Positions 1 to 64,000 of a stretch of 64,000 nucleotides of DNA are shown piece by piece. The notes beneath the pieces were generated by a model. The model was not told the origin of the DNA. It did not search any database and was given only the letters and a program-made list of their open reading frames with translations. Made by a program: the position numbers and the translations under genes. Position 1 is the stretch's first letter, and every line of letters starts with the position of its first letter. Location: positions 1 through 64,000 of the forward strand of contig JBAMJV010008398.1 of NCBI GenBank assembly GCA_037951105.1. The letters are read 5' to 3'. The stretch is from Echinarachnius parma (taxonomy: Eukaryota; Echinodermata; Echinoidea; Clypeasteroida; Echinarachniidae).

Positions 1-574
1 CCTTCCTGTTTTAATTATTCAAATTTCTTTAATATCATGTCTAGACAGATCAGTTCAATATATTTTTTTCTCAAATATTATGCAAAATATACTATTAACC
101 CATTCAGGACTAGTCACAAAAATATTTGGGCTTAGGTCTATGGAGAATACATGTAGTAAAATCAGTCCGTCCTGAACTGGCTTACAAATGTGTTTTTAGC
201 AAACTTGAATGCTTGGTTCTAGTTGGTTGCCATATAATTGCCTAACATAGCAACAGCTACATACATTATATGCAAGGATTCAAAGTCAATGTTCCTAACT
301 GATGAATATACTAGAACTAGAACTAGAACCATGTCTTGACCAATAGACCAGTTCAATCATATTTTCACATTTTGTATGCACATAATATCCTATTAATAAA
401 GGTTTCTTGCAAACAAGAAAGCTTGCCATATAATAGGTTTGCCTGACATAGTCACAACCAACATATTATGCAAGGATTCCGAGTATTGAATAACATATTC
501 AATTTTCTTATAGGAGCACGATTATTGAATAGCTTGTCAGAAAGTTGGATCAATGTTTACAGGAAAGGAATGCA
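1..574. other. AT-rich intergenic DNA, nothing recognised
   Basis: No long open frame, RNA gene or clear repeat boundary was seen here. The sequence is AT-rich and low in coding signal. Confidence 0.6.
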
Positions 575-582
575 CAATATGC

Positions 583-869
583 AAGCCTCCACACTAACTT
601 TTTTCTCTACTACTAGCCTGTTCGGGCAAGTAAAATAATAAATGTTTAAATTAAATTTTACTTGCCCAAACAGTACATTTACTTGCCCGCTTACTTCTAG
701 ATGGGATTTACATGTAAGGAATTACATTGATTCTACTCTTGCAGCTGAAAAGAAATTTAAGTTGCGGCTCGATCGGCCAAGTAAACTGGACAATTAATTA
801 AATTTGACCTGCCCGACACCAATTTGTACTTGCCCCGGGCAAGCGGGCAAGTGCTAGTGTCAAGCCCTG
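583..869. mobile_element. Small non-autonomous hAT-like element
   Basis: The termini are imperfect inverted repeats (AAGCCTCCACAC at the left; GTGTCAAGCCCTG at the right). They are flanked by the same 8-mer, CAATATGC, at 575-582 and 870-877, which fits an 8-bp target-site duplication. The right end resembles the widespread hAT terminus that begins CAGGGCTTGACAC. The interior repeats 'cgggcaagt' motifs and has no transposase. Related fragments lie near 6750-6900 and 41115-41155. Confidence 0.65.
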
Positions 870-900
870 CAATATGCATTTAAATAACTAGAAATTGCGC

Positions 901-924
901 GCTCGGCGGGTCGCGCAGCCGAGC
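901..924 (-). other. 3'-terminal hairpin of the Helentron
   Basis: GCTCGGC at 901-907 pairs with GCCGAGC at 918-924 around a 10-base loop. On the minus strand it is followed by a short spacer and CTAG|T at 891-887. This is the position expected for the rolling-circle termination hairpin. Confidence 0.65.
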
Positions 925-1644
925 ACATGTATCCCCCGAACCAATTGCATTGCACTTTTGTGGGTTGTAATATTGTGAACTGAACAAGTTTGGTGGTGTA
1001 CGTTGTTCTACTAGGCTGGCAGTAGCCTTTGGGCAAGGCCTCGCGCGCTGTTTGTCCTCCGAGCAGGGTCTGATTAATAGACAAGGCGATGTGCGCTTAC
1101 AGCAGTGATCGCTGGACTGAGCCGCGTCAGCGGCGAGGCCTTTGCTAACTTGCGGAGCTCATTAATATTGGCATATGTAACAGGCTCTTACATTATGCAG
1201 CAGTTAAAAACAATTGCAGCCAATCGTCATTGTTTAGGGTTTTGAACAAGGTGTTATACTTGGATTTGTTTATCAATTATAGGGGGATCAGTATTCAAGT
1301 GTACTAGAGTCTCTAGAGAATCATATATCTCATTCAGTTTAAAAAACATTATTTTAATGTCAAGTTTTCAAATGACTCAAGTATTAATTAATTTGCTGTT
1401 TGATAATGGATTTATTGAAAATATTACTTCATTTTTTTCTCATTCTAACAATCTATACCTATGCAAAGTAGATCCCCTGATCTTTCTTTTCATCCCTCAG
1501 CTGAGATATTTGCAATAATTGTGCATGGCCCTGGTACTTTTTAGACATGTATTTCTGGATTTGATGTCTGAACCTAAATCTCTTACACACAACATGTGTA
1601 ATGTGGAAATTCAGATAATTTGTTGTTGAAACATGAGCCTATTA

Positions 1645-2225
1645 CCTCTGGACTGTTCCCTACATCTGCCTGGCCTGTGTCACTTCCACCTGCTGCCTCT
1701 GGGCAGTTTCTTTCATCTGCCTGGCTTTCTACACTTTAGCCTGCTGTCTCTTGGTGGTTTCCCTCTCCTGTCTGGCCTATTTTACTTCAGGTTGCTGCCT
1801 CTAGGCTGTTTCCTGCATCTGTTTGTTCTGTTTCACTTCAGTCTACTACATCTGGGCTGTTTTTCTCATCTTTCTGTTTTGTTTCACTTCAGCCTACTGC
1901 CTCTGGGCTGTTTTATTCATCTGCCTTACTTGTCTTACTTCAAACTGCTGCCTCTGAGTGGTTTCTTTCTTTGGCCTGTTTCACTGGAGCCTGGTGCGCC
2001 TAGGTGATTCATGCTCTCTCCTAGCTTTCTTCACAGTCTGCTACTGGGTGATGAAATTTACGTTTTGTTGCCTAGCGTGTTTTACTTCAGGCTGCTGCCT
2101 CTGGGCAGTTTCCCTCATCTGTCTGGCTTGTTTCACTTGTCTGAGCTTGTTGCCTCTGGGCTGTTTCTTGCATTTGACTAGCCTGTTTTACTTAAGTTTG
2201 CTGCATGTTGGTGGTTTTTTCCCCT
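1645..2225. repeat. 51-bp minisatellite (about 11 diverged copies)
   Basis: The motif 'gctgcctctgggctg' and its variants recur at exact 51-bp steps (1692, 1743, 1794, 1845, 1896, 1947), then less regularly up to about 2225. Because 51 is a multiple of three, the plus strand stays open and reads as a 17-residue Leu/Phe/His-rich repeat. I treat that as a by-product rather than a gene. It lies in the 3' non-coding part of the Helentron-like element. Confidence 0.75.
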
Positions 2226-2239
2226 CTCCTAGTTTTGTG

Positions 2240-3613
2240 TTAGATGTCTCCAAAATAGCTGTCAGGTGTCTCCAAATAGACTGGATCATGATCACTGTAG
2301 TAAGTGTGTAGTACCCCTGAACGCAATACATCACAGTATCTGGTGTATATGTGATCCAGGACACTGCCTGATCTGCTTCCAACATAGTATGTACAGTCTG
2401 ATATTAATTGTTTGAAGTTTTGTAGTGTTTGAAACTGTACCAGTTCTGGGTGACTTAATACATCTTTGTTGAAGTCTCCAGTCAGGATGCACCTTGATGC
2501 CAAAGATATGTGTTGGATGATAGCAGTCAATATTTTTTGAAATATTGCTTGTGATACAGATGGTGATCGGTATACAACTACTATGACTGTATTGTCATGT
2601 ATCTCTACCAGTAAAGCTTCAACACCTGGTTGGAGTACCCCTGGTGGCAGGGAAATCTGTTTGGATGTGATGGATTCTCGGATATAGACAGCCACGCCTC
2701 CTCTTCCAGAGTTGTCCTTACGGTCATGGCGTAGCATTTTGTACCCTGGGATATTGAAGGCATGTGTCATGTCAGTGACCCTCAGCCATGTCTCGCACAG
2801 ACAGATGATACTGGAGCACATCATTTCGGGGTTGGACGTCATGTCTTTGAAATGAGCAGCCAGGGAATGTATGTTGTGTTGGGTAACTAAGAGACTGGAG
2901 GCTGATGGAGGGTTTGACAGCAGTGGTGTGGCAGTTACTGTCAATGGGGGCATTGATTCAAGAGCAGCAGTGACTTTGGGTTCACAATAAAGAGCATCTT
3001 CTGTGTAGTCAGTGATATACAGGCCTTCAATGCTTCTCACACGGCTTAAAGCAACATACTGCATTCCTGCGAGGAATGTACCTTTACAGCTGACCGCACA
3101 AGACTGGAGAGTCATTCCTTGTGTCTTGTGCACTGTGCATGCCCAGGCAAGTCGAAGAGGATATTGGTGCCGAGTGATCTTGATGTTCTGGAATGTAAAC
3201 TGTTCAGTAGTTGGTGTAACCTGGACGCAGGTAGGAGGTAGTTGTTGGGGAGGAGGAGAAAGTCGTCTGCTGTTGACACCTACATGATCATTATTAAATA
3301 ATACCCATACACATTTTGGTTGTCCAAGGTTGGTTTTTGTGGAGGAAATGTGCATCACAGTCCCCATTACACCATTGCACAAGCCATCTGTTACGTCCAA
3401 ATTGTTTGTGAGCATGATGCGGGCATTGTTGGCTATCCTGAAAGTGGGCTGAAGCATAGTATTGACTTTGGGTGCTGGATTGTTACGCTTTTTAGTTGAG
3501 CCTCCACGAGAGTGAGTGACATCTGAAGCGTGCACTGTGATAGCACCAGAACATTTGTCTAGTTGGGCATTATTGAAATCATCTACATCTCTGTTGAGTG
3601 GATATATGTGCAA
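2240..3613 (-). pseudogene. Truncated Helentron ORF: Pif1-type helicase C-terminus plus endonuclease domain
   Basis: The 457-codon open frame has no ATG at its beginning: an in-frame TAA lies just upstream and the protein opens mid-domain. Residues 1-~210 match the C-terminal RecA-like part of Pif1/Helitron helicases. Visible are YPLNRDVDDFN, an NNLDVTDGLCNG segment, VHKTQGMTL and the motif VALSRV. Residues ~245-457 are an endonuclease/exonuclease/phosphatase (AP-like) domain. Visible are LCETWL, GRGGVAVYIR, VVYRSPS, LTGDFN, SVLDHIYTR and a terminal YSDHDPV, the expected catalytic layout. The helicase-to-endonuclease order is that of Helentrons. The HUH Rep domain and helicase motifs I-IV are missing, and the minisatellite abuts the break. 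Non-functional by inference. Confidence 0.85.
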
Positions 3614-3621
3614 AATATCTT

Positions 3622-5025
3622 AACTATTTCTTTATATCATGGTTATCATGGTTACCATGGCAACCAGGACTCCGCCCCACACCAAAATCAATAGGCGTCA
3701 TCCTCTTTCCTTAATACACCTTCATACCAAATTAGAAAATGATCAGACAAGAACTCGGATCTATAGAGCGTTCACAAGGTAATCTTAACTATTTCTTTAT
3801 ATCATGGTTACCATGGCAACCAGGACTCCGCCCCACACCAAAATCAAAAGGCTTCATCCTCTTTCCTTAATACACCTTCATACCAAATTAGAAAATGATC
3901 GGACAAGAACTCGGACCTGTAGAGCATTCACAAGGTAATCTTAACTATTTCTTTATATCATGGTTACCATGGCAACCAGGACTCCGCCCCACACCAAAAT
4001 CAATAGGCTTCATCCTCTTTCCTTAATACACCTTCATACCAAATTAGAAAATGATCGGACAAGAACTCGGACCTGTAGAGCGTTCACAAGGTAATCTTAA
4101 CTATTTCTTTATATCATGGTTACCATGGCAACCAGGACTCCGCCCCACACCAAAATCTAAAGGCTTCATCCTCTTTCCTTAAGACACCTTCATACCAAAT
4201 TAGAAAATGATCAGACAAGAACTCGGACCTGTAGAGCGTTCACAAGGTAATATTAACTATTTCTTTATATCATGGTTACCATGGCAACCAGGACCGCGCC
4301 CCACACCAAAATCAATAGGCTTCATCCTCTTTCCTTAATACACCTTCATACCAAATTAGAAAATGATCGGACAAGAACTCGGACCTGTAGAGCGTTCACA
4401 AGGTAATCTTAACTATTTCTTTATATCATGGTTACCATGGCAACCAGGGCTCCGCCCCACACCAAAATCAATAGGCTTCATCCTCTTTCCTTAATACACC
4501 TTCATACCAAATTAGAAAATGATCGGACAAGAACTCGGACCTGTAGAGCGTTCACAAGGTAATCTTAACTATTTCTTTATATCATGGTTACCATGGCAAC
4601 CAGGACTCCGCCCCACACCAAAATCAATAGGCTTCATCCTCTTTCCTTAATACACCTTCATACCAAATTAGAAAATGATCGGACAAGAACTCGGACCTGT
4701 AGAGCGTTCACAAGGTAATCTTAACTATTTCTTTATATCATGGTTACCATGGCAACCAGGACTCCGCCCCACACCAAAATCAATAGGCTTCATCCTCTTT
4801 CCTTAATACACCTTCATACCAAATTAAAAAATGATCGGACAAGAACTCGGACCTGTAGAGCGTTCACAAGGTAATCTTAACTATTTCTTTATATCATGGT
4901 TACCATGGCAACCAGGACTCCGCCCTACACCAAAATCAATAGGCTTCATCCTCTTTCCTTAATACACCTTCATACCAAATTAGAAAATGATCGGACAAGA
5001 ACTCGGACCTGTAGAGCGTTCACAA
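3622..5025. repeat. 156-bp minisatellite, nine copies
   Basis: The junction 'cacaaggtaat' recurs at 3778, 3934, 4090, 4246, 4402, 4558, 4714 and 4870, each step exactly 156 bp. The array ends at 5025. The copies are nearly identical, differing by a few substitutions; the first has an extra 9-bp 'gttatcatg' duplication. Each unit contains the palindromic block 'ggttaccatggcaacc'. It fills the 5' half of the Helentron-like element, where such arrays are known in this class. Confidence 0.95.
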
Positions 5026-5075
5026 GAAAATCTCTGCGGCGGACGCGGCGGCGGCGCGACGAGGCCAAATCCATA

Positions 5076-5103
5076 GTATCCCCCGAAGTGGTTCGGGGGA
5101 TAC
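5076..5103. other. 5' subterminal palindrome of the Helentron
   Basis: GTATCCCCCGAA (5076-5087) and TTCGGGGGATAC (5092-5103) form a perfect 12-bp stem around the loop GTGG. The same arm occurs once near the opposite end of the element (929-940). Confidence 0.8.
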
Positions 5104-5113
5104 AATTAATAGA

Positions 5114-6748
5114 GGATTTTACTAAATCATAAACCTACATTTACAAGATTCCATATAATGTACAGATATTCTAATAAATAAAGTGGATTATATGATATTT
5201 TTCTTGCAACCTTTTGGGGAAAAGTATTATTTCAATTACTAACACAAGTTGTAAAATTTGATTGAATATACACACTCAAGATCAAGCTTGATATATTATC
5301 AAATACTGTAATTGAAACTGAATGACAGTGGTATGAAAAATCTTCACTGTTATATTTGTTTTGCTGCAATTGTTGTTTTAATCACACTCCCATGACTCGT
5401 TGCATTCATTTCCCCCCCCCCCCCCCACTCTTTTTCACAGTATGTCAACATGCAAGATACTAGATCCCTTTAATACAAATCTAGGGATTTCTACCATATC
5501 AGATTTCAATGTAAGAAAATAGACTACATTACATATTCCACAAACTAGTACTGATCTGTACAGAAAATTAACCAATTCCCTTCAAAATTTATGAAATTCC
5601 CATAGACTTTGTACACAGCCCACCCCGTTCCCGTAGTCAAGGGGTTAATATAATCAACACCGCTTTTTTTCCCGATAAACTTGCTTCAGTTATTGGTTAG
5701 TTTCAGAGGGAAGGGCTGCCCATAAAATAGTCAGATTCTACATTTATGTCTCAATGTTCAATCACAAATCCAACTATTGCATGAAGTGGAAAATTTGATT
5801 AAACTGCAAGATATTGATTGATTAATTGACTGTTATTCATACAAGACTGCAAAGCTTACAAATGCAAATCTCAGGATTTTCTAGGTTTAGCGTATCAGAT
5901 TTCAGTTTGTCAACACATCATTTATCTATTCTACAAAACCACTAATCTGTTGTAAACATTTACTGAAGTCAAACTTTTAATAACAAATCACCCTTTTTTC
6001 TTCCCCAATAAGTTTGTTTCTGAGGGAGCAGCATGTAGATCACACAAGGGACAGATCGGATCCAACATGGCACAAGGCACATTGCAGCTACCATAGCAAC
6101 CGACAGTGCATAGCACAGCACCTGAGTCAATTGTTACATAACACTCATGTTGACCCACAATGCTAAGACTGGCTTATGATAACACCGTGTAAAAAGGTGT
6201 TGATGAAATAACAAGTCTGTTGGTGAAGTAAATGCAATAAAGTTCGCAAATCCAAAGCAATTATCACCTATTATCAAATAAGTATTTGCCTACAGGGGGG
6301 GGGGGGGGGGGGGGGGGGGGGTGGTGAGTACAAGAAGGTTGCCAAGATTTGGATTTGCTAGCCTCGGCACCAAGACATTTATGAATTACACAACCCTTTG
6401 CAAAATGTTGGGTTTACATCTTTGATTCTATTTGATATCACAAAATGGTACCAAAACATATAATGTATGTGTTGTTCATTGCCTGGTGGTCCCCTTTAAA
6501 AATTGACATTTTGAGAAACATGGTTTGTGTTTTTGTTTGGTTTAAATTTGATGCGGAAGTATCTTTGGCTGGCGGGGCTCAAAATTAGCATTGAGAAAAT
6601 AAAGGAGCGAGTGCAGATCTTTTATCATTTTCATGGGCTCTTTGGAGATTTGGGGGACCAAACTGCACAGATCAATGCTTTCCAAGCTGTCTTTTTTCAC
6701 TACTGGGGTGGGAGGGGGGGAGGAGGGGGCATTATTTGGCAAGGTTTA
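5114..6748. other. Non-coding DNA with poly-C and poly-G tracts
   Basis: No gene was recognised. The stretch holds a poly-C run near 5410-5428 and a poly-G run of about 26 bases at 6296-6321. A terminus of the AGGGATCTAGTA MITE family ends in TTAA at about 5470-5475. The short open frames here lack domain character. Confidence 0.55.
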
Positions 6749-6898
6749 GACCGGGCTCCACACTTACTTTTTTTTGTCAGTTGCCAGGTCGGGCCAGTGA
6801 AATAATATCTTCCCCTTTTCTGGTATATATACATTTTTGCTAGCCCGAAGTGCAATTTCACTGGCCCCGGGCCAGCGGGCCAGTGCGAGTGTCGAGCC
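6749..6898. mobile_element. Fragment of a CAGGGCTCGACAC-type hAT repeat
   Basis: The left end carries GGGCTCCACACTTAC and the right end GTGCGAGTGTCGAGCC, with duplicated 'gggccagtg' blocks between them. It resembles the element at 583-869 and the remnant near 41115. No clear target duplication was found, so the boundaries are approximate. The next 360 bases (6899-7259) hold nothing I recognise. Confidence 0.4.
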
Positions 6899-7259
6899 TA
6901 GCTGGCTTACAATTGCATTACAGACCTGTCACTAATGTTTCAATACAGCTTATTCATGATGGGTGCAGCACAATATGTTTCAGAATAAAGCTTTTAAAAT
7001 AAATGTATGCTTTCATTGCTCTTAATTCACATCCTTTAAGAAATTATGTACATGTAATCACTCTTTTTTCATCATTAAATCAAATGCATCAACTTTGCAT
7101 TTTAGCCTTAGTTTTAGGCAAAATAAATTTAAAGACAACAACCTGTGGTTGCAACTTGCAATACACAGATGGAATGGAATATAATTCAATTTCAAAGATT
7201 TGTTTAGGTCTGATTAATAATTCACATATTTAATGGAAAGAACAAATTTACTGAAGTAC

Positions 7260-7856
7260 TAAACCGAACACAAAAAGTAACTTCACCCCTAAGCAATTGC
7301 CCATAATTTCATAACCAAGAATCGTTTCAAGATTTCGTCTTGCCAATATATCCATATGGTAGTTAGGAAAACAATGTGTAAAAATAAGAGGTAACCATTA
7401 ATCCATGGTTGAGTGAGCACACATTACAGAAAAAATAGTCATATTTCAAAATTCGCAAAATTATTATCATCATTACAAATTATTGAGAGTTGGAAAATTT
7501 AAAAATGCACTGTTTTACAATTGCAATTAATGCATTTTACCACATGTGCCATGAAAAAATAAAAATGAATGGAATATCAAACAGCATTGTTTCATAAACC
7601 ATGATCAATGCATTCCGCCACATGTGCGGACTCACAACAATGTACAGGCACGCGCAATACCTTGTGACTTTTGAATTGGGCCATTTTGTCTTTAATCTGT
7701 GCTCATTCAGCCATAAAGCAATGAATATCTCTGATTTTCGCACATATCGAACATAACAACTGTGCCAATATTGTGGTAAGATGACATCTTGAAACAATAA
7801 TCGGTTATGAAATTATGGGCAATTGCTTAGGGGTGAAGTTACTTTTTGTGTTCGGT
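7260..7856. mobile_element. Foldback/MITE with long terminal inverted repeats
   Basis: The left arm, starting TAAACCGAACACAAAAAGT at 7260, is repeated inverted at the right end (…TTTTTGTGTTCGGTTTA, ending about 7856). About 55 bp are almost identical; the match continues imperfectly to about 95 bp. The interior is AT-rich and has no transposase. The superfamily is not assigned. Confidence 0.75.
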
Positions 7857-8396
7857 TTATATCTAGGCATTTAACAGACACATTTACCTTACTGGAATAA
7901 TTTAAAGAATCATCTACCAACTACAGTTTACATAATAATTACTGAGAAGTCATAATTGGACGCATTACCACTGGCTAGCTAGCTCAGTGCCACAAAAATT
8001 TCACTAAATGTTTGCAGTTCAATTGTGTAAAAGCTTTCTTGGGAAATACTGTACGTACCTGCCCTTGAGTGATATCTCAACCCTTCCATCATATAGCGTG
8101 GGGTTTTTTTTGTATGTTGTATGTCTCAAAACAAAATGTAAACAAATGTCTCACTTTGAGAAAGAGAGGGCAGCATGTACATTTTCTAAAGGTATCTAAT
8201 TGAATATAGTGTAGAAAATGTCAATCATTGAATATCATTTTAATCGTCATTGATTATTATAAAAGCCGCCAACCCTTTCTCTATTAGTTACTTTTAAAGG
8301 AAAAGTACAGTTTTGGTAAAGAGACGCTTCAGGAAAATAAAATTGTGTCAAGGGTAATGAAAAACTAAACTGTAAAATTTGACAGATAAACTATTA
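7857..8396. other. AT-rich non-coding DNA
   Basis: No gene was recognised. A degenerate MITE terminus (AAAGGAAAAGTACAGTTTTGG, split by mutations) lies at about 8296. Confidence 0.5.
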
Positions 8397-8977
8397 ATTA
8401 AACAGATAGTTGAGTTTTGGTATAGAGGGCGCTACACAAAATAATATTTTTGTGAGATAATGAAAAACTGAGTGTCAAATTTGAAAGAGCAGATCTATAC
8501 AATTTTAATGACAGAATAAACTTTATTTGACCAAAATCGATTTCAGAAATGGCTGAATTTGAATATCCATAACATTAACTATAAATGGGGCCCCACATCC
8601 ACAATTATTCGCCAATTTTGAACCAGCCATTACATTTTTTTTGTATTCTTCCTCTTTTCAAGAGTTTACAAAAGAGGTTTTTAAATAGTTGTTAATTATC
8701 TCTCTATCTAATCACTTTTTCAACAAAACATCACATGTATGCACAATATTTTATCTAAAATGGTCGAAACCGATGATTTTTTAGAGAGTGCCCTCTTGAG
8801 TTTTAACGGCTCTTTTTGAATGATAACAGGCTTTGTACTTTATTGTCATTTATAATTTTGTATTCCTTTCGAGAATGGTGGAGTTATAACTATTAGTTTG
8901 TAATGTAATAGTGCAGGTTTTGGTTACTAAAATTCAGTTTGCTAAAATTCAGTTTACACAAAAACTGTACTACCAAA
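8397..8977. mobile_element. TTAA-type MITE family A, degenerate copy
   Basis: It contains the family signature: ATAGTTGAGTTTTGGTA near the start, 'gagggcgct', 'aaaaactgagtgtcaaatt' in the middle, 'agagtgccctcttgag' and the closing 'ctgtactacc'. It is diverged, with a partly duplicated right end ('aaattcagttt' twice). The boundaries are approximate. Confidence 0.6.
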
Positions 8978-9205
8978 ATGGATACGGCTCTGGTATACTG
9001 TATACAGAAACCGTTGATTAGCGCTTTAATTTGTTGGGTAGTATATGAGTGACAAACAAAGGTGAGGCCATGAGGAAGGGTAGGCCTACCTGTACTGCCA
9101 CACTGATCTACCATCCTAGGGCACAATTGAATTGTAATTGGATCAGAATTGTAAGCCCCTTGACTTGCAGGGGTGCGTTAACCACGGCCAATGTGATGTG
9201 ACACC

Positions 9206-10213
9206 ACCTGGCCGCGTCTTTTTTTTCCGTACCACTAACGCGTCAGTTTTCCTCAAAAACTCGTGAAAGCGCGCTGGTAAGCCAAGACTAGCCCCCGCTG
9301 CTTATTATGCATCAAAATCTGCGGCTCTGCGACATCGAACTAGATAAGACAAGTCCAAGGGCAAGGGTGACCATTAATTGTGGCCGATCTCGATGCGGAC
9401 TACGACCACGACAATGAGACTAGGAACATTCATCTAGGCGTAGATAAATCACACTCACAGTCATCATGGTGTGTGAATTAGCCACGATTTGATTGAGAAA
9501 ATAGCTAGGCTTGCGTATAAATCAACACACACAAGCTAGTCTTGGCTTTCAGCACACTTCAGCTTCAGCACGGTAGGGAGCTTTTGCATTTTTGGACTTG
9601 AAACTGTGCAATCTGGTGCATACATGTACCTAGAAAGGAAATTCTGACTTGACATGTCCTATAATGTGCGTCATCATCGTCATGATTCTACCAACCAGAA
9701 GAGGTTATGATTGATTCATATGGAGAAAAACAAACATGCACCCCCAAAATAATATTCGCAAAGTGACATATTCAGTTCAAACAGTGCATCAAAAGCACTG
9801 TATTTAATGACAAATCAACAACATGAACATTATATTCCAGACGTATACAAGACCGATTCCCGAGGGAGCGAAACAATAACCTAGAGGGGGAAGGGTGATG
9901 GAAGGGTGTGATGGTAGGTGGGTGCACGGCCGGTAAAGGTGCTTTTGCAATGTTTACTTTTACTTGAAATTATGCAATCTGGTGCATACTTGAGAAGACA
10001 TGAAGTAAAATCTGAGTTTTCTTGTCTAAAGAAATACTCCTTTTTTCAATCACTGTTATCGAATAAGATAGAAGCCATGATTGAAATTTATTTGGGGGGG
10101 CAAGCGCCCCAACCCCAAGGCCCCCCCCCCCCCCCCCCACCAGTACGCCAGTGCTTTCACGAGTTTTTGAGGACGCGTTAGTGGTACGGAGAAAAAAACG
10201 CCTCCCGGCCCGG
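9206..10213. mobile_element. Inverted-repeat element about 1 kb
   Basis: 'ccgtaccactaacgcgtc' followed by 'ctcaaaaactcgtgaaagc' at 9228-9274 recurs inverted at about 10150-10195. This gives arms of roughly 60-75 bp. The interior contains a second inverted pair ('agccaagactagc' near 9283 and 'gctagtcttggct' near 9534) and a poly-C tract at ~10122-10139. No coding sequence was recognised and the outer ends are not exactly defined. Confidence 0.55.
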
Positions 10214-11086
10214 GCACTGCACACTCACTATCTAAGATTAAATAATAAAGGTGCCTACATCACTTGAATTGCACTCACAACAGACTCATATGCTCATGGT
10301 CAAAACAAAAACACACATGATTGAACAATAAATTGAACATTATGAAATTCATGAATTAATCAAATAACTTTATCTGCTGCCTATATATATAAATAGTGAC
10401 ATAAGTTCTCAGTGGCAAAATTATAATGGTGGTATTGTATACTGTGAATACGACTGAATGAGAGGTGTAATATACTTTACACGTGACAGGGAGGGGGAGC
10501 TAGCTCAAATTATGGTCGATTCATTCAGTACAACGTCAACAACATGGACTGAATCGACATACTTCTAAGTTAGCTCTCCTTCCCTATTCACGGTAACGCC
10601 TAACGGCCTGTGTACCTGTCAATATCGACTCCCTCATTCAGTTGTCGTTGTCGTTGTCGTTGTCGTTCTCACTGATCACAAAAAGGCCAGTCCACTAATC
10701 TTGTTGTACTTGATGCACGGTGGGCTCGATCGCAGCGTCGCACATTACGTAATCTGCACATGTAGGCTAAGTTTGAACTTGGTAGATGTCCCCGTGCACT
10801 TTGGAATAACTTTCAGTATACTATCTGGTTGACGGTGTAAGAAGGCGCTATACTGAATGTGTACACGGAGCGGAGCTGAATAAAGCTAGCTACCCGGTAC
10901 GGCTCCATAAAAAACCGGGCATAAAAATCAGCGAACACATCGACGGTTCTGCTGCATGCATCTTTGCGTGCCCCTCTGCGCCACCCCCCCCCCCCCCCCC
11001 CTCCCCTCTCCGCCCGAATGCTGTCAGCTTGCAGCAGGGCGGAACGTCTGTTTCGACGCACTTTGCCCCTGATGAGTAGCCTACTG
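10214..11086. other. Non-coding DNA with a short GTCGTT microsatellite and poly-C
   Basis: No gene was recognised. A 'gttgtc' run lies near 10643-10668 and a poly-C tract at ~10983-11001. Short Pro/Gly-rich frames here come from the homopolymers. Confidence 0.5.
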
Positions 11087-11422
11087 CATGGGCGTCAACA
11101 GGCGGGGGACAGGGGGGACATGCCCCCCCCCCCACCCCACTTTTGAAAGTGGAGGAGATTGTCCCCCCCCCCCCCACTTTTTTCATAAGTGTATACATTA
11201 TGTATGGTTTGATATTTTTTATTCAATATATTTCATGGATTTCACCCTGACATAATGTGAAATTTCTGTCTCAGATATGCACCAAATCGCACAATTTCAA
11301 GCCCAAAAGTGCAAAAACTCCCTACTGTGGGAGGGGGACTCAACCTCCCCCGCTCGGTCGCTTCGCTCCCTCGCCGATGTCCCCCCCCCCCCCTCACTTT
11401 CGAGAAGCTGTTGACGCCCTTG
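11087..11422. mobile_element. Non-autonomous hAT-like element (family Y), 336 bp
   Basis: The element starts CATGGGCGTCAACA and ends TGTTGACGCCCTTG, an inverted pair. Perfect 8-bp duplications GCCTACTG flank it at 11079-11086 and 11423-11430. The interior is rich in poly-C and has no ORF. It is the short relative of the 1-kb copy at 53826-54863. Confidence 0.8.
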
Positions 11423-11430
11423 GCCTACTG

Positions 11431-12664
11431 TACTAATATTAAGTAACCGCCCGCCCCCCCCCCCCCCCCCCGGCCCAATCAGGACAAATATACAGGTCCA
11501 GGCCTTCAATCGAAGCTCGTTGTCTATGATATTATGCATATATACATACATGTTTAGCACTCTATATAGATAGCGCTCTCAATGTTCCAATTTTCCAATT
11601 TTCCCCCATTTCCCGGTAACTCCCGGCTCTTAATTTAAACCCATGCCCGCGATTGCCTTCCCTCTCCAGCAGTCCCCATCACCCGGGGCACCTCGACCCA
11701 CCCCCCCACCCCCCCCCACCCTACCTCTTTCCCCTCCCCTCTCCTCTCTCCAATCTCTGATCACAGACATCCACCCGGACCCCCAGCGCCACAGGGCGGA
11801 GCGTCCTGATAATTACAATTATGTATAACAATACCCCACATATTATGAAAACAGTTAATTTCTCTCCTGTAAAAATCATCCCCTTCGTGTGAAGCGTAAA
11901 ATGGATAACATATTGTTTTACATAATCCATCCGGTTAAAACAAAATTATACTGGCCAATAGTCAGTTTGTTCAACAAAATAGCAACATACATGTAAATTA
12001 TCCTCATGATAAATTGCTTGGTACAATTAACATTAAGATTGCTATATTTCTTATTTTAGCCCTGCTTACAAGGCTTGGTATACGGGTTAAACAAACAAGT
12101 TAAAATACCTCAAAAATTAAATAAACCTGATCTATAGCCATAACAATTAATACAATATTCAAATTTTAAATCTCCATTTCTGAAAGTGAAATGGAAGTTT
12201 GTTATTTTTCTGGGCAATACAATATATTCAAGAGCTTTGTTAAAAGCAATGTATTTTGTATAACCTTCAAAATGTGGTGGTTTGTTTTGGAATTTACATA
12301 TTATGTAAACATAACATTTCAGTAAGAGAAACAATACAAATTAATCTCCATCAAACCCAAACATTTGTTCAAATTTTGACACATTTAATGTTTTTTTGAT
12401 CTTTTGAATTATGACCTCTATAACTTTATCCCAAATAGGTTTTACAACAGGACACTCAATAACAAATATGTATGTAAGTTTCAGGGGCAGTATACTATAT
12501 TACAAAAGGAACAGTTAGGGGAGTCTTTTCTTTTAATGTTATACAAAAAGTAATTCAAACCTATCGCTCTATGAAATAGCTTGAAATAAAAACGAGCGAA
12601 TACGTGTACTTATGGTGCATTTAAAATTGTTCATATGAATTTTCTTCCAATCGATCTGGTCAGG
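11431..12664. other. Non-coding DNA
   Basis: A poly-C tract lies near 11456-11471, followed by a GC-richer patch at 11640-11810 and AT-rich sequence. No domain-bearing frame or RNA gene was seen. Confidence 0.5.
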
Positions 12665-12715
12665 ATTGTCTCAAATGTCATTTTGGGCAATATCTGACAC
12701 TTTACAGGTGCACCT
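12665..12715. mobile_element. Solo terminus of TTAA-type MITE family B
   Basis: 'gtctcaaatgtcatt' and 'ctttacaggtgcacct' followed by TTAA (12716-12719) match the right end of the copy at 15187-15545. The left part is missing or diverged. Confidence 0.55.
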
Positions 12716-12763
12716 TTAAGTCAGAAGTTACCAACCAATCCTCTGTAAGTATATGTTTTTTAA

Positions 12764-13298
12764 AGGGGTAGTTTAGTTTTGGTAAGGCTGAACTTTAGTA
12801 ACCAAACCTGGACAGTAACATTATAAAATAATAGTTCTTACTCCACCATGCTCGAAAGGTATACAAAATTACAAACGACTAAGTAAAAAGCATGGTATCA
12901 TTCAAAAAGAGCCATTAAAACACAAGAGGGCGCTTTCTGAAAAGGCATTGGTTTCAACCATTTTTCATACAAATTAATGCATGTGATGTTCTATTGAAAT
13001 AATGATTAAGTAGATAGATCATCAACAACTATTTAAAAAACGCTTTTGAAATTTTTTGAAAAAGTGTAAGCATTTTTTTAATTTTTTGAAAAAATCATCT
13101 AATTATTTGGGCCCCAAATAATTATAAGATCAAATATATTTATTGATATTTCAGCCGTTTCTGGACCGATTTTGACCAAATAAAGTTTATTCTGCCATTA
13201 AAATTGCATGTTCTCTCAAATTCGACACTCAGTTTTTCATTATCTCACAAAAAAATTGTGATGTGCAGCGCCCTCTCTACCAAAACTAAACTACCCCT
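12764..13298. mobile_element. TTAA-type MITE family A, copy A1 (535 bp)
   Basis: Terminal repeats AGGGGTAGTTTAGTTTTGGT and its inverse are flanked by TTAA at 12760-12763 and 13299-13302. It is non-coding. The length equals that of copy A4 at 41579-42113. The TTAA duplication is typical of piggyBac-mobilised elements. Confidence 0.85.
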
Positions 13299-13554
13299 TT
13301 AACAAAAAGTTGTATTTCCTCCTGTCCTGTGCACTAATACCATAATCAAGAATAAGTTCTTCAAATAGTTCATTACCAGGATGGGGAGGATTGAGTAAAT
13401 CACTATTATAAACAACTTCTCTATATCTAGCCAATCAATATTGCCTTGATTTCGAACGAATGTTCCTATTAAACCAAATACACTGACAAGAACCAATTGA
13501 AGAAAAAGCAATATTTAACTCGTTTTTTAAAAAAACTCTCAATATACCATGTTT

Positions 13555-14614
13555 GGAGGGATTAGTTCGGTTTTGGTATAGAGGGCGCTGCACGAAATAA
13601 TTTGTTGTGAGGTAATGAAAAACTGAGTGTCAAATTTGAAGGAGCATACAATTTTAAAGGGATAGTTGAGTTTTGGTATAGAGGGCGCTACACAAATTTT
13701 TTTTGTTGTTGAGAAAATGAAAAACTGAGTGTCAAATTCGAAAGAGAATACAATTTTAATGACAGAATAAACTGTATTTGATCAAAATCGGTTCAGAAAA
13801 GGCTGAAATATCCATAAATATAACCATTTGTAATTGTGGGGCCTCACAATAAATTATTCAATAATTTTGAACCAGCCGTAAACGAATTTTAAAATTGCTT
13901 CCTCTTTTCAAAAATTTACAAAAGAGGTTTTTAAATAGTTGTTGATTATCTCTATCTAATCACTATTCCAACAAAACATTACATGCACAATATTTCATTT
14001 AAAATGGTTGAAACCGATGAGTGTTTAGAGAGCGCCCTTTTGAGTTTTCAACGGCTCTTTTTGAATGATAACAGGCCTTTTACATAGTAATTTGTAATGT
14101 TTTATTCCGTTTGCATAAGCCTGGTGGAGTTATAACTATTAGTTTGTAATGTGGTGCAGGATTTGGTTACTAAAATTCAGTTTGACCTAAACTGTACTCT
14201 CTTTACGAAAACTCAACTATCCCTTTAATGGCAGAATAAACTTTATTTGATCAAAATCGGTTCAGAAACGGTTGAAATATCAATAAATTTATACGATATA
14301 TGCCTAGACTTTTTCAAAAATTTTCAAAAGAGGTTTTTAAATAGTTGTTGATGATCTCTCTATCTAATCATTATTTCCCAAAAAACATCACATGCATAAT
14401 TTTGTATAAAAAATGGTTGAAACCAATGCTTTTTTAGAGAGCGCCCTCTTGTGTTTTAATGGCTCTTCTTGAATGATAACAAGCTTTTTAATTAGTGGTT
14501 AGTAATTGTCTATACCTTTCGAGAATGGTGGAGTTATAACTATTAGTTTGTAGTGGTATTGATGTACAGGTTTTTGTTACTAAAGCTCAGCCTTACCAAA
14601 ACTGTACTACCCCT
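13555..14614. mobile_element. TTAA-type MITE family A, copy A3, interrupted by A2
   Basis: A degenerate left end at ~13555 and the right end '..actgtactaccccT|TTAA' (14611-14618) belong to one copy. At an internal 'attttaatg' site it has been split by a complete second copy (13658-14224). The uninterrupted version of that site is visible at about 13751-13762. Confidence 0.75.
13658..14224. mobile_element. TTAA-type MITE family A, copy A2 nested in A3 (567 bp)
   Basis: It starts AGGGATAGTTGAGTTTTGG and ends with the inverse, AACTATCCCT. TTAA flanks it on both sides (13654-13657 and 14225-14228). Because it interrupts a relative, the pre-insertion site can be read from another copy, which confirms a 4-bp TTAA target duplication. 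Confidence 0.85.
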
Positions 14615-14618
14615 TTAA

Positions 14619-15182
14619 CTTATTCAAAATGGTATATCAGGAGCATATGTTTTCCACAAAATATCTCTTTTATCACTAAAATTATTCAAAATAGACTTCC
14701 ACAAACGTTCATAATTATCATCAAGAAGCAATTTGACCCATGACATTTTTGTGCCATACAAAACGGTGTACGGATCAATCATTTTTAAACCACCAAAAGA
14801 CTACTCATTACACATGAGCTGTCTTTTGACCCTATATCATTGCCACCACTCCATATGAATTTAAATTGTATTTAACTGTCTAAATAATTGTTTTGGTAGG
14901 TTTTAATACATAATTATCTCCATAATCACAAAACAATGTATCATTTAAAAGAGGGTATTGATGTATTATAACAATTACAATATGTATTATAATAATTACA
15001 ATGTATCAATTAAAAGAGGGTTTATTGGTGTATTATAATAATTACAATTTGTATCCCACCATGGCTTCCAACGTGAATCAAGGTTTTCACTTAAAATTGT
15101 ATTGGCCTACGCCTTGTTGGATCCCTCATAAATTTATATCACTCTTTTGTGCTGCAAATTGTTGAAATTTGTCTTTTAGTTA
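14619..15182. other. AT-rich non-coding DNA with short dispersed repeats
   Basis: Two copies of 'aaaagaggg' followed by 'gtattataa(c/t)aattacaa' lie near 14945 and 15010. No gene was seen. Confidence 0.5.
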
Positions 15183-15186
15183 TTAA

Positions 15187-15545
15187 AGGTGTACCTGTAA
15201 AGTGTCTAACTCCACAAAAATACCTTTGAGCTTCCACATGTCTCTTCTACCGTGTTGTTTAGCTTATAGAGAAAAACAAAATAGGGTTAGATTTTTTTTA
15301 AATGCCCCTTTAGTATTAAGATATCTATCATTGATAATCATTCAGCTCTAGAGCGTCGATACATGCAGACGGTCATAACGTCATAATTAGTTGTAAAACC
15401 TGACGCAAATTTTCGCTTTTTTAACCAGGAAAGCAGTGTTCCTTTTCAATGAAACTTTCACACATCATTCAGACATATCTTACAATGATTTGGGTAAGTC
15501 TCAAATGTCATTTTGGGCAATATCTGAGCCTTTACAGGTGCAACT
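15187..15545. mobile_element. TTAA-type MITE family B, copy B1 (359 bp)
   Basis: It starts AGGTGTACCTGTAAAG and ends CTTTACAGGTGCAACT. TTAA lies at 15183-15186 and 15546-15549. It is non-coding. Confidence 0.75.
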
Positions 15546-15599
15546 TTAACACTTCGTAATACGACATTTAACTATTAGATACAAGTGTTTTTTGAAAAA

Positions 15600-16230
15600 C
15601 TATAAATTTCACTTAAGTTTTTAGAAAGAAATCAAAAGAGGGTAACTATTCATATATTATGATAATTACAAATATATAGGCCACCACGTTCTACACTGCA
15701 TTTTTCATTAGTCTAGTCAACTGTATTTTAGGAGTATGGAATAATTTAAAGTTAATTAGGAGTATGGAATAATTTAAAGTTAATTAGTCCAGTGTCCAGA
15801 TGCAACGAAATAGGTATAATTATTTGTTGTTGGGTAGGCATGAAAGTGATCATGCCTATATAACAAGAAAATGTTTTTAATTGATTTGATAATTGTTGAA
15901 ATCTAACTTATTGTAGTAATGAAATTGTTAAAACCACATGTAATTATAAAAAGTATTTTTTGAAATACTATAAATTTCACTTATGTCTATAATGAAATCA
16001 AAAGAGGGTAACTATTCATAAACTGTACCATGATAATTAAAATGTGTATATATTATGCCACCATGTTCTACACTGCATTGTAGGAGTTTGTAAGAATTTA
16101 ATGACATGCATAATGATAATGTATGAATTGAATTTCATTAGTTTAGTCAACTGTATTTTGGGAGTATGGAAGAATTTAACATAATGTTACATGTATATGA
16201 AATATGAAACATAAAACATAATGGTATAAA
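15600..16230. repeat. Two diverged direct copies, offset about 360 bp
   Basis: 'gaaatcaaaagagggtaac' followed by 'tattcat' occurs near 15630 and again near 15990. 'tattttaggagtatggaa' is echoed at about 15725 and 16155. It is an old tandem-like duplication, AT-rich and non-coding. Confidence 0.5.
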
Positions 16231-16383
16231 TATATGAACAGTAGTTGTTGTGTATAGGTCAAGTGATCATCATGCCTACAAGTAAAATGTTTTTGTTTTG
16301 AAATGTTTATGGAAATTGTTATCTCTTGCCATTTGTCAATGGATGACACATTTCTTAATAACATGTGTATGTTTGAAAGACCA

Positions 16384-16435
16384 AATCAATATATATCTAT
16401 AGTCTATCTATCTATCTATCTATATCTATCTATCA
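16384..16435. repeat. (TATC)n microsatellite
   Basis: A short interrupted run of 'tatc'/'tcta' units. Confidence 0.8.
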
Positions 16436-16497
16436 TAATTATCATGATCTCCATAAATTATGAACTCTATACCGGGACTTCTTTTGAGGAACATCGA

Positions 16498-16585
16498 CGT
16501 GACGTGACATCGACATTACGCAATCCTTTGTGTATTTTACACAAAGGGCCAATCGGAAGGCGTCGCGCTGAAATTCAAAAGTCTA
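16498..16585 (+). promoter_or_regulatory. Candidate cell-cycle-type promoter cluster upstream of MKI67
   Basis: A TGACGTGA (CRE-like) site at 16500-16507, a CCAAT box inside GGCCAATCGG (16549-16553) and TTCAAA (16574-16579, the inverse of the CHR element TTTGAA) follow one another. A GCGC motif lies just upstream of the last. CCAAT and CHR elements are typical of G2/M genes, including vertebrate MKI67. The cluster lies about 2.1 kb before the first coding exon, whose upstream splice acceptor implies a remote non-coding exon. I could not identify that exon, so this is inference from motifs only. Confidence 0.25.
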
Positions 16586-17463
16586 TACCTAACGTACGTA
16601 CAGTATACAGTATACGTACAGTACGTATACAGATATCCGCGCCGGTTGAAGCTTTTACTACTACAAGTGTGTAATATTACTCCGCGAAGTCGTAGACTGA
16701 ATCACTTATTTTTTACCTTATAATATAAAATATGTTTATTTTAAAGAGTGACATAATCATAAAGATAATATAAATTCCTAAAAAGAGTTTTACTTTTCCT
16801 CAACTAAGATAAAGGGTCATATTCCCACGGGAATTACTTTGTTTTTAAGCAAACATACCACAGTAGTGAATAGGCAATTTATTTCCCGTAGATGGCTGAC
16901 ACATAAAGGATCCCGTTGACGGTAAAGTTGTCATGTTTTATGTAATTTGATCATGTTTTCGTGTATTATGAATGGAAGTATAATATAAACTTTTATTAAT
17001 CATTATTATGTTATTCTAAATATTATATGCGGCAAACCTGAATTTTAACCTAAAAAGAAAGAATGTTAGTTTTGCGGAGGGTAAGCCGACATTTGTAAGT
17101 GAGCGAGAGGGAGTCAGTGCTGCGAGTTGTGTCCAGCTGGGCTGGGGACGCGAACTTGCACGCGACCGATTGTGATTGTGTTGACGCGTCCCGTTCTGCA
17201 GCTTTGTTGTTACAACGCCAACGAACGGGCATTACGGGGACGAATTGTCGCCTCGGTCATGTAAATGTAATTATAAATCATGTGTTTTCAGTTTGATTTG
17301 AAGACTTATTATGTTAATCTACTAAGAGTGAGACTAAGAGTCTGATGATAATATATTTATGTTTAATAAAATCGATAGAACAAGTCAATACTTATATATA
17401 GAATACAACTGAACTGTCGACTATAACTTATAAGTATAAATAATAATATTATTTTAACAAACA

Positions 17464-17824
17464 ATTTGAAGGGGAATTTACTCTTTACCGCCACAGCTCT
17501 GCCTGGCAGCCTCCGCGCGCACAACCAAACACTAACACACAAATCCTATCAAATTCTAACAGTAAAACCACTGCGTGTGACGCTTATTTTGGCTCGCTGA
17601 ACAAGCAGGAGGAAAGTGTAAAAATGTGACGAAAATTGATGATTAATAATAATATTGTCAGGATTAAAATCACTAATCTGTATCATCGACATCAGGGGGA
17701 CACCCCCCGAACCCCCGATCTGAATTTCTAGACAGAATAACATCATGAACATCGGAAACTTACAGAAAGTGAAATAATCCGAGTGAAGCCGTGGCGGTAA
17801 AGTGTAATTTACCCCAATTTGAAT
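17464..17824. mobile_element. Inverted-repeat MITE about 360 bp
   Basis: The left end 'gggaatttactctttaccgc' continues into 'cac'. Its near inverse, 'gtggcggtaaagtgtaattt', occurs near 17791. The arms are about 33 bp and the interior is non-coding. It lies in the region upstream of the MKI67 coding exons. Confidence 0.6.
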
Positions 17825-18366
17825 TACAATAACTGGCATTTTTCTTTTTTGCCAGTGCCAGCAATGCATGCCATTAGTGAATTACAGTTACATTGATTCA
17901 AACACACTTTGTTTTTAATTCAAACACCAGAAATATATAATGTAAAAGAGCAAAGAAAATGGGATCCCGGAAGAATCCCATTTTTTGGGGCTATGCTTTT
18001 TTTAAGTTTACACTTTTTTCTACACTTTTTTACACTACAAAGTTGGGTGTTATTTCAATTTTCAAGCACAAGTTGCATTTGATCCATGACTTGTGCTAGT
18101 CTAGGGCAAAGTTGCATAAATCAAACAACTTTAGTTACGGTTTTGTTTCTTTCAGTTTATGCGATGGACAGTTGCGTTTGAAGTAACGCAAGGCGCAACT
18201 CAACAGTTTTATGGGACACCCCCTGAACTGTCTGTCAAATAGTGTTGGCCCTTCTAACATCAGATGTTCTGAATAATTGCTTAGCCTCAGCGCAGAGCAA
18301 TAGTGAAATCTGCAAAACTATGTTAGCTAACTTAGCTGTTACAAACAAATGTATGTTTTAGACATA

Positions 18367-18589
18367 CAGTGTAGCCAAAAATTATTTGGACACCTTGAAA
18401 AAATCACTTTAGTTTAAATGATGCTAGAACAAATTTTGAAGAAAATGTTTGGTAAAAAGCTGCTTAAAATTCATTGTACTAGATGCTGCATCGTTGAAAT
18501 CAAGATAAAATAAAATACCATTTTTGAAAAATTATCGAATAGTTAGTTTCCTTTTTTTCAGGGTGTCCAAATAATTTTTGGCTACATTG
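18367..18589. mobile_element. Tc1/mariner-type MITE (223 bp)
   Basis: It starts CAGTGTAGCCAAAAATTATT and ends with the inverse (AATAATTTTTGGCTACATTG). The terminal repeats are about 32 bp and near-perfect. TA dinucleotides flank it at 18365-18366 and 18590-18591. It carries no transposase. It lies just upstream of the first coding exon of MKI67. Confidence 0.85.
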
Positions 18590-18647
18590 TATCAACCCTC
18601 ATCAAGTTAACGTAACACTTATTTATCTTTGTTTGTTTTTCTTGTAG

Positions 18648-18704
18648 TCGCAGTAGGAAGACATCATTTCAGCCGATGCAGTCCCCCTGAAGAAAAGGAT
18701 CAAG
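18648..18704 (+). other. MKI67: 5'-UTR part of the first coding exon, with a short uORF
   Basis: A pyrimidine tract and 'ttgtag' (ending 18647) form a splice acceptor, so at least one non-coding exon lies upstream. Within the leader, an ATG at 18676 opens a four-codon frame ending at TGA (18688-18690). It lies 14 bases before the main ATG at 18705 and could damp translation. Confidence 0.65.
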
Positions 18705-18796
18705 ATGACGCTCCATGGAAAAATAGTAGTGATAAAGAGAAACGGTGCAGATGGCGCCCACTTCCCGCTGACAGCTGAGCAGTGCTTGTTCGGAAG
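18705..18796 (+). CDS. MKI67: MKI67 coding exon 1: start of FHA domain
   Basis: This encodes residues 1-30 and two bases of codon 31. The peptide begins MTLHGKIVVIKRNGADG and ends CLFGR, closely matching the N-terminus of vertebrate Ki-67, including the spacing to FGR. The donor is AAG|GTAAAT and the exit phase is 2. The start is chosen because it places the first beta strand of FHA directly after Met; the upstream ATG is a four-codon uORF. Confidence 0.92.
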
Positions 18797-20521
18797 GTAA
18801 ATTTATTTGTTCACAAATTGCAGGGCTTGCGCTTGGTGGCCACTGGCCTGGCCTGGGTGCCAATGGCAACCAGAATTTTAATTTGGCAACTACATGTAGA
18901 AACTAATATTGTATTGGCCACCAACACACACATCTATCATGGGAGTCTATCCGATGTGTAATTTTGGCCATCTGAAAGAAAAGCTTCAAGGGATTGCTAA
19001 GTTAGGGATTGTCCTGGGGTGGTATTCTGTAAGGATCTTAGGAGGTGAAGTTGATCTTAAGAGCAACTTTGGTATTCTGTAAGTTGCTCTTAGAGTTGCT
19101 CTTAAGACCAACTCTGAAAAGTTGCTCTTAACTTAAGAGCAACTTTTCGAATATGTAAATGTATGCAAATATATGCAAATAAGCATCCTAAGATAAGAGG
19201 TATTCTGTAGATGAAGATAAGAGCAACTTTTTGATCTTATCTTAAGACTGCCTACAACCAGTCTTAGTTTGAATTAAACACAACAAAAATAGGAAGTCCC
19301 CCCTCATCAAAACAGCGTAACTTTTTAACGAAACGGTTTTGAGCAAAATAACTTGGCAGAATTGTTTCTACACTTATTGACTAACTTCTGTTTTAACATT
19401 AAATTGGTCCGTCAAGTCATGCATGAGTGAGTAACATTTTGACTCTTGTGACTTTTGAAAAGTGACAATTTTGCCTTTAATGTGTGCTCACTCATGCATG
19501 ACTTGACGGATCAATCTCATTTTCACAGAGAAGTTAGCCAATAAGTGTAGAAACAATTCTGCCAAGTTATTTTGCTCAAAACTTTGTTTATGCTATTTTG
19601 ATTAGGGGGGGGGGGGGGGGAACTTACTTTTTGTTTTGTTTTTAGAACGCGTGATCAAAATGGCCGACGAATTATTGTTATATCAATTTTGGCGGCGGCA
19701 GGAGCAGCTTAATCGCAAAGGTCAATTTTAAAAAGTAGAAGAAAATTCTCCCTCTATGATGCTCCTATCTACAACTTTCGTTGCATTTACGCAACGCACT
19801 TTGATGACATGTTTGACTGCAGTTGACGTAATGCAATTTTGGACGAATTATTCTGTTACTAGGTGTGGTACAGTGGGTACACCATAGAATTATGATATGA
19901 ATAAACAAACAAACCCGTTTATAAACGGGTTGGTTTGTTTATCATAATTAATTCTATGGGGTAATGAAATGAAATGAAATGAAATGTATTAATATCCTTT
20001 CACCCTTATATATATCTTTACACAGTTGCTAAGGCATTTAAGCATATTTTGCGCGCAAATTACTTATTGCGCGTTGTCGGTGCGCGCACGATGCGCGCAA
20101 CACACTTTCATGTACCATCTATTGCTCAGTAACATAATGATTGACTGAAATTGACTTCGTAAATGCACGTTTTTATTATTGCTCCTTGAGAGTTTGAGCA
20201 ATAAATTGTATACGTGTCCGTATTTAAAACATGTAAAAATAAATATGAACAAATATTTTCTTCAAACACTTATAGATAAGCAGATATTATTACATCTCAA
20301 TTACATCTTAATTCCATCTCAAGGAAATAAAGGACGCTTAAACTTATATTTATTTTCTATGAGAGTTTGTTCAATTACACATTTCTTTATTAACTGAAGT
20401 TTGTTTAAATGAGTAATATGATTGCTGTTATAATGTCATACTGTTAAAAGATAATGTTGTAGTACTGTAATATACTTTGCAACAATGGGAAAAAAAGAAT
20501 ATCCATGAACGATATGAACCA

Positions 20522-20598
<77 letters not shown>

Positions 20599-23500
20599 AT
20601 CAATCAATCAATCGTGATGTGGCCACGTGGTATCTACTTGACAATTCTGCAAAATGATTAGTTGTTCATCAATGAAAACAAAGACGATGATTGGTCGAAT
20701 GGTTATTAATGGGCGTGGCTCATGAATATTTATGAGCTAATTAATTATTCATTATTCATGCTAAGATCGTCCTAAGAGCAACTTACAGAATACCACTTAG
20801 GCACATCTTAGGGAGCTCTTAGAGTTGATCTTAAGAGCAACTCCTAAGAGCAACTCTAGGATGAACTTACAGAATACCACCCCTGATCCACATAAAACCC
20901 TGATTTGGCTGTAATAGTTTGAAGAAATGAGAAGATCGCATAATCTGTAAAACAAACAAAAAAGATAGTAAAATTGAAACGATAATTTCTTTGTAAAATA
21001 TATCCAATATCTCAGAATTAGGCATCAAAAGAAAGTTCATGATAAGGTGTTTCTCATGGCTTTGAAATTTCCCAAAGTGCAGGGATTAGTTGGGTCCAGT
21101 CATAGTTATGAACCCTTTTTTTATTATCTTTTTTTTTATTGGGACCAGTTAGAACTGTTAAATCAATTATGCAGAATAATTATAATTTAAATGGAAGAAT
21201 GAACAAACAAATGAAAAGAAAATCTTGACAATTATGTTCTAGGTGGACGAGAAATTTGGAAAACAAAGCTGTTCCATGCTTCTAATACTTAGTAATATGA
21301 ATGCAATGATGTATGTGAGAACCACTAGAAACTGTTAAAACTTACTTTAAAAAAAACACAACAACTTAATAACAACATTGTCATGAATGGTACTTTCTAA
21401 TCTGTAACAATACATTTATAAACATAATAACACATTTCCCCCCCCCCCCCTCTTCATTTCAGGACAAATGAATGCGACATCAGAATTCAGCTCCCCAATG
21501 TTTCAAGAGAGCATTGCAGAATCGAGGTCAACAAAGGAAAGGTCAGTACTTGTTTAGGATGAGACTGAAAATTATGGTAAATCCTTCAATAACCTATCGA
21601 AGACTAATTGGTGAACAATGTCACAATTACTAGTAAAAGTGCCAATGGCAATGAAGATCATACAAGTTCAAATATATGTTACCAATATTTCACTACTTAA
21701 TAAATTTGACTAATCCACTTTATATTGCATGACACTTGCCAATTTGTATAACACCTTTTATATCTATAGACATTTAGTTTGCAAATGTTTTGGGACGGAA
21801 TGCAAATACACTTTGTCCTAATGAAATCATTGGTTTAGAAGCTCTCAATTATTAATTTGTTTTGTCTTTTTTACTATTCAATACAGGTTAACCTTGTGAA
21901 TCTGAGCACAGTGAACCCAACCCTTCTCAATGGAAAGGCGGTTGTGGATAATGAAAGTGTACAACACATGGACACCTTTACTATTGTTGATAGATCATTC
22001 AGGTATGCAACTTTGTGAGACTTGATAATGTGTGGCATTTGATCATTCCAGTTACAATGTAGAAAAGCATGGTAGAAATTACAATAATTGCTTAAATGTT
22101 CAATGTGACTAGTCTAATAAATTCAACATGTAATTATGATATATGATAATTATGATCATAATTTGAAACATAGGCAAAATAATCAAGTTAGTTTCAGGTT
22201 TAACGTAGGTCTCTGTTGATGAGTACCTTCATTTAGAAACCTTAGTAAACCAAGCACAAGTCCTTATTGCTGTTCTGCTCTAGTTGGGATGTCATTTAGT
22301 GTAAGGCTGAGTCGGTTCGGTCGATCACACCGGTTACCGACCGTTTCAATCGGGACCCGGTTTCGTTATATCGGAAACGGTGCCCCGAAAAAAGAAAAAA
22401 AAACATAAAATGTTAAAAAAGAAATTAAGATTATCACAATAATGTAGCGGAATTCAAATAAAAACGGGGCAATTGATATCATTTACTTTAAAGAGTGGTT
22501 ATTTTCGAGAAATTCTTGGTTTGTTACTTCGTTTGACAGTCAGATATTGAACAGGAAGCACAAAATTGCTAGTCATTTGAACGATATTGTCGGCGGATGT
22601 GCACACAAAGTTAGTCCGATACTCCAGGGGAGTTGTCTGATGGATCTTTGTATGATCCAGCTGATGAGCCAGTGCATTCAAAAAGTGGCTCAAAATACGT
22701 TTTTTTGTCATTTGCACCATTTTAAAATGTTTTGATATTCTACTTACATGATTTCATGGCGTTTGAAAGCTGAACAGAAACAAAAATGAGCCCCAAAACA
22801 ATGAAAACAATTACGCAAAATATCGATAAAAAACGACTACATGTATAACGTATGGCGAATGAATTAACATAGTTCCACCGGCCGGCGGATGAATCTATAT
22901 CTCGCGTAAGAAAAAAGACCCGTAACTTGCACGCAAAGTATACGAGCGATATGCATGAAACAGCGGGCCGAAAACTCTAGCCGTCCGGTTTCAGTTAACC
23001 TCACGATCACGAATGTTCCTTGGAAATTTATCGATAATTCGGCACAGTTTTTTCATTGTTTTGGGGGTGATTTTGTATTCTGTTCAGCTTTCAAATGCCA
23101 TGTTATCATGTAAGTAGTAATGCTGTAACCGATCATCGGATCGGCATGCCGATCCCGAACCGATCATGGTTGATCGGATCATTTTTGCCGATTTCCGATC
23201 ATGCAGAAAAAATCGGGAAAAAAATCGGATCGAAAAAAAAAACAACAAAATAATCGTTTTTTTTTCTTTGAAAAATGATCCCCAAAAAACATATTTTGGG
23301 AATATAAATTAATACCAAAGCAACATATTATATCCATATGAATAAGCCCAAGGTAATCTTGTATGGTTATGCTTTCATTTAAACTGATTACCTCTCCTTT
23401 CACAAAATTTCGCGCCGATTCTGAGCTTAGTCCTACGTGAGTCTGAAAGGTTACGCCAAATTGATCAAATGGGACTAAGCTCAGAATCTGCGTGATTAAT

Positions 23501-24645
23501 TTTGTAAAGGAAGAGGTAATCAGTTTGAAATGAAAGCATACCCGTACAAGATTACCTTGGGCTTATTAATATGGATATACCGTTTCTACACCAGTAACGG
23601 ATCACCTACCCACATTGATGCATGAAGACGTTTGTGACTATCTAATTGTTTTAATTTTCATAACTGGAAGAGGAATGTGCATCTAATATCAACTTTATCA
23701 TCTCCTTTTTAAAAGTGATAAACCTCAGTTCCATGATCATCGCGCAAAAGTGAGAAATTAGCCTTCAAAATAGTGTCATCTAGTGACAAAATGTACAGAT
23801 TTCAGATTTTCAAGAAAAAAACGGGGGGGGAAAAAAAATTTTTTTTTTTAATAAGATGTTTAAAAAACAAAAATATGCCGACGGATCTAGAATTCCTATA
23901 TTATTAACACAGGAAGATGTTCTGGTAAACACACCACAGCATTTTCCGGGTGTTTGGGTGCAGGCTTATAGTAAAAAAAGGCAAATTTTAATGTATAATT
24001 ACAGCAGAAATTATCTACACCAGTAACGGATCACCCATTTTCAAATCCTTATAAAAACAAAACAAAAGATCAGAATTAATTTTGTTTTGCTGTAACAATG
24101 TATTTCACTAGAATCTGTGATATTTCTAACTTGAAAATCAAAATTACTTGGATATTTTGGTAAAATCGGGTTTTTGTGTGATTTTTGCTAACATTTCATA
24201 AGGATCATGTGGGGCAGAATTCAACTCCTCATAACTAAATAAGGAAGCACGTTTAAGAAGTTAAATTTTTCCTGGATATTAATTGCTAATTTGCTAACAC
24301 TTTGATGAAAAAATTAAGATAATTGGTCAATTATTTTTAAAATAAAGCCAGGTGATCCGTTACTGGTGTAGTGGTGATCCGTTACTGGTGCAGCGTAAGG
24401 GGTTCGTAAAACGCGCAGTGATTTGCTTATTAGTGACGGAATGAGTTTGAATTAACAATATTCGTAATCTGCACTATTTTAGCTTTCCAACGATGTATGA
24501 TAGTCCATAAAAAATATTTTGTCTTAGCAAGAAATTGTATCCACCAAAAAGTGATCCGTTACTGGTGTAGCTACGGTATGTTGCTTTGGTATTAATTTAT
24601 ATTCCCAAAATATGTTTTTAGGGATCATTTTCCAAAGAAAAAAAA

Positions 24646-24705
<60 letters not shown>

Positions 24706-27700
24706 GATCCGATCCGATTGCTGCGATCCGATTTTCATCGATCAAATTTTGCTGATCCGATCATTAAGGTCAGTTACAGCACTAGTAATAGGAGTGGGCT
24801 ATACGTGGGTGAAAAATACTTTTTTTGACATTTTATTTTCGGGACAGTTTTTTTGTATTCCATTTGCCCTATCTCAACATGAAATGACAATATTTTTTTC
24901 CTGGGGTCGAAGAAAAAAGTGTGCAGGGCCAAAATCCAAGATGGCCGCCGTTTTTCCTTAAAAATCACATTTTCGGCCATAACTTTGTCATTAGTGGGTC
25001 TCTTTATTTGGTTTTGGTGTCTAACCCTATGTTTTGGGGGTTAAGGGATCTATTTATGCAGTTAAAAATACTGTAAAATATTCAGATATTTTGTTAAGGC
25101 ATATTTTGACAATTTTTACCCCTTTTTAACTCAATTTTGATCCATGCCCGTATACCTGAAATTAATGGGTAAATTATATCAGAGAATATTTTTTAAAAAG
25201 CTAGAGAACAAGTTGAAAGTGATAAAATAATATTCATAGCCCCCATAACCTTCACACTTGACAACATTTTCGGCCTGGGGTTATACAAAAAAGTGTGCAG
25301 GGCCAAAATCCAAGATGGCCGCTGTTTTCACATTTTCAGTCATAACTTTGTCATTTTGTGGTGTTTTTACTTGCTTGTGGTATCTATCGCCATGTTTTAG
25401 GGTCAAGCAATCTGACATGCATCTAAAAATAGTCACAAGCCATCAAATGTTGATTGAGTTAACTCCTTTTTTACCTAAATTAGCATATTTCATGAAACGT
25501 GTCTTCAATTTCTACGATGTTGCTTAAAACATAATGCGGCTTTCTTCTAAAGAAGTCCCCGGTTCCTGAAACGGTCACAGGCACAATCTGCTGCTTTATA
25601 GTGTCCTGGATGTCATCAGTCCCAGGGGGTCGCTGCCAAATTTCATCTCTGGTACCAGCACGCATCAGGTGATCCACTCGGAAAGTTCCGTCCCCATTAT
25701 CATCCAGGTACAGTCATGTAGAACCCAATATACCATCTTTTGGTATATGCCTCTCTCGCCCTAGATGACAGCAAGTGGTTGGTTAGTCTGAGTACTTTTT
25801 CAGAGTGAGACATTCCCTCTGCCTCTTGGGCTCCCATGAATGTTTCCAGTATCTCCTCCTCGCAAGGAAATACCACTGCTTCCTATGCTTGGTAATCATC
25901 CCCGAGGAATACTGAACATTAGGTTCCTGATCATCTCTTTCTCTGATAATTTGTTGACCTTGTAAAGGTCCCTGCGGACATCTGCATCACGTTGATATGT
26001 GACTCTCTGTTACTGAATCTCCTGCCTCAAGAACACTTCAGCTCAGGCTATTTGTACTTTAAAGCCCCCCCCCCCCCCCCAAAAAAAAAAAAGAAGCTTT
26101 ATTAGGAATGAGAAAGTGACAAATTCTCTGAAATTAACCTAGGCTTTAGCCTTGTGTTGAAGTGTAATTAATTATAGGAGTAGGCTATACGTGGGTGAAA
26201 AATACTTTTTTTGTCATTTTATTGCCCAAGAGGTAGAGGGAATGTCTCACTCTGAACAAGAACTCATGTTTCAGCCTAACCAACCACTAATTGCTGTCAT
26301 CTGGGATGAGAGAGACATGTACATTGTACCAAAAGATGGTATATTGGGTTCTACATGACTGTACCTGGATGATAATGGGGACGGAATTTTCTGAGTGGAT
26401 CACCTGATGCATGCTGGTACCGGAGATGAAATTTGGGACTGATGACATCCAGGACACTATAGAGCAGCAGATTGTGCCTGTGACCGTTTCAGGAACCAGG
26501 GACTTCTTTAGGAGAAAGCCGCATTATGTTTTAAGCAACATCGCAGAAATTGAAGACATGTTTCACGAAATATGCTAATTTAGGTTAAAAATTAGTTCAA
26601 ATGTAGTCAAAAATGGTGTTAACTCAACATTTGATGGCTTGTGATTATTTTTAGATGCATATTAGATTGATTGACCCCCAAAACATGGGGATATACACCA
26701 CAAGCAAGTAAAAGTGCCACAAAATGACACAGTTATGGCTGAAAATGTGATTTTTCAAGGAAAATGGCAGCCATCTTGGATATTGGCCCTGCACACTTTT
26801 TTGTATAACCCCAGGCCGAAAATGTTGTCAAGTGTGAGGGTTATGGGGGCTATGAATATTATTTTGTCACTTTCAACTTGTTCTCTAGCTTTTTAAAAAT
26901 GTTCTCCAATATAATTTACCCATTAATTTCAGGTATACGGGCAGGGTTCAAAATTGGGTTAAAAATGGTCAGAAATATGCCTTAACACCATATCTGTATA
27001 TTTTACAGTATTTTTAACTGCATAAATAGATCCCTTAACCCCCAAAACATAGGGTTAGACACCAAAACCAAATAAAGAGACCCACTAATGACAAAGTTAT
27101 GGCCGAAAATATGATTTTTAATGAAAAACGGCGGCCATCTTGGATTTTGGCCCTGCACACTTTTTTCTTGGACCCCAGGCAAAAAATATTGTCATTTTAT
27201 GTTGAGATAGGGCAAATGGAATACAAAAAAACTGTCCCGAAAATAAAACGAGAAATGACCCATTTATAGCCCACTCCTACTAGTAAGTAGACTACCAAAA
27301 TCGTGTTGATTGCGAAAAGGCTAATTTATAGCCACTTTTTGAGGGCAGTGGCTCAGTCACAAGCGATTGTACATGTGATGTTTCCCCCCAACTAGCGGGC
27401 TAAGTTTCTGTGAAACGTGTTGCGATGCGCAATGGTGAACAAACGATCGATTTCTAGGTCCAATTTACTTTGAAAAAAAAAACTTTTCTTGCGAAACTGA
27501 ATTAATTCTGGATAGTCTGTAACTATTTTCCCGTAAAGATTGATATGTAAATCCATAAAAGCCTCAGTATTTATAATGTTATTTTCATATAAAAAGAGCA
27601 ATATAAGCCCCAAACAGTGCATTTTTGCCGATGCTTGCACGATTGCGTGATTTTACCGGTCCGAGTTTCGACGGTAAAAATTTATCGGGATACCGGTTCC

Positions 27701-30700
27701 CGACCGGTAAAAGTTTATCGGGACCCGGTTCCGACAATTACCGACGTGACTCAGCCTTAATTTAGTGGATTAACTGCCATAAACTTCTTGTTTTAAATCA
27801 TTGTCTGCATTTGAAATTGAGCTTTGATTCACAATCCTTAATGTCCTAGTAGCACACCAATAACTTTTCCATATTTCTCCTGGTCACTTTGAATGCTAAC
27901 CTGTGGAATTGAACCTCCCCTCCACCCTTGCAGATTTGAGTATCCACCCGGTTCAGCCTACCGCCCTGCACAGACACCAGGAAAGGTTGCAGTGCAGAGC
28001 CCCGTGGTGTCTTCAACAACCCCTAAGTCTCTGAATGCTGGTGGAGACACCCCTACCTCGTCTAAGAAAGCCCCGGGCTCTGCCCAAAAGAAGTCAACGA
28101 CGCCTGCCAAGGCTCCCGGTTCTGCCCAGAAGAAGACAACTACGCCTGCCAAGGCTCCCGGTTCTGCCCAGAAGAAGACGGCTACTCCTGGCAACAAGAC
28201 GACAACACCTGCCAAGGCTCCCGTCTCTGCCCAAAAGAAGACTGCCACCCCTGGAAAGAAGGCAACAACGCCTGCCAAAGCTCCAGGTTCTGCCCAGAAG
28301 AAGGCTGCTACGCCGGGCAAGCAGGCAACGACTCCTGCCAAAGCAGCTACGCCAGTGGCTGCCCCGTCTCCCAAAGCCACCCCTAAGTCAGTGGCTGCTC
28401 CTTCTCCCAAGGCCACTCCTGTGTCCGCTAAGAAATCTTCTCCCAAGACCACTCCCGTGTCCGCTAAGAAGGCTTCACCCAAGGCCACTCCTAAGTTGGC
28501 GAAGAAGGCATCGCCAAAGGCTACAGCTTCTCCTAAAAGTAGGTTACTTGTTCAATATCCAGTGTCTTTAATGTGATTCTTATTACTGTCAAACATGAAT
28601 TACAAAGACCAGCGAATGGTAAACAGAACTCTCAATTTCAGCTTTTCTTGCAGGTGGCCAAAATGACACATCAGATAAACTCCTACGATACAGACTTGTG
28701 TGTTTATTCTTATTTATATGGTAGCTAGAAGATTTTTGGTTAGAAAAGCAAATTGGGTAGTTGTTAAGGAAATCAAAGTGAATAGTGGAATAACAAAATA
28801 CACATGTTTTATTATAATATTTCTGTTTTTTTAATTTTTTAATTTACAGGTAAGACTCCAGTGAAGAAGACACCAGTTAAGATTAGGACACCATCCCCTA
28901 AGTCCAAGAAGGCCAGTCCAGTGGCAGCCCCTGCTGAGCAACCGAGCGTGAAACCAGTTGCCGCTCCGGCCGACGTCAAGACCCCGCCTCCAGCCAAGAA
29001 GAGACGTGGAAGTGGATCGCTCAGCAAGAGTTCTGGAAAGGTACATGTAACTCGAGCCTCAACGTTAATTCTTTTTCTGTTTTTAAAAGTAAAATCATGC
29101 ATTTTCATATTTTACTTGACTTGCCTAACCAGAAAGTGCACTTGCCTGCAATAACTTACGTGAAACAAAAGTAAAATTAATGGTGCTAGGTAGGCAAGGT
29201 AGCTTAATTTGTATGGCAAATTTATCTCTTGTTTCTAGATGAGATTTTCCGAGCCACCAAATTGTTTGAACATTACATGTTGATCTGTTCAGAGAAAAAC
29301 ATGATGTTTTATTATAAAATTTACAAAAAAGAGGACTTGGCAATTTACCCTTCAAAATAGCTGTAAGACCCCACAACAGTAACACATAAAATGCAAAATG
29401 GCTTTCAGAGTACTATTTTTTTAATGCTGGAGGATTTCAAGTGCTGCAATTACACTTTTTTTTCCTTGCGGGTAACAAGTTACCTACATCTGCTTGTTCA
29501 TATTAAAGTGATACCTGTAAAGTGTCAGATATTGCACAAAATGACATTTGAGACTTCAATCCTATATCAATATCATTGTAAAATACAATTGAAAGATTTG
29601 TGAAAGTTTGAAAGAAAACGAACACTGTTTACCTAGTGAAAAAAAAGAATATTGAGTTCATATTTTATCACCGAATACTGATGGCCTGCCATAGATTTGT
29701 CGCAGTAACAATCATCCGTTTGACGATATCCGCACCCGTGTATGTTTACAGACGGTACAGAATTTATGGAATTTGCGCGCGCTCGGCTCAAAGTTCAGTC
29801 GGGTCGGGAAGGTTTCTCACGCGCGCTGGCCGGACGTGTTCAGCTATGACAATTGTACTTTATTTGAAAAGCGTTCCCAACGCTTTTCAAATAAAATATT
29901 TCAATGATAATTATCTTCATACTAAAGGGACATTTGAAAAAATCTAACCCTATTTTATTCTTCTCTTACCATAAGCTAAACAACACGGCAGAAGAGAAAC
30001 AAGGAAGCTCCAAGTATTTTTCGTGGAGTTAGATACTTTACAGGCATCCCTTTAAATCTGAATTTAGAGTAAAAATGATGATAATTGAGTTGTTGTAAAT
30101 GTCAAAAAATATTTGAACTTTGCGTCATTATCCTAGCTTTGGGTAGGTGAATAGAGTTTGTAATATTACAATGGTGTAGCAAGTAGTTTGATTATGAGAA
30201 AAATAAATAAGGATTTATTGACACAATGCAACTAACCTTGCTTTTAAATATCTTTCAAACATTTTGATTGTACATTACATGACGTCACTTCAAAGGCGAG
30301 ACCAGAGTTGTAGTTTTAATTTGCCAACATATTGATGTATCATGTTGTTTGATTCTATCATTCTGCATCGGCGTCAGCATTGTACATAATTATGTTATTC
30401 TTTTGCCATCATGAAATGTTTGATTGTAGATGACACCGTTTGGAAGTCCTAGAGTGCCAAAGACAACGCCACTGAAGAACTCCATCAGTCAGCTTCGACG
30501 CCGCTCTGCACCCGTCAAGGAGGAAGAAATGGAAGGTGCATCTCCAGTCAAGAAGGCCACACCCAAGAAGGCCTCACCCAAGCAGACCACGCCCAAGACG
30601 ACCAAGTCTCCAAAACAGACCACGCCCAAGTCTGCACCCAAAAAGGCCCCTACTCCAAAATCGGGAGGTGTGTATCATATTCTTCTATCTGTGCTAAATC

Positions 30701-33700
30701 AAATTTTGAGGGTTATTTGTGGAACTTATTTATTGGGATAATTTTTACCAACTTTCATGATTTATTATACATATTTTATTAAAGCATTTCATTTGCACCA
30801 AATGTTAAATACTTGTAAACGCTGTTCATATCAACGTACAGTTGATTTAATATTATTAACATACAGTCAAACCTATAATATAATATAAAAGAGGACTGGA
30901 GTCATGAAAATTTCCTTGTATCAGGGTAAAAACAAGACCTGGGACCAACCAAATTACTTTGTTATTGGAGTGTTTTGTTATATCAGGGGGGTTGCATAAA
31001 GAGCTGCTTTCAATCACAAAGTTGTGGTTAGTCGCAAGTCAGAAAATATGCGCATTTGAACCAATCAGATTTGCACATTTTTGGACTTACAATTACTTGT
31101 GATTAATCACACCTCTTTATGCAACACCCCCTGGGCTCTTTGGAACGATATTCCACTGTATAATCAATTCAATCTATATATGTAAGACCTAAAGAAGCAC
31201 ACCTCCAAGACACTAAAATCCCTTCATGATGGTTTATTATTTTGACAGGAAACTTAGTACGTCATATTTTATGAAAAGTGTATCATGACAATAATTATGC
31301 ACATGAATTGTAATAATAATAATATAAATACTTATATAGCGCACTTATCTAAAAAACTTACTCAAGGCGCTACAACACTGCAAAAAACAAAGAACCTGAT
31401 TCAACAGTATTGTCTCTACAAAATTTAGCAAATATCACACAATTATATTAATAGCTTGGAGTAAATAAAAAAAATCCTTCACATGCCTCTGGAAAGTTTC
31501 CAGGTACTGAACATTACGAATATCACTTGGTAACTTATTCCAAAGGACAGGGGCAACATGTGCGAATGCACGATCACCATAGGCGATCAGATATAGAATA
31601 TCAAGACATTTCTAATCTATTCAAAATATTTCAATATTTTTTTATTTTTATGCACAGGCAAATCTACCAAGAAGACTCCAGGCTCTGGTCAAAAGCGTAA
31701 GATTTCTGTGTCTGAATTTGCACCCAGCGCAAAAAGGAAGCGTGTGTCCTTTGGTCCAGCCCTCAGCCCAGAGCAGTTCGACAAGTACTTGCCACCTCTT
31801 ACACCTATAAAGAGGGGACAGTCACCGGCAAGGAGGTCTCTTGGTGGTCTAACAGGATCAGGCTCCAAGTACAAGGCCGTCAAGAAGCAGCGTGCATCCA
31901 TCGCTGGGACTGTGCCTGCCATTCTGGAGGAACCCAGTCCGAAGAAAGCTACTCCCAAGAAGTCTGCCAGCCCCAAGGCAAAGCTTGCAACACCAAAGAA
32001 GGCTGCTTCTCCAAAAGTTGCCACACCAAGTCCCAAGGCCAAAGCAGCATCTCCAAAGGCTACCACACCCAAGAAAGCTGCATCCCCAAAAGTTGCAACA
32101 CCCAGTCCGAAGGCAAAGGCTGCTACACCAAAAAAAGCAGCAACCCCCAAAGTTGCCACCCCCAGTCCTAAAGGAAAGGCTGCAAGCCCCAAAGTTGCAA
32201 CACCCAGTCCAAAGGCAAAGGCTGCTACACCCAAGAAGGCTGCAACCCCCAAAGTTGCCACCCCCAGTCCTAAAGCAAAGGCTGCGAGCCCCAAAGTTGC
32301 AACACCCAGTCCAAAGGCAAAGGCTGCTACACCCAAGAAGCCTGTGACCCCTAAAGTTGCCACCCCCAGTCCTAAAGCAAATGCTGCAACACCCAGTCCT
32401 AAGGCAAAGGCTGCAACCCCCAAAGTTGCAACACCCAGTCCTAAGGCAAAGGCTGCTACACCCAAGAAGCCTGCAACCCCAAAAGTTGCTACACCAAGTC
32501 CCAAGGCAGCAACACCAAAAGTCGCTGCACCAAGTCCCAAGTCTACTCCCAAGGCCAAGAAGGCTGCAACACCAAGCCCCAAGCCTGCTACTCCAAAAGC
32601 AGCTACTCCAAAAGCAGCTACTCCAAAGGCAGCCACTCCAAAAGTTTCTACACCAAAATCAACGCCCAAGTCTACAGCCAAGGCAACTACTCCCAAGGCT
32701 CCAACACCTGGGCGCAATTCTCCTAAGCGTTCACCCAAGCGCCCAGCAGCCTTGTCTGATGAAAGTTTCACAGGTCTTCCAGAGCTCTTCAAGACCCCAT
32801 CTCCACAGAAAGGTGCGAGCCGTGTGAGCGGAGGAAAAGTGACCAAGGTGACCCCTAAAGCTGCAGCGGTTGTGAGGAAGATTGTAACGCCAATGAAGGA
32901 GGAGATCAAGCAGGCTGCTGCGGCTAAGAGAAAGAGTCTGCCAAAGTCCATTCCCAGTCACATGAAGGCTGAGATTCTGGTAGAGGCTGCCCTGAAACAG
33001 CAGAGGCGTCCTTCCCCAAGGAAAGGCATGAGCTCACCCATGAAGCAGGAGCTGAAGAAGGCTGCCAAGGCCAAGGAGAGGAGTCCAGTCAAAGTCATGA
33101 AGACTCCACTTAGAAAGGCAATCAAAGAGGTATGTACATCAATACTTCAAGGAGACACGAAATGTAATAAACTGATGTACTATTTTATTTTTCACTTATA
33201 GTTGGCTATGTTGAATCAATTTTACTAATGTTAAAACTTTTTGTCTGACTGTGCCTGAAAAACCGTATCATTTGGCAGATTGAAATATAATTAAAAACTT
33301 TTACTATGATAAGTATTCATTGTATTGACAAAAATTAAAACAAATATTTACGTACTGTAGATTGTAATTCTTGTTAAGCTCACTGTTCTTTTTTCTTTTT
33401 TTTTACTCTGTTCTTTAATTTTCAGGGAGTGCAACTGAAGAAGGTTGAAGCATCTCCAAAGGCCCCGACTCCAAGTAAGAGCCCTGCGGAGAAGAAAACT
33501 CCTGCAAAGGCAGCTACACCAAAACAGAAGTCCCCAGCTAAGGCAGTCACCCCAAAGACCAAGGCTTCACCAAAACCTGCCACACCTGCTTCAGCAAAGA
33601 AAACACCAGCAAAGGCAGCAACACCAAAAGCAAAGACCCCTAAGGCTCAGACTCCTGCAAAGAAGACCCCAGCTAAGTCTGCAAGGAAGACCCCTGCCGC

Positions 33701-36700
33701 AAAGTCAGCTTTGAAGAAGACTCCAGCTAGGTCTGCCATCAAGAAAACTCCAGCCAGAAAGACCCCAGCAAGACCCAAGTCTTCACGCAAGCCAACGTTT
33801 GCTGATATCGTCAAGAGGGGAGGAGCTGGAAAGGTTGCGGCCAAGGGTGGAGCCAAAGGAAGTATGACTGTCAAGTGGGCTGGCAAGGCAAAGGCCATTG
33901 CTCGCAAGGTGCAGAAATCACGTCAGCTCAAGGCAAAGACACCCAAGGTGAGAGGAAACTTATTTGTCTTGAGATTTTTTCTAACCAGTTTGGACTTATA
34001 TAATTTCTTGTTTGTTTTGAAGTAATTTTCTTTGTGTCAATTTACAATTTAATTATACTTAGAGATTTTATAGGTTTTTCAATGTATGGTTCTCAATTAA
34101 AAGGGCTTTCAATGTAGATATCTATTATTGATGTAAACATCGTTTTATTTTTAGTCATGATTGTCGTTGGTCAGGTAAATAAAATTTCATGCCAAAAAAT
34201 GACATTCAGCAATAGTTCTACACTTTCTCTGTTGTAAAATATTTACCTGGTGAAGAGGACCAATTAGTATTATAACATGATTGTTCATTCGTGTATAGGT
34301 TATTAGTTCATTTCTTACAGGTATTTTTCTCTCTCTCTCCCTACTTATATCCGTTTACAGAAAGCTGCAAGGCTTGGTGTTGGCAGCACAGGTCATGCAC
34401 AGTCCCCAGCAACTATTGTCTTGAAGAAAACATTGAAAGCAAAGACCCCTCTGAAGACCAAGAAAGGAAGGAAGACTCCTAACAAGAAGGCCTCCACTAA
34501 GAAAGCACAGTCTGTTGCGGACACAAGCTTCACAGGCGTCGAGAATCTCTTCAAAACACCTTCACCAGCCAAGCGCACCAAGGTAACACCTGTCAGTACC
34601 CCTGACATGAAGACCCCAGAAGGGCCCGGAGAGATGTTTGTATCTCCTCTTACCAATTCTAGAAAGAAGTCCCCAGCATCTGCCAAGAAAACTACTCCAA
34701 CACCTAAGAGTAGTACCAAGGCAGGTAGGAAATCTGAAGGACTAGCTGGAATTGCTAGACTGATAGAGACCCCAAAACAGAAGACTCCCAAGCAGAAAGC
34801 TGTGCCTAAGACACCTGAGCTGTCTGACATTTCTAGGCTGATGAAGACGCCCAAACAGAAAGCTGCGGCAAAGACACCTGTTCCAATAGGAGTTGCAAGA
34901 CTTATGAAGACACCTAAACAGAAGACAGAACTAAAGTCCCCCGATGCGGCAGGCATGAGTAGACTGTTCAAACAAGGCACCAAGACACCCAAGGCAAAAC
35001 CTTCTCCTAAATACACAGGCATTAGAGAGTTGATGAAAACCCCGAAGAATGTTGATCCATACACTGATTTTGAAGGTATTCCAGATCTCTTTGCATCACC
35101 AGCAGCTGTTACTGTAAACAGGAAGACCCCAGAGAAGCAGGCAGGCAAGAGGAAGAGGACCGAAACACCATCTGCCAAGCCAGCAAAGAGAGCAAGGATC
35201 CAGGAGACTCCTGCAAAATCTCAAGCTTCACCAAAGAAGACACCTGCAAAATCACCCAAGGCAACACCCAAGAAAACACCTGCAAAATCTCCAGTGGTTG
35301 CACCTAAGGAAACTCCTGCAAAATCACCCAAGGCAACACCCAAAAAGGCAGCTACTCCGAGTAAGACCCAGGCTGCTAAATCCCCCAAGGCAACACCCAA
35401 GAAGACACCTGCAAAATCTCCAGTGGTTGCACCTAAGGAAACTCCTGCAAAATCACCCAAGGCAACACCCAAAAAGGCAGCTACTCCGAGTAAGACCCAG
35501 GCTGCTGAATCCCCCAAGGCAACACCCAAGAAAACTCCTGCAAAATCACCCAAGGCAACACCCAAGAAGGCTGCTACTCCGAAGAAGACCCCTGCTAAAA
35601 CCCCCAAGGCAACTACCAAGAAGGCTTCCAAATCTGCTGAGCCAACTGAGGTGGAAAGTATCCAGGCCACTCCAGTTCAAACTCCAGCCAAGAGAGCTAC
35701 CAGGGGAAAGAAAGCACCCGCTAAATCACCAGCTAAGAAGTCCGTTAAAGGAAGCAAAACAAAATCTGTTACAATTGAAACGCCTAAGGCCAAGCAATCC
35801 GTGGAAGCATCTCCAAGCCCAGCTAAAAAAGCAACGAGAGGAAGGAAGGCACCTGCTGCAAAGCCTGCGGCAAAGAAGAGTGCAAGGGGTGGGAAATCCA
35901 AGGCTGCTCCTTCAGAGGCTGTTAGTGTTGAACCACAGCAGGTTGAAGCTTCTCCTGCAAAGACCCCAGTAAAGAGAGCAACCAGGGGAAAGAAGGCAAA
36001 TCCTGTGAAATCACCTGCGAAGAAGACAACAAGAGGGAAGAAGGCAAGTCCAGTGAAAGCCAAGAAGGAAGAACCAGAACCTGCAGTAGCCAGTCCTGTA
36101 AAGACACCTGTCAAGAGGGCATCTCGCAGCAAAAAGGCAGCATCTCCAGTCAAGAAGCAAGCCAAGACAGCAACTAAGCAAAAGAAGGCAGAATCTGTGC
36201 CTGCAGAAGCAACACCTGCAAAGAGTCCAGCAAAGCGTGCAACTAGAGGAAAGAGGGCAGCATCTCCTGCCAAAACACCTGCCAAGAAGGTTGCACGAGG
36301 AAAGAAAGTTGAAGTAGAGCAAAAGCAGCCAACCCCTGCCAAGACTCCTGCAAAGAGGGCAACTAGAGGAAAGAAAGCTGCTGCAGCACCTGTAAAGACC
36401 CCAGCTAAAGAACCTCAACCGGTTGAAGCTACCCCCGAGAAGAGTCCAGTCAAGAAAACAACACGAGGAAAGAAGGCTGCTTCTCCTGCACCAGCAAAGA
36501 AAGCCACCAGGGGGAAGAAGGCTGCTCCCAAGTCTCCTGTCCCAGAGGTACCTGCTGTGACATCCAAGAGAGGTACCAAGAGGGCTGCCCCTGAACCAGA
36601 GCCTGTCGCAACGCCTTCACCCAAAAAGACCAGAGGAGGAAGGACGCGTGCTGCACCAAAATCTCCGAAAGCTGCCACACCGAAGCCGACACCAAAGGTA

Positions 36701-36907
36701 ACGCGCAAGGGAAAGGCAGCCGCAGTTGCATCTCCTAAAGCACCCACTCCCAAAGTTACCAGGGGAAAGAAGGCTGCACCAAAGGCCAAGACACCAGAGA
36801 AGGTCAAACCCTCGCCCAAGGCAACCAGGGCAAAGGGTAAGGCGTCGACTAAAGCAGCAAAGGCATCTCCAGCACCGACAAGAAGCACAAGATCAAGGAG
36901 GAAATAG
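18705..36907 (+). CDS. MKI67: Ki-67-like proliferation antigen (MKI67 orthologue), nine coding exons
   Basis: Joining 18705-18796, 21463-21541, 21887-22002, 27934-28538, 28850-29040, 30430-30667, 31658-33129, 33426-33947 and 34361-36907 keeps the frame through every GT-AG junction. It gives about 1953 residues. Domains: FHA ~6-96 (FGR 29-31, S45, H48, N72-G73); PP1-docking RVSF 469-472 with FD..LPP.TP..RG at 481-494; LFKTP motifs near 809-821 and 1161-1172; a TFADIVK block ~1055-1061; GSTGHAQSP 1113-1121; the rest is Lys/Pro/Ala/Thr repeats with dense S/T-P-x-K sites. Known: vertebrate Ki-67 coats mitotic chromosomes, binds phosphopartners through FHA and recruits PP1 through RVSF plus the KiR-SLiM. 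RepoMan shares the PP1 motif but lacks FHA, so Ki-67 is the better match. The vertebrate ~122-residue repeats and a clear LR domain are not visible; a basic RGKK-repeat tail stands in. Nuclear/chromosomal role inferred. Confidence 0.9.
19286..19630. mobile_element. Foldback element inside the intron-1 element
   Basis: Sequence from about 19286 ('agtcccccctcatcaaaa', then 'gagcaaaataacttggcag') through 'gtcaagtcatgcatgagtga' is repeated inverted up to about 19625. The two arms are ~165 bp each with little spacer, so the whole unit can fold into one long hairpin. The right arm carries a poly-G run at its tip. No ORF. Confidence 0.75.
19882..19960. repeat. Near-perfect 78-bp palindrome without spacer
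   Basis: 'ccatagaattatgata' through 'aacccgtttat' is followed immediately by its inverse, 'ataaacgggtt' through 'attaattctatgg', with a few mismatches. It could form a long cruciform or be the tip of a small foldback element. Confidence 0.7.
20521..20614. repeat. (AATC)n microsatellite
   Basis: About 23 tandem 'aatc' units with one 'gatc' variant. Confidence 0.95.
21463..21541 (+). CDS. MKI67: MKI67 coding exon 2: FHA core
   Basis: This encodes residues 31-57. ECDIRIQLPNVSREHCRIEV is the FHA core with the conserved S45 and H48 used in phosphothreonine binding, and it aligns without gaps to vertebrate Ki-67. The acceptor is TTTCAG, the donor AAG|GTCAGT. Entry phase 2, exit phase 0. Confidence 0.93.
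21887..22002 (+). CDS. MKI67: MKI67 coding exon 3: end of FHA domain
   Basis: This encodes residues 58-95 and most of codon 96. VNLVNLSTVNPTLLNG includes the N-G pair (72-73) of FHA domains, and TFTIVDRSFR closes the last strand as in vertebrate Ki-67. Exit phase 2. The donor is AG|GTATGC. The preceding intron (21542-21886) holds nothing notable. Confidence 0.92.
23580..24576. mobile_element. TA-target (Tc1/mariner-like) element, 997 bp, inserted in element 2
   Basis: The ends are CCGTTTCTACACCAGTAACG and the inverse CGTTACTGGTGTAGCTACGG, with TA at 23578-23579 and 24577-24578. The terminal motif 'accagtaacggatcac' appears five times (about 23590, 24020, 24355, 24376 and 24555) in both orientations. 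The mirrored arm of element 2 shows the same site without this insert. No ORF of note. Confidence 0.8.
24649..24702 (+). repeat. Poly-T tract of about 54 bases
   Basis: A homopolymer in the right arm of hAT-like element 2; the mirrored position in the left arm has only short A/T runs. The length may be uncertain because of sequencing slippage. Confidence 0.85.
24789..27279. mobile_element. Large foldback element (2.5 kb) with ~1-kb arms, inserted in element 2
   Basis: It starts TAGGAGTGGGCTATA and ends TATAGCCCACTCCTA (last bases diverged internally) with CTAGTAA at 24782-24788 and 27280-27286. The left arm (24789-~25833) is mirrored by the right arm (~26224-27279) at high identity. The ~390-bp centre carries a third copy of the terminus ('aggagtaggctatacgtggg' at ~26177) and a poly-C/A tract. 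Both arms preserve the same ~45-residue open segment (see findings). No transposase is recognised; superfamily open. Confidence 0.8.
27934..28538 (+). CDS. MKI67: MKI67 coding exon 4: Lys/Pro/Ala-rich repeats
   Basis: This encodes residues 96 (part) to 297. After FEYPPGSAYRPAQTPGK it becomes ~14-residue tandem units of the type KAPGSAQKKTTTPA, then SPKATPKSVAAP-type units. It is disordered, strongly basic and rich in S/TP sites. The frame continues past 28538 as intron read-through, but the donor AAAA|GTAGGT joins in phase 1 to the next exon. Confidence 0.85.
28539..28849 (+). other. MKI67 intron 4 of the coding region
   Basis: A 311-bp AT-rich GT-AG intron with no repeat recognised. Confidence 0.8.
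28850..29040 (+). CDS. MKI67: MKI67 coding exon 5: basic linker
   Basis: This encodes residues 298-361. The peptide starts SKTPVKKTPVKIRTPSPKSK and includes PPPAKKRRGSGS, a plausible nuclear localisation signal. Acceptor TTACAG, donor GGAAAG|GTACAT. Entry phase 1, exit phase 0. Confidence 0.85.
29041..30429 (+). other. MKI67 intron 5 of the coding region
   Basis: A 1.4-kb intron containing a TTAA-type MITE of family B (29507-30051). The remainder is AT-rich and featureless. Confidence 0.8.
29507..30051. mobile_element. TTAA-type MITE family B, copy B2 (545 bp)
   Basis: It starts AGTGATACCTGTAAAG and ends CTTTACAGGCATCCCT. TTAA lies at 29503-29506 and 30052-30055. A perfect inner hairpin ('atttgaaaagcgtt' and its inverse) lies near 29865-29893. 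Non-coding. Confidence 0.7.
30430..30667 (+). CDS. MKI67: MKI67 coding exon 6
   Basis: This encodes residues 362-440. MTPFGSPRVPKTTPLKNSIS and QLRRRSAPVKEEEMEG precede ATPKKASPKQTTPK-type repeats. Acceptor TTGTAG; donor GGAG|GTGTGT in phase 1, giving a Gly codon across the junction. Confidence 0.82.
30668..31657 (+). other. MKI67 intron 6 of the coding region with repeat debris
   Basis: It contains a degenerate CAGT.GAACC-type MITE (about 30865-31157). This is interrupted by a small element with ends GGGGGTTGCATAAAGAG and its inverse (about 30988-31132). A minus-strand LINE 3' end follows (31318-31617). Confidence 0.7.
31318..31617 (-). mobile_element. 3' end of a CR1/L2-like LINE
   Basis: On the minus strand, 31590-31435 encodes YGDRAFAHVAPVLWNKLPSD, continuing IRNVQYLETFQRHVKDFFYL to a stop. 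This is the characteristic C-terminal tail of many CR1/L2-group reverse transcriptase ORFs. A 3' UTR with 'gcgccttgagtaag…gcgctatataag' and an (ATT)n tail follow. Only the last ~300 bp are present, as in typical 5'-truncated insertions. Confidence 0.75.
31658..33129 (+). CDS. MKI67: MKI67 coding exon 7: PP1-docking motif and S/TPKK repeats
   Basis: This encodes residues 441-931. AKRKRVSFGPALSPEQFD and KYLPPLTPIKRG (466-494) match the bipartite PP1-binding site of Ki-67 and RepoMan (RVxF plus KiR-SLiM). RVSF is encoded at 31741-31752. Next come ~330 residues of K/A/T/P/S repeats including a 34-residue (102-bp) tandem unit, then SFTGLPELFKTPSP (810-823), resembling the AGFKELFQTP motif of vertebrate Ki-67 repeats. 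Near 855-925, three SP/IP..MK.E(I/L) blocks (TPMKEEIKQAA, SHMKAEILVEA, SPMKQELKKAA) look amphipathic. Exit phase 0. Confidence 0.93.
32141..32450 (+). repeat. In-frame 102-bp minisatellite within MKI67
   Basis: 'caacccccaaagttgccacc' and its variants recur at 32141, 32243 and 32345, exactly 102 bp apart. Each unit encodes 34 residues with about six S/TP sites. A shortened fourth copy follows. This makes the length prone to change between alleles. Confidence 0.85.
33130..33425 (+). other. MKI67 intron 7 of the coding region
   Basis: A 296-bp AT-rich intron (donor GAG|GTATGT, acceptor TTTTCAG) with nothing recognised. Confidence 0.85.
33426..33947 (+). CDS. MKI67: MKI67 coding exon 8: KTPA repeats and conserved TFADIVK block
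   Basis: This encodes residues 932-1105. About 120 residues of KTPAKAATPK-type repeats lead to SSRKPTFADIVKRGGAGKVA and KGSMTVKWAGKAKAIARKVQ (about 1050-1100). The latter corresponds to the KSWADVVKLG region of vertebrate Ki-67. Its conservation amid low-complexity sequence suggests a binding function that I cannot name. Phase 0 at both ends. Confidence 0.88.
33948..34360 (+). other. MKI67 intron 8 of the coding region
   Basis: A 413-bp AT-rich intron with donor AAG|GTGAGA and acceptor TTTACAG. No repeat recognised. Confidence 0.85.
34361..36907 (+). CDS. MKI67: MKI67 last coding exon: LFKTP motifs, TPKK repeats and basic RGKK tail
   Basis: This encodes residues 1106-1953; stop TAG at 36905-36907. 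KAARLGVGSTGHAQSPATIV (1107-1126) matches the STGHANSP segment of vertebrate Ki-67. Then come SFTGVENLFKTPSP (1161-1174) and about six short motifs of the type G(I/V)..L(M/F/I).TPK, e.g. GIARLIETPK and GIRELMKTPK, which look like minimal Ki-67-repeat cores. From ~1390 follow TPKKTPAKSPKA repeats with a 129-bp tandem duplication (about 35263-35520). Then about fourteen ~25-residue units centred on ATRGKKA, ending TRSTRSRRK. The strongly basic tail fits chromosome binding like the vertebrate LR domain, but Leu/Arg pairs are absent. Confidence 0.92.
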   Translation, partial: KAARLGVGSTGHAQSPATIVLKKTLKAKTPLKTKKGRKTPNKKASTKKAQSVADTSFTGVENLFKTPSPAKRTKVTPVSTPDMKTPEGPGEMFVSPLTNSRKKSPASAKKTTPTPKSSTKAGRKSEGLAGIARLIETPKQKTPKQKAVPKTPELSDISRLMKTPKQKAAAKTPVPIGVARLMKTPKQKTELKSPDAAGMSRLFKQGTKTPKAKPSPKYTGIRELMKTPKNVDPYTDFEGIPDLFASPAAVTVNRKTPEKQAGKRKRTETPSAKPAKRARIQETPAKSQASPKKTPAKSPKATPKKTPAKSPVVAPKETPAKSPKATPKKAATPSKTQAAKSPKATPKKTPAKSPVVAPKETPAKSPKATPKKAATPSKTQAAESPKATPKKTPAKSPKATPKKAATPKKTPAKTPKATTKKASKSAEPTEVESIQATPVQTPAKRATRGKKAPAKSPAKKSVKGSKTKSVTIETPKAKQSVEASPSPAKKATRGRKAPAAKPAAKKSARGGKSKAAPSEAVSVEPQQVEASPAKTPVKRATRGKKANPVKSPAKKTTRGKKASPVKAKKEEPEPAVASPVKTPVKRASRSKKAASPVKKQAKTATKQKKAESVPAEATPAKSPAKRATRGKRAASPAKTPAKKVARGKKVEVEQKQPTPAKTPAKRATRGKKAAAAPVKTPAKEPQPVEATPEKSPVKKTTRGKKAASPAPAKKATRGKKAAPKSPVPEVPAVTSKRGTKRAAPEPEPVATPSPKKTRGGRTRAAPKSPKAATPKPTPKVTRKGKAAAVASPKAPTPKVTRGKKAAPKAKTPEKVKPSPKATRAKGKASTKAAKASPAPTRSTRSRRK
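35263..35520 (+). repeat. In-frame 129-bp tandem duplication within MKI67
   Basis: 'ccagtggttgcacctaagg' occurs at 35291 and again at 35420 with near-identical surroundings. This adds 43 residues of TPAKSPKATPKK-type sequence. Confidence 0.85.
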
Positions 36908-39900
36908 TCTGAAATACTCGTCCATGGTTGGTTGGGTGAAACACATCCTCCTATGTTTTGTATGAAATGTAAATAGGTTGTAAATATGTAAACTCTATTT
37001 TTTTTTTTTTACAAAGAATGACAAAAGTTCAAGAATGATTTGCAGTGTGTGTCACATAAAAGATGGTAATCACTGGATGGTTAAGTGGAGGAAAGAGCAC
37101 AGGACATTACAAGTCTCGAAGATAATTTTACTTTTCTACATGATATGCATTTGGTAGCTAGAATTTCACGACAATTCTTGTGGTTAATTTGCTTCAAATA
37201 TTGGATGAATTGAACTATACGTGTATGATGTACAAGTAATAATATTGTGAAGATTTTTTAAACTGCAAATTAATCACCTTTTAAAATTGAATTTCATTTA
37301 TTCACTGTGCGTACGCAATTACGAACATTTTTATTCTTCATGTACATTCTGATTCTTACAGTGTGTATAACTAGTGTATGATAAGTATAATTATACGAGT
37401 TTGAGTGTAGTTTGGTTTAACATTTGGTTTAACAATTGAAATTATTGCACTGAAATCTAATCTAAAGACGAAAAACATGAAACAAAACTCGGTTCCGAAA
37501 TTAAGATATGGAGAACTACCTCAAGCATTAAACAATATGCAGACTTTTCAATGTTTTTTAATACATTTTAGATTGTAGGAAACACTTGTACATATTTGTA
37601 AATATTTATGAAAGTAAGTGTGATGTTATTTTGTACTAGGTTATTTCATGTTCCTGTTGACTTGCCACATTTGCATACATACATGTCCTTTCAATTTTTA
37701 CTTAGGTGAAGGATTGAATTGAAATCTGAACTTATTTTTAATTGAAAAAGTCAAACTTTTATGAATGTAAGTAAATGCTATTATTCCAACTTTTTGGATG
37801 GTGTATGCCGACAGAGAACACTCTACATACAAATATGTGTAATTTGAACAAATGCATACAATTGTAGGCATGTTCATGGCACATGCGCATTTTGATTCCA
37901 AATACTGTAGCTTGTAAGTATCGTTACATTCTGTAAAGGGCAAGTTTATGAAAGCAGAACACCATTTCACATGATAATTTACACCCCATATTTCAAGTCT
38001 TGCTCTTAAGGTGCAGCCACTTTCTCATGATCATGTGTGCTTGTGCAAGAAACGTGACAATATATTGTGAACAAAATAGATGATGGTGAAACGTGACATT
38101 CCGTAGGCAGTCAGAATTGTATTTGTTTCAGTTTGTGAGGTAATATTCTTTATAAAATAATTCAGCCCAATTCAATTTTATTATTTATAAAACACTTTTT
38201 TTTTTTTATGTTAAAATGTTATTATTTTCAGTTAATATACATCTTGTTTTGAACTACGATCAGTTTGTCTACATCTTGTGTGTACATACATGTACGGGAG
38301 GGTTATCGATATAGAAACAGTTTGTACATATTGATTTCATAAGGACGCTTTGTAGATATATGGTCTAGCAAGGTGGTGTTACAGTAACTTGAGTATGGGA
38401 CATTTTCAATCATTTCAAAAAGTTTTGCTTCTTTGTTTTGTTATTTTCCAAAAATTTATTTGCATTCATTTTCCCCTTTCTTTCTTTTTTTTTGTTTTCT
38501 TTCTTTTCTGTTGCTTTTGAATTACTTTGACCATAAATGTTTTAATACGGTTTGTAATTATATCCCCTTTTGAAAAGATGTTCTCTATTCACTTTTATAA
38601 ATGGACGTGTTTGACTTGATTACAAATGTGCAGTGAATATATTCACTAAAAGCTTCTTTTACTATGTTGGCTTTTCTGAAGAGCATTTAGTGATGGCAGC
38701 ATAATTTCTCATTTGCAACCCTCTTCAAAATCATATTTCTCGTACAAGATTTAGATGCATTATCATGCCACATGCAGGTAGAGTGTACGTACCTATATAT
38801 ATGCATTATCCATGTCTTTTGATGAACTGAAATCATTGTATATGTAATTAGAGGTGTGTGTAAACTACATTGCGAAAGGCAGTGTTGAAGATACTATGCA
38901 GTGGTTGTGTGGCCTTTTAATTATCTTTTGTACAGAGTAAAGACGAGTGAAAAGCAAGCAATATACAGTGAGATTTGCTTTTCACGTTGTATATAAATAT
39001 GTACAGGTATAAAAACAGAATACACACATTTGTCAGGGTAAATTCAACTAACCTTTCATTTGTTTACATGATAATATTTCAGTATTGTGGTAAGGCTTGT
39101 TCTAATATTTAATGACAGAAAACTCGTACTCAAATCAAGGTTTTGTGCTTCATATATGGACTCGCTGTATATACTTGTGTATCCCATTCCATTTCAATAT
39201 TTAGCTTACTGGAATGTTTATATCTTCATAATAAGCTTTTTTTCAGGCTCACTAGGTTTACCGAAATATCTCAATCAACATTTCAAAGTATTTTCTTTGC
39301 CTTTTATTTCGCCCTATATTTGTTCATATGTATCATTTTTCTGTTAAAAGATTTCAGTATGGTGAAATGGACCAAGTTTTATGAGACTCGTATGTAATAT
39401 ATATTGTTTTGTATAGCAGAGAACATGTAACACTCTGATAAAATTTATTTGCCGATCTCCAAAATATATATATTCCAAACTTTGGTGTGAATCATAGTAA
39501 TTTTCAGGGGTATGCCTATACTGTACCAGTATCCGTTTTACTGTGCCTAAATATTGTTTTCACAAAGTTTCCTACATTCGATCTGCCATTTTATAACAGA
39601 ATATCTGGTGTTGATTTGGTTTCGTATATATGCCATCGTAACACGTACAGTACAAGCAAATTCTTCATTCCTGTATTAAAAATGTAGGCAGGCTATTTTC
39701 TATCATTAGCTGAAGGGGATTTTTTTTTACTGTAAATATTTAGTTTCTTAGGATTTTTCTCTGTTGTACATGTCTATTGTGTGATTTTGTTGGTTGTAGT
39801 AAAAACTTATTTTGATCCCCTGTACATATTGTTTCCATGCCTTTTTGTTCTTTTTGTTTCAGTGGTACATGTAATGTACATGTTATCTGGTGAGAGGGAG

Positions 39901-40208
39901 AAAGGCGTCAAGTCGAGTTTTTGCTAAATTGAGTTACAGATATAATTTTATAGGTCTGAAGCTTACTTTATATGTGATGAAATTATCAGGCAATAATTAT
40001 GGCTGATTTGTGGAATATTCTTCAAATTAAAAAAAAATGGTTCTTACATGGCTTTCAAACTACATATGAACATGATTATCTTCAAAGTTCAAAAAGTGCC
40101 TTAGCGCCCTTCTCTTTCTCAACCGACGATGTACATATCATTTTATTACTATAGATTTTGCTGTGTGCATTGTGCATTATGAATGTTGCTGGTCGGTTTG
40201 TGTGAGTA
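36908..40208 (+). other. MKI67 3' UTR and downstream AT-rich DNA
   Basis: No gene was recognised. I found no AATAAA between the stop codon and 40208, only ATTAAA variants (about 37528, 39674 and 40026), so the polyadenylation site is open. The long unbroken AT-rich, repeat-poor stretch is compatible with a long 3' UTR. Confidence 0.45.
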
Positions 40209-41578
40209 CAGTGGAACCTCGTTATAACAAGGACATCGGGACCAAGAAAATTACTTTGTTATTTAAGGTAAATGTAAATATACCCAGGGAGCAAACACCC
40301 CTTTTTTTAGGATATCAAACATGGAATGTTATAAAAGGTTGTGCACCAGAAATGTCTTCTAGGACCTGCTAGGATCACAACCTAGGTGCACAACCTCGCG
40401 ATCTAGCTACTGGAAGTCGAGAAAACGCGTATGAACGATTTAACCCCTAATGTACGTAAATAGCGCCTTAATTCCTTAGGGTTCATGAGGGTTTGTCTCT
40501 GCTATTTTCACAATAACACTTAAACGCATAATGATACCATCAAATTGCTTTGGATTCGAGATCTGTAGGGTCTTGTGCATCGTTTGATACCAAATTTGAC
40601 CGCATCATATCTTTATTTAATATGTCACGTGTCATTTTGTGCAACGTGTCTATACAGACAACATAAAATTGCATGTTCAGTTATGTACAAAAACGCATTG
40701 AAATGTTCAGAATATCTAAACGTTACACACTTTTTATTCGGAAGTCTTCAATTGGCATTCCATGTTATTTTGGAAATTTTTAAAAATGATATAACCCCCA
40801 AAAGTAATAAAACAATAGAACACATAACAAATTAAAAACAATAAAATACATAAGAATATGAGTTCTTGATAGTATATCTTTATTATTTGATTTCCTATTA
40901 TAATAGAGGCAAAACATGTTTTATTTCACATCTTGATAAGGAAATGCACATAATGTAGAATATAGAAAATATATATAGACTATGGAATGCAAATGTATAA
41001 TAGGCCTTGATATAGAATATATTACAATATAAACAGTTTAATAAAACGTTTTATTAATCAAAATAAAATGATGCTTATGATAAAATTAAAAAAAGAAGTA
41101 CCAATACTTTTTTCCTGTCAGGCCAGCGGGCCGGTGAGAGTGTCGAGCCCTGGCTTTGTATTTGCCAATGTTAATACTGAATTATTAAGTGAGCAATAAG
41201 CGCAAACTGTTTATCCTATATTTTTAGGTGTAGGGAAAGTTCATGGGTAATAAATACAGTGGCAAAGACAGTATCGCTTACCCCAATTCTCAGTCAAATT
41301 GATAATTTGTTTATCAGGAAGATTAATTTAATTCACATACAAGATAATCAAATCAATCAAAGTAATGGGCATGGAAATAAACAATCGTGATAAAAAATTA
41401 TATTTCCTACCAAAGAAATGTTATATAGTGGCCTACTCTACATCTGTATACATTAAAAATGGTTTAAGCAATGTTATGAATTTTTTATTGTTGTTTTCTG
41501 AGCCATCGTACCCTTTTGGGTTGTACTGGTACATTATTTTTCCACATGTCCACACAATAATACATTTTGCCGTATTAA

Positions 41579-42113
41579 AGGGGTAGTTTAGTTTTGGTAA
41601 GGCTGAACTTTAGTAACCAAACCTGGACAATAACCTTCAAAACTAATAGTAATAACTCCACTATGCTCGAAAAGTATACAAACTTGCAAAATGACTAAGT
41701 AAAAAGCATGTTATCATTCAAAAAGAGCCATTTTGATCACGAGAGGGCGCTTTTTTAAAGGCGTCAGTTTCAACCATTTTCCATAGACAATAATGCATGT
41801 GATGTTTTATTATCAGACTGATTTTATAGAGAGAACATCAACAACTACTTAAATAACACTTTCGAAATTTTTTGAGAAAGTGGAAGCATTTTTTGAATTT
41901 TTTGAAAAAACCGTTAATTATTTGGGCCCCAAATAATTATAAGATCAGATACATTTATTGATATTTCAGCCGTTTGTGGGCCGATTTCGACCAAATAAAG
42001 TTTATTCTGCCATTAAAATTGCATGTTCTCTCAAATTTGACACTCAGTTTTTAATTACCTCACAAAAAAATTGCGATGTGCAGCGCCCTCTCTACCAAAA
42101 CTAAACTTCCCCT
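41579..42113. mobile_element. TTAA-type MITE family A, copy A4 (535 bp)
   Basis: AGGGGTAGTTTAGTTTTGGT and its inverse at the ends, with TTAA at 41575-41578 and 42114-42117. It is inserted inside X1 and has the same length as copy A1. Confidence 0.85.
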
Positions 42114-44329
42114 TTAAGTTGTGTTCATTAGACTAGACGTGCATACATTTCTATCATGAAAGATCCCGTATAATATAAAACTACATATACTGTTTGAATC
42201 CGTGATATTGCTCATTCTTGTTATTGATGGTGGTCACAGCTCCTCTGGAGAAGCATCTCCTTTATTGAGAAAAGATCTTTAAGAGCTTGTATATTGCAGC
42301 TTTTCAAAGATTGAATCCTCGAACTGGTCAGGATGATGGTTTAAACATCTATCGTTACATTAGATGTCTCTTTACTAGGACTCATTAACAATTGCCTTAC
42401 TTGCCAATGAATATCTAGCCATATCTTGTAATAACTAGTTTCACATGGATGTGTAAATTAGGGTGGTGTCTTCCATATTTCAGGTAGATACCCGAGTAAG
42501 AATACTTCATGATACAGACAAATGTAATGATGTCGTCATTGACATTGGTGACAACTCTGTGAGCCACTTAATACCCAAAACCGCAGATAATCAAGAAACC
42601 CGTCTTCAGATTTGTGGATGAAAGACTAGGACTCGGACTTGGAAATTCCCTTCCATTAATTGCTCACTTTGTCAAGTTAAGCGGTTTATTCAAACACTAC
42701 TCTCTCTGAGGAACCTCAGAGTGTTTCCTGTTAGTTGTTAACTTCAAAACATCTATGGTTCAAAAACGAAATGACTGTATGTAGGCCTACTGACACTAGA
42801 CTTATAGACCATTTTGTATCAATCACATCATTGTTACTCTTTAGTGGATGTTGTACTGTACATAAATGTACATTACTGTATGCTGTTTAGTTTTAGAGGG
42901 ATATAATTCAGCAAAAGTCTTAAGTAGTATAAATCAACAAATCCAACATTATAGTCTAGTGTATTTCTGATTTGTGAAAATACAAATATAATATTTTCTA
43001 TGGGCATCTGACAAGAACTGATTTCCTTATGTGATATGTCACCCGAGGATGTTGGTTGAAATTGTCACTTTGTAGTTTTTCCCCTCTTTTAGGATATTCA
43101 TCAGGCTAGCCTTGATAACAATACTAACCCCCTTCCTTTAGTACAATGAGGGAATATAAGTGTACTTCTTGGTCTTTCCTCTTCTTATGAATGGTAGTTG
43201 TTGAGCTTTACGAGAATGTCATCTAATCAGTGAAAAAAAGACTCATCCCAAGGATATGTCAGCTTTCATACCCTGTTATTTTGACTTTTTATTTCCAAAC
43301 GATGTCGATATACACCCTCGTATCCCTAACCCGTATTAAGATATTGAGTGCCAATCGCAACCAAATTGTATGCAGCTTTGTAATGTAAAATGCGACAATG
43401 CATAGAAAATCAAATATGGTTTATAATCATTGTAAACATGACTGAATTTATGGTTATTTTATGTATCTTTCTAGACCTGAAAATATTTACAAAGGCCTGA
43501 AATAATTATATACTATCAAGGTTTTGCTTGTAATAAATAGCTATCATCGGAAAATAACACAATATATTTCACGTTCGCTGACGTGGTGTGTAATATTAGA
43601 AGGACACATGCCTTCTAATGAGGTCCCGAGTTTAGAACCAGAGAGTGCTCGATCGAAGGATGAAATGTGATTCTTTAGCACTGTATTCACATACAATGTG
43701 CTAGGCTGGAAGACTCCCCAGGGAGTGGAAATGTGTACTTTGTGTGCTGGATCGATTACAGTATGTATCCAATGACTGGGAGTAAAAATAGTGATGCGCC
43801 GCGAGCGTCAAATAGACATAACGTTCGCTATATATAGCAGCCACCTCATTGTCATTATAGTTGTTACAACTATTATTCTTATGTATTTCTTTGTTTCAAA
43901 TTCTTTTGTTTTGTATTGTTTTGTAATTCTGTTTTTCCAGTGTATTGTGATTTAATCATATTAAATGCCATCTAGCATTTATTATATGGTTTTACAGATA
44001 TACAAATGTGTCATTCTATAATCTGAAATATTTCCATGAGTTTTTGTCCATAAGAGTATGTGAAATTTCATTTTCTATGTCTGACACGTGACATATAAAT
44101 ACATGTGACATAAAAACCAAAGATATAAAAAGGCCAAATTTTGTATTACAATATGCACACATATCTATGGAAGACATATCCGAAGAAACGTGGTGATAGC
44201 AGCATGCGTGTGGGTGTAATCGTGAAAATAGCAGAGGAGAACATTCATGAACCCTAAGGATTTAAGGCGATTTTAACGTACAGTAGGGGTAAAATCCTTC
44301 ATATGTGATCTGTGGACTTCCAGTAGCTA

Positions 44330-44928
44330 CGAGGGGCGTTCAATAAGTTCATAGCCCAACCTTGAAGGAGTCAAGGTGCAACATCGATTAATATATACAG
44401 GTGTTCTTTCATCCATATAATACTGATGTACAGCCAAGAGCTTTTCGGCATTTTTCCTGAGGGCCTCAAGGGCCTCCTTGAAGATGTCTCTTAAATACCT
44501 CTCAAAAACCTACATATTGGCAGATTTTGTCCCATTATCCTCCTGAAAGTCACAATCTTGGGATTGTTTCTTCATATGTCAGAAGAGATCTAACGATACC
44601 AGGTTTGGGGGATAAGGAGTAATCATCAACAAACCAATCCCGCAGTTATTAGCTTTTCAAAAGTCACCTGGCTCTTGTGAGCAGGCACATTGTCCTCGAG
44701 CAGCACATGTCTCTCATCAACTTGCATTGCTTCATTTTCCAACATTTTCCAAGTGACTTTGAATGAACATTGCATCAATAAAAGCCTGTCTAGATCAGAA
44801 ACAGAATACAACTGACCTGGCTTTGCGCCACTGACCATGTGAAGGATGCAACATTGCATACACAACATTAGGTAACCCAACTTCCTGCTCCTTCATGGTT
44901 GGGCTATGAACTTATTGAACGCCCCTCG
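44330..44928 (-). mobile_element. Mariner element remnant (599 bp) in the right arm of X1
   Basis: Ends CGAGGGGCGTTCAATAAGTT and the exact inverse AACTTATTGAACGCCCCTCG, with TA at 44328-44329 and 44929-44930. On the minus strand (44880-~44390) it encodes the C-terminal half of a mariner transposase: LLEDNVPAHKS (the second catalytic Asp region), then a frame-broken LITPYPPNLVSLDLF (the PPYSPDLAP motif). The N-terminal helix-turn-helix half and first Asp are deleted. In sister element X2 the same position (50597-50610, 'agctagttcgc') is uninterrupted. Confidence 0.9.
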
Positions 44929-45477
44929 TAGTTCGCGAGGTTGTGCACCTAGGTTGTGCTTCTACAAGGTCCTAAAAGACAATTCTGGGCCCCAACCTTT
45001 TATAACATTCCATGTCTGTACAACCCCCTTTGCTCCCTGGGTAATAGGATATAATCATAATATAACGAGCTTTCACCAGAAAAATTACCTAGTTATAAGA
45101 GGGTTTTGTTATGGAACCTCATTAAAAAGAGGTCGGATATAACGAAACCCGTTTATAACCAGGTATTTTTGCTGGTCCCAGCTCTTTATATTTCTTTTTT
45201 TTTTTTACCCTGATATAATGAGATACCTGATATAACAAGGTAATTGTCATGGTCCCAATGACCTCGTTATAACGAGGTTCAACTGTATCAGAGATTTTTT
45301 ATAATAAAGTTCCACTGTACATGTTTCACTTTGTGACATTATTTCTAAACTATACACGTACACGTAAGCACACTCATGACAATGAAATACCCCCTTTTCA
45401 TGACTACACTCTTCATTGAAAAAACATTATATAAATATAAATATAAATGAAAATGCCACAGTCAATGAAAACAATTA

Positions 45478-45586
45478 CAGTGGAACCTCTTTATAACAAA
45501 GAAATATAAAGAGCTGGGACCAGCTAAATTACCTTGTTATAAGAGGGTTTTGTTATATCCGACCTCTTTATAACGATGTTCCACTG
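45478..45586. mobile_element. Small TA-flanked MITE, family W (109 bp)
   Basis: Ends CAGTGGAACCTCTTTATAAC and the inverse …GTTCCACTG; TA at 45476-45477 and 45587-45588. It contains the family's 'gctgggaccagc' block. Confidence 0.8.
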
Positions 45587-45588
45587 TA

Positions 45589-46569
45589 CAAACTATCGCA
45601 ACAAATGAGGGGGGAAAAACATCCAATGCAACATGTGTGTGTTCAGAATTAGATGGAAGAATTGCATCACATTGATTTGTTTTTTTGCCAAATCACATTA
45701 TTTTAGACTCGCATAAATCTTAAAACACATATGAGTATAGTACTGAAACTAGCATACATTTGGCTGGACAGTTCTCCCCCCCCCCCCACCCCCCCCCCCC
45801 CTAAAATAGATATTAATGAAAAAAGAGCAAAGAAAATGGGAATTCTCCGTGATATAAACCCAAGACCTACCAGCTGAGCAAAAGAAATCCAAAAGGAATA
45901 TAATTTTCCTTGCTTATTTTTCATTTATAAAACATAATTTTGCTTGATTCATCCAATAACTATTTTTTCAGCGGGGGGGGGGGGGGGGGGGGGGGGGAGG
46001 GGGGGGGGGGCATTACTGGATGGAGTACATACCCGTCTTCAAAATAATTTCTGTACTGTTTCCAATAATGTTTAGCATTATATTGGTTGGGGCTGGTGGA
46101 TGCCTTTAAATAAGTTTTTTTTTTTTTTTTTTTTGTGGGGGGGGGGGGGGGGGGGGTCACTTCTGGGTGTGCCAATCTTCAAATTTATTTCTCTGGTTTA
46201 TATAATTGGAATAATCAGTCATTGCCCCCACCAAGACGGTGTGGTGGTCATAAATCCTCGAATCCGCTTGAATCAAGGGATATTACCCCATCTATAGACG
46301 GTTCGGGAGTAACGTTATCGACAATATAGAAAGTGAAGTAAATGAGTGTAGGGTTGAGAATAGATGAATGGTCATTCAGTTTTTTGCAGTGGGGTGGGAG
46401 GCTAGTTGAAATACCTTCTGATAATTCATTCCATTATGGGTACAGACAATAATCACGTCAATTTGTTAGTGACAATGTTTATGTAAAGGTGAGCGATGAT
46501 GAATATCATCGCCATCAACATCTTCATTACAGCGCCATCATCATCCATCATCATCATCATCATCATCAA

Positions 46570-46600
<31 letters not shown>

Positions 46601-46659
46601 TTTTCACCGTCATCATGCACTGTCCATCATAACCATCATCATCGTCCATATATCTTTAA
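45589..46659. other. Non-coding DNA with long poly-C/poly-G tracts and a (CAT)n run
   Basis: Poly-C at ~45777-45800, poly-G at ~45974-46010 and at ~46137-46156 (directly after poly-T), and (CAT)n at ~46538-46600. The repeated 'cccgtcttcaaaataatttc'-like blocks suggest poly-G-bearing repeats. No gene seen. Confidence 0.6.
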
Positions 46660-48232
46660 AGGGCAATGAAACTATGGCTTTTGGCTATTAGTATCGTTTA
46701 GAGGGTGAACAGACATTTTATTTGATACATAACTTGGCAATTTTGGCCTCCTGGATCCCATGAAATCCTTACGCGAACATACCCACATTTTACTAATTCT
46801 TACGGCGGCAAAAGGTGATGGGAGCGGCCATGTTCTTGTAATTGCCCGACATGCTTTGCAAACTATGACGAGTGCGCTACGGGCCGAGCAAAAAGCTTTT
46901 CACTGATTTACAGACTCGTCAAAGCATCTACAAGTATTCAGACAATAGTTTCAATAGGTGATATTGAAATGCATTATACCCAGGGAGCAAACACCCCATT
47001 TTTTAGGATATCATACATGGAATGTTATAAAAGGTTGTTCACCAGAAATGTCTTCTAGGACCATCTAGGATCACAACCTAGGTGGACAACCTCGCGATCT
47101 AGCTACTGGAAGTTCACAAAACGCGTACAAACGATTTAACCCATAATGTACGTTAATAGCGCATTAAATCCTTAGGGTTCATGAAGGTTTGTCTGTGCTA
47201 TTTACAAAATTACACCCCAAAGCATTATGATATCATCACATCGCTTCAGATTTGTATTCTGTAGAGTCGTGTGCATATTTTGATACCAAATTTGACTGCA
47301 TAATTTCTTTGGTTAATGTGTCACGTGTCATTTTAAGTCACGTGTTATACAAACGACTTGAAATTGCACGTTCAGTTATATACAAAAACGCATTAAAATG
47401 CTCAAGATATTTAAAACGTTACACAATTTGTATTTGAAGTTCTTCAAATGGCATTCAATTTAATTTGTTTAAGTTTTTGAAATGATAAACGAAAACAATA
47501 GAATAATAACAAAAACATAAACAAGTGAAAACAATAAAATACATAAGACTATGAGTTCATTATAGTGTATTGTTGGTATCTGATTTTACTAAATCATTAT
47601 AATAGAGGTAAAAATCGTAAAATAGGTTTTTATAATGAAATGTACATATTGTACAATGAGGACATATACATTTGTATATATTGATTATAGAGTACAGGTA
47701 TACAATCTACCTAAATACAGAATATAATACAATATGAACCATTTAATATAATAATATAGGGATTTACTTACTAATAACAGTTTAATGATGTATCTGACAA
47801 CAATGCACTGATATACTTGTTTGTATTAGTGTTACGTATTTTGCCAATATTAACATGGAACTAATACAGAAGACGTCAGCAATGAGTGTAAATATTTTGT
47901 AGGTGTAGCCTGTAGGGAAAGATAAGGGGAAGTAAATGAAGCGGCAAAGTCAGTAGCGCTTCGCCCCCTGGACCCCCATTCAGCTTTCCAATGTGGGTAT
48001 CCCTTGACTTATTCTATGTAGGGTTCCATCAGGATGATTGCAATCGACAGTATTTATCTATCAGGCTAAAGTTCATCCATACTTGGACAGTGCCCTCATC
48101 ATACCAGGATGCTTGCAATGTGCACTTAATAATCTTACAATCTCTAAACAGCTAATTCAAAAGCCAATTAACTAAAAAATAGTTAACTCTATAATACATA
48201 TAGACAACATCTTTATAAATTATCTGGATATT

Positions 48233-49526
48233 GTAGACCTTACGGCTGCCTATGACACAGTGAATCATCGATTACTCCTCAATAAGCTGTACAGGATGAC
48301 AAGTGACATTCATCGACCAAACTCATCCAACTGCTACTAGGAAACAGACGTTTCTTTGTGGAGCTGAACGGAAAGCGCTGCAGGTGGAGGATACAGAAGA
48401 ATGGACTCCCACAGGGCAGTGCTTCGCCCCAGTCCTGTTCAACATCTACACGAATGACCAACCTGTCTCTCCAGGCACAAGGAGCTTCATCTATGATGAC
48501 GATCTCGGCATTGCCACTCAGAACAGCGATACCAATGAGATAGAGAGCACATTAACATCAGCCCTAGACAACCTGACAGTATACTACAGAGAAAACCAGC
48601 TGAAAGCAAACCCTACCAAGACCCAGGTCTGCTTATTTCATCTACGCAACCGCGAGGCTGGGAAGAAACTATCACTCACATGGAATGGTACCCCCCTTGA
48701 CCACTGCGATCATCCAGTGTACCTTGGCGTTACCCTGGATCGGACACTTTCATTCAAGCAGCATATCGGAAAGGTGAGGGGAAAAGTGAGGACCAGGAAC
48801 AACCTCCTCCGGAAACTGACAAACTCCTCTTGGAGTGCCAGTGCATCTACACTACGGGCAACAGCTGTTGCACTTTGTTATTCTGCTGCGGAGTATGCGT
48901 GCCCAGTCTGGGAAAGATCCTCGCACTCGAAGAAACTTGACCCAATTCTCAACGATAGCTGCAGAGCAATCTCTGGTTGTCTAAAGCCGACAAATGTAAG
49001 CAGCCTGTATGTCCTGTCCGGCATTGCTCCACCCGATATACGCCGGTCAGCAGCCAGTAGCGTGGAGCGTCTCAGACAAAGTCAGGATAGCCGCCATCCA
49101 TGTTATGACATCCAACCATCCCAGAAACGGCTCAAATCAAGGAAAAGCTTCCTACACTCTGTCCAACTGCTGACCGAATCCTCACAGGTGGCCAGACGTA
49201 GGCTTTGGGAGGAGAGGCGCAGCAGTAACCGCCACCATGACAAGCTACCTCTCCCTACTAAGGAGCACTTACCCCCAGGACACAAGCAAGACTGGAAGAC
49301 ATGGAAGTCCCTCAACCGACTTCGCACAGGGATGGGTCGATGCAAAGTCATCATGAAAAAGTGGGGATGTACAGATGATGACAACACTAACTGCGACTGT
49401 GGCACATCACAAACCATGCAACACCTCCTTCAATGTCCTAACCTTGATGAACAGTGTAGTCAAGGAGATCTGGTGGCTGCAAATGAGACAGCCCTGCGAT
49501 GTGCAAAGTCATGGCCAAATATTTAA
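48233..49526 (+). pseudogene. Reverse transcriptase fragment (Jockey/CR1-like), frameshifted
   Basis: The fragment opens in VDLTAAYDTVNHRLLLNKLY (motif A region), shifts frame to LLLGNRRFFVELNGKRC… GLPQGS (motif B), then shifts again into APVLFNIYTND. From about 48430 one frame runs to TAA at 49524-49526. It covers the catalytic IYDDDLGIA motif (YxDD type), PVYLGVTLDRTLSF, the thumb, and a C-terminal zinc-knuckle-like CDCGTSQTMQHLLQCP. At least two frameshifts and the lost endonuclease half make it non-functional. Confidence 0.88.
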
Positions 49527-49566
49527 TATTCTAGATTAGTGTAGATGTAGGATACGAAAGAAGAAG
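48233..49566 (+). mobile_element. 5'-truncated non-LTR retrotransposon insertion
   Basis: Bounded by identical 11-bp repeats ATCTGGATATT at 48222-48232 and 49567-49577, a target duplication. The surrounding sequence is continuous with the related repeat at ~54490-54510, which lacks the insert. It contains the 3' part of a reverse-transcriptase ORF and a short tail ending 'gatacgaaagaagaag'. The clade is uncertain (Jockey/CR1-like superfamily). Confidence 0.85.
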
Positions 49567-49577
49567 ATCTGGATATT

Positions 49578-49934
49578 ACAAATCCCAAAGTTTCCGGGGG
49601 CTCCGCCCCCCGGACCCCCAATAAGCTTCCCAATGTGGGTATCCCATGAATGATGCTATTCAGGGTTCCATCAGAATGCTTGCAATATATGTATCTATCA
49701 GGCGTAAGTTCATATTGGAAAAAGCCTAGCTCATAACATGATGCTTGCAGTGTGCACCTAATAATCTTCCAATTTCTAAATAGCTGACTCCCCCCCCCCC
49801 CCCCCCCCCCTAGCCATAACACCCGGGCACGCTGCTGGATTGTCGCTTCGCTCCCTCGCCAGAGATGGTCAAAATGACGAATCATCCCCCCCCCCCCCCT
49901 CCCACAATGGCGAGAAGAAATCGACGCCCTTGAT
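49578..49934. mobile_element. Right end of a family-Y hAT-like element inside X2
   Basis: 'ttccgggggctccgccccc' through poly-C tracts to the terminus ATCGACGCCCTTG parallels 54500-54863. Its left half (47958-48221) lies before the LINE insertion. The left terminus is missing. Confidence 0.6.
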
Positions 49935-51117
49935 TAGCACTGTATTCATATACTGTGTCAGGCTGGAAGACTCCCATATGAGTTAGAAATGTGCACTCTT
50001 GTGTGCTGGATTGATTGCAGTATGTATCCAATGACTGGAGATAAACATAACGACGCACCGCGATCGTCATACATTAATATGTTCGCTAAATCATAACATC
50101 CATTTTATCATTATAATTATTTCATGTCATTATTCTTATGTATTTCTTTGTTTCAAATTATTTTATTTTGTATTGTGTTATCCTTTGTTTTGCTAATTAC
50201 CTTTTTTTTTCCATCTTGCTAAATTTCATCGAACATGTATAGGGTTTAACGAACATGTATAGGGTTTAACAGCTAAATATTTGTTTCATTCTATAATCTG
50301 CATCATTTCCACATATTTTTGTCAATAGGCGTATGTGAAATTTTACATTCTATATCTGACACGTGACATATAAAAGGCACGTGACAAAAAATAATAGAAG
50401 TAAAATGGCCAAATTTGGTATCAAACGATGTAAAACTATCTATGAAAGACATATTCGAAGCAATTCGATGATAGCAGCATGCGTTTGGGTGTAATCGTGA
50501 AAATACCAGAGTAGGATGTTCATGAACCCTAAGGATTTAAGGCGCTTTTAACGTACATTAGGGGTAAAATCCTTAATATGTGTTTTCTGGCCTTCCAGTA
50601 GCTAGTTCGCGAGGTTGTCCACCTAGGTTGTGCTTCTACAAGGTCCTAGAAGACAATTCTGGGCCCAAACCTTTTATAACATTCCATGTATGAAAAACCC
50701 CCTTTGCTCCCTGGGTAATTAGTGCATATCACTGACCATAAGTCCGCACACACCAAATAATGGCGGCCTCCAGTGTTCGCATGAATAGTGGTAAACCCGA
50801 TAGAGTTTTCACATATTTCTCCCAAAGCAGAAATCTGAGTCCGAGTTTGTTATATATAATAAAAAGGCATATTACGATATATCAAGTAGGATAAACTCTA
50901 TTCTTGAGTTGCATTGCCCTTTAAGTACTATCTTCTTCTGATGTTAAAGAATTGGAAATTAAAAGAAAGACAAATCACCGCCGTCGTCGTCATCATCATT
51001 TGTTAAAAAAAAGTTTAAACAAGGACTAACAAATAATCATCGTCAATATCTTCATTTACCTCATCATCTTTACAATTAGTGTTATATCTTTTTGAATTTC
51101 AATTGTACCTCTATTAA

Positions 51118-51433
51118 AGGGACTTAGTAACATTGTCCAAATCCTCAAAATAAATTTGTCATTCTAGCGGTTCCCTCATACCTTGTTGTATTCGTATTAA
51201 CAATAAAATCATGGGACAGGTTTCGGTTTTTCAAATTTCCCTTTCGTTACAAAGATAAGTACGATCGAAGTATTCAGATAAGAAAAACTCCGGGCGAGTT
51301 TTTCTTCTGTGTACAAAGTGAGTGCAGTGAGTTATTGAATATCACTTTGCTTTTCGCTCATTACTTGGCCATGCAATGTCCATTTGACTTGAAATTTTCA
51401 CACAAGTCATGTCAACAAAGTTACTAGATCCCT
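51118..51433. mobile_element. TTAA-type MITE family C (316 bp)
   Basis: AGGGACTTAGTAACATTG at the left and the inverse GTTACTAGATCCCT at the right; TTAA at 51114-51117 and 51434-51437. Single ends of the same family occur near 5445-5475 and 59840. Confidence 0.75.
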
Positions 51434-51544
51434 TTAATAATTTCAACTTATTTGCTGAAAAACCTGAAATGACAAATCACAAACATCAACATCATCATCA
51501 GTATCAGTATCACCTTCTTTCTCATCACCATCCTCCTCCTCCTC

Positions 51545-51565
51545 GACGTCGTCATAATCATAATT

Positions 51566-51658
<93 letters not shown>

Positions 51659-51740
51659 TGATCATCATCTGATCATCATCATCATCTGATCATCATCATC
51701 ATCATCATCAGATCATCATCTGATCATCATCATCAGTGCT
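51545..51740. repeat. (CAT)n microsatellite with TGATCATCA variants
   Basis: About 33 uninterrupted CAT/ATC units (~51561-51658) followed by interrupted 'tgatcatcat' units. Apparent poly-His and poly-Met frames come from it. Confidence 0.95.
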
Positions 51741-53506
51741 ATCTTCTTCTGATGTTGAAGTATTGGAAATTGAAATAGAAGAATGTACTTTGTTTTCGTA
51801 CCTTTTTACTTATTTTACATCAAGATAAGAAAGGTGCATAAAATATCAATTATATACATTATAAAACACAACATTTCACATACAAGCAAGAATGCAAAAA
51901 AATGAACAGATGGCCATAAAAATAAGAATCAACATTATGCAAGATAAAATACCTAAAATAGCCCAACAATAAATTCCGAATATCTTGGTTCATAATCTAT
52001 ACGTTATAATTCGGGACAATGAAAGTTTTGTTGTTGGTACGTTTAGATATGTCTTCGAGTTTGTAGCATGTTTACTGATACGTTTTCCGACCACCACGCG
52101 GAAAGTCGGCGACAGAGCAAAAATAAAAGTATGACTTTCAAATTTTAGCCTAAAAGCCCTATTCCTTGAATGCGAATAATGGCGTTTCACATTGTTGTTT
52201 ATACCCGTACGTGGGATATTCTTTTGTCAGACTTCGGATGACTGTAATCATGACAACTCGAAAATGGGCTTATTAAAAGGGCAAATTAATACCACAAAAC
52301 TTCGGCAATGGAATAGTCTAGTACGTGGTACCCCGACAGGTTCTTGACTTGGAAATTGAGAAACTTGAGCGCTGTAAGACAAGACTCGAAGCGGAACCAA
52401 ACCCTACACCATAAGCCGTGGATTAGGACGATATTACATCAAGTGATGGCGCGCGAACAACCTCTTTTATTGGCGGTAAAAGTCCCGAATGATGAATAGA
52501 AGCAATACAGCAAGGGATGTGAGATAGTGAGAGTTGTTTATGTAAGAGAAGATTGTTGAAAGAGACGAAGAATTACACTTGGGTACTCTAGGGTGAAAAG
52601 GAAGCTCATAAAAATGGTCAATGAAAAACAAAAAGCGGGAAAAGAGGGAATATTGACGCCGCGCCAGCCGCTATAGGTTTCCCACCAGCTATATTGCGAA
52701 CCCGAGCGGCCCCACTCTCAGTGCTAGCTATGCAAGAGAAGTCGGCGGCGGTTTTGCAACGCGATACGCCGACTCTACAGGGAGCGCGAAGGAACGGAAG
52801 ACTGGTACCTACTCGGAGCCCGCGCAGGAAATGGAGCAATTTTCTTGCACTGTAGAGACCGTTTCGAGTGGTCGGCTTTTCTCTTTAAAATTGCTCTTGG
52901 TTTTTATACCCTTGTCTTTTAACCTACACCAGTGAGTATAGAACTGGGTAAAGGGATAAGTAAGGGATCGCTGATAATCAAAGCAGAGGATGGTGTTAAG
53001 GGTCCTTTCGTCAAATCTCTCTTGGAAAGCTAAGGGGAAGGAAAATAAACTCCCGAGACGGAACCAAGGACCCTGTGTAATGGTACTTGCCAGGGATTAT
53101 CAGTGTGATCGGTGCGTTAAGAGCAAACGGGTGGTTGTGTGAAGTGCCGGGCGCGGATGTACGTACTCGGGGTAGTAAGTCACTGTAAAGCAACCATACT
53201 TTATCTCCTCTGGGCATCTTTAAAAACAAAGGGCCTGTTTGGCATGCTCATCCTCCCTACCATGCCCGCCGCCTCTAGTTATAGAGAGAGTATGCCTCAG
53301 TTTGACAACAAAAACAAGACTTTTTTGTATTATTCTCATTGATAAGATGAAATAACATGGATAAGACTTGAGGAAATAAGAAAACAAATAAGAAGAAAAA
53401 GCTTTGCAAAAAATGAAAGGTGAAAAAGAATAACAAAGCAATTCATAGACGAAGAAGAACAACAAAAAATACAATAAAAAAAGCAAGCAGAATATAGCTA
53501 TAATAA
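51741..53506. other. Apparently single-copy DNA, GC-richer at 52300-53250; no gene recognised
   Basis: No transposon ends or internal repeats were seen. Between ~52320 and 53230 the base composition is more balanced with many CpG. Short frames occur on both strands (e.g. 52839-52618 minus) without domain character. A promoter or untranslated exon of an unseen gene is possible. Confidence 0.35.
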
Positions 53507-53542
53507 TATGACGATACAGAAGGTTGATTTTGATGGTGAGGG

Positions 53543-53551
53543 TGATGGAAG

Positions 53552-53604
<53 letters not shown>

Positions 53605-53632
53605 CTGATGATGCTGATGATGATGATGATGT

Positions 53633-53688
<56 letters not shown>

Positions 53689-53825
53689 TTGATGATGATG
53701 ATGATGATGATGGTGGGGGTGATGGCAGTGATGATGGTGTCAATGGTGGGGGTGATGGCAGTGATGATGATGATGGTGATGAGAAAGATGATGATGATGA
53801 TGATGGTGGGGGTGATGGCAGTGAT
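53543..53825. repeat. (GAT)n microsatellite, left part
   Basis: Long ATG/GAT repeats with GTT, GCT and GGTGGG variants. The run resumes after the transposon at ~54872-54950 ('gatgatggtgatgatg'), so it was one tract before insertion. Poly-Asp/poly-Met/poly-Ser frames here are by-products. Confidence 0.95.
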
Positions 53826-54863
53826 CAGGGGCGTCGATCACGGGGGATGGGGGGATATACCCCCCCCCCCCCCCCAAATATTTCAGGTGGGGGGGGGATG
53901 GCCTGTATTATCATCCCCCCCAATATTTGGGGTTCAAAAATATATAATAACATTAAAATTAAGGAGCATTGCCCCCTCTCATGAATGGAAGTTGTTACTA
54001 TAGTCTTCTTTAAAACACTTTTTGATAGTGCTAAACTGCCCAAATCCAAAATCTTCCGGGGCTGCGCCCCTGGAACCCCGATTAAGGTTATTTGACCCAG
54101 TACCAGCCATGTACTTATTAAATAGTTTTACTCTGGCACACTGTGCGTTTGCGCTTCGCTCACTAAAATTGGGCTAACTATTCAATAGTTAATTGTATTT
54201 CTAGATACTACAAATCCCAAAGCTTCCGGGGGCTTCGCCCTCTGGACCCCCAATAAGCTTTCCAGTGTGGGTATCCCTTGACTTATTCTATTCAGGGTTC
54301 CATCAGGATGCTTGCAATCGACAGGATTTATCTATTAGGCTAAAATTCATCCATACTTGGACAGTGCCTTCATCATAACAGGATGCTTGCAATGTGCACT
54401 TAATAATCTTCCAATCTCTAAACAGCTAATTCAAAAGCCAATTAACTAAAGAATAGTTAACTCTATATTTACATATAGACAACATCATTATATCTGGATA
54501 TTACAAATCCCAAAGCTTCCGGGGGCTCCGCCCCCTGGACCCCCAATAAGCTTCCCAATGTGGGTATCCCATGACTGATGCTATTCAGGGTTCCATCAGA
54601 ATGCTTGCAATATAATATGTATCTATTAGGCTAAAGTTCATATTGGACAAAGCCCAGCTCATAACATGATGCTTGCAATGTGCACTTAATAATCAATTTC
54701 TAAACAGCTGAATTCAAAAGCTTTGCCCCCCCCCCCCCCCCCCCCCCACTCAGCCATAAATACCCGGGCACGTACGCTGCTGGGTTGTCGCTTCGCTCCC
54801 TCGCCACAGATGGTCAAAATGACGAATCATCCCCCCAATAGCGAGAAGAAATCGACGCCCTTG
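53826..54863. mobile_element. Non-autonomous hAT-like element (family Y), 1038 bp, inserted in a (GAT)n tract
   Basis: It starts CAGGGGCGTCGAT and ends ATCGACGCCCTTG, with a perfect 8-bp duplication GCAGTGAT (53818-53825 and 54864-54871). The interior contains three 'ccggggg-c-cgcccc' blocks followed by 'ggacccccaataagctt', i.e. internal duplications, and poly-C tracts. No transposase. Confidence 0.85.
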
Positions 54864-55039
54864 GCAGTGATGATGGTGATGATGTTGATGATGATGATGG
54901 TGATGGTAATAATGACTATGATAAGGATGCTAAGGATGAAGATGATGATGCGCATATAATGTTATTGAGCAGATGAGGTAATAAGAATTTATAATTTAAC
55001 CAGAACGTCAATGACGTAGCGCTCAACCGCCATCTCGCA

Positions 55040-55655
55040 ACATCAAATATCGCAAATTTCATGTGGTACACTTTTCAACTGGTCAAAAAATAAAAATTTG
55101 ATGCCCTGGAAGGGACATAAAAAAAAAATAATAAAAAAATTAAAGTGAAAAAAAAATAAATTTGACGCCCCGGAAGGGACATGGAAAAAAAAATAAAATA
55201 AAATAAAAGTAAAAAATAAATAAATTAATTTAAACAAAATATATATATATATATAAATAAATAAATTAATTTAAAAAAAAAATACAAAAATACAAAAAAT
55301 TAAAAAATTAAAAATTACCATAATTAATGAATGGAGAAAAATTTCAAAATTCTGTGTAGAAGTTTAGTGTACCAAAGTTAGCTCTACCAGATAAAGCAAA
55401 CCAAATCAAAATCGGTCGAGAAATGAAGGAGAAGAAGCATTTTTGTGATTTCGAATAAATTTGCATAAATTACCATAGATAATGAATTTCACGATTCTGT
55501 GTAGAAGTTTTAAATCCCCCTCCTAGCCCTATCTTATGAAACAATCAGAATCAAAATCGGTTGAAAAAATAACGAAGAAGAAGCATTTTGAAAACTGTGG
55601 ACGGACGGAAGGACGGACGGACGGACGGACGGACGGAAGGACGGACGGACGGAAT
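55040..55655. repeat. A/T-rich repeat region with internal duplications and (GGAC)n tail
   Basis: 'ttgatgccctggaagggaca' recurs with changes about 70 bp later (~55098, ~55171). 'ttctgtgtagaagttt' recurs at ~55351 and ~55493 with downstream 'aaaatcgg' and 'agaagaagcatttt'. It ends in a GGAC/GGAA microsatellite (~55600-55652). It looks like a dispersed repeat, boundaries unknown. Confidence 0.6.
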
Positions 55656-58132
55656 GGTTTTAGACCATATCCAAAGTTAAAAGAGTGCACACAATTCTTA
55701 CCGATCCTCGAAATATGCCTTTTGATTGATGGATGGACTAATTGTGCACATCAATGATTGTATGTAATATAAAATGAGTCAAATAATAAGAATAGGTCTA
55801 TAATAATGCACATAATTATAATAATTATACACATCATAAACATGATATAACAGAGGTTAAACCTAATTAACAAATAATATGGGCAGGACTGTTCAATCTT
55901 TATAATCAATAAGGTATAGTACAATAATAGCAACAAACTGACATGACTTTTTATATTATGTCTACTTTTTTTAAAAATCAATATCAAAATGTTATTAACT
56001 TATTACCACTGATTTATGGTGATTTCGTTGAATTTGATTTGCAACTTTCGTTAACAAAAATATGTAACTTAAGAAATTTCCCCTTGCTATCATATGCCAT
56101 TATACGTTGCCTTAATCATCAATTAATTAATTTCAAGAATTTTGCATGATAATGAATTTCAAACTGTCACGAGAATGTAACTATACTTGTTGAAGATGAC
56201 AATCATGTTGATAGTCAATAATCCCTATAGTTCACGTCTTAGATACGCTTCACGTATTACATTAATCCATCAAAGTGCATGCATATTTCCTTTTCACCCA
56301 ATTTCAATGGAGAAATACGACTGAACAGCCTGAACTGGAGAAAGAACAAAGAAAAGAAAACAAGCACGAGAACAAATAACGTGTCAAGCTGCTGATGTCT
56401 GTATTGTACATAATGTATTAAGAAACAAGATGCACAAGAGCGTATAACAACAACGTTGGGAGTAAATTTAATTTCGAAACAAGATTACAAGTATAGGGAA
56501 GAATAGAGTATAATAGAGAGAGTGACAAGATTGCAACAAGATTACGCCGGTATAAAAACCCATCACGCAATGACACGCGCATTGTGCAGGAGGACGGTGG
56601 GAGTAAAGTGTGATGGGAGTACGTTGGGGAATTTGCTCCGATGGTGGAGGCTGAGAAGAAAATTGGGGAAATGTTTGGGTTATTTTTATCAAATATTGTC
56701 TTACGCTTTGCTTCCCTTCTTGCATCACCATCTTTTTTTTGTTGGAGTATTTTGTTAGCGCGAGGAACTTAATCCATTAGCGGTGCCGGTGGGAGCAGGG
56801 CGCGGAGGCGCGGAGGAGGAGCCGCATCAATTTGGGCCTTTCTCCTCGCGGATCGCCCGGGAGTTTAATCCCCCGACTGCCCTGCCTGGCGAGAGCTGCG
56901 GAAAAGGAAAAACCGGTAAAAGCTTATATAGTTTTAATTCACTCGGCGCTGAAATGAATTTAGGATCAATTTTATGTCAGCATCCATTCAGGGGCTGTGT
57001 TAACGAAATCCTCGGGGAGTGGCTCAAATTGTGTTAGTCTTCAAAAGGCGAGAAGACGGTGACAGTATTGTCAGGTGACGAGGCTTTTTTTCTCCCTTCT
57101 GTACCTGTCCATCTTATCTGGCTTTCAGATGTACCAGGGTTGTGTTGGAGAACACATGGTTTATAAGGGCATACAGACATTCCTTTAGATATACATTTTT
57201 ACTACACGGTGTATAAAAAGGGCATATAGAAATTCCTTTACATGCATTTTACTCATACCTATCCCAAGACACAGTTTTCTCTCAACGCATTATCACTCAA
57301 AAAAATAAACAAACAAATTTACTCAATTATCAATTTCTATACTTTTGTTTCATTCTATTCATATATTTTCTCTTTTAATATTAATTACTTAATCGAATAA
57401 TTTGCGTATGTATTTATTAAATTACTTATTTACGTGTTTACTTATTTATTAAAATATGTATTCATGTATCCTTTTATAAGAATTCAGAGTATGGGCAACC
57501 TCAGTTTTCCAAGCTAACGAGGAACAATATCTTATATCGTTCATAAAATTATGCATTTTTCCACAGATTAAAAGCTGCATTTATATAGCTTATCGAAACT
57601 AACATATTCATGCATGTTAGAACCAAACAAAATGTATTGCAATCTGTATTATATGCAACTTTTCATGCAATTATCATAGCTAAAGCATTTCAGTTTAAAA
57701 TAATTATAATATAACATAAAAACATGATTGCAAAGCATGTATACCAAACATTGGTTCACATTCTTATTACACAAATTATATCGAATCGATGAACTGTGTA
57801 TTAATGTTAGAAACACATTAACGTCTATTTCATAAGATATGTAAAACAATGGGCCGTATACATATAAAGTAGCAATTGCTTGTGCTGGCAATGCATTTTG
57901 CTTGAATCAGTATGCATACAATCAAGCAATACATTATTATTGCGTATACCTTACAAGCAAGCACAAGCCTTTGCGACCCATTTTCCCGGCCCAAACAACG
58001 AGTAGCTATCTGGAACTACGCCCCCTCGCGACATGATTATACAAGACTTCGTTCTTATTTTTGTGTTTCTATCATCGACATACTATCGATGGTTTCTGTT
58101 CATTCGCCTTCTTACCCTTCTACTGTATAATA
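55656..58132. other. Mostly featureless DNA with a GC-rich patch at 56540-57050
   Basis: No gene was recognised. The patch 56540-57050 has more CpG and two TAATCC motifs (56770-56775 and 56866-56871). It includes an unassigned 84-codon plus-strand frame, 56783-57037. The rest is AT-rich. Confidence 0.4.
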
Positions 58133-58538
58133 TAGGTTTTCCCGCTCAATTTCGCGATTGTGACAATCAAATTGATATAAGGAGCAAACGAATTCGCGCG
58201 ATTTGCGATCGCCGTGTCAAAGCAGCATTCGAATTCGTAAATAGTCGTTCAAAATCACGTCTGAGCAAGTGAATTTGAACAAAGAGCATACCTTTTCATC
58301 AATGGTCATTCAAAATCGCACGTATAGTTCACGCTGGCGCTACTGCACATTCGCGAATTCGAGTGCCCATAAATGAACTATCGTGTCTATTCATTAAACC
58401 GTATGCGTATGCATGATTTCGTTTACACTTATTCGGAATTTGGAAGACCGATACCAACGATTACGCGGCAACGCGCGAATTCGAATGACCCTAAATGAAT
58501 TCGATTGAAAAAAGTGTCAAATTGAGCGGGAAAACCTA
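58133..58538. mobile_element. Inverted-repeat MITE about 406 bp
   Basis: GGTTTTCCCGCTCAATTT at the left is matched by its inverse at 58519-58536. Further subterminal pairs ('cgaattcgcgcg' near 58190, inverse near 58470) extend the fold. TATA flanks both sides. Non-coding. Confidence 0.7.
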
Positions 58539-58644
58539 TACAAAGATGGAAGGGGACACAACAAGAATCACGTGAATGATAATTCGAAACAAAATCTTGA
58601 GAGCTCTTTCTACATTTCAATCTCCGTGTCATTAGTTACATAAT

Positions 58645-59165
58645 ATATAGTTGAGTTTTGGTAATGAGAGTACAATTTTTGTCAAACTGAATTTTAGTAA
58701 CCAAAACCTGCACAATCACATTACAAACTAATAGTTATAACTCCACCATGCTTCAAAAAGAGCCGTTACAACTCAAGAGGGCGCTCTCTAAAAACTCATT
58801 GGTTTCAACCATTCAAAATAAATATTGTGCATGTGATGTTTTGTTGAAACAGTGATTAGATAGAGAGATAATCAACAACTATTTAAAAATCTCTCTTGTA
58901 CATTTTTGAAAAAAGAGGAAGCATTTTAAAATTTCTTTTAACGGCTGGTTCAAAATTATCGAATAATTGTGGGGCCCCACAAATATTACAAATGGTTATG
59001 TTTATGGGTATTTCAGCCATTTCTGAACCTATTTTGATAAAATAAAGTTTATTCTGTCATTAAAATTGTATGCTTTTTCAAATTTGACACTCAGTTTGTC
59101 ATTATCTCACTGTAAAAAAAGGCTATTTTGTGTAGCGCCCTCTATACCAAAACTCAACTATCCCT
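58645..59165. mobile_element. TTAA-type MITE family A, copy A5
   Basis: The left end is diverged ('atagttgagttttggtaatg'); the right end CAAAACTCAACTATCCCT is followed by TTAA (59166-59169). Internal 'gagggcgctctc' and 'tttgacactcagtt' are shared with the other copies. Confidence 0.75.
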
Positions 59166-59169
59166 TTAA

Positions 59170-59912
59170 CGCCTTCACCAAATTCATGTTAGTGCAATAA
59201 TATGCAATCTCAAAAGACGTCATCCGAGGTGTTTCGGAACCGATTATAAATTAGTTATTTTGATTCCCGTCAATCTCACTATCATTATTTTGTATGATTT
59301 TTCCCCCCATAATTTTTGCAAGTTTTCTTATCCCCATGCACTTGACCATGTTGACAATTATTCTTTGATAAACGCACGCGCACACATATTCGCATCAATC
59401 TCTTTATTATAATTCTATAATTATAGTGATTATTTGTCATAATACTTGCAATGTGTTCTTACCCCCTCTTGAGTCTTGACGAGTGTTTAATTCCGGATAA
59501 AACACACACACCCACTTGTGTCCTCAACCGCATCCCCAATGTTTTGATTTTCATTTCCATAATATAAATTGACTTCTATTTTCTTATGGCCACTTGATAA
59601 TTTTCATATCAAAGTATATATTATATCAGGATTACAATAATATAAGGACAATACACTCTAGCAAGAAATGAAAGGAAATCAACCGAGACTAAATTGTTCT
59701 GGTGTTTTAATATCGTATAGCATGCCGGGAGGGCAAAGGCGAATTGAAATACTTGATGGGTGTTAATGCGCGAAGTGTTTGTCTTAATACCCGGAGGTGT
59801 ATCCCCCCCCCCCCCCCCACCCCCTTCCCCTTACAATTAAAGGGATCTAGTAAATATGTTGCCACGTGCAAATGCTGACAAAGAGTGAATAAAATGCGCA
59901 TTACCGTCTGAT
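59170..59912. other. Non-coding DNA with a poly-C tract and a family-C MITE end
   Basis: Poly-C at ~59801-59819, then TTAA followed by AGGGATCTAGTAA at ~59837. No gene seen. Confidence 0.5.
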
Positions 59913-59913
59913 T

Positions 59914-60142
59914 GGCCCGTATTCACAAAGGAGGTTTGTACAGTCCATGGTCTAAACCCCGGTTTACATCTATGGAATGTCATTGTACATTGTAAACTGA
60001 TGGAGAAAGAATGTAAATTCCTTACTTGTTAACAATGTTGATGGTACACATTCTCTCTCCATCAGTTTACAACCGGCATTCCATAGATGTAAACCGGGGT
60101 TTAGACCATGGACTGTACAAACCTCCTTTGTGAATACGGGCC
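59914..60142. mobile_element. Compact foldback MITE, ~95-bp near-perfect arms
   Basis: The left arm starts GGCCCGTATTCACAAAGGAG and the right arm ends in its inverse; the two arms match almost perfectly (small differences near 'catctatggaatg'). ATT flanks both sides (59911-59913 and 60143-60145), so a 3-bp duplication as in PIF/Harbinger elements is possible. Non-coding. Confidence 0.8.
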
Positions 60143-60145
60143 ATT

Positions 60146-62700
60146 ATGTTTGCGTAAACGTTTCATGATAAACGAATGTCATAACCAAGTAAGGGACCAC
60201 ATTGTTTATATAAACGGTAAGCGATAGATATTTTGCTGACTCATTGTCAAAGGTTTGTACACAATTGAGACGATCCCCTCTATTTGTTTGTATTAAATCT
60301 TAAATAACTCAATAACAAAGCAGCCATTTGAAATAGAAAAAATAGTTTCATTATAAATGAATCAATGTTTTACTCATAGCCAAGTCATGAGCAAAAATGT
60401 CAAGTGCTATTTTTTTGCTGACTCCTCATCGAAATAATCCTCACTATAATATTGTTATTAAATCATAAATATTTAAATAAAGAAGCGGACATTAGAGTTA
60501 ATTTAAAAAAGCTTCTTTCACTATTCTATTAAAACGATAAAAAAACAAACAATCAGGCATGAACGAACCACTAGAGATTTAAGTGTACGTGTTTGGTCGG
60601 TTCAGAGAAAGGCACTATATATAGATGATAGATACCTTTAAATCGTTAAAATAATGTTTATCTTATTTTAGCGGCGAATCCCCTCCCCCCTATGTCCCCT
60701 ACGTCATCAACTGACACTTGCTATTGTGCATAATTATTTATTCAACTTCTGCCAAAGGCTCTAATGAAAACAACGCACACGTTTGACTTCATTTTATATT
60801 TTCCATCGTGCATGCCTAAAATGCGGTAGTTAGAAGAACGAATATAGATTAAACAATACGGCACTTAATTCATATTGTGCTATCTTTGTATACACACTTA
60901 CATTTTCCCAGAACTAATACTTCTTCTTTATTTTGTTCTTTTATTGTTTTTTCCTTACAATTTGTTGTTCTTTAAATTTTGATAAGACACATTTACCCCT
61001 GATGGGAACCAAATGTTTTACACGCTTTGCTTCTTTTTGGTTCCCCCATATTTTAATATGTTAATTACAAACAACATGACTGATTATGTAATATTTATTG
61101 TATATTAGTCTTCTGTTTATTTTATACTGTATTTCGTTTATGAATATATTGTTTGTTTGTATATTTAATTGTTCAACAAAATTACTTGTGAAATATGGAA
61201 ATCAAAATCAAAATACTTACATTCATCAGTATATTGTGTACGTTTTTGATGTAGTTGTAATAACTACAAATAATTAATGTTAACTTTTTTGGATGAAAGG
61301 GAAGAGTTACATTTGACAAAAATATTGGAATCACTTATAGTTATATAAGGCTTTGCCTTTATGTTTGTTTTTTTCATACACTTTCATTTGTATGCATTAC
61401 ATTATATTTTCCATGGTATTTATTGTTGTTTTTATAGAGTGTTAAATTAAAAAAAAGAATGAATTTGAATTTGAATTCGAAATTTGAAAATTGAAAGCGG
61501 TAGAATTCTACGCGTACTTAGAAACGGGAGAACACACAGAAATAGCCGCCGACTAAACCGATGCATGAAGTTGTACGAGAAAGGGACTTATTTTAGACGG
61601 GAGCCCGTCCCGACGACGGGCATGCGAGACAACGGCAATTTATAGCGGCAGAGCATGGCTTCATCGTTTGGCTTTCTAACTGTTTTCAATAAAATAAAAT
61701 AAAGTATTTGTAAAGGATATTATGTAACAGTTTTTAAAAATTAGTCAGGCCTATCGCGACAATGAATGTAAATCAACGTAGATGAAAAACAGATTTGAAC
61801 ATTATGAAAGAACTCACTTGATATTTATTGTTTGAATAAAACGTAATATCGTACTGTTCAGTAAATTGTTTATTCTAAAATACTGACCTGGCAAAAAATA
61901 TTCTTTTAACCATAATAATAATAAAGAAGGTAATTATGTAGGTGGAAAACAACAAAGAAATGCAGAAGTATGATATTCCAGAATATATATACGTGAGAGG
62001 ATTTTAATCAGCTACAAATTCTGTTACAAATTCACTATAAAAATAGTGACGCTGCTTTGTAAATAATACCTAACTCTCATCTTTAACATCATTATCAATA
62101 ACAATAATTTCGTATTTTCGAAATCAACACACGTTGGTTTTCTTTATTGCCCCATACAGTATAGAGGTAACTATTGTGGCATTCAATATCGCCCAACGAG
62201 TGAATGCATGATATAGATATTTAATACATGTACATTGAAAATAAATAATCATTAATGATTCAAAAACAGACGGGGGTGTTTTGTATGATTTAAAACTATA
62301 CAGGGAGCTATATTTCGATGCGATAGGGGACCTACTTTTAATGATCTGCGAGGGAAAAGTCAGGGTAGATAAACGTGATATCATAAGTTAGAGCTATTTG
62401 CCGCATATCTAACTCCGATAACTGTACAATAACAGTTTTTCGAATTTCGGGGATTTTCTTTTTTCTTCATATGAATACAATATTGTGAATGATTCGGTTA
62501 TGTATTTAAACATAATTTGATATAGTGTATATCATTTTTATCATCTAGAGAAACATATACAAAATTATTAAGACAATTACTATTGATAAATCTTGTACCA
62601 GATAGTTACCATGCATAAGTTTACACCAATAGCAGAAAATGAAACATAATGCCACCTATACATAGGCCTGTCCATCTGACTATCTAGTCATTTGCATGTA
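60146..62700. other. AT-rich non-coding DNA
   Basis: No gene or clear transposon was seen. At 61500-61680 a CpG-bearing patch includes a perfect 7-bp hairpin (GCCCGTC 61603-61609, GACGGGC 61615-61621). Confidence 0.5.
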
Positions 62701-62737
62701 ATAATGATAATAATAATAATAATAATAAATAATGATG

Positions 62738-62804
<67 letters not shown>

Positions 62805-63107
62805 AAATAATAATAATGATAACAATAACACATTCGATTTCTATAGCGCCTAATATACAATCATCTCTAGGCGCCTTACGAAAATATACAAAACAAATTT
62901 ACAGGCATATCAAATTATTTACAATTACACGTTCACGTAATTATCTTATTCTAAGATTAAATAGAAATTTACAAAAGCGGGAAATTAAACTACATATGCG
63001 TAATTAATTAAAACAAAAGCATAATATAAAAATCAATTGAAATTGTCTGCTATATATAGAGAATACATAATTGACACATTAAAAAGATGGGTTTTCAGCG
63101 CAATTTT
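62701..63107 (-). mobile_element. 3' end of a CR1/L2-like LINE with (ATT)n tail
   Basis: On the minus strand, 63107-63033 encodes KIALKTHLFNVSIM… to a TGA, matching the LKTHLF tail of CR1/L2-group ORFs. The 3' UTR carries 'ggcgcctagag…aggcgctatag', able to form a stem (62844-62877), and ends in a long interrupted (ATT)n run (62701-62812). Same organisation as 31318-31617. Confidence 0.7.
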
Positions 63108-63534
63108 AATTCTCCCCATCACCACCCATTGGAAAAGTCACGATGTATTATGCGTACTACTACATCTCGTTGCCATGGTTACCTCTCTCAGAGGTGCAGG
63201 CGTTTCCCAGTACCTAGTCCCTGAGATAGTCTGTCTATTATATACAAGATATAATACGGCTCTGCATGCCTAGTCCTAGTTCACTCATCGAGAATACTGC
63301 CCCCAACACACTGGCACACACGCACAAACAAACAAACATAACGAACCAAACAAAAACAATCAAACGAGCAAAAGAGCGTTAACATGGTTAAATTTGATAG
63401 GTCTGTGATTTTGTTCACACGCACGCACGCACGCACGCACGCATGCTTTTCCTTTCTCTTTATCATGTTTATGAAATTATACACAGACCTTTTAACGATA
63501 ACGGCATTAACGCTCGTGTGTTTCGTTTGGTTGG
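63108..63534. repeat. Non-coding DNA with (CACG)n
   Basis: A short (ACGC)n run lies at ~63418-63442. No gene recognised. Confidence 0.5.
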
Positions 63535-63748
63535 TTATGTTTGTTTGTTTGTTTGTTTGTTTGTGTATTTGTTTGTTTGTTCGTCTGTTTATTTGTTTGT
63601 TTGTTTGTATATTTGTTTTTGTTTGTTTGTTTATTTATTTGTTTGTTTGTTTGTTTGTTTGTATATTTGTTTTGTTTGTTTGTTTATTTATTTATTTGTT
63701 TGTTTGTTTGTTTGTTTGTTTGTTTGTTTGTTTGTTTGTTTGTTTTTG
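63535..63748. repeat. (TTTG)n microsatellite
   Basis: A long run of 'tttg'/'gttt' with ATTT and GTAT interruptions. Phe/Val/Cys/Leu-rich open frames across it are by-products of the tetranucleotide repeat. Confidence 0.95.
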
Positions 63749-64000
63749 TTGTTTTTTTGTAAATGGATGGCTATACATCCCTTAGAGGAGAGAGAGAGAT
63801 TTCCAGTAACCTTTCCCACCCTTTCAAACTAGATATTAAATAAAAGAATGTTAAACTTGGTAGTTCTAGTATGAATGTATACCTTTCGTTAACCCCCATC
63901 TTCATCGTCATCATTCTACACATACCTGTTGATTGTAAAAGGATGTGTACTCTCGCGGGAGGGGTGTGATCCCCACCAGGACCCAGTCCCATAGCTCACT
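63749..64000. other. Non-coding end of the window
   Basis: Nothing recognised. Confidence 0.5.

Follow-up and report, generated by a model that had tools for sequence, protein, structure and literature searches.

A predicted Ki-67/RepoMan family gene in the echinoid Echinarachnius parma

The window analysed here, a stretch of 64,000 nucleotides from Echinarachnius parma (GenBank assembly GCA_037951105.1, contig JBAMJV010008398.1, positions 1 to 64,000), very probably contains one intact protein-coding gene which, judging from its sequence, would be the single pro-orthologue of MKI67 (Ki-67) and CDCA2 (RepoMan), with the mode of working proposed below. The predicted protein combines an N-terminal FHA domain of the Ki-67 type with a PP1 docking stretch and a long basic body. 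We prefer the term pro-orthologue because PP1_bind, the Pfam family of the docking stretch, was found at only two places in the genome, which we read as alleles of one gene. The mitochondrial code of this genome also points to an echinoderm.

Gene model and second copy of the locus

By splicing the window sequence, we predicted nine exons on the forward strand between 18705 and 36907, with GT-AG borders and compatible phases, encoding a protein of 1,953 aa (202 kDa, pI 11.3) and a single stop ending at 36907. Both ends of the coding sequence coincide exactly with those of the original prediction. Exon 1 (18705..18796) supplies the start codon, preceded by an in-frame stop, and the FHA strands as far as CLFGR; exon 2 (21463..21541) encodes the FHA core (ECDIRIQLPNVSREHC), exon 3 (21887..22002) most of the remaining FHA, and exon 4 (27934..28538) its last strand (RFEY) followed by basic APGSAQKK/TP repeats. 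Exons 5 (28850..29040) and 6 (30430..30667) are given by the gene model and recur in the second copy described below. The PP1 site, SPKA/TPKK repeats and a first copy resembling the Ki-67 motif are located in exon 7 (31658..33129), the TFADIVK block (33795-33815) in exon 8 (33426..33947), and the GSTGHAQSP block (34382-34408), the motif array, the basic C-terminal repeats and the stop in exon 9 (34361..36907).

The locus is also present on a second contig of the same genome, C404, in which all nine exons and every splice site recur with the frame kept, in support of the nine-exon model first proposed. The indels between the two copies are in frame and dN/dS is 0.213; the FHA differs by five synonymous and no non-synonymous changes, and the PP1 stretch by one synonymous and no non-synonymous change. 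Purifying selection acts on both copies, which we read from their sequences as two alleles of one gene.

The flanks were scanned with Pfam for syntenic neighbours in six frames, stops being read as residues (3.6-18.6 kb and 37-52 kb, the scan of the upstream end also taking in one frame of 2243-3619), and the only match at E 0.01 was to Slx4, near 4.1 kb; we rejected it, since the sequence there is a tandem array with many stops. Neither Rfam nor a tRNA scan matched anything in the window.

FHA domain, PP1 docking stretch and repeat body

The predicted protein matched Pfam FHA with an E-value of 2.2e-12, the family Yop-YscD_cpl being a close second (2.1e-11). The domain is identical to that of human Ki-67 at 49 of 93 residues without a gap, in agreement with the near-colinearity with vertebrate Ki-67 originally noticed. 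Among the PDB chains searched, its best match was Ki-67 (E 9.9e-31), compared with 1.1e-8 for the second-best protein. Residues R31, S45, H48 and N67, which are kept as in human Ki-67, are among those that presumably contact the ligand. The predicted FHA is thus of the Ki-67 type.

The predicted PP1 docking stretch (RVSF plus FD..LPP.TP..RG, KiR-SLiM-like) lies on the forward strand at 31741..31827 and was recognised by Pfam PP1_bind (E 2.7e-12, above the curated cut-off of the family) and by PDB matches. Profile searches thus recovered both modules of the original prediction, the FHA and the Ki-67/RepoMan-type PP1 site. The best PDB chain was that of Ki-67 (5j28), followed by RepoMan (5ioh), with E-values of 2.9e-7 and 2.7e-6, or 8e-9 and 7.9e-8 with a shorter query. 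The strict KiR-SLiM of Kumar et al. was unmatched in this stretch, which has L for N and I for L, whereas a version relaxed at two positions matched; the Phi-Phi pair is EQ and not EL or EV. The site is identical to Ki-67 at 19 of 32 residues and to RepoMan at 16 of 32. It shares KRKRV and LSPE with RepoMan, although RepoMan carries RVTF where the echinoid gene has RVSF. By its RVxF plus KiR-SLiM-type stretch, the predicted gene belongs to the Ki-67/RepoMan family. Exons of PP1 genes in this genome read VRGSRPGKNVQ, with an Arg at the discriminating position, the residue that the KiR-SLiM reads according to passages of PMC5005033.

Downstream of RVSF (aa 469), the TFADIVK (aa 1055) and GHAQSP (aa 1116) blocks follow in the order first described; we take TFADIVK and GSTGHAQSP to have counterparts in vertebrate Ki-67. 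A segment taken as human Ki-67 aligned to the predicted protein with 17.7 bits, whereas 1,000 shuffles of a 230-residue stretch gave at most 6.6 bits; the top alignment included the GHAQSP block and an LFKTP after it, without TFADIVK.

The body of the predicted protein has 210 S/TP sites versus 58 expected from composition, and its net charge is +396, all ten consecutive blocks (nine of 200 residues and one of 153) being net basic. When scored against the published 14-residue core of the Ki-67 motif, seven sites reached at least 20 (5,000 shuffles: mean 0.08, maximum 2), while an eighth copy scored only 12, with non-copy sites reaching 19 and 17. One copy, DESFTGLPELFKTP, lies in exon 7 (32758..32799, forward strand) and seven form an array in exon 9 (34520..35101, forward strand). 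With all 22 motif positions, the best scores (36, 36, 35 and 32) merely touched the shuffle 99th percentile of 35. The Ki-67 motif core is thus present as about eight resembling copies by motif scoring. With these copies present, the repeat body may not be entirely independent, and the earlier claim that it evolved independently is too strong, even though Pfam scans of exons 6-9 and of pieces of them did not recover the 112-position repeat KI67R (PF08065), which also had no genome match at E up to 10, in a search run without a positive control. We did not treat KI67R repeats as required for Ki-67, since these repeats are called "extremely variable" and qualified by "where present" in excerpts of PMC8354752. 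The C-terminal region (35681..36904, forward strand) is basic and contains 12 units of the type (K/R)xxR(G/S)(K/R)(K/R), which may serve as a chromatin anchor; a Pfam scan of exon 9 gave no family match for an LR chromatin-binding domain.

Known relatives and alternative readings

Like vertebrate Ki-67, the predicted protein has an N-terminal FHA, RVSF with a downstream KiR-like stretch, the same module order, an S/TP-rich body with several copies resembling the LAGFKELFQTP core, and a basic C-terminus. It differs from it in the missing KI67R match, the two KiR-SLiM positions and the unrecognised LR domain, and also in that no TP occurs in the likely C-terminal exon of the NIFK-like gene found in this genome. 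The NIFK motif bound by the human Ki-67 FHA was not found in this genome; hNIFK_binding had no genome match, its positive controls being silent too.

The original assignment to Ki-67 held for the FHA and the PP1 site; as a statement of orthology it was incomplete, since the gene would stand for both Ki-67 and RepoMan. In one six-frame search of the 1.2 Gb genome, PP1_bind yielded three candidates, of which two scored, in the window and on C404, with no third place. The second place was rejected as a RepoMan gene, its flanks being colinear and its protein nearly identical. Passages of PMC5005033 restrict the similarity of RepoMan and Ki-67 to a PP1 region some 40 residues long, so that RepoMan would have no FHA of the Ki-67 type. 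With this FHA present and both PP1_bind places read as alleles, the search revealed one gene and no separate RepoMan-like paralogue.

Ki-67 is a familiar marker of cell division, and its occurrence outside vertebrates is already published. As far as the sections of these sources go, Booth et al. 2014 (PMC4032110) include Ki-67 from Ciona, Saccoglossus, Hydra and Trichoplax, with RepoMan rows for human, frog and zebrafish, and the KI67 mRNA of a sea cucumber is a marker of proliferating cells in a 2025 study (PMC11925454). The echinoid gene resembles the invertebrate members of Booth et al. in having a PP1-binding region outside vertebrates, a likeness by listing and not by sequence. The MOON family is described in extracts of PMC11417379 as 36 mostly anthozoan proteins with an FHA, a PP1 site and C-terminal repeats, as in our gene; the identity between its repeat unit and the Ki-67 motif is reported as low (both comparisons by description only). 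MOON may be the coral Ki-67 itself.

Three other readings of the locus were weighed. Intron 3 of the window, between exons 3 and 4, is 5,931 bp long and full of inverted repeats (repeat-rich part at 22302..27757, arms up to 302 nt, 94% complementary), as would suit two neighbouring genes joined by eye over a 5.9 kb intron, with exons 1-3 coding for an FHA protein and exons 4-9 for a basic PP1-binding protein separate from it. We consider this highly improbable. RFEY in exon 4 supplies, in the correct phase, the missing part of the FHA end strand, and its acceptor at 27934 is the only AG among 301 after exon 3 to continue this strand into a long open frame; the module order is that of Ki-67, and the same intron measures only 800 bp on C404, which does not have the ~5.5 kb repeat-rich stretch there, pieces of it matching elsewhere on that contig. 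Phase, strand continuation and this short intron therefore favour one gene, at the level of the gene model, with both FHA and PP1 site in one predicted transcript. The presence of the gene on two separate contigs, set apart by large insertions and a local duplication, could also indicate recent paralogues, one perhaps retired, instead of alleles. This is unlikely. Colinearity between the contigs extends for about 10 kb before the gene and 3 kb after it, and each copy is open, has the same splicing and shows purifying selection; several further FHA matches in the assembly also form pairs whose scores are equal or nearly so, which would be expected had both haplotypes been kept.

We give a similarly low probability to an FHA protein akin to bridgin or MOON, which would act mainly as a DNA-binding linker at the kinetochore or on chromatin and be Ki-67-like only in its N-terminal half. 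The architecture of MOON, of which four coral members bound DNA according to the same extracts of PMC11417379, would fit such a linker, and so would bridgin of basidiomycete fungi, which in portions of PMC7794384 shares with our protein an N-terminal FHA, a long disordered part and a basic tail. However, these portions give bridgin an acidic middle (pI 4.65), a kinetochore localisation and an unconventional PP1 site, whereas an acidic disordered middle is absent from our uniformly basic protein, and the copies resembling the Ki-67 motif favour Ki-67 proper.

Proposed working and significance

The preferred reading, a Ki-67/RepoMan pro-orthologue, suggests how the protein might work. Sequence analysis shows how the gene is built, which domains it encodes, that residues of the FHA and of the PP1 site are conserved, that purifying selection acts between the two copies, that S/TP sites are enriched, and that the genome has PP1 genes with the discriminating Arg; onto this we project disorder, localisation, kinases, chromatin coating and timing from vertebrate Ki-67. 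The protein would be long, very basic and largely disordered, its C-terminal RGKK-type repeats binding chromatin. In mitosis, Cdk1 would phosphorylate the S/TP sites, cancelling the positive charge and leading to chromosome coating, while the outer end of the protein would carry the FHA holding phosphoproteins. The RVSF/KiR-like site would recruit PP1 of the Arg20 type at mitotic exit, when the RVSF serine has lost its Aurora-type phosphorylation.

Since one gene model joins the FHA and the PP1 site in an invertebrate, both modules would predate vertebrates, as originally proposed. We see about an even chance for the following history: the common ancestor of echinoderms and vertebrates already had an array of a short LFKTP-type motif (G-phi-x-x-L-F/M-x-T-P), which later became embedded in the long KI67R unit; the phosphate pocket of the FHA existed before its best-known ligand; and a single gene of this kind gave rise to both Ki-67 and RepoMan. 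The age of the pocket is suggested by the NIFK-like gene, which here has no threonine-proline motif of the kind read by human Ki-67. The two copies, read as alleles, show which parts are held by selection, namely the FHA, the PP1 site and the motif copies, with the low-complexity repeats drifting more. The gene helps to separate old parts of Ki-67 from possible vertebrate additions and offers a concrete test of the origin of the Ki-67 repeat, in an animal in which the duties of Ki-67 and RepoMan may be undivided.

Gene structure, FHA domain and earlier invertebrate records

The nine-exon gene at 18705-36907 on the forward strand is genuine and intact, and belongs to the Ki-67/RepoMan family of an invertebrate, probably an echinoderm. 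All borders are GT-AG with compatible phases across the nine exons. The structure put forward in the original prediction was correct, and its coordinates proved exact for this model. An in-frame stop lies upstream of the start codon, and a poly(A)-type signal was found at 37527. The predicted protein has 1,953 residues (202 kDa, pI 11.3) and is rich in K, A, P, T and S. The CpG observed/expected ratio was 0.64 for the window and 0.31 for the CDS.

Residues 28-90 matched the Pfam FHA family (2.2e-12), and residues 16-96 matched Yop-YscD_cpl (2.1e-11), which we take to be a relative of FHA. The best PDB matches of the domain were human Ki-67 structures (2aff, 9.9e-31; 1r21, 1.2e-30), followed by a GGDEF domain protein (1.1e-8), CHFR (5.1e-3), and MDC1 (0.013). 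The gapless alignment with human Ki-67 contained 49 identical residues out of 93. R31, S45, H48, and N67, which are presumably among the ligand contacts, are the same in both proteins, and position 63 is L versus F. The last strand of the domain (RFEY) is supplied by exon 4: only 2 of the 301 AG acceptors scanned from 22031 to 28200 gave an aromatic-x-aromatic continuation, and the acceptor at 27934 was the only one of these two to combine a pyrimidine-rich tract with a long frame, open for 214 codons. The proposed orthology with Ki-67 is very probably correct.

The gene is not new as an invertebrate Ki-67, since sequences from Ciona, Saccoglossus, Hydra, and Trichoplax already appear in a figure legend of Booth et al. 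2014 (PMC4032110). The MOON proteins (36 homologues, 31 of them anthozoan) are described as combining an FHA domain with a PP1 site and repeats; DNA binding was reported for four coral members, in the case of SpMOON1 for the repeat region alone (PMC11417379). Ki67 has also been named the metazoan homologue of bridgin (PMC7794384; repeated in PMC9252888), and KI67 mRNA staining was reported in a sea cucumber (PMC11925454). The passages of PMC13144362 covered here contained nothing on invertebrates.

PP1-docking site and candidate PP1 partner

Exon 7 matched Pfam PP1_bind (2.7e-12) and, in the PDB, the Ki-67 PP1 peptide 5j28 (2.9e-7) and the RepoMan peptides 5ioh (2.7e-6) and 5inb (8.8e-6); with an 80-residue query, the values were 8e-9, 7.9e-8, and 2.8e-7, respectively. 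Over 32 residues, the site shares 19 identities with Ki-67 and 16 with RepoMan, these two sharing 17 with each other. The general KiR-SLiM is given as FDxxLP(P/A)N(T/S)PL(R/K)(R/K)Gx(T/S)P (PMC5005033). Its strict form was not matched in the gene, which carries FDKYLPPLTPIKRGQSP instead: N is replaced by L and L by I, and EQ forms the Phi-Phi pair.

The KiR-SLiM is reported to tell Arg20 of PP1-gamma from Gln20 of PP1-alpha (Kumar et al., PMC5005033). The PP1-type N-terminal family was recovered at seven places in the genome from 16 candidates, and our N-terminal readings cover three of the seven, the remaining four including three with in-frame stops. Two near-identical places have the sequence VRGSRPGKNVQ, which puts Arg at the position occupied by Gln in wild-type PP1-alpha chains, and the third (ARGKPFKQVN) has Arg at the same position in a by-eye alignment.

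A second copy of the gene and its surroundings

Of three candidates in a genome-wide search (1.2 Gb, 14,790 contigs), two places matched PP1_bind: one in the window and one on contig C404 of the same assembly, 28 kb of which were compared. Colinearity of C404 with the window extends over roughly 8.8-40 kb, taking in about 10 kb before the gene, the gene itself, and 3 kb beyond it. Identity within the colinear pieces ranges from 83 to 98%, with the minimum in introns 2 and 3, and the two contigs differ by large insertions and one local duplication. We read C404 as the other haplotype because several FHA matches in the assembly are also paired, with equal or near-equal scores. That the two copies are recent duplicates instead of alleles seems quite improbable to us, and the odds of the Ki-67 reading are unaffected by it because the identity of the gene is independent of this choice.

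The C404 copy, read as the other allele, has all nine exons in order, with GT-AG borders and a single stop closing the frame; exon 7 is 15 nt shorter, exon 9 is 18 nt longer, and the rest are equal in length. The two coding sequences differ by 52.5 synonymous and 33.5 non-synonymous changes (dS 0.036, dN 0.0077, ratio 0.213). When counted by part, some parts overlapping, non-synonymous differences were absent from the FHA region (residues 1-100, 5 synonymous) and the PP1 stretch (462-505, 1 synonymous). The dN/dS ratio was 0.127 for residues 101-440, 0.099 for 800-931, 0.189 for the motif array (1155-1360, 5 synonymous and 3 non-synonymous), 0.417 for the C-terminal repeats, and 0.611 for the exon 7 repeats. 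The TFADIVK-GHAQSP stretch of exons 8 and 9 had no synonymous and one non-synonymous difference, numbers too small for use. Together with the short intron 3 described next, these data from the second copy substitute in part for RNA evidence.

Intron 3 measures 5,931 bp in the window versus 800 bp on C404. The repeat-rich stretch 22302-27757 (5,456 bp), which contains several long inverted repeats with arms of up to 302 nt (94% complementary), has no counterpart within intron 3 of C404, pieces of it matching elsewhere on that contig. Outside the gene, the open frame at 2243-3619 (reverse strand) looks like a Helitron-type transposon, one frame having an endonuclease/exonuclease/phosphatase domain together with a Pif1 2B-like match that is weak and falls below its cut-off. 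Another open frame at 48300-49523 (forward strand) is probably a non-LTR element; its reverse-transcriptase match is partial and does not reach the Pfam cut-off. The segment 53223-53981 is a long simple-sequence stretch with several frames open on both strands. An Slx4 match at about 4000-5100 was rejected as false, this being a tandem array (unit of about 150 bp) whose score came from read-through stops.

The COX1 frame on the mitochondrial contig C14600 holds 12 TGA codons. When aligned to solved COX1 and counted by eye, the sole AAA within the aligned part fell at Asn, the 18 ATA codons at Ile (12), Leu (3), Met (2), and Val (1), and the four AGA codons once each at Ser, Ala, Gly, and Val, never at Arg. 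This placement fits NCBI table 9 (AAA = Asn, ATA = Ile), the echinoderm and flatworm mitochondrial code. The close similarity to mammalian COX1, and a protein reminiscent of those of sea cucumbers, point to an echinoderm as the probable source.

Repeat body, FHA ligand and charge

The original prediction held that the repeat body evolved independently; this claim is too strong, as about eight core copies resembling the Ki-67 motif are present. The vertebrate repeat family KI67R gave no match in scans that covered exons 6-9 and their pieces, nor genome-wide at E up to 10, in a search that gave no positive-control match. The published 22-residue motif is TPKEKAQALEDLAGFKELFQTP (PMC8354752). A strict core, G[FILVM]..[LIM][FMIL].[TS]P, occurs at aa 813, 1164, 1235, 1282, 1325, and 1344; relaxing the pattern adds copies at aa 1261 (SDIS in the window, SGIS on C404) and 1303. 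These patterns were devised after inspecting the sequence; the strict core matched once in 14 of 20,000 shuffles and twice in none. When BLOSUM62 was used to score the protein against the published core of 14 residues, seven sites reached at least 20, a threshold chosen post hoc, and all fall within the eight copies; the eighth (aa 1282) scored 12, and two other sites scored 19 and 17. In 5,000 shuffles, such sites averaged 0.08, with a maximum of 2. The full motif gave top scores of 36, 36, 35, and 32, which barely reach the 99th percentile of 35 for shuffle maxima (highest value 48), with low-complexity stretches ranking next.

The first exon 9 copy follows the GHAQSP block, as we take to be the case in human Ki-67. 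An approximate human Ki-67 segment scored 17.7 bits against the whole protein, and a 230-residue stretch shuffled 1,000 times gave at most 6.6. Homology between the Ki-67 motif core and the eight copies is likely, though not proven. Among the matches listed in the open-licence literature, we found no report of Ki-67-motif arrays in echinoderms.

NIFK is a reported ligand of the human Ki-67 FHA domain (PMC8354752). A genome search with the family model for the NIFK binding motif gave no match, the positive controls being likewise silent. An approximate human NIFK segment gave three places from 33 candidates: two exons on contig C2539 (9.3e-10 and 9.3e-5) and one on C8164 (2.2e-4). The NIFK-like gene has its first RRM exon in tandem duplicate (C2539:66373-66719), with differing copies that are possibly alternative exons. 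In a rough exon reading, the likely C-terminal exon of this gene lacks a TP dipeptide, nearby TP-pair patterns sitting in other frames, so the FHA ligand in this animal may differ from the NIFK type.

The protein contains 476 K/R and 80 D/E (net +396), and when it is divided into ten consecutive blocks, nine of 200 residues and one of 153, every block has a net positive charge. S/TP dipeptides number 210, of which 85 are S/TPx(K/R), against 58 predicted from composition. The human Ki-67 repeats are described as hyperphosphorylated in mitosis, which sets up blocks of alternating charge and promotes the chromosome-periphery coat (PMC9106583), and a charge-dynamic model for Ki-67 is set out in PMC8786303. 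By analogy, mitotic hyperphosphorylation would act on the sand dollar protein as it does on human Ki-67.
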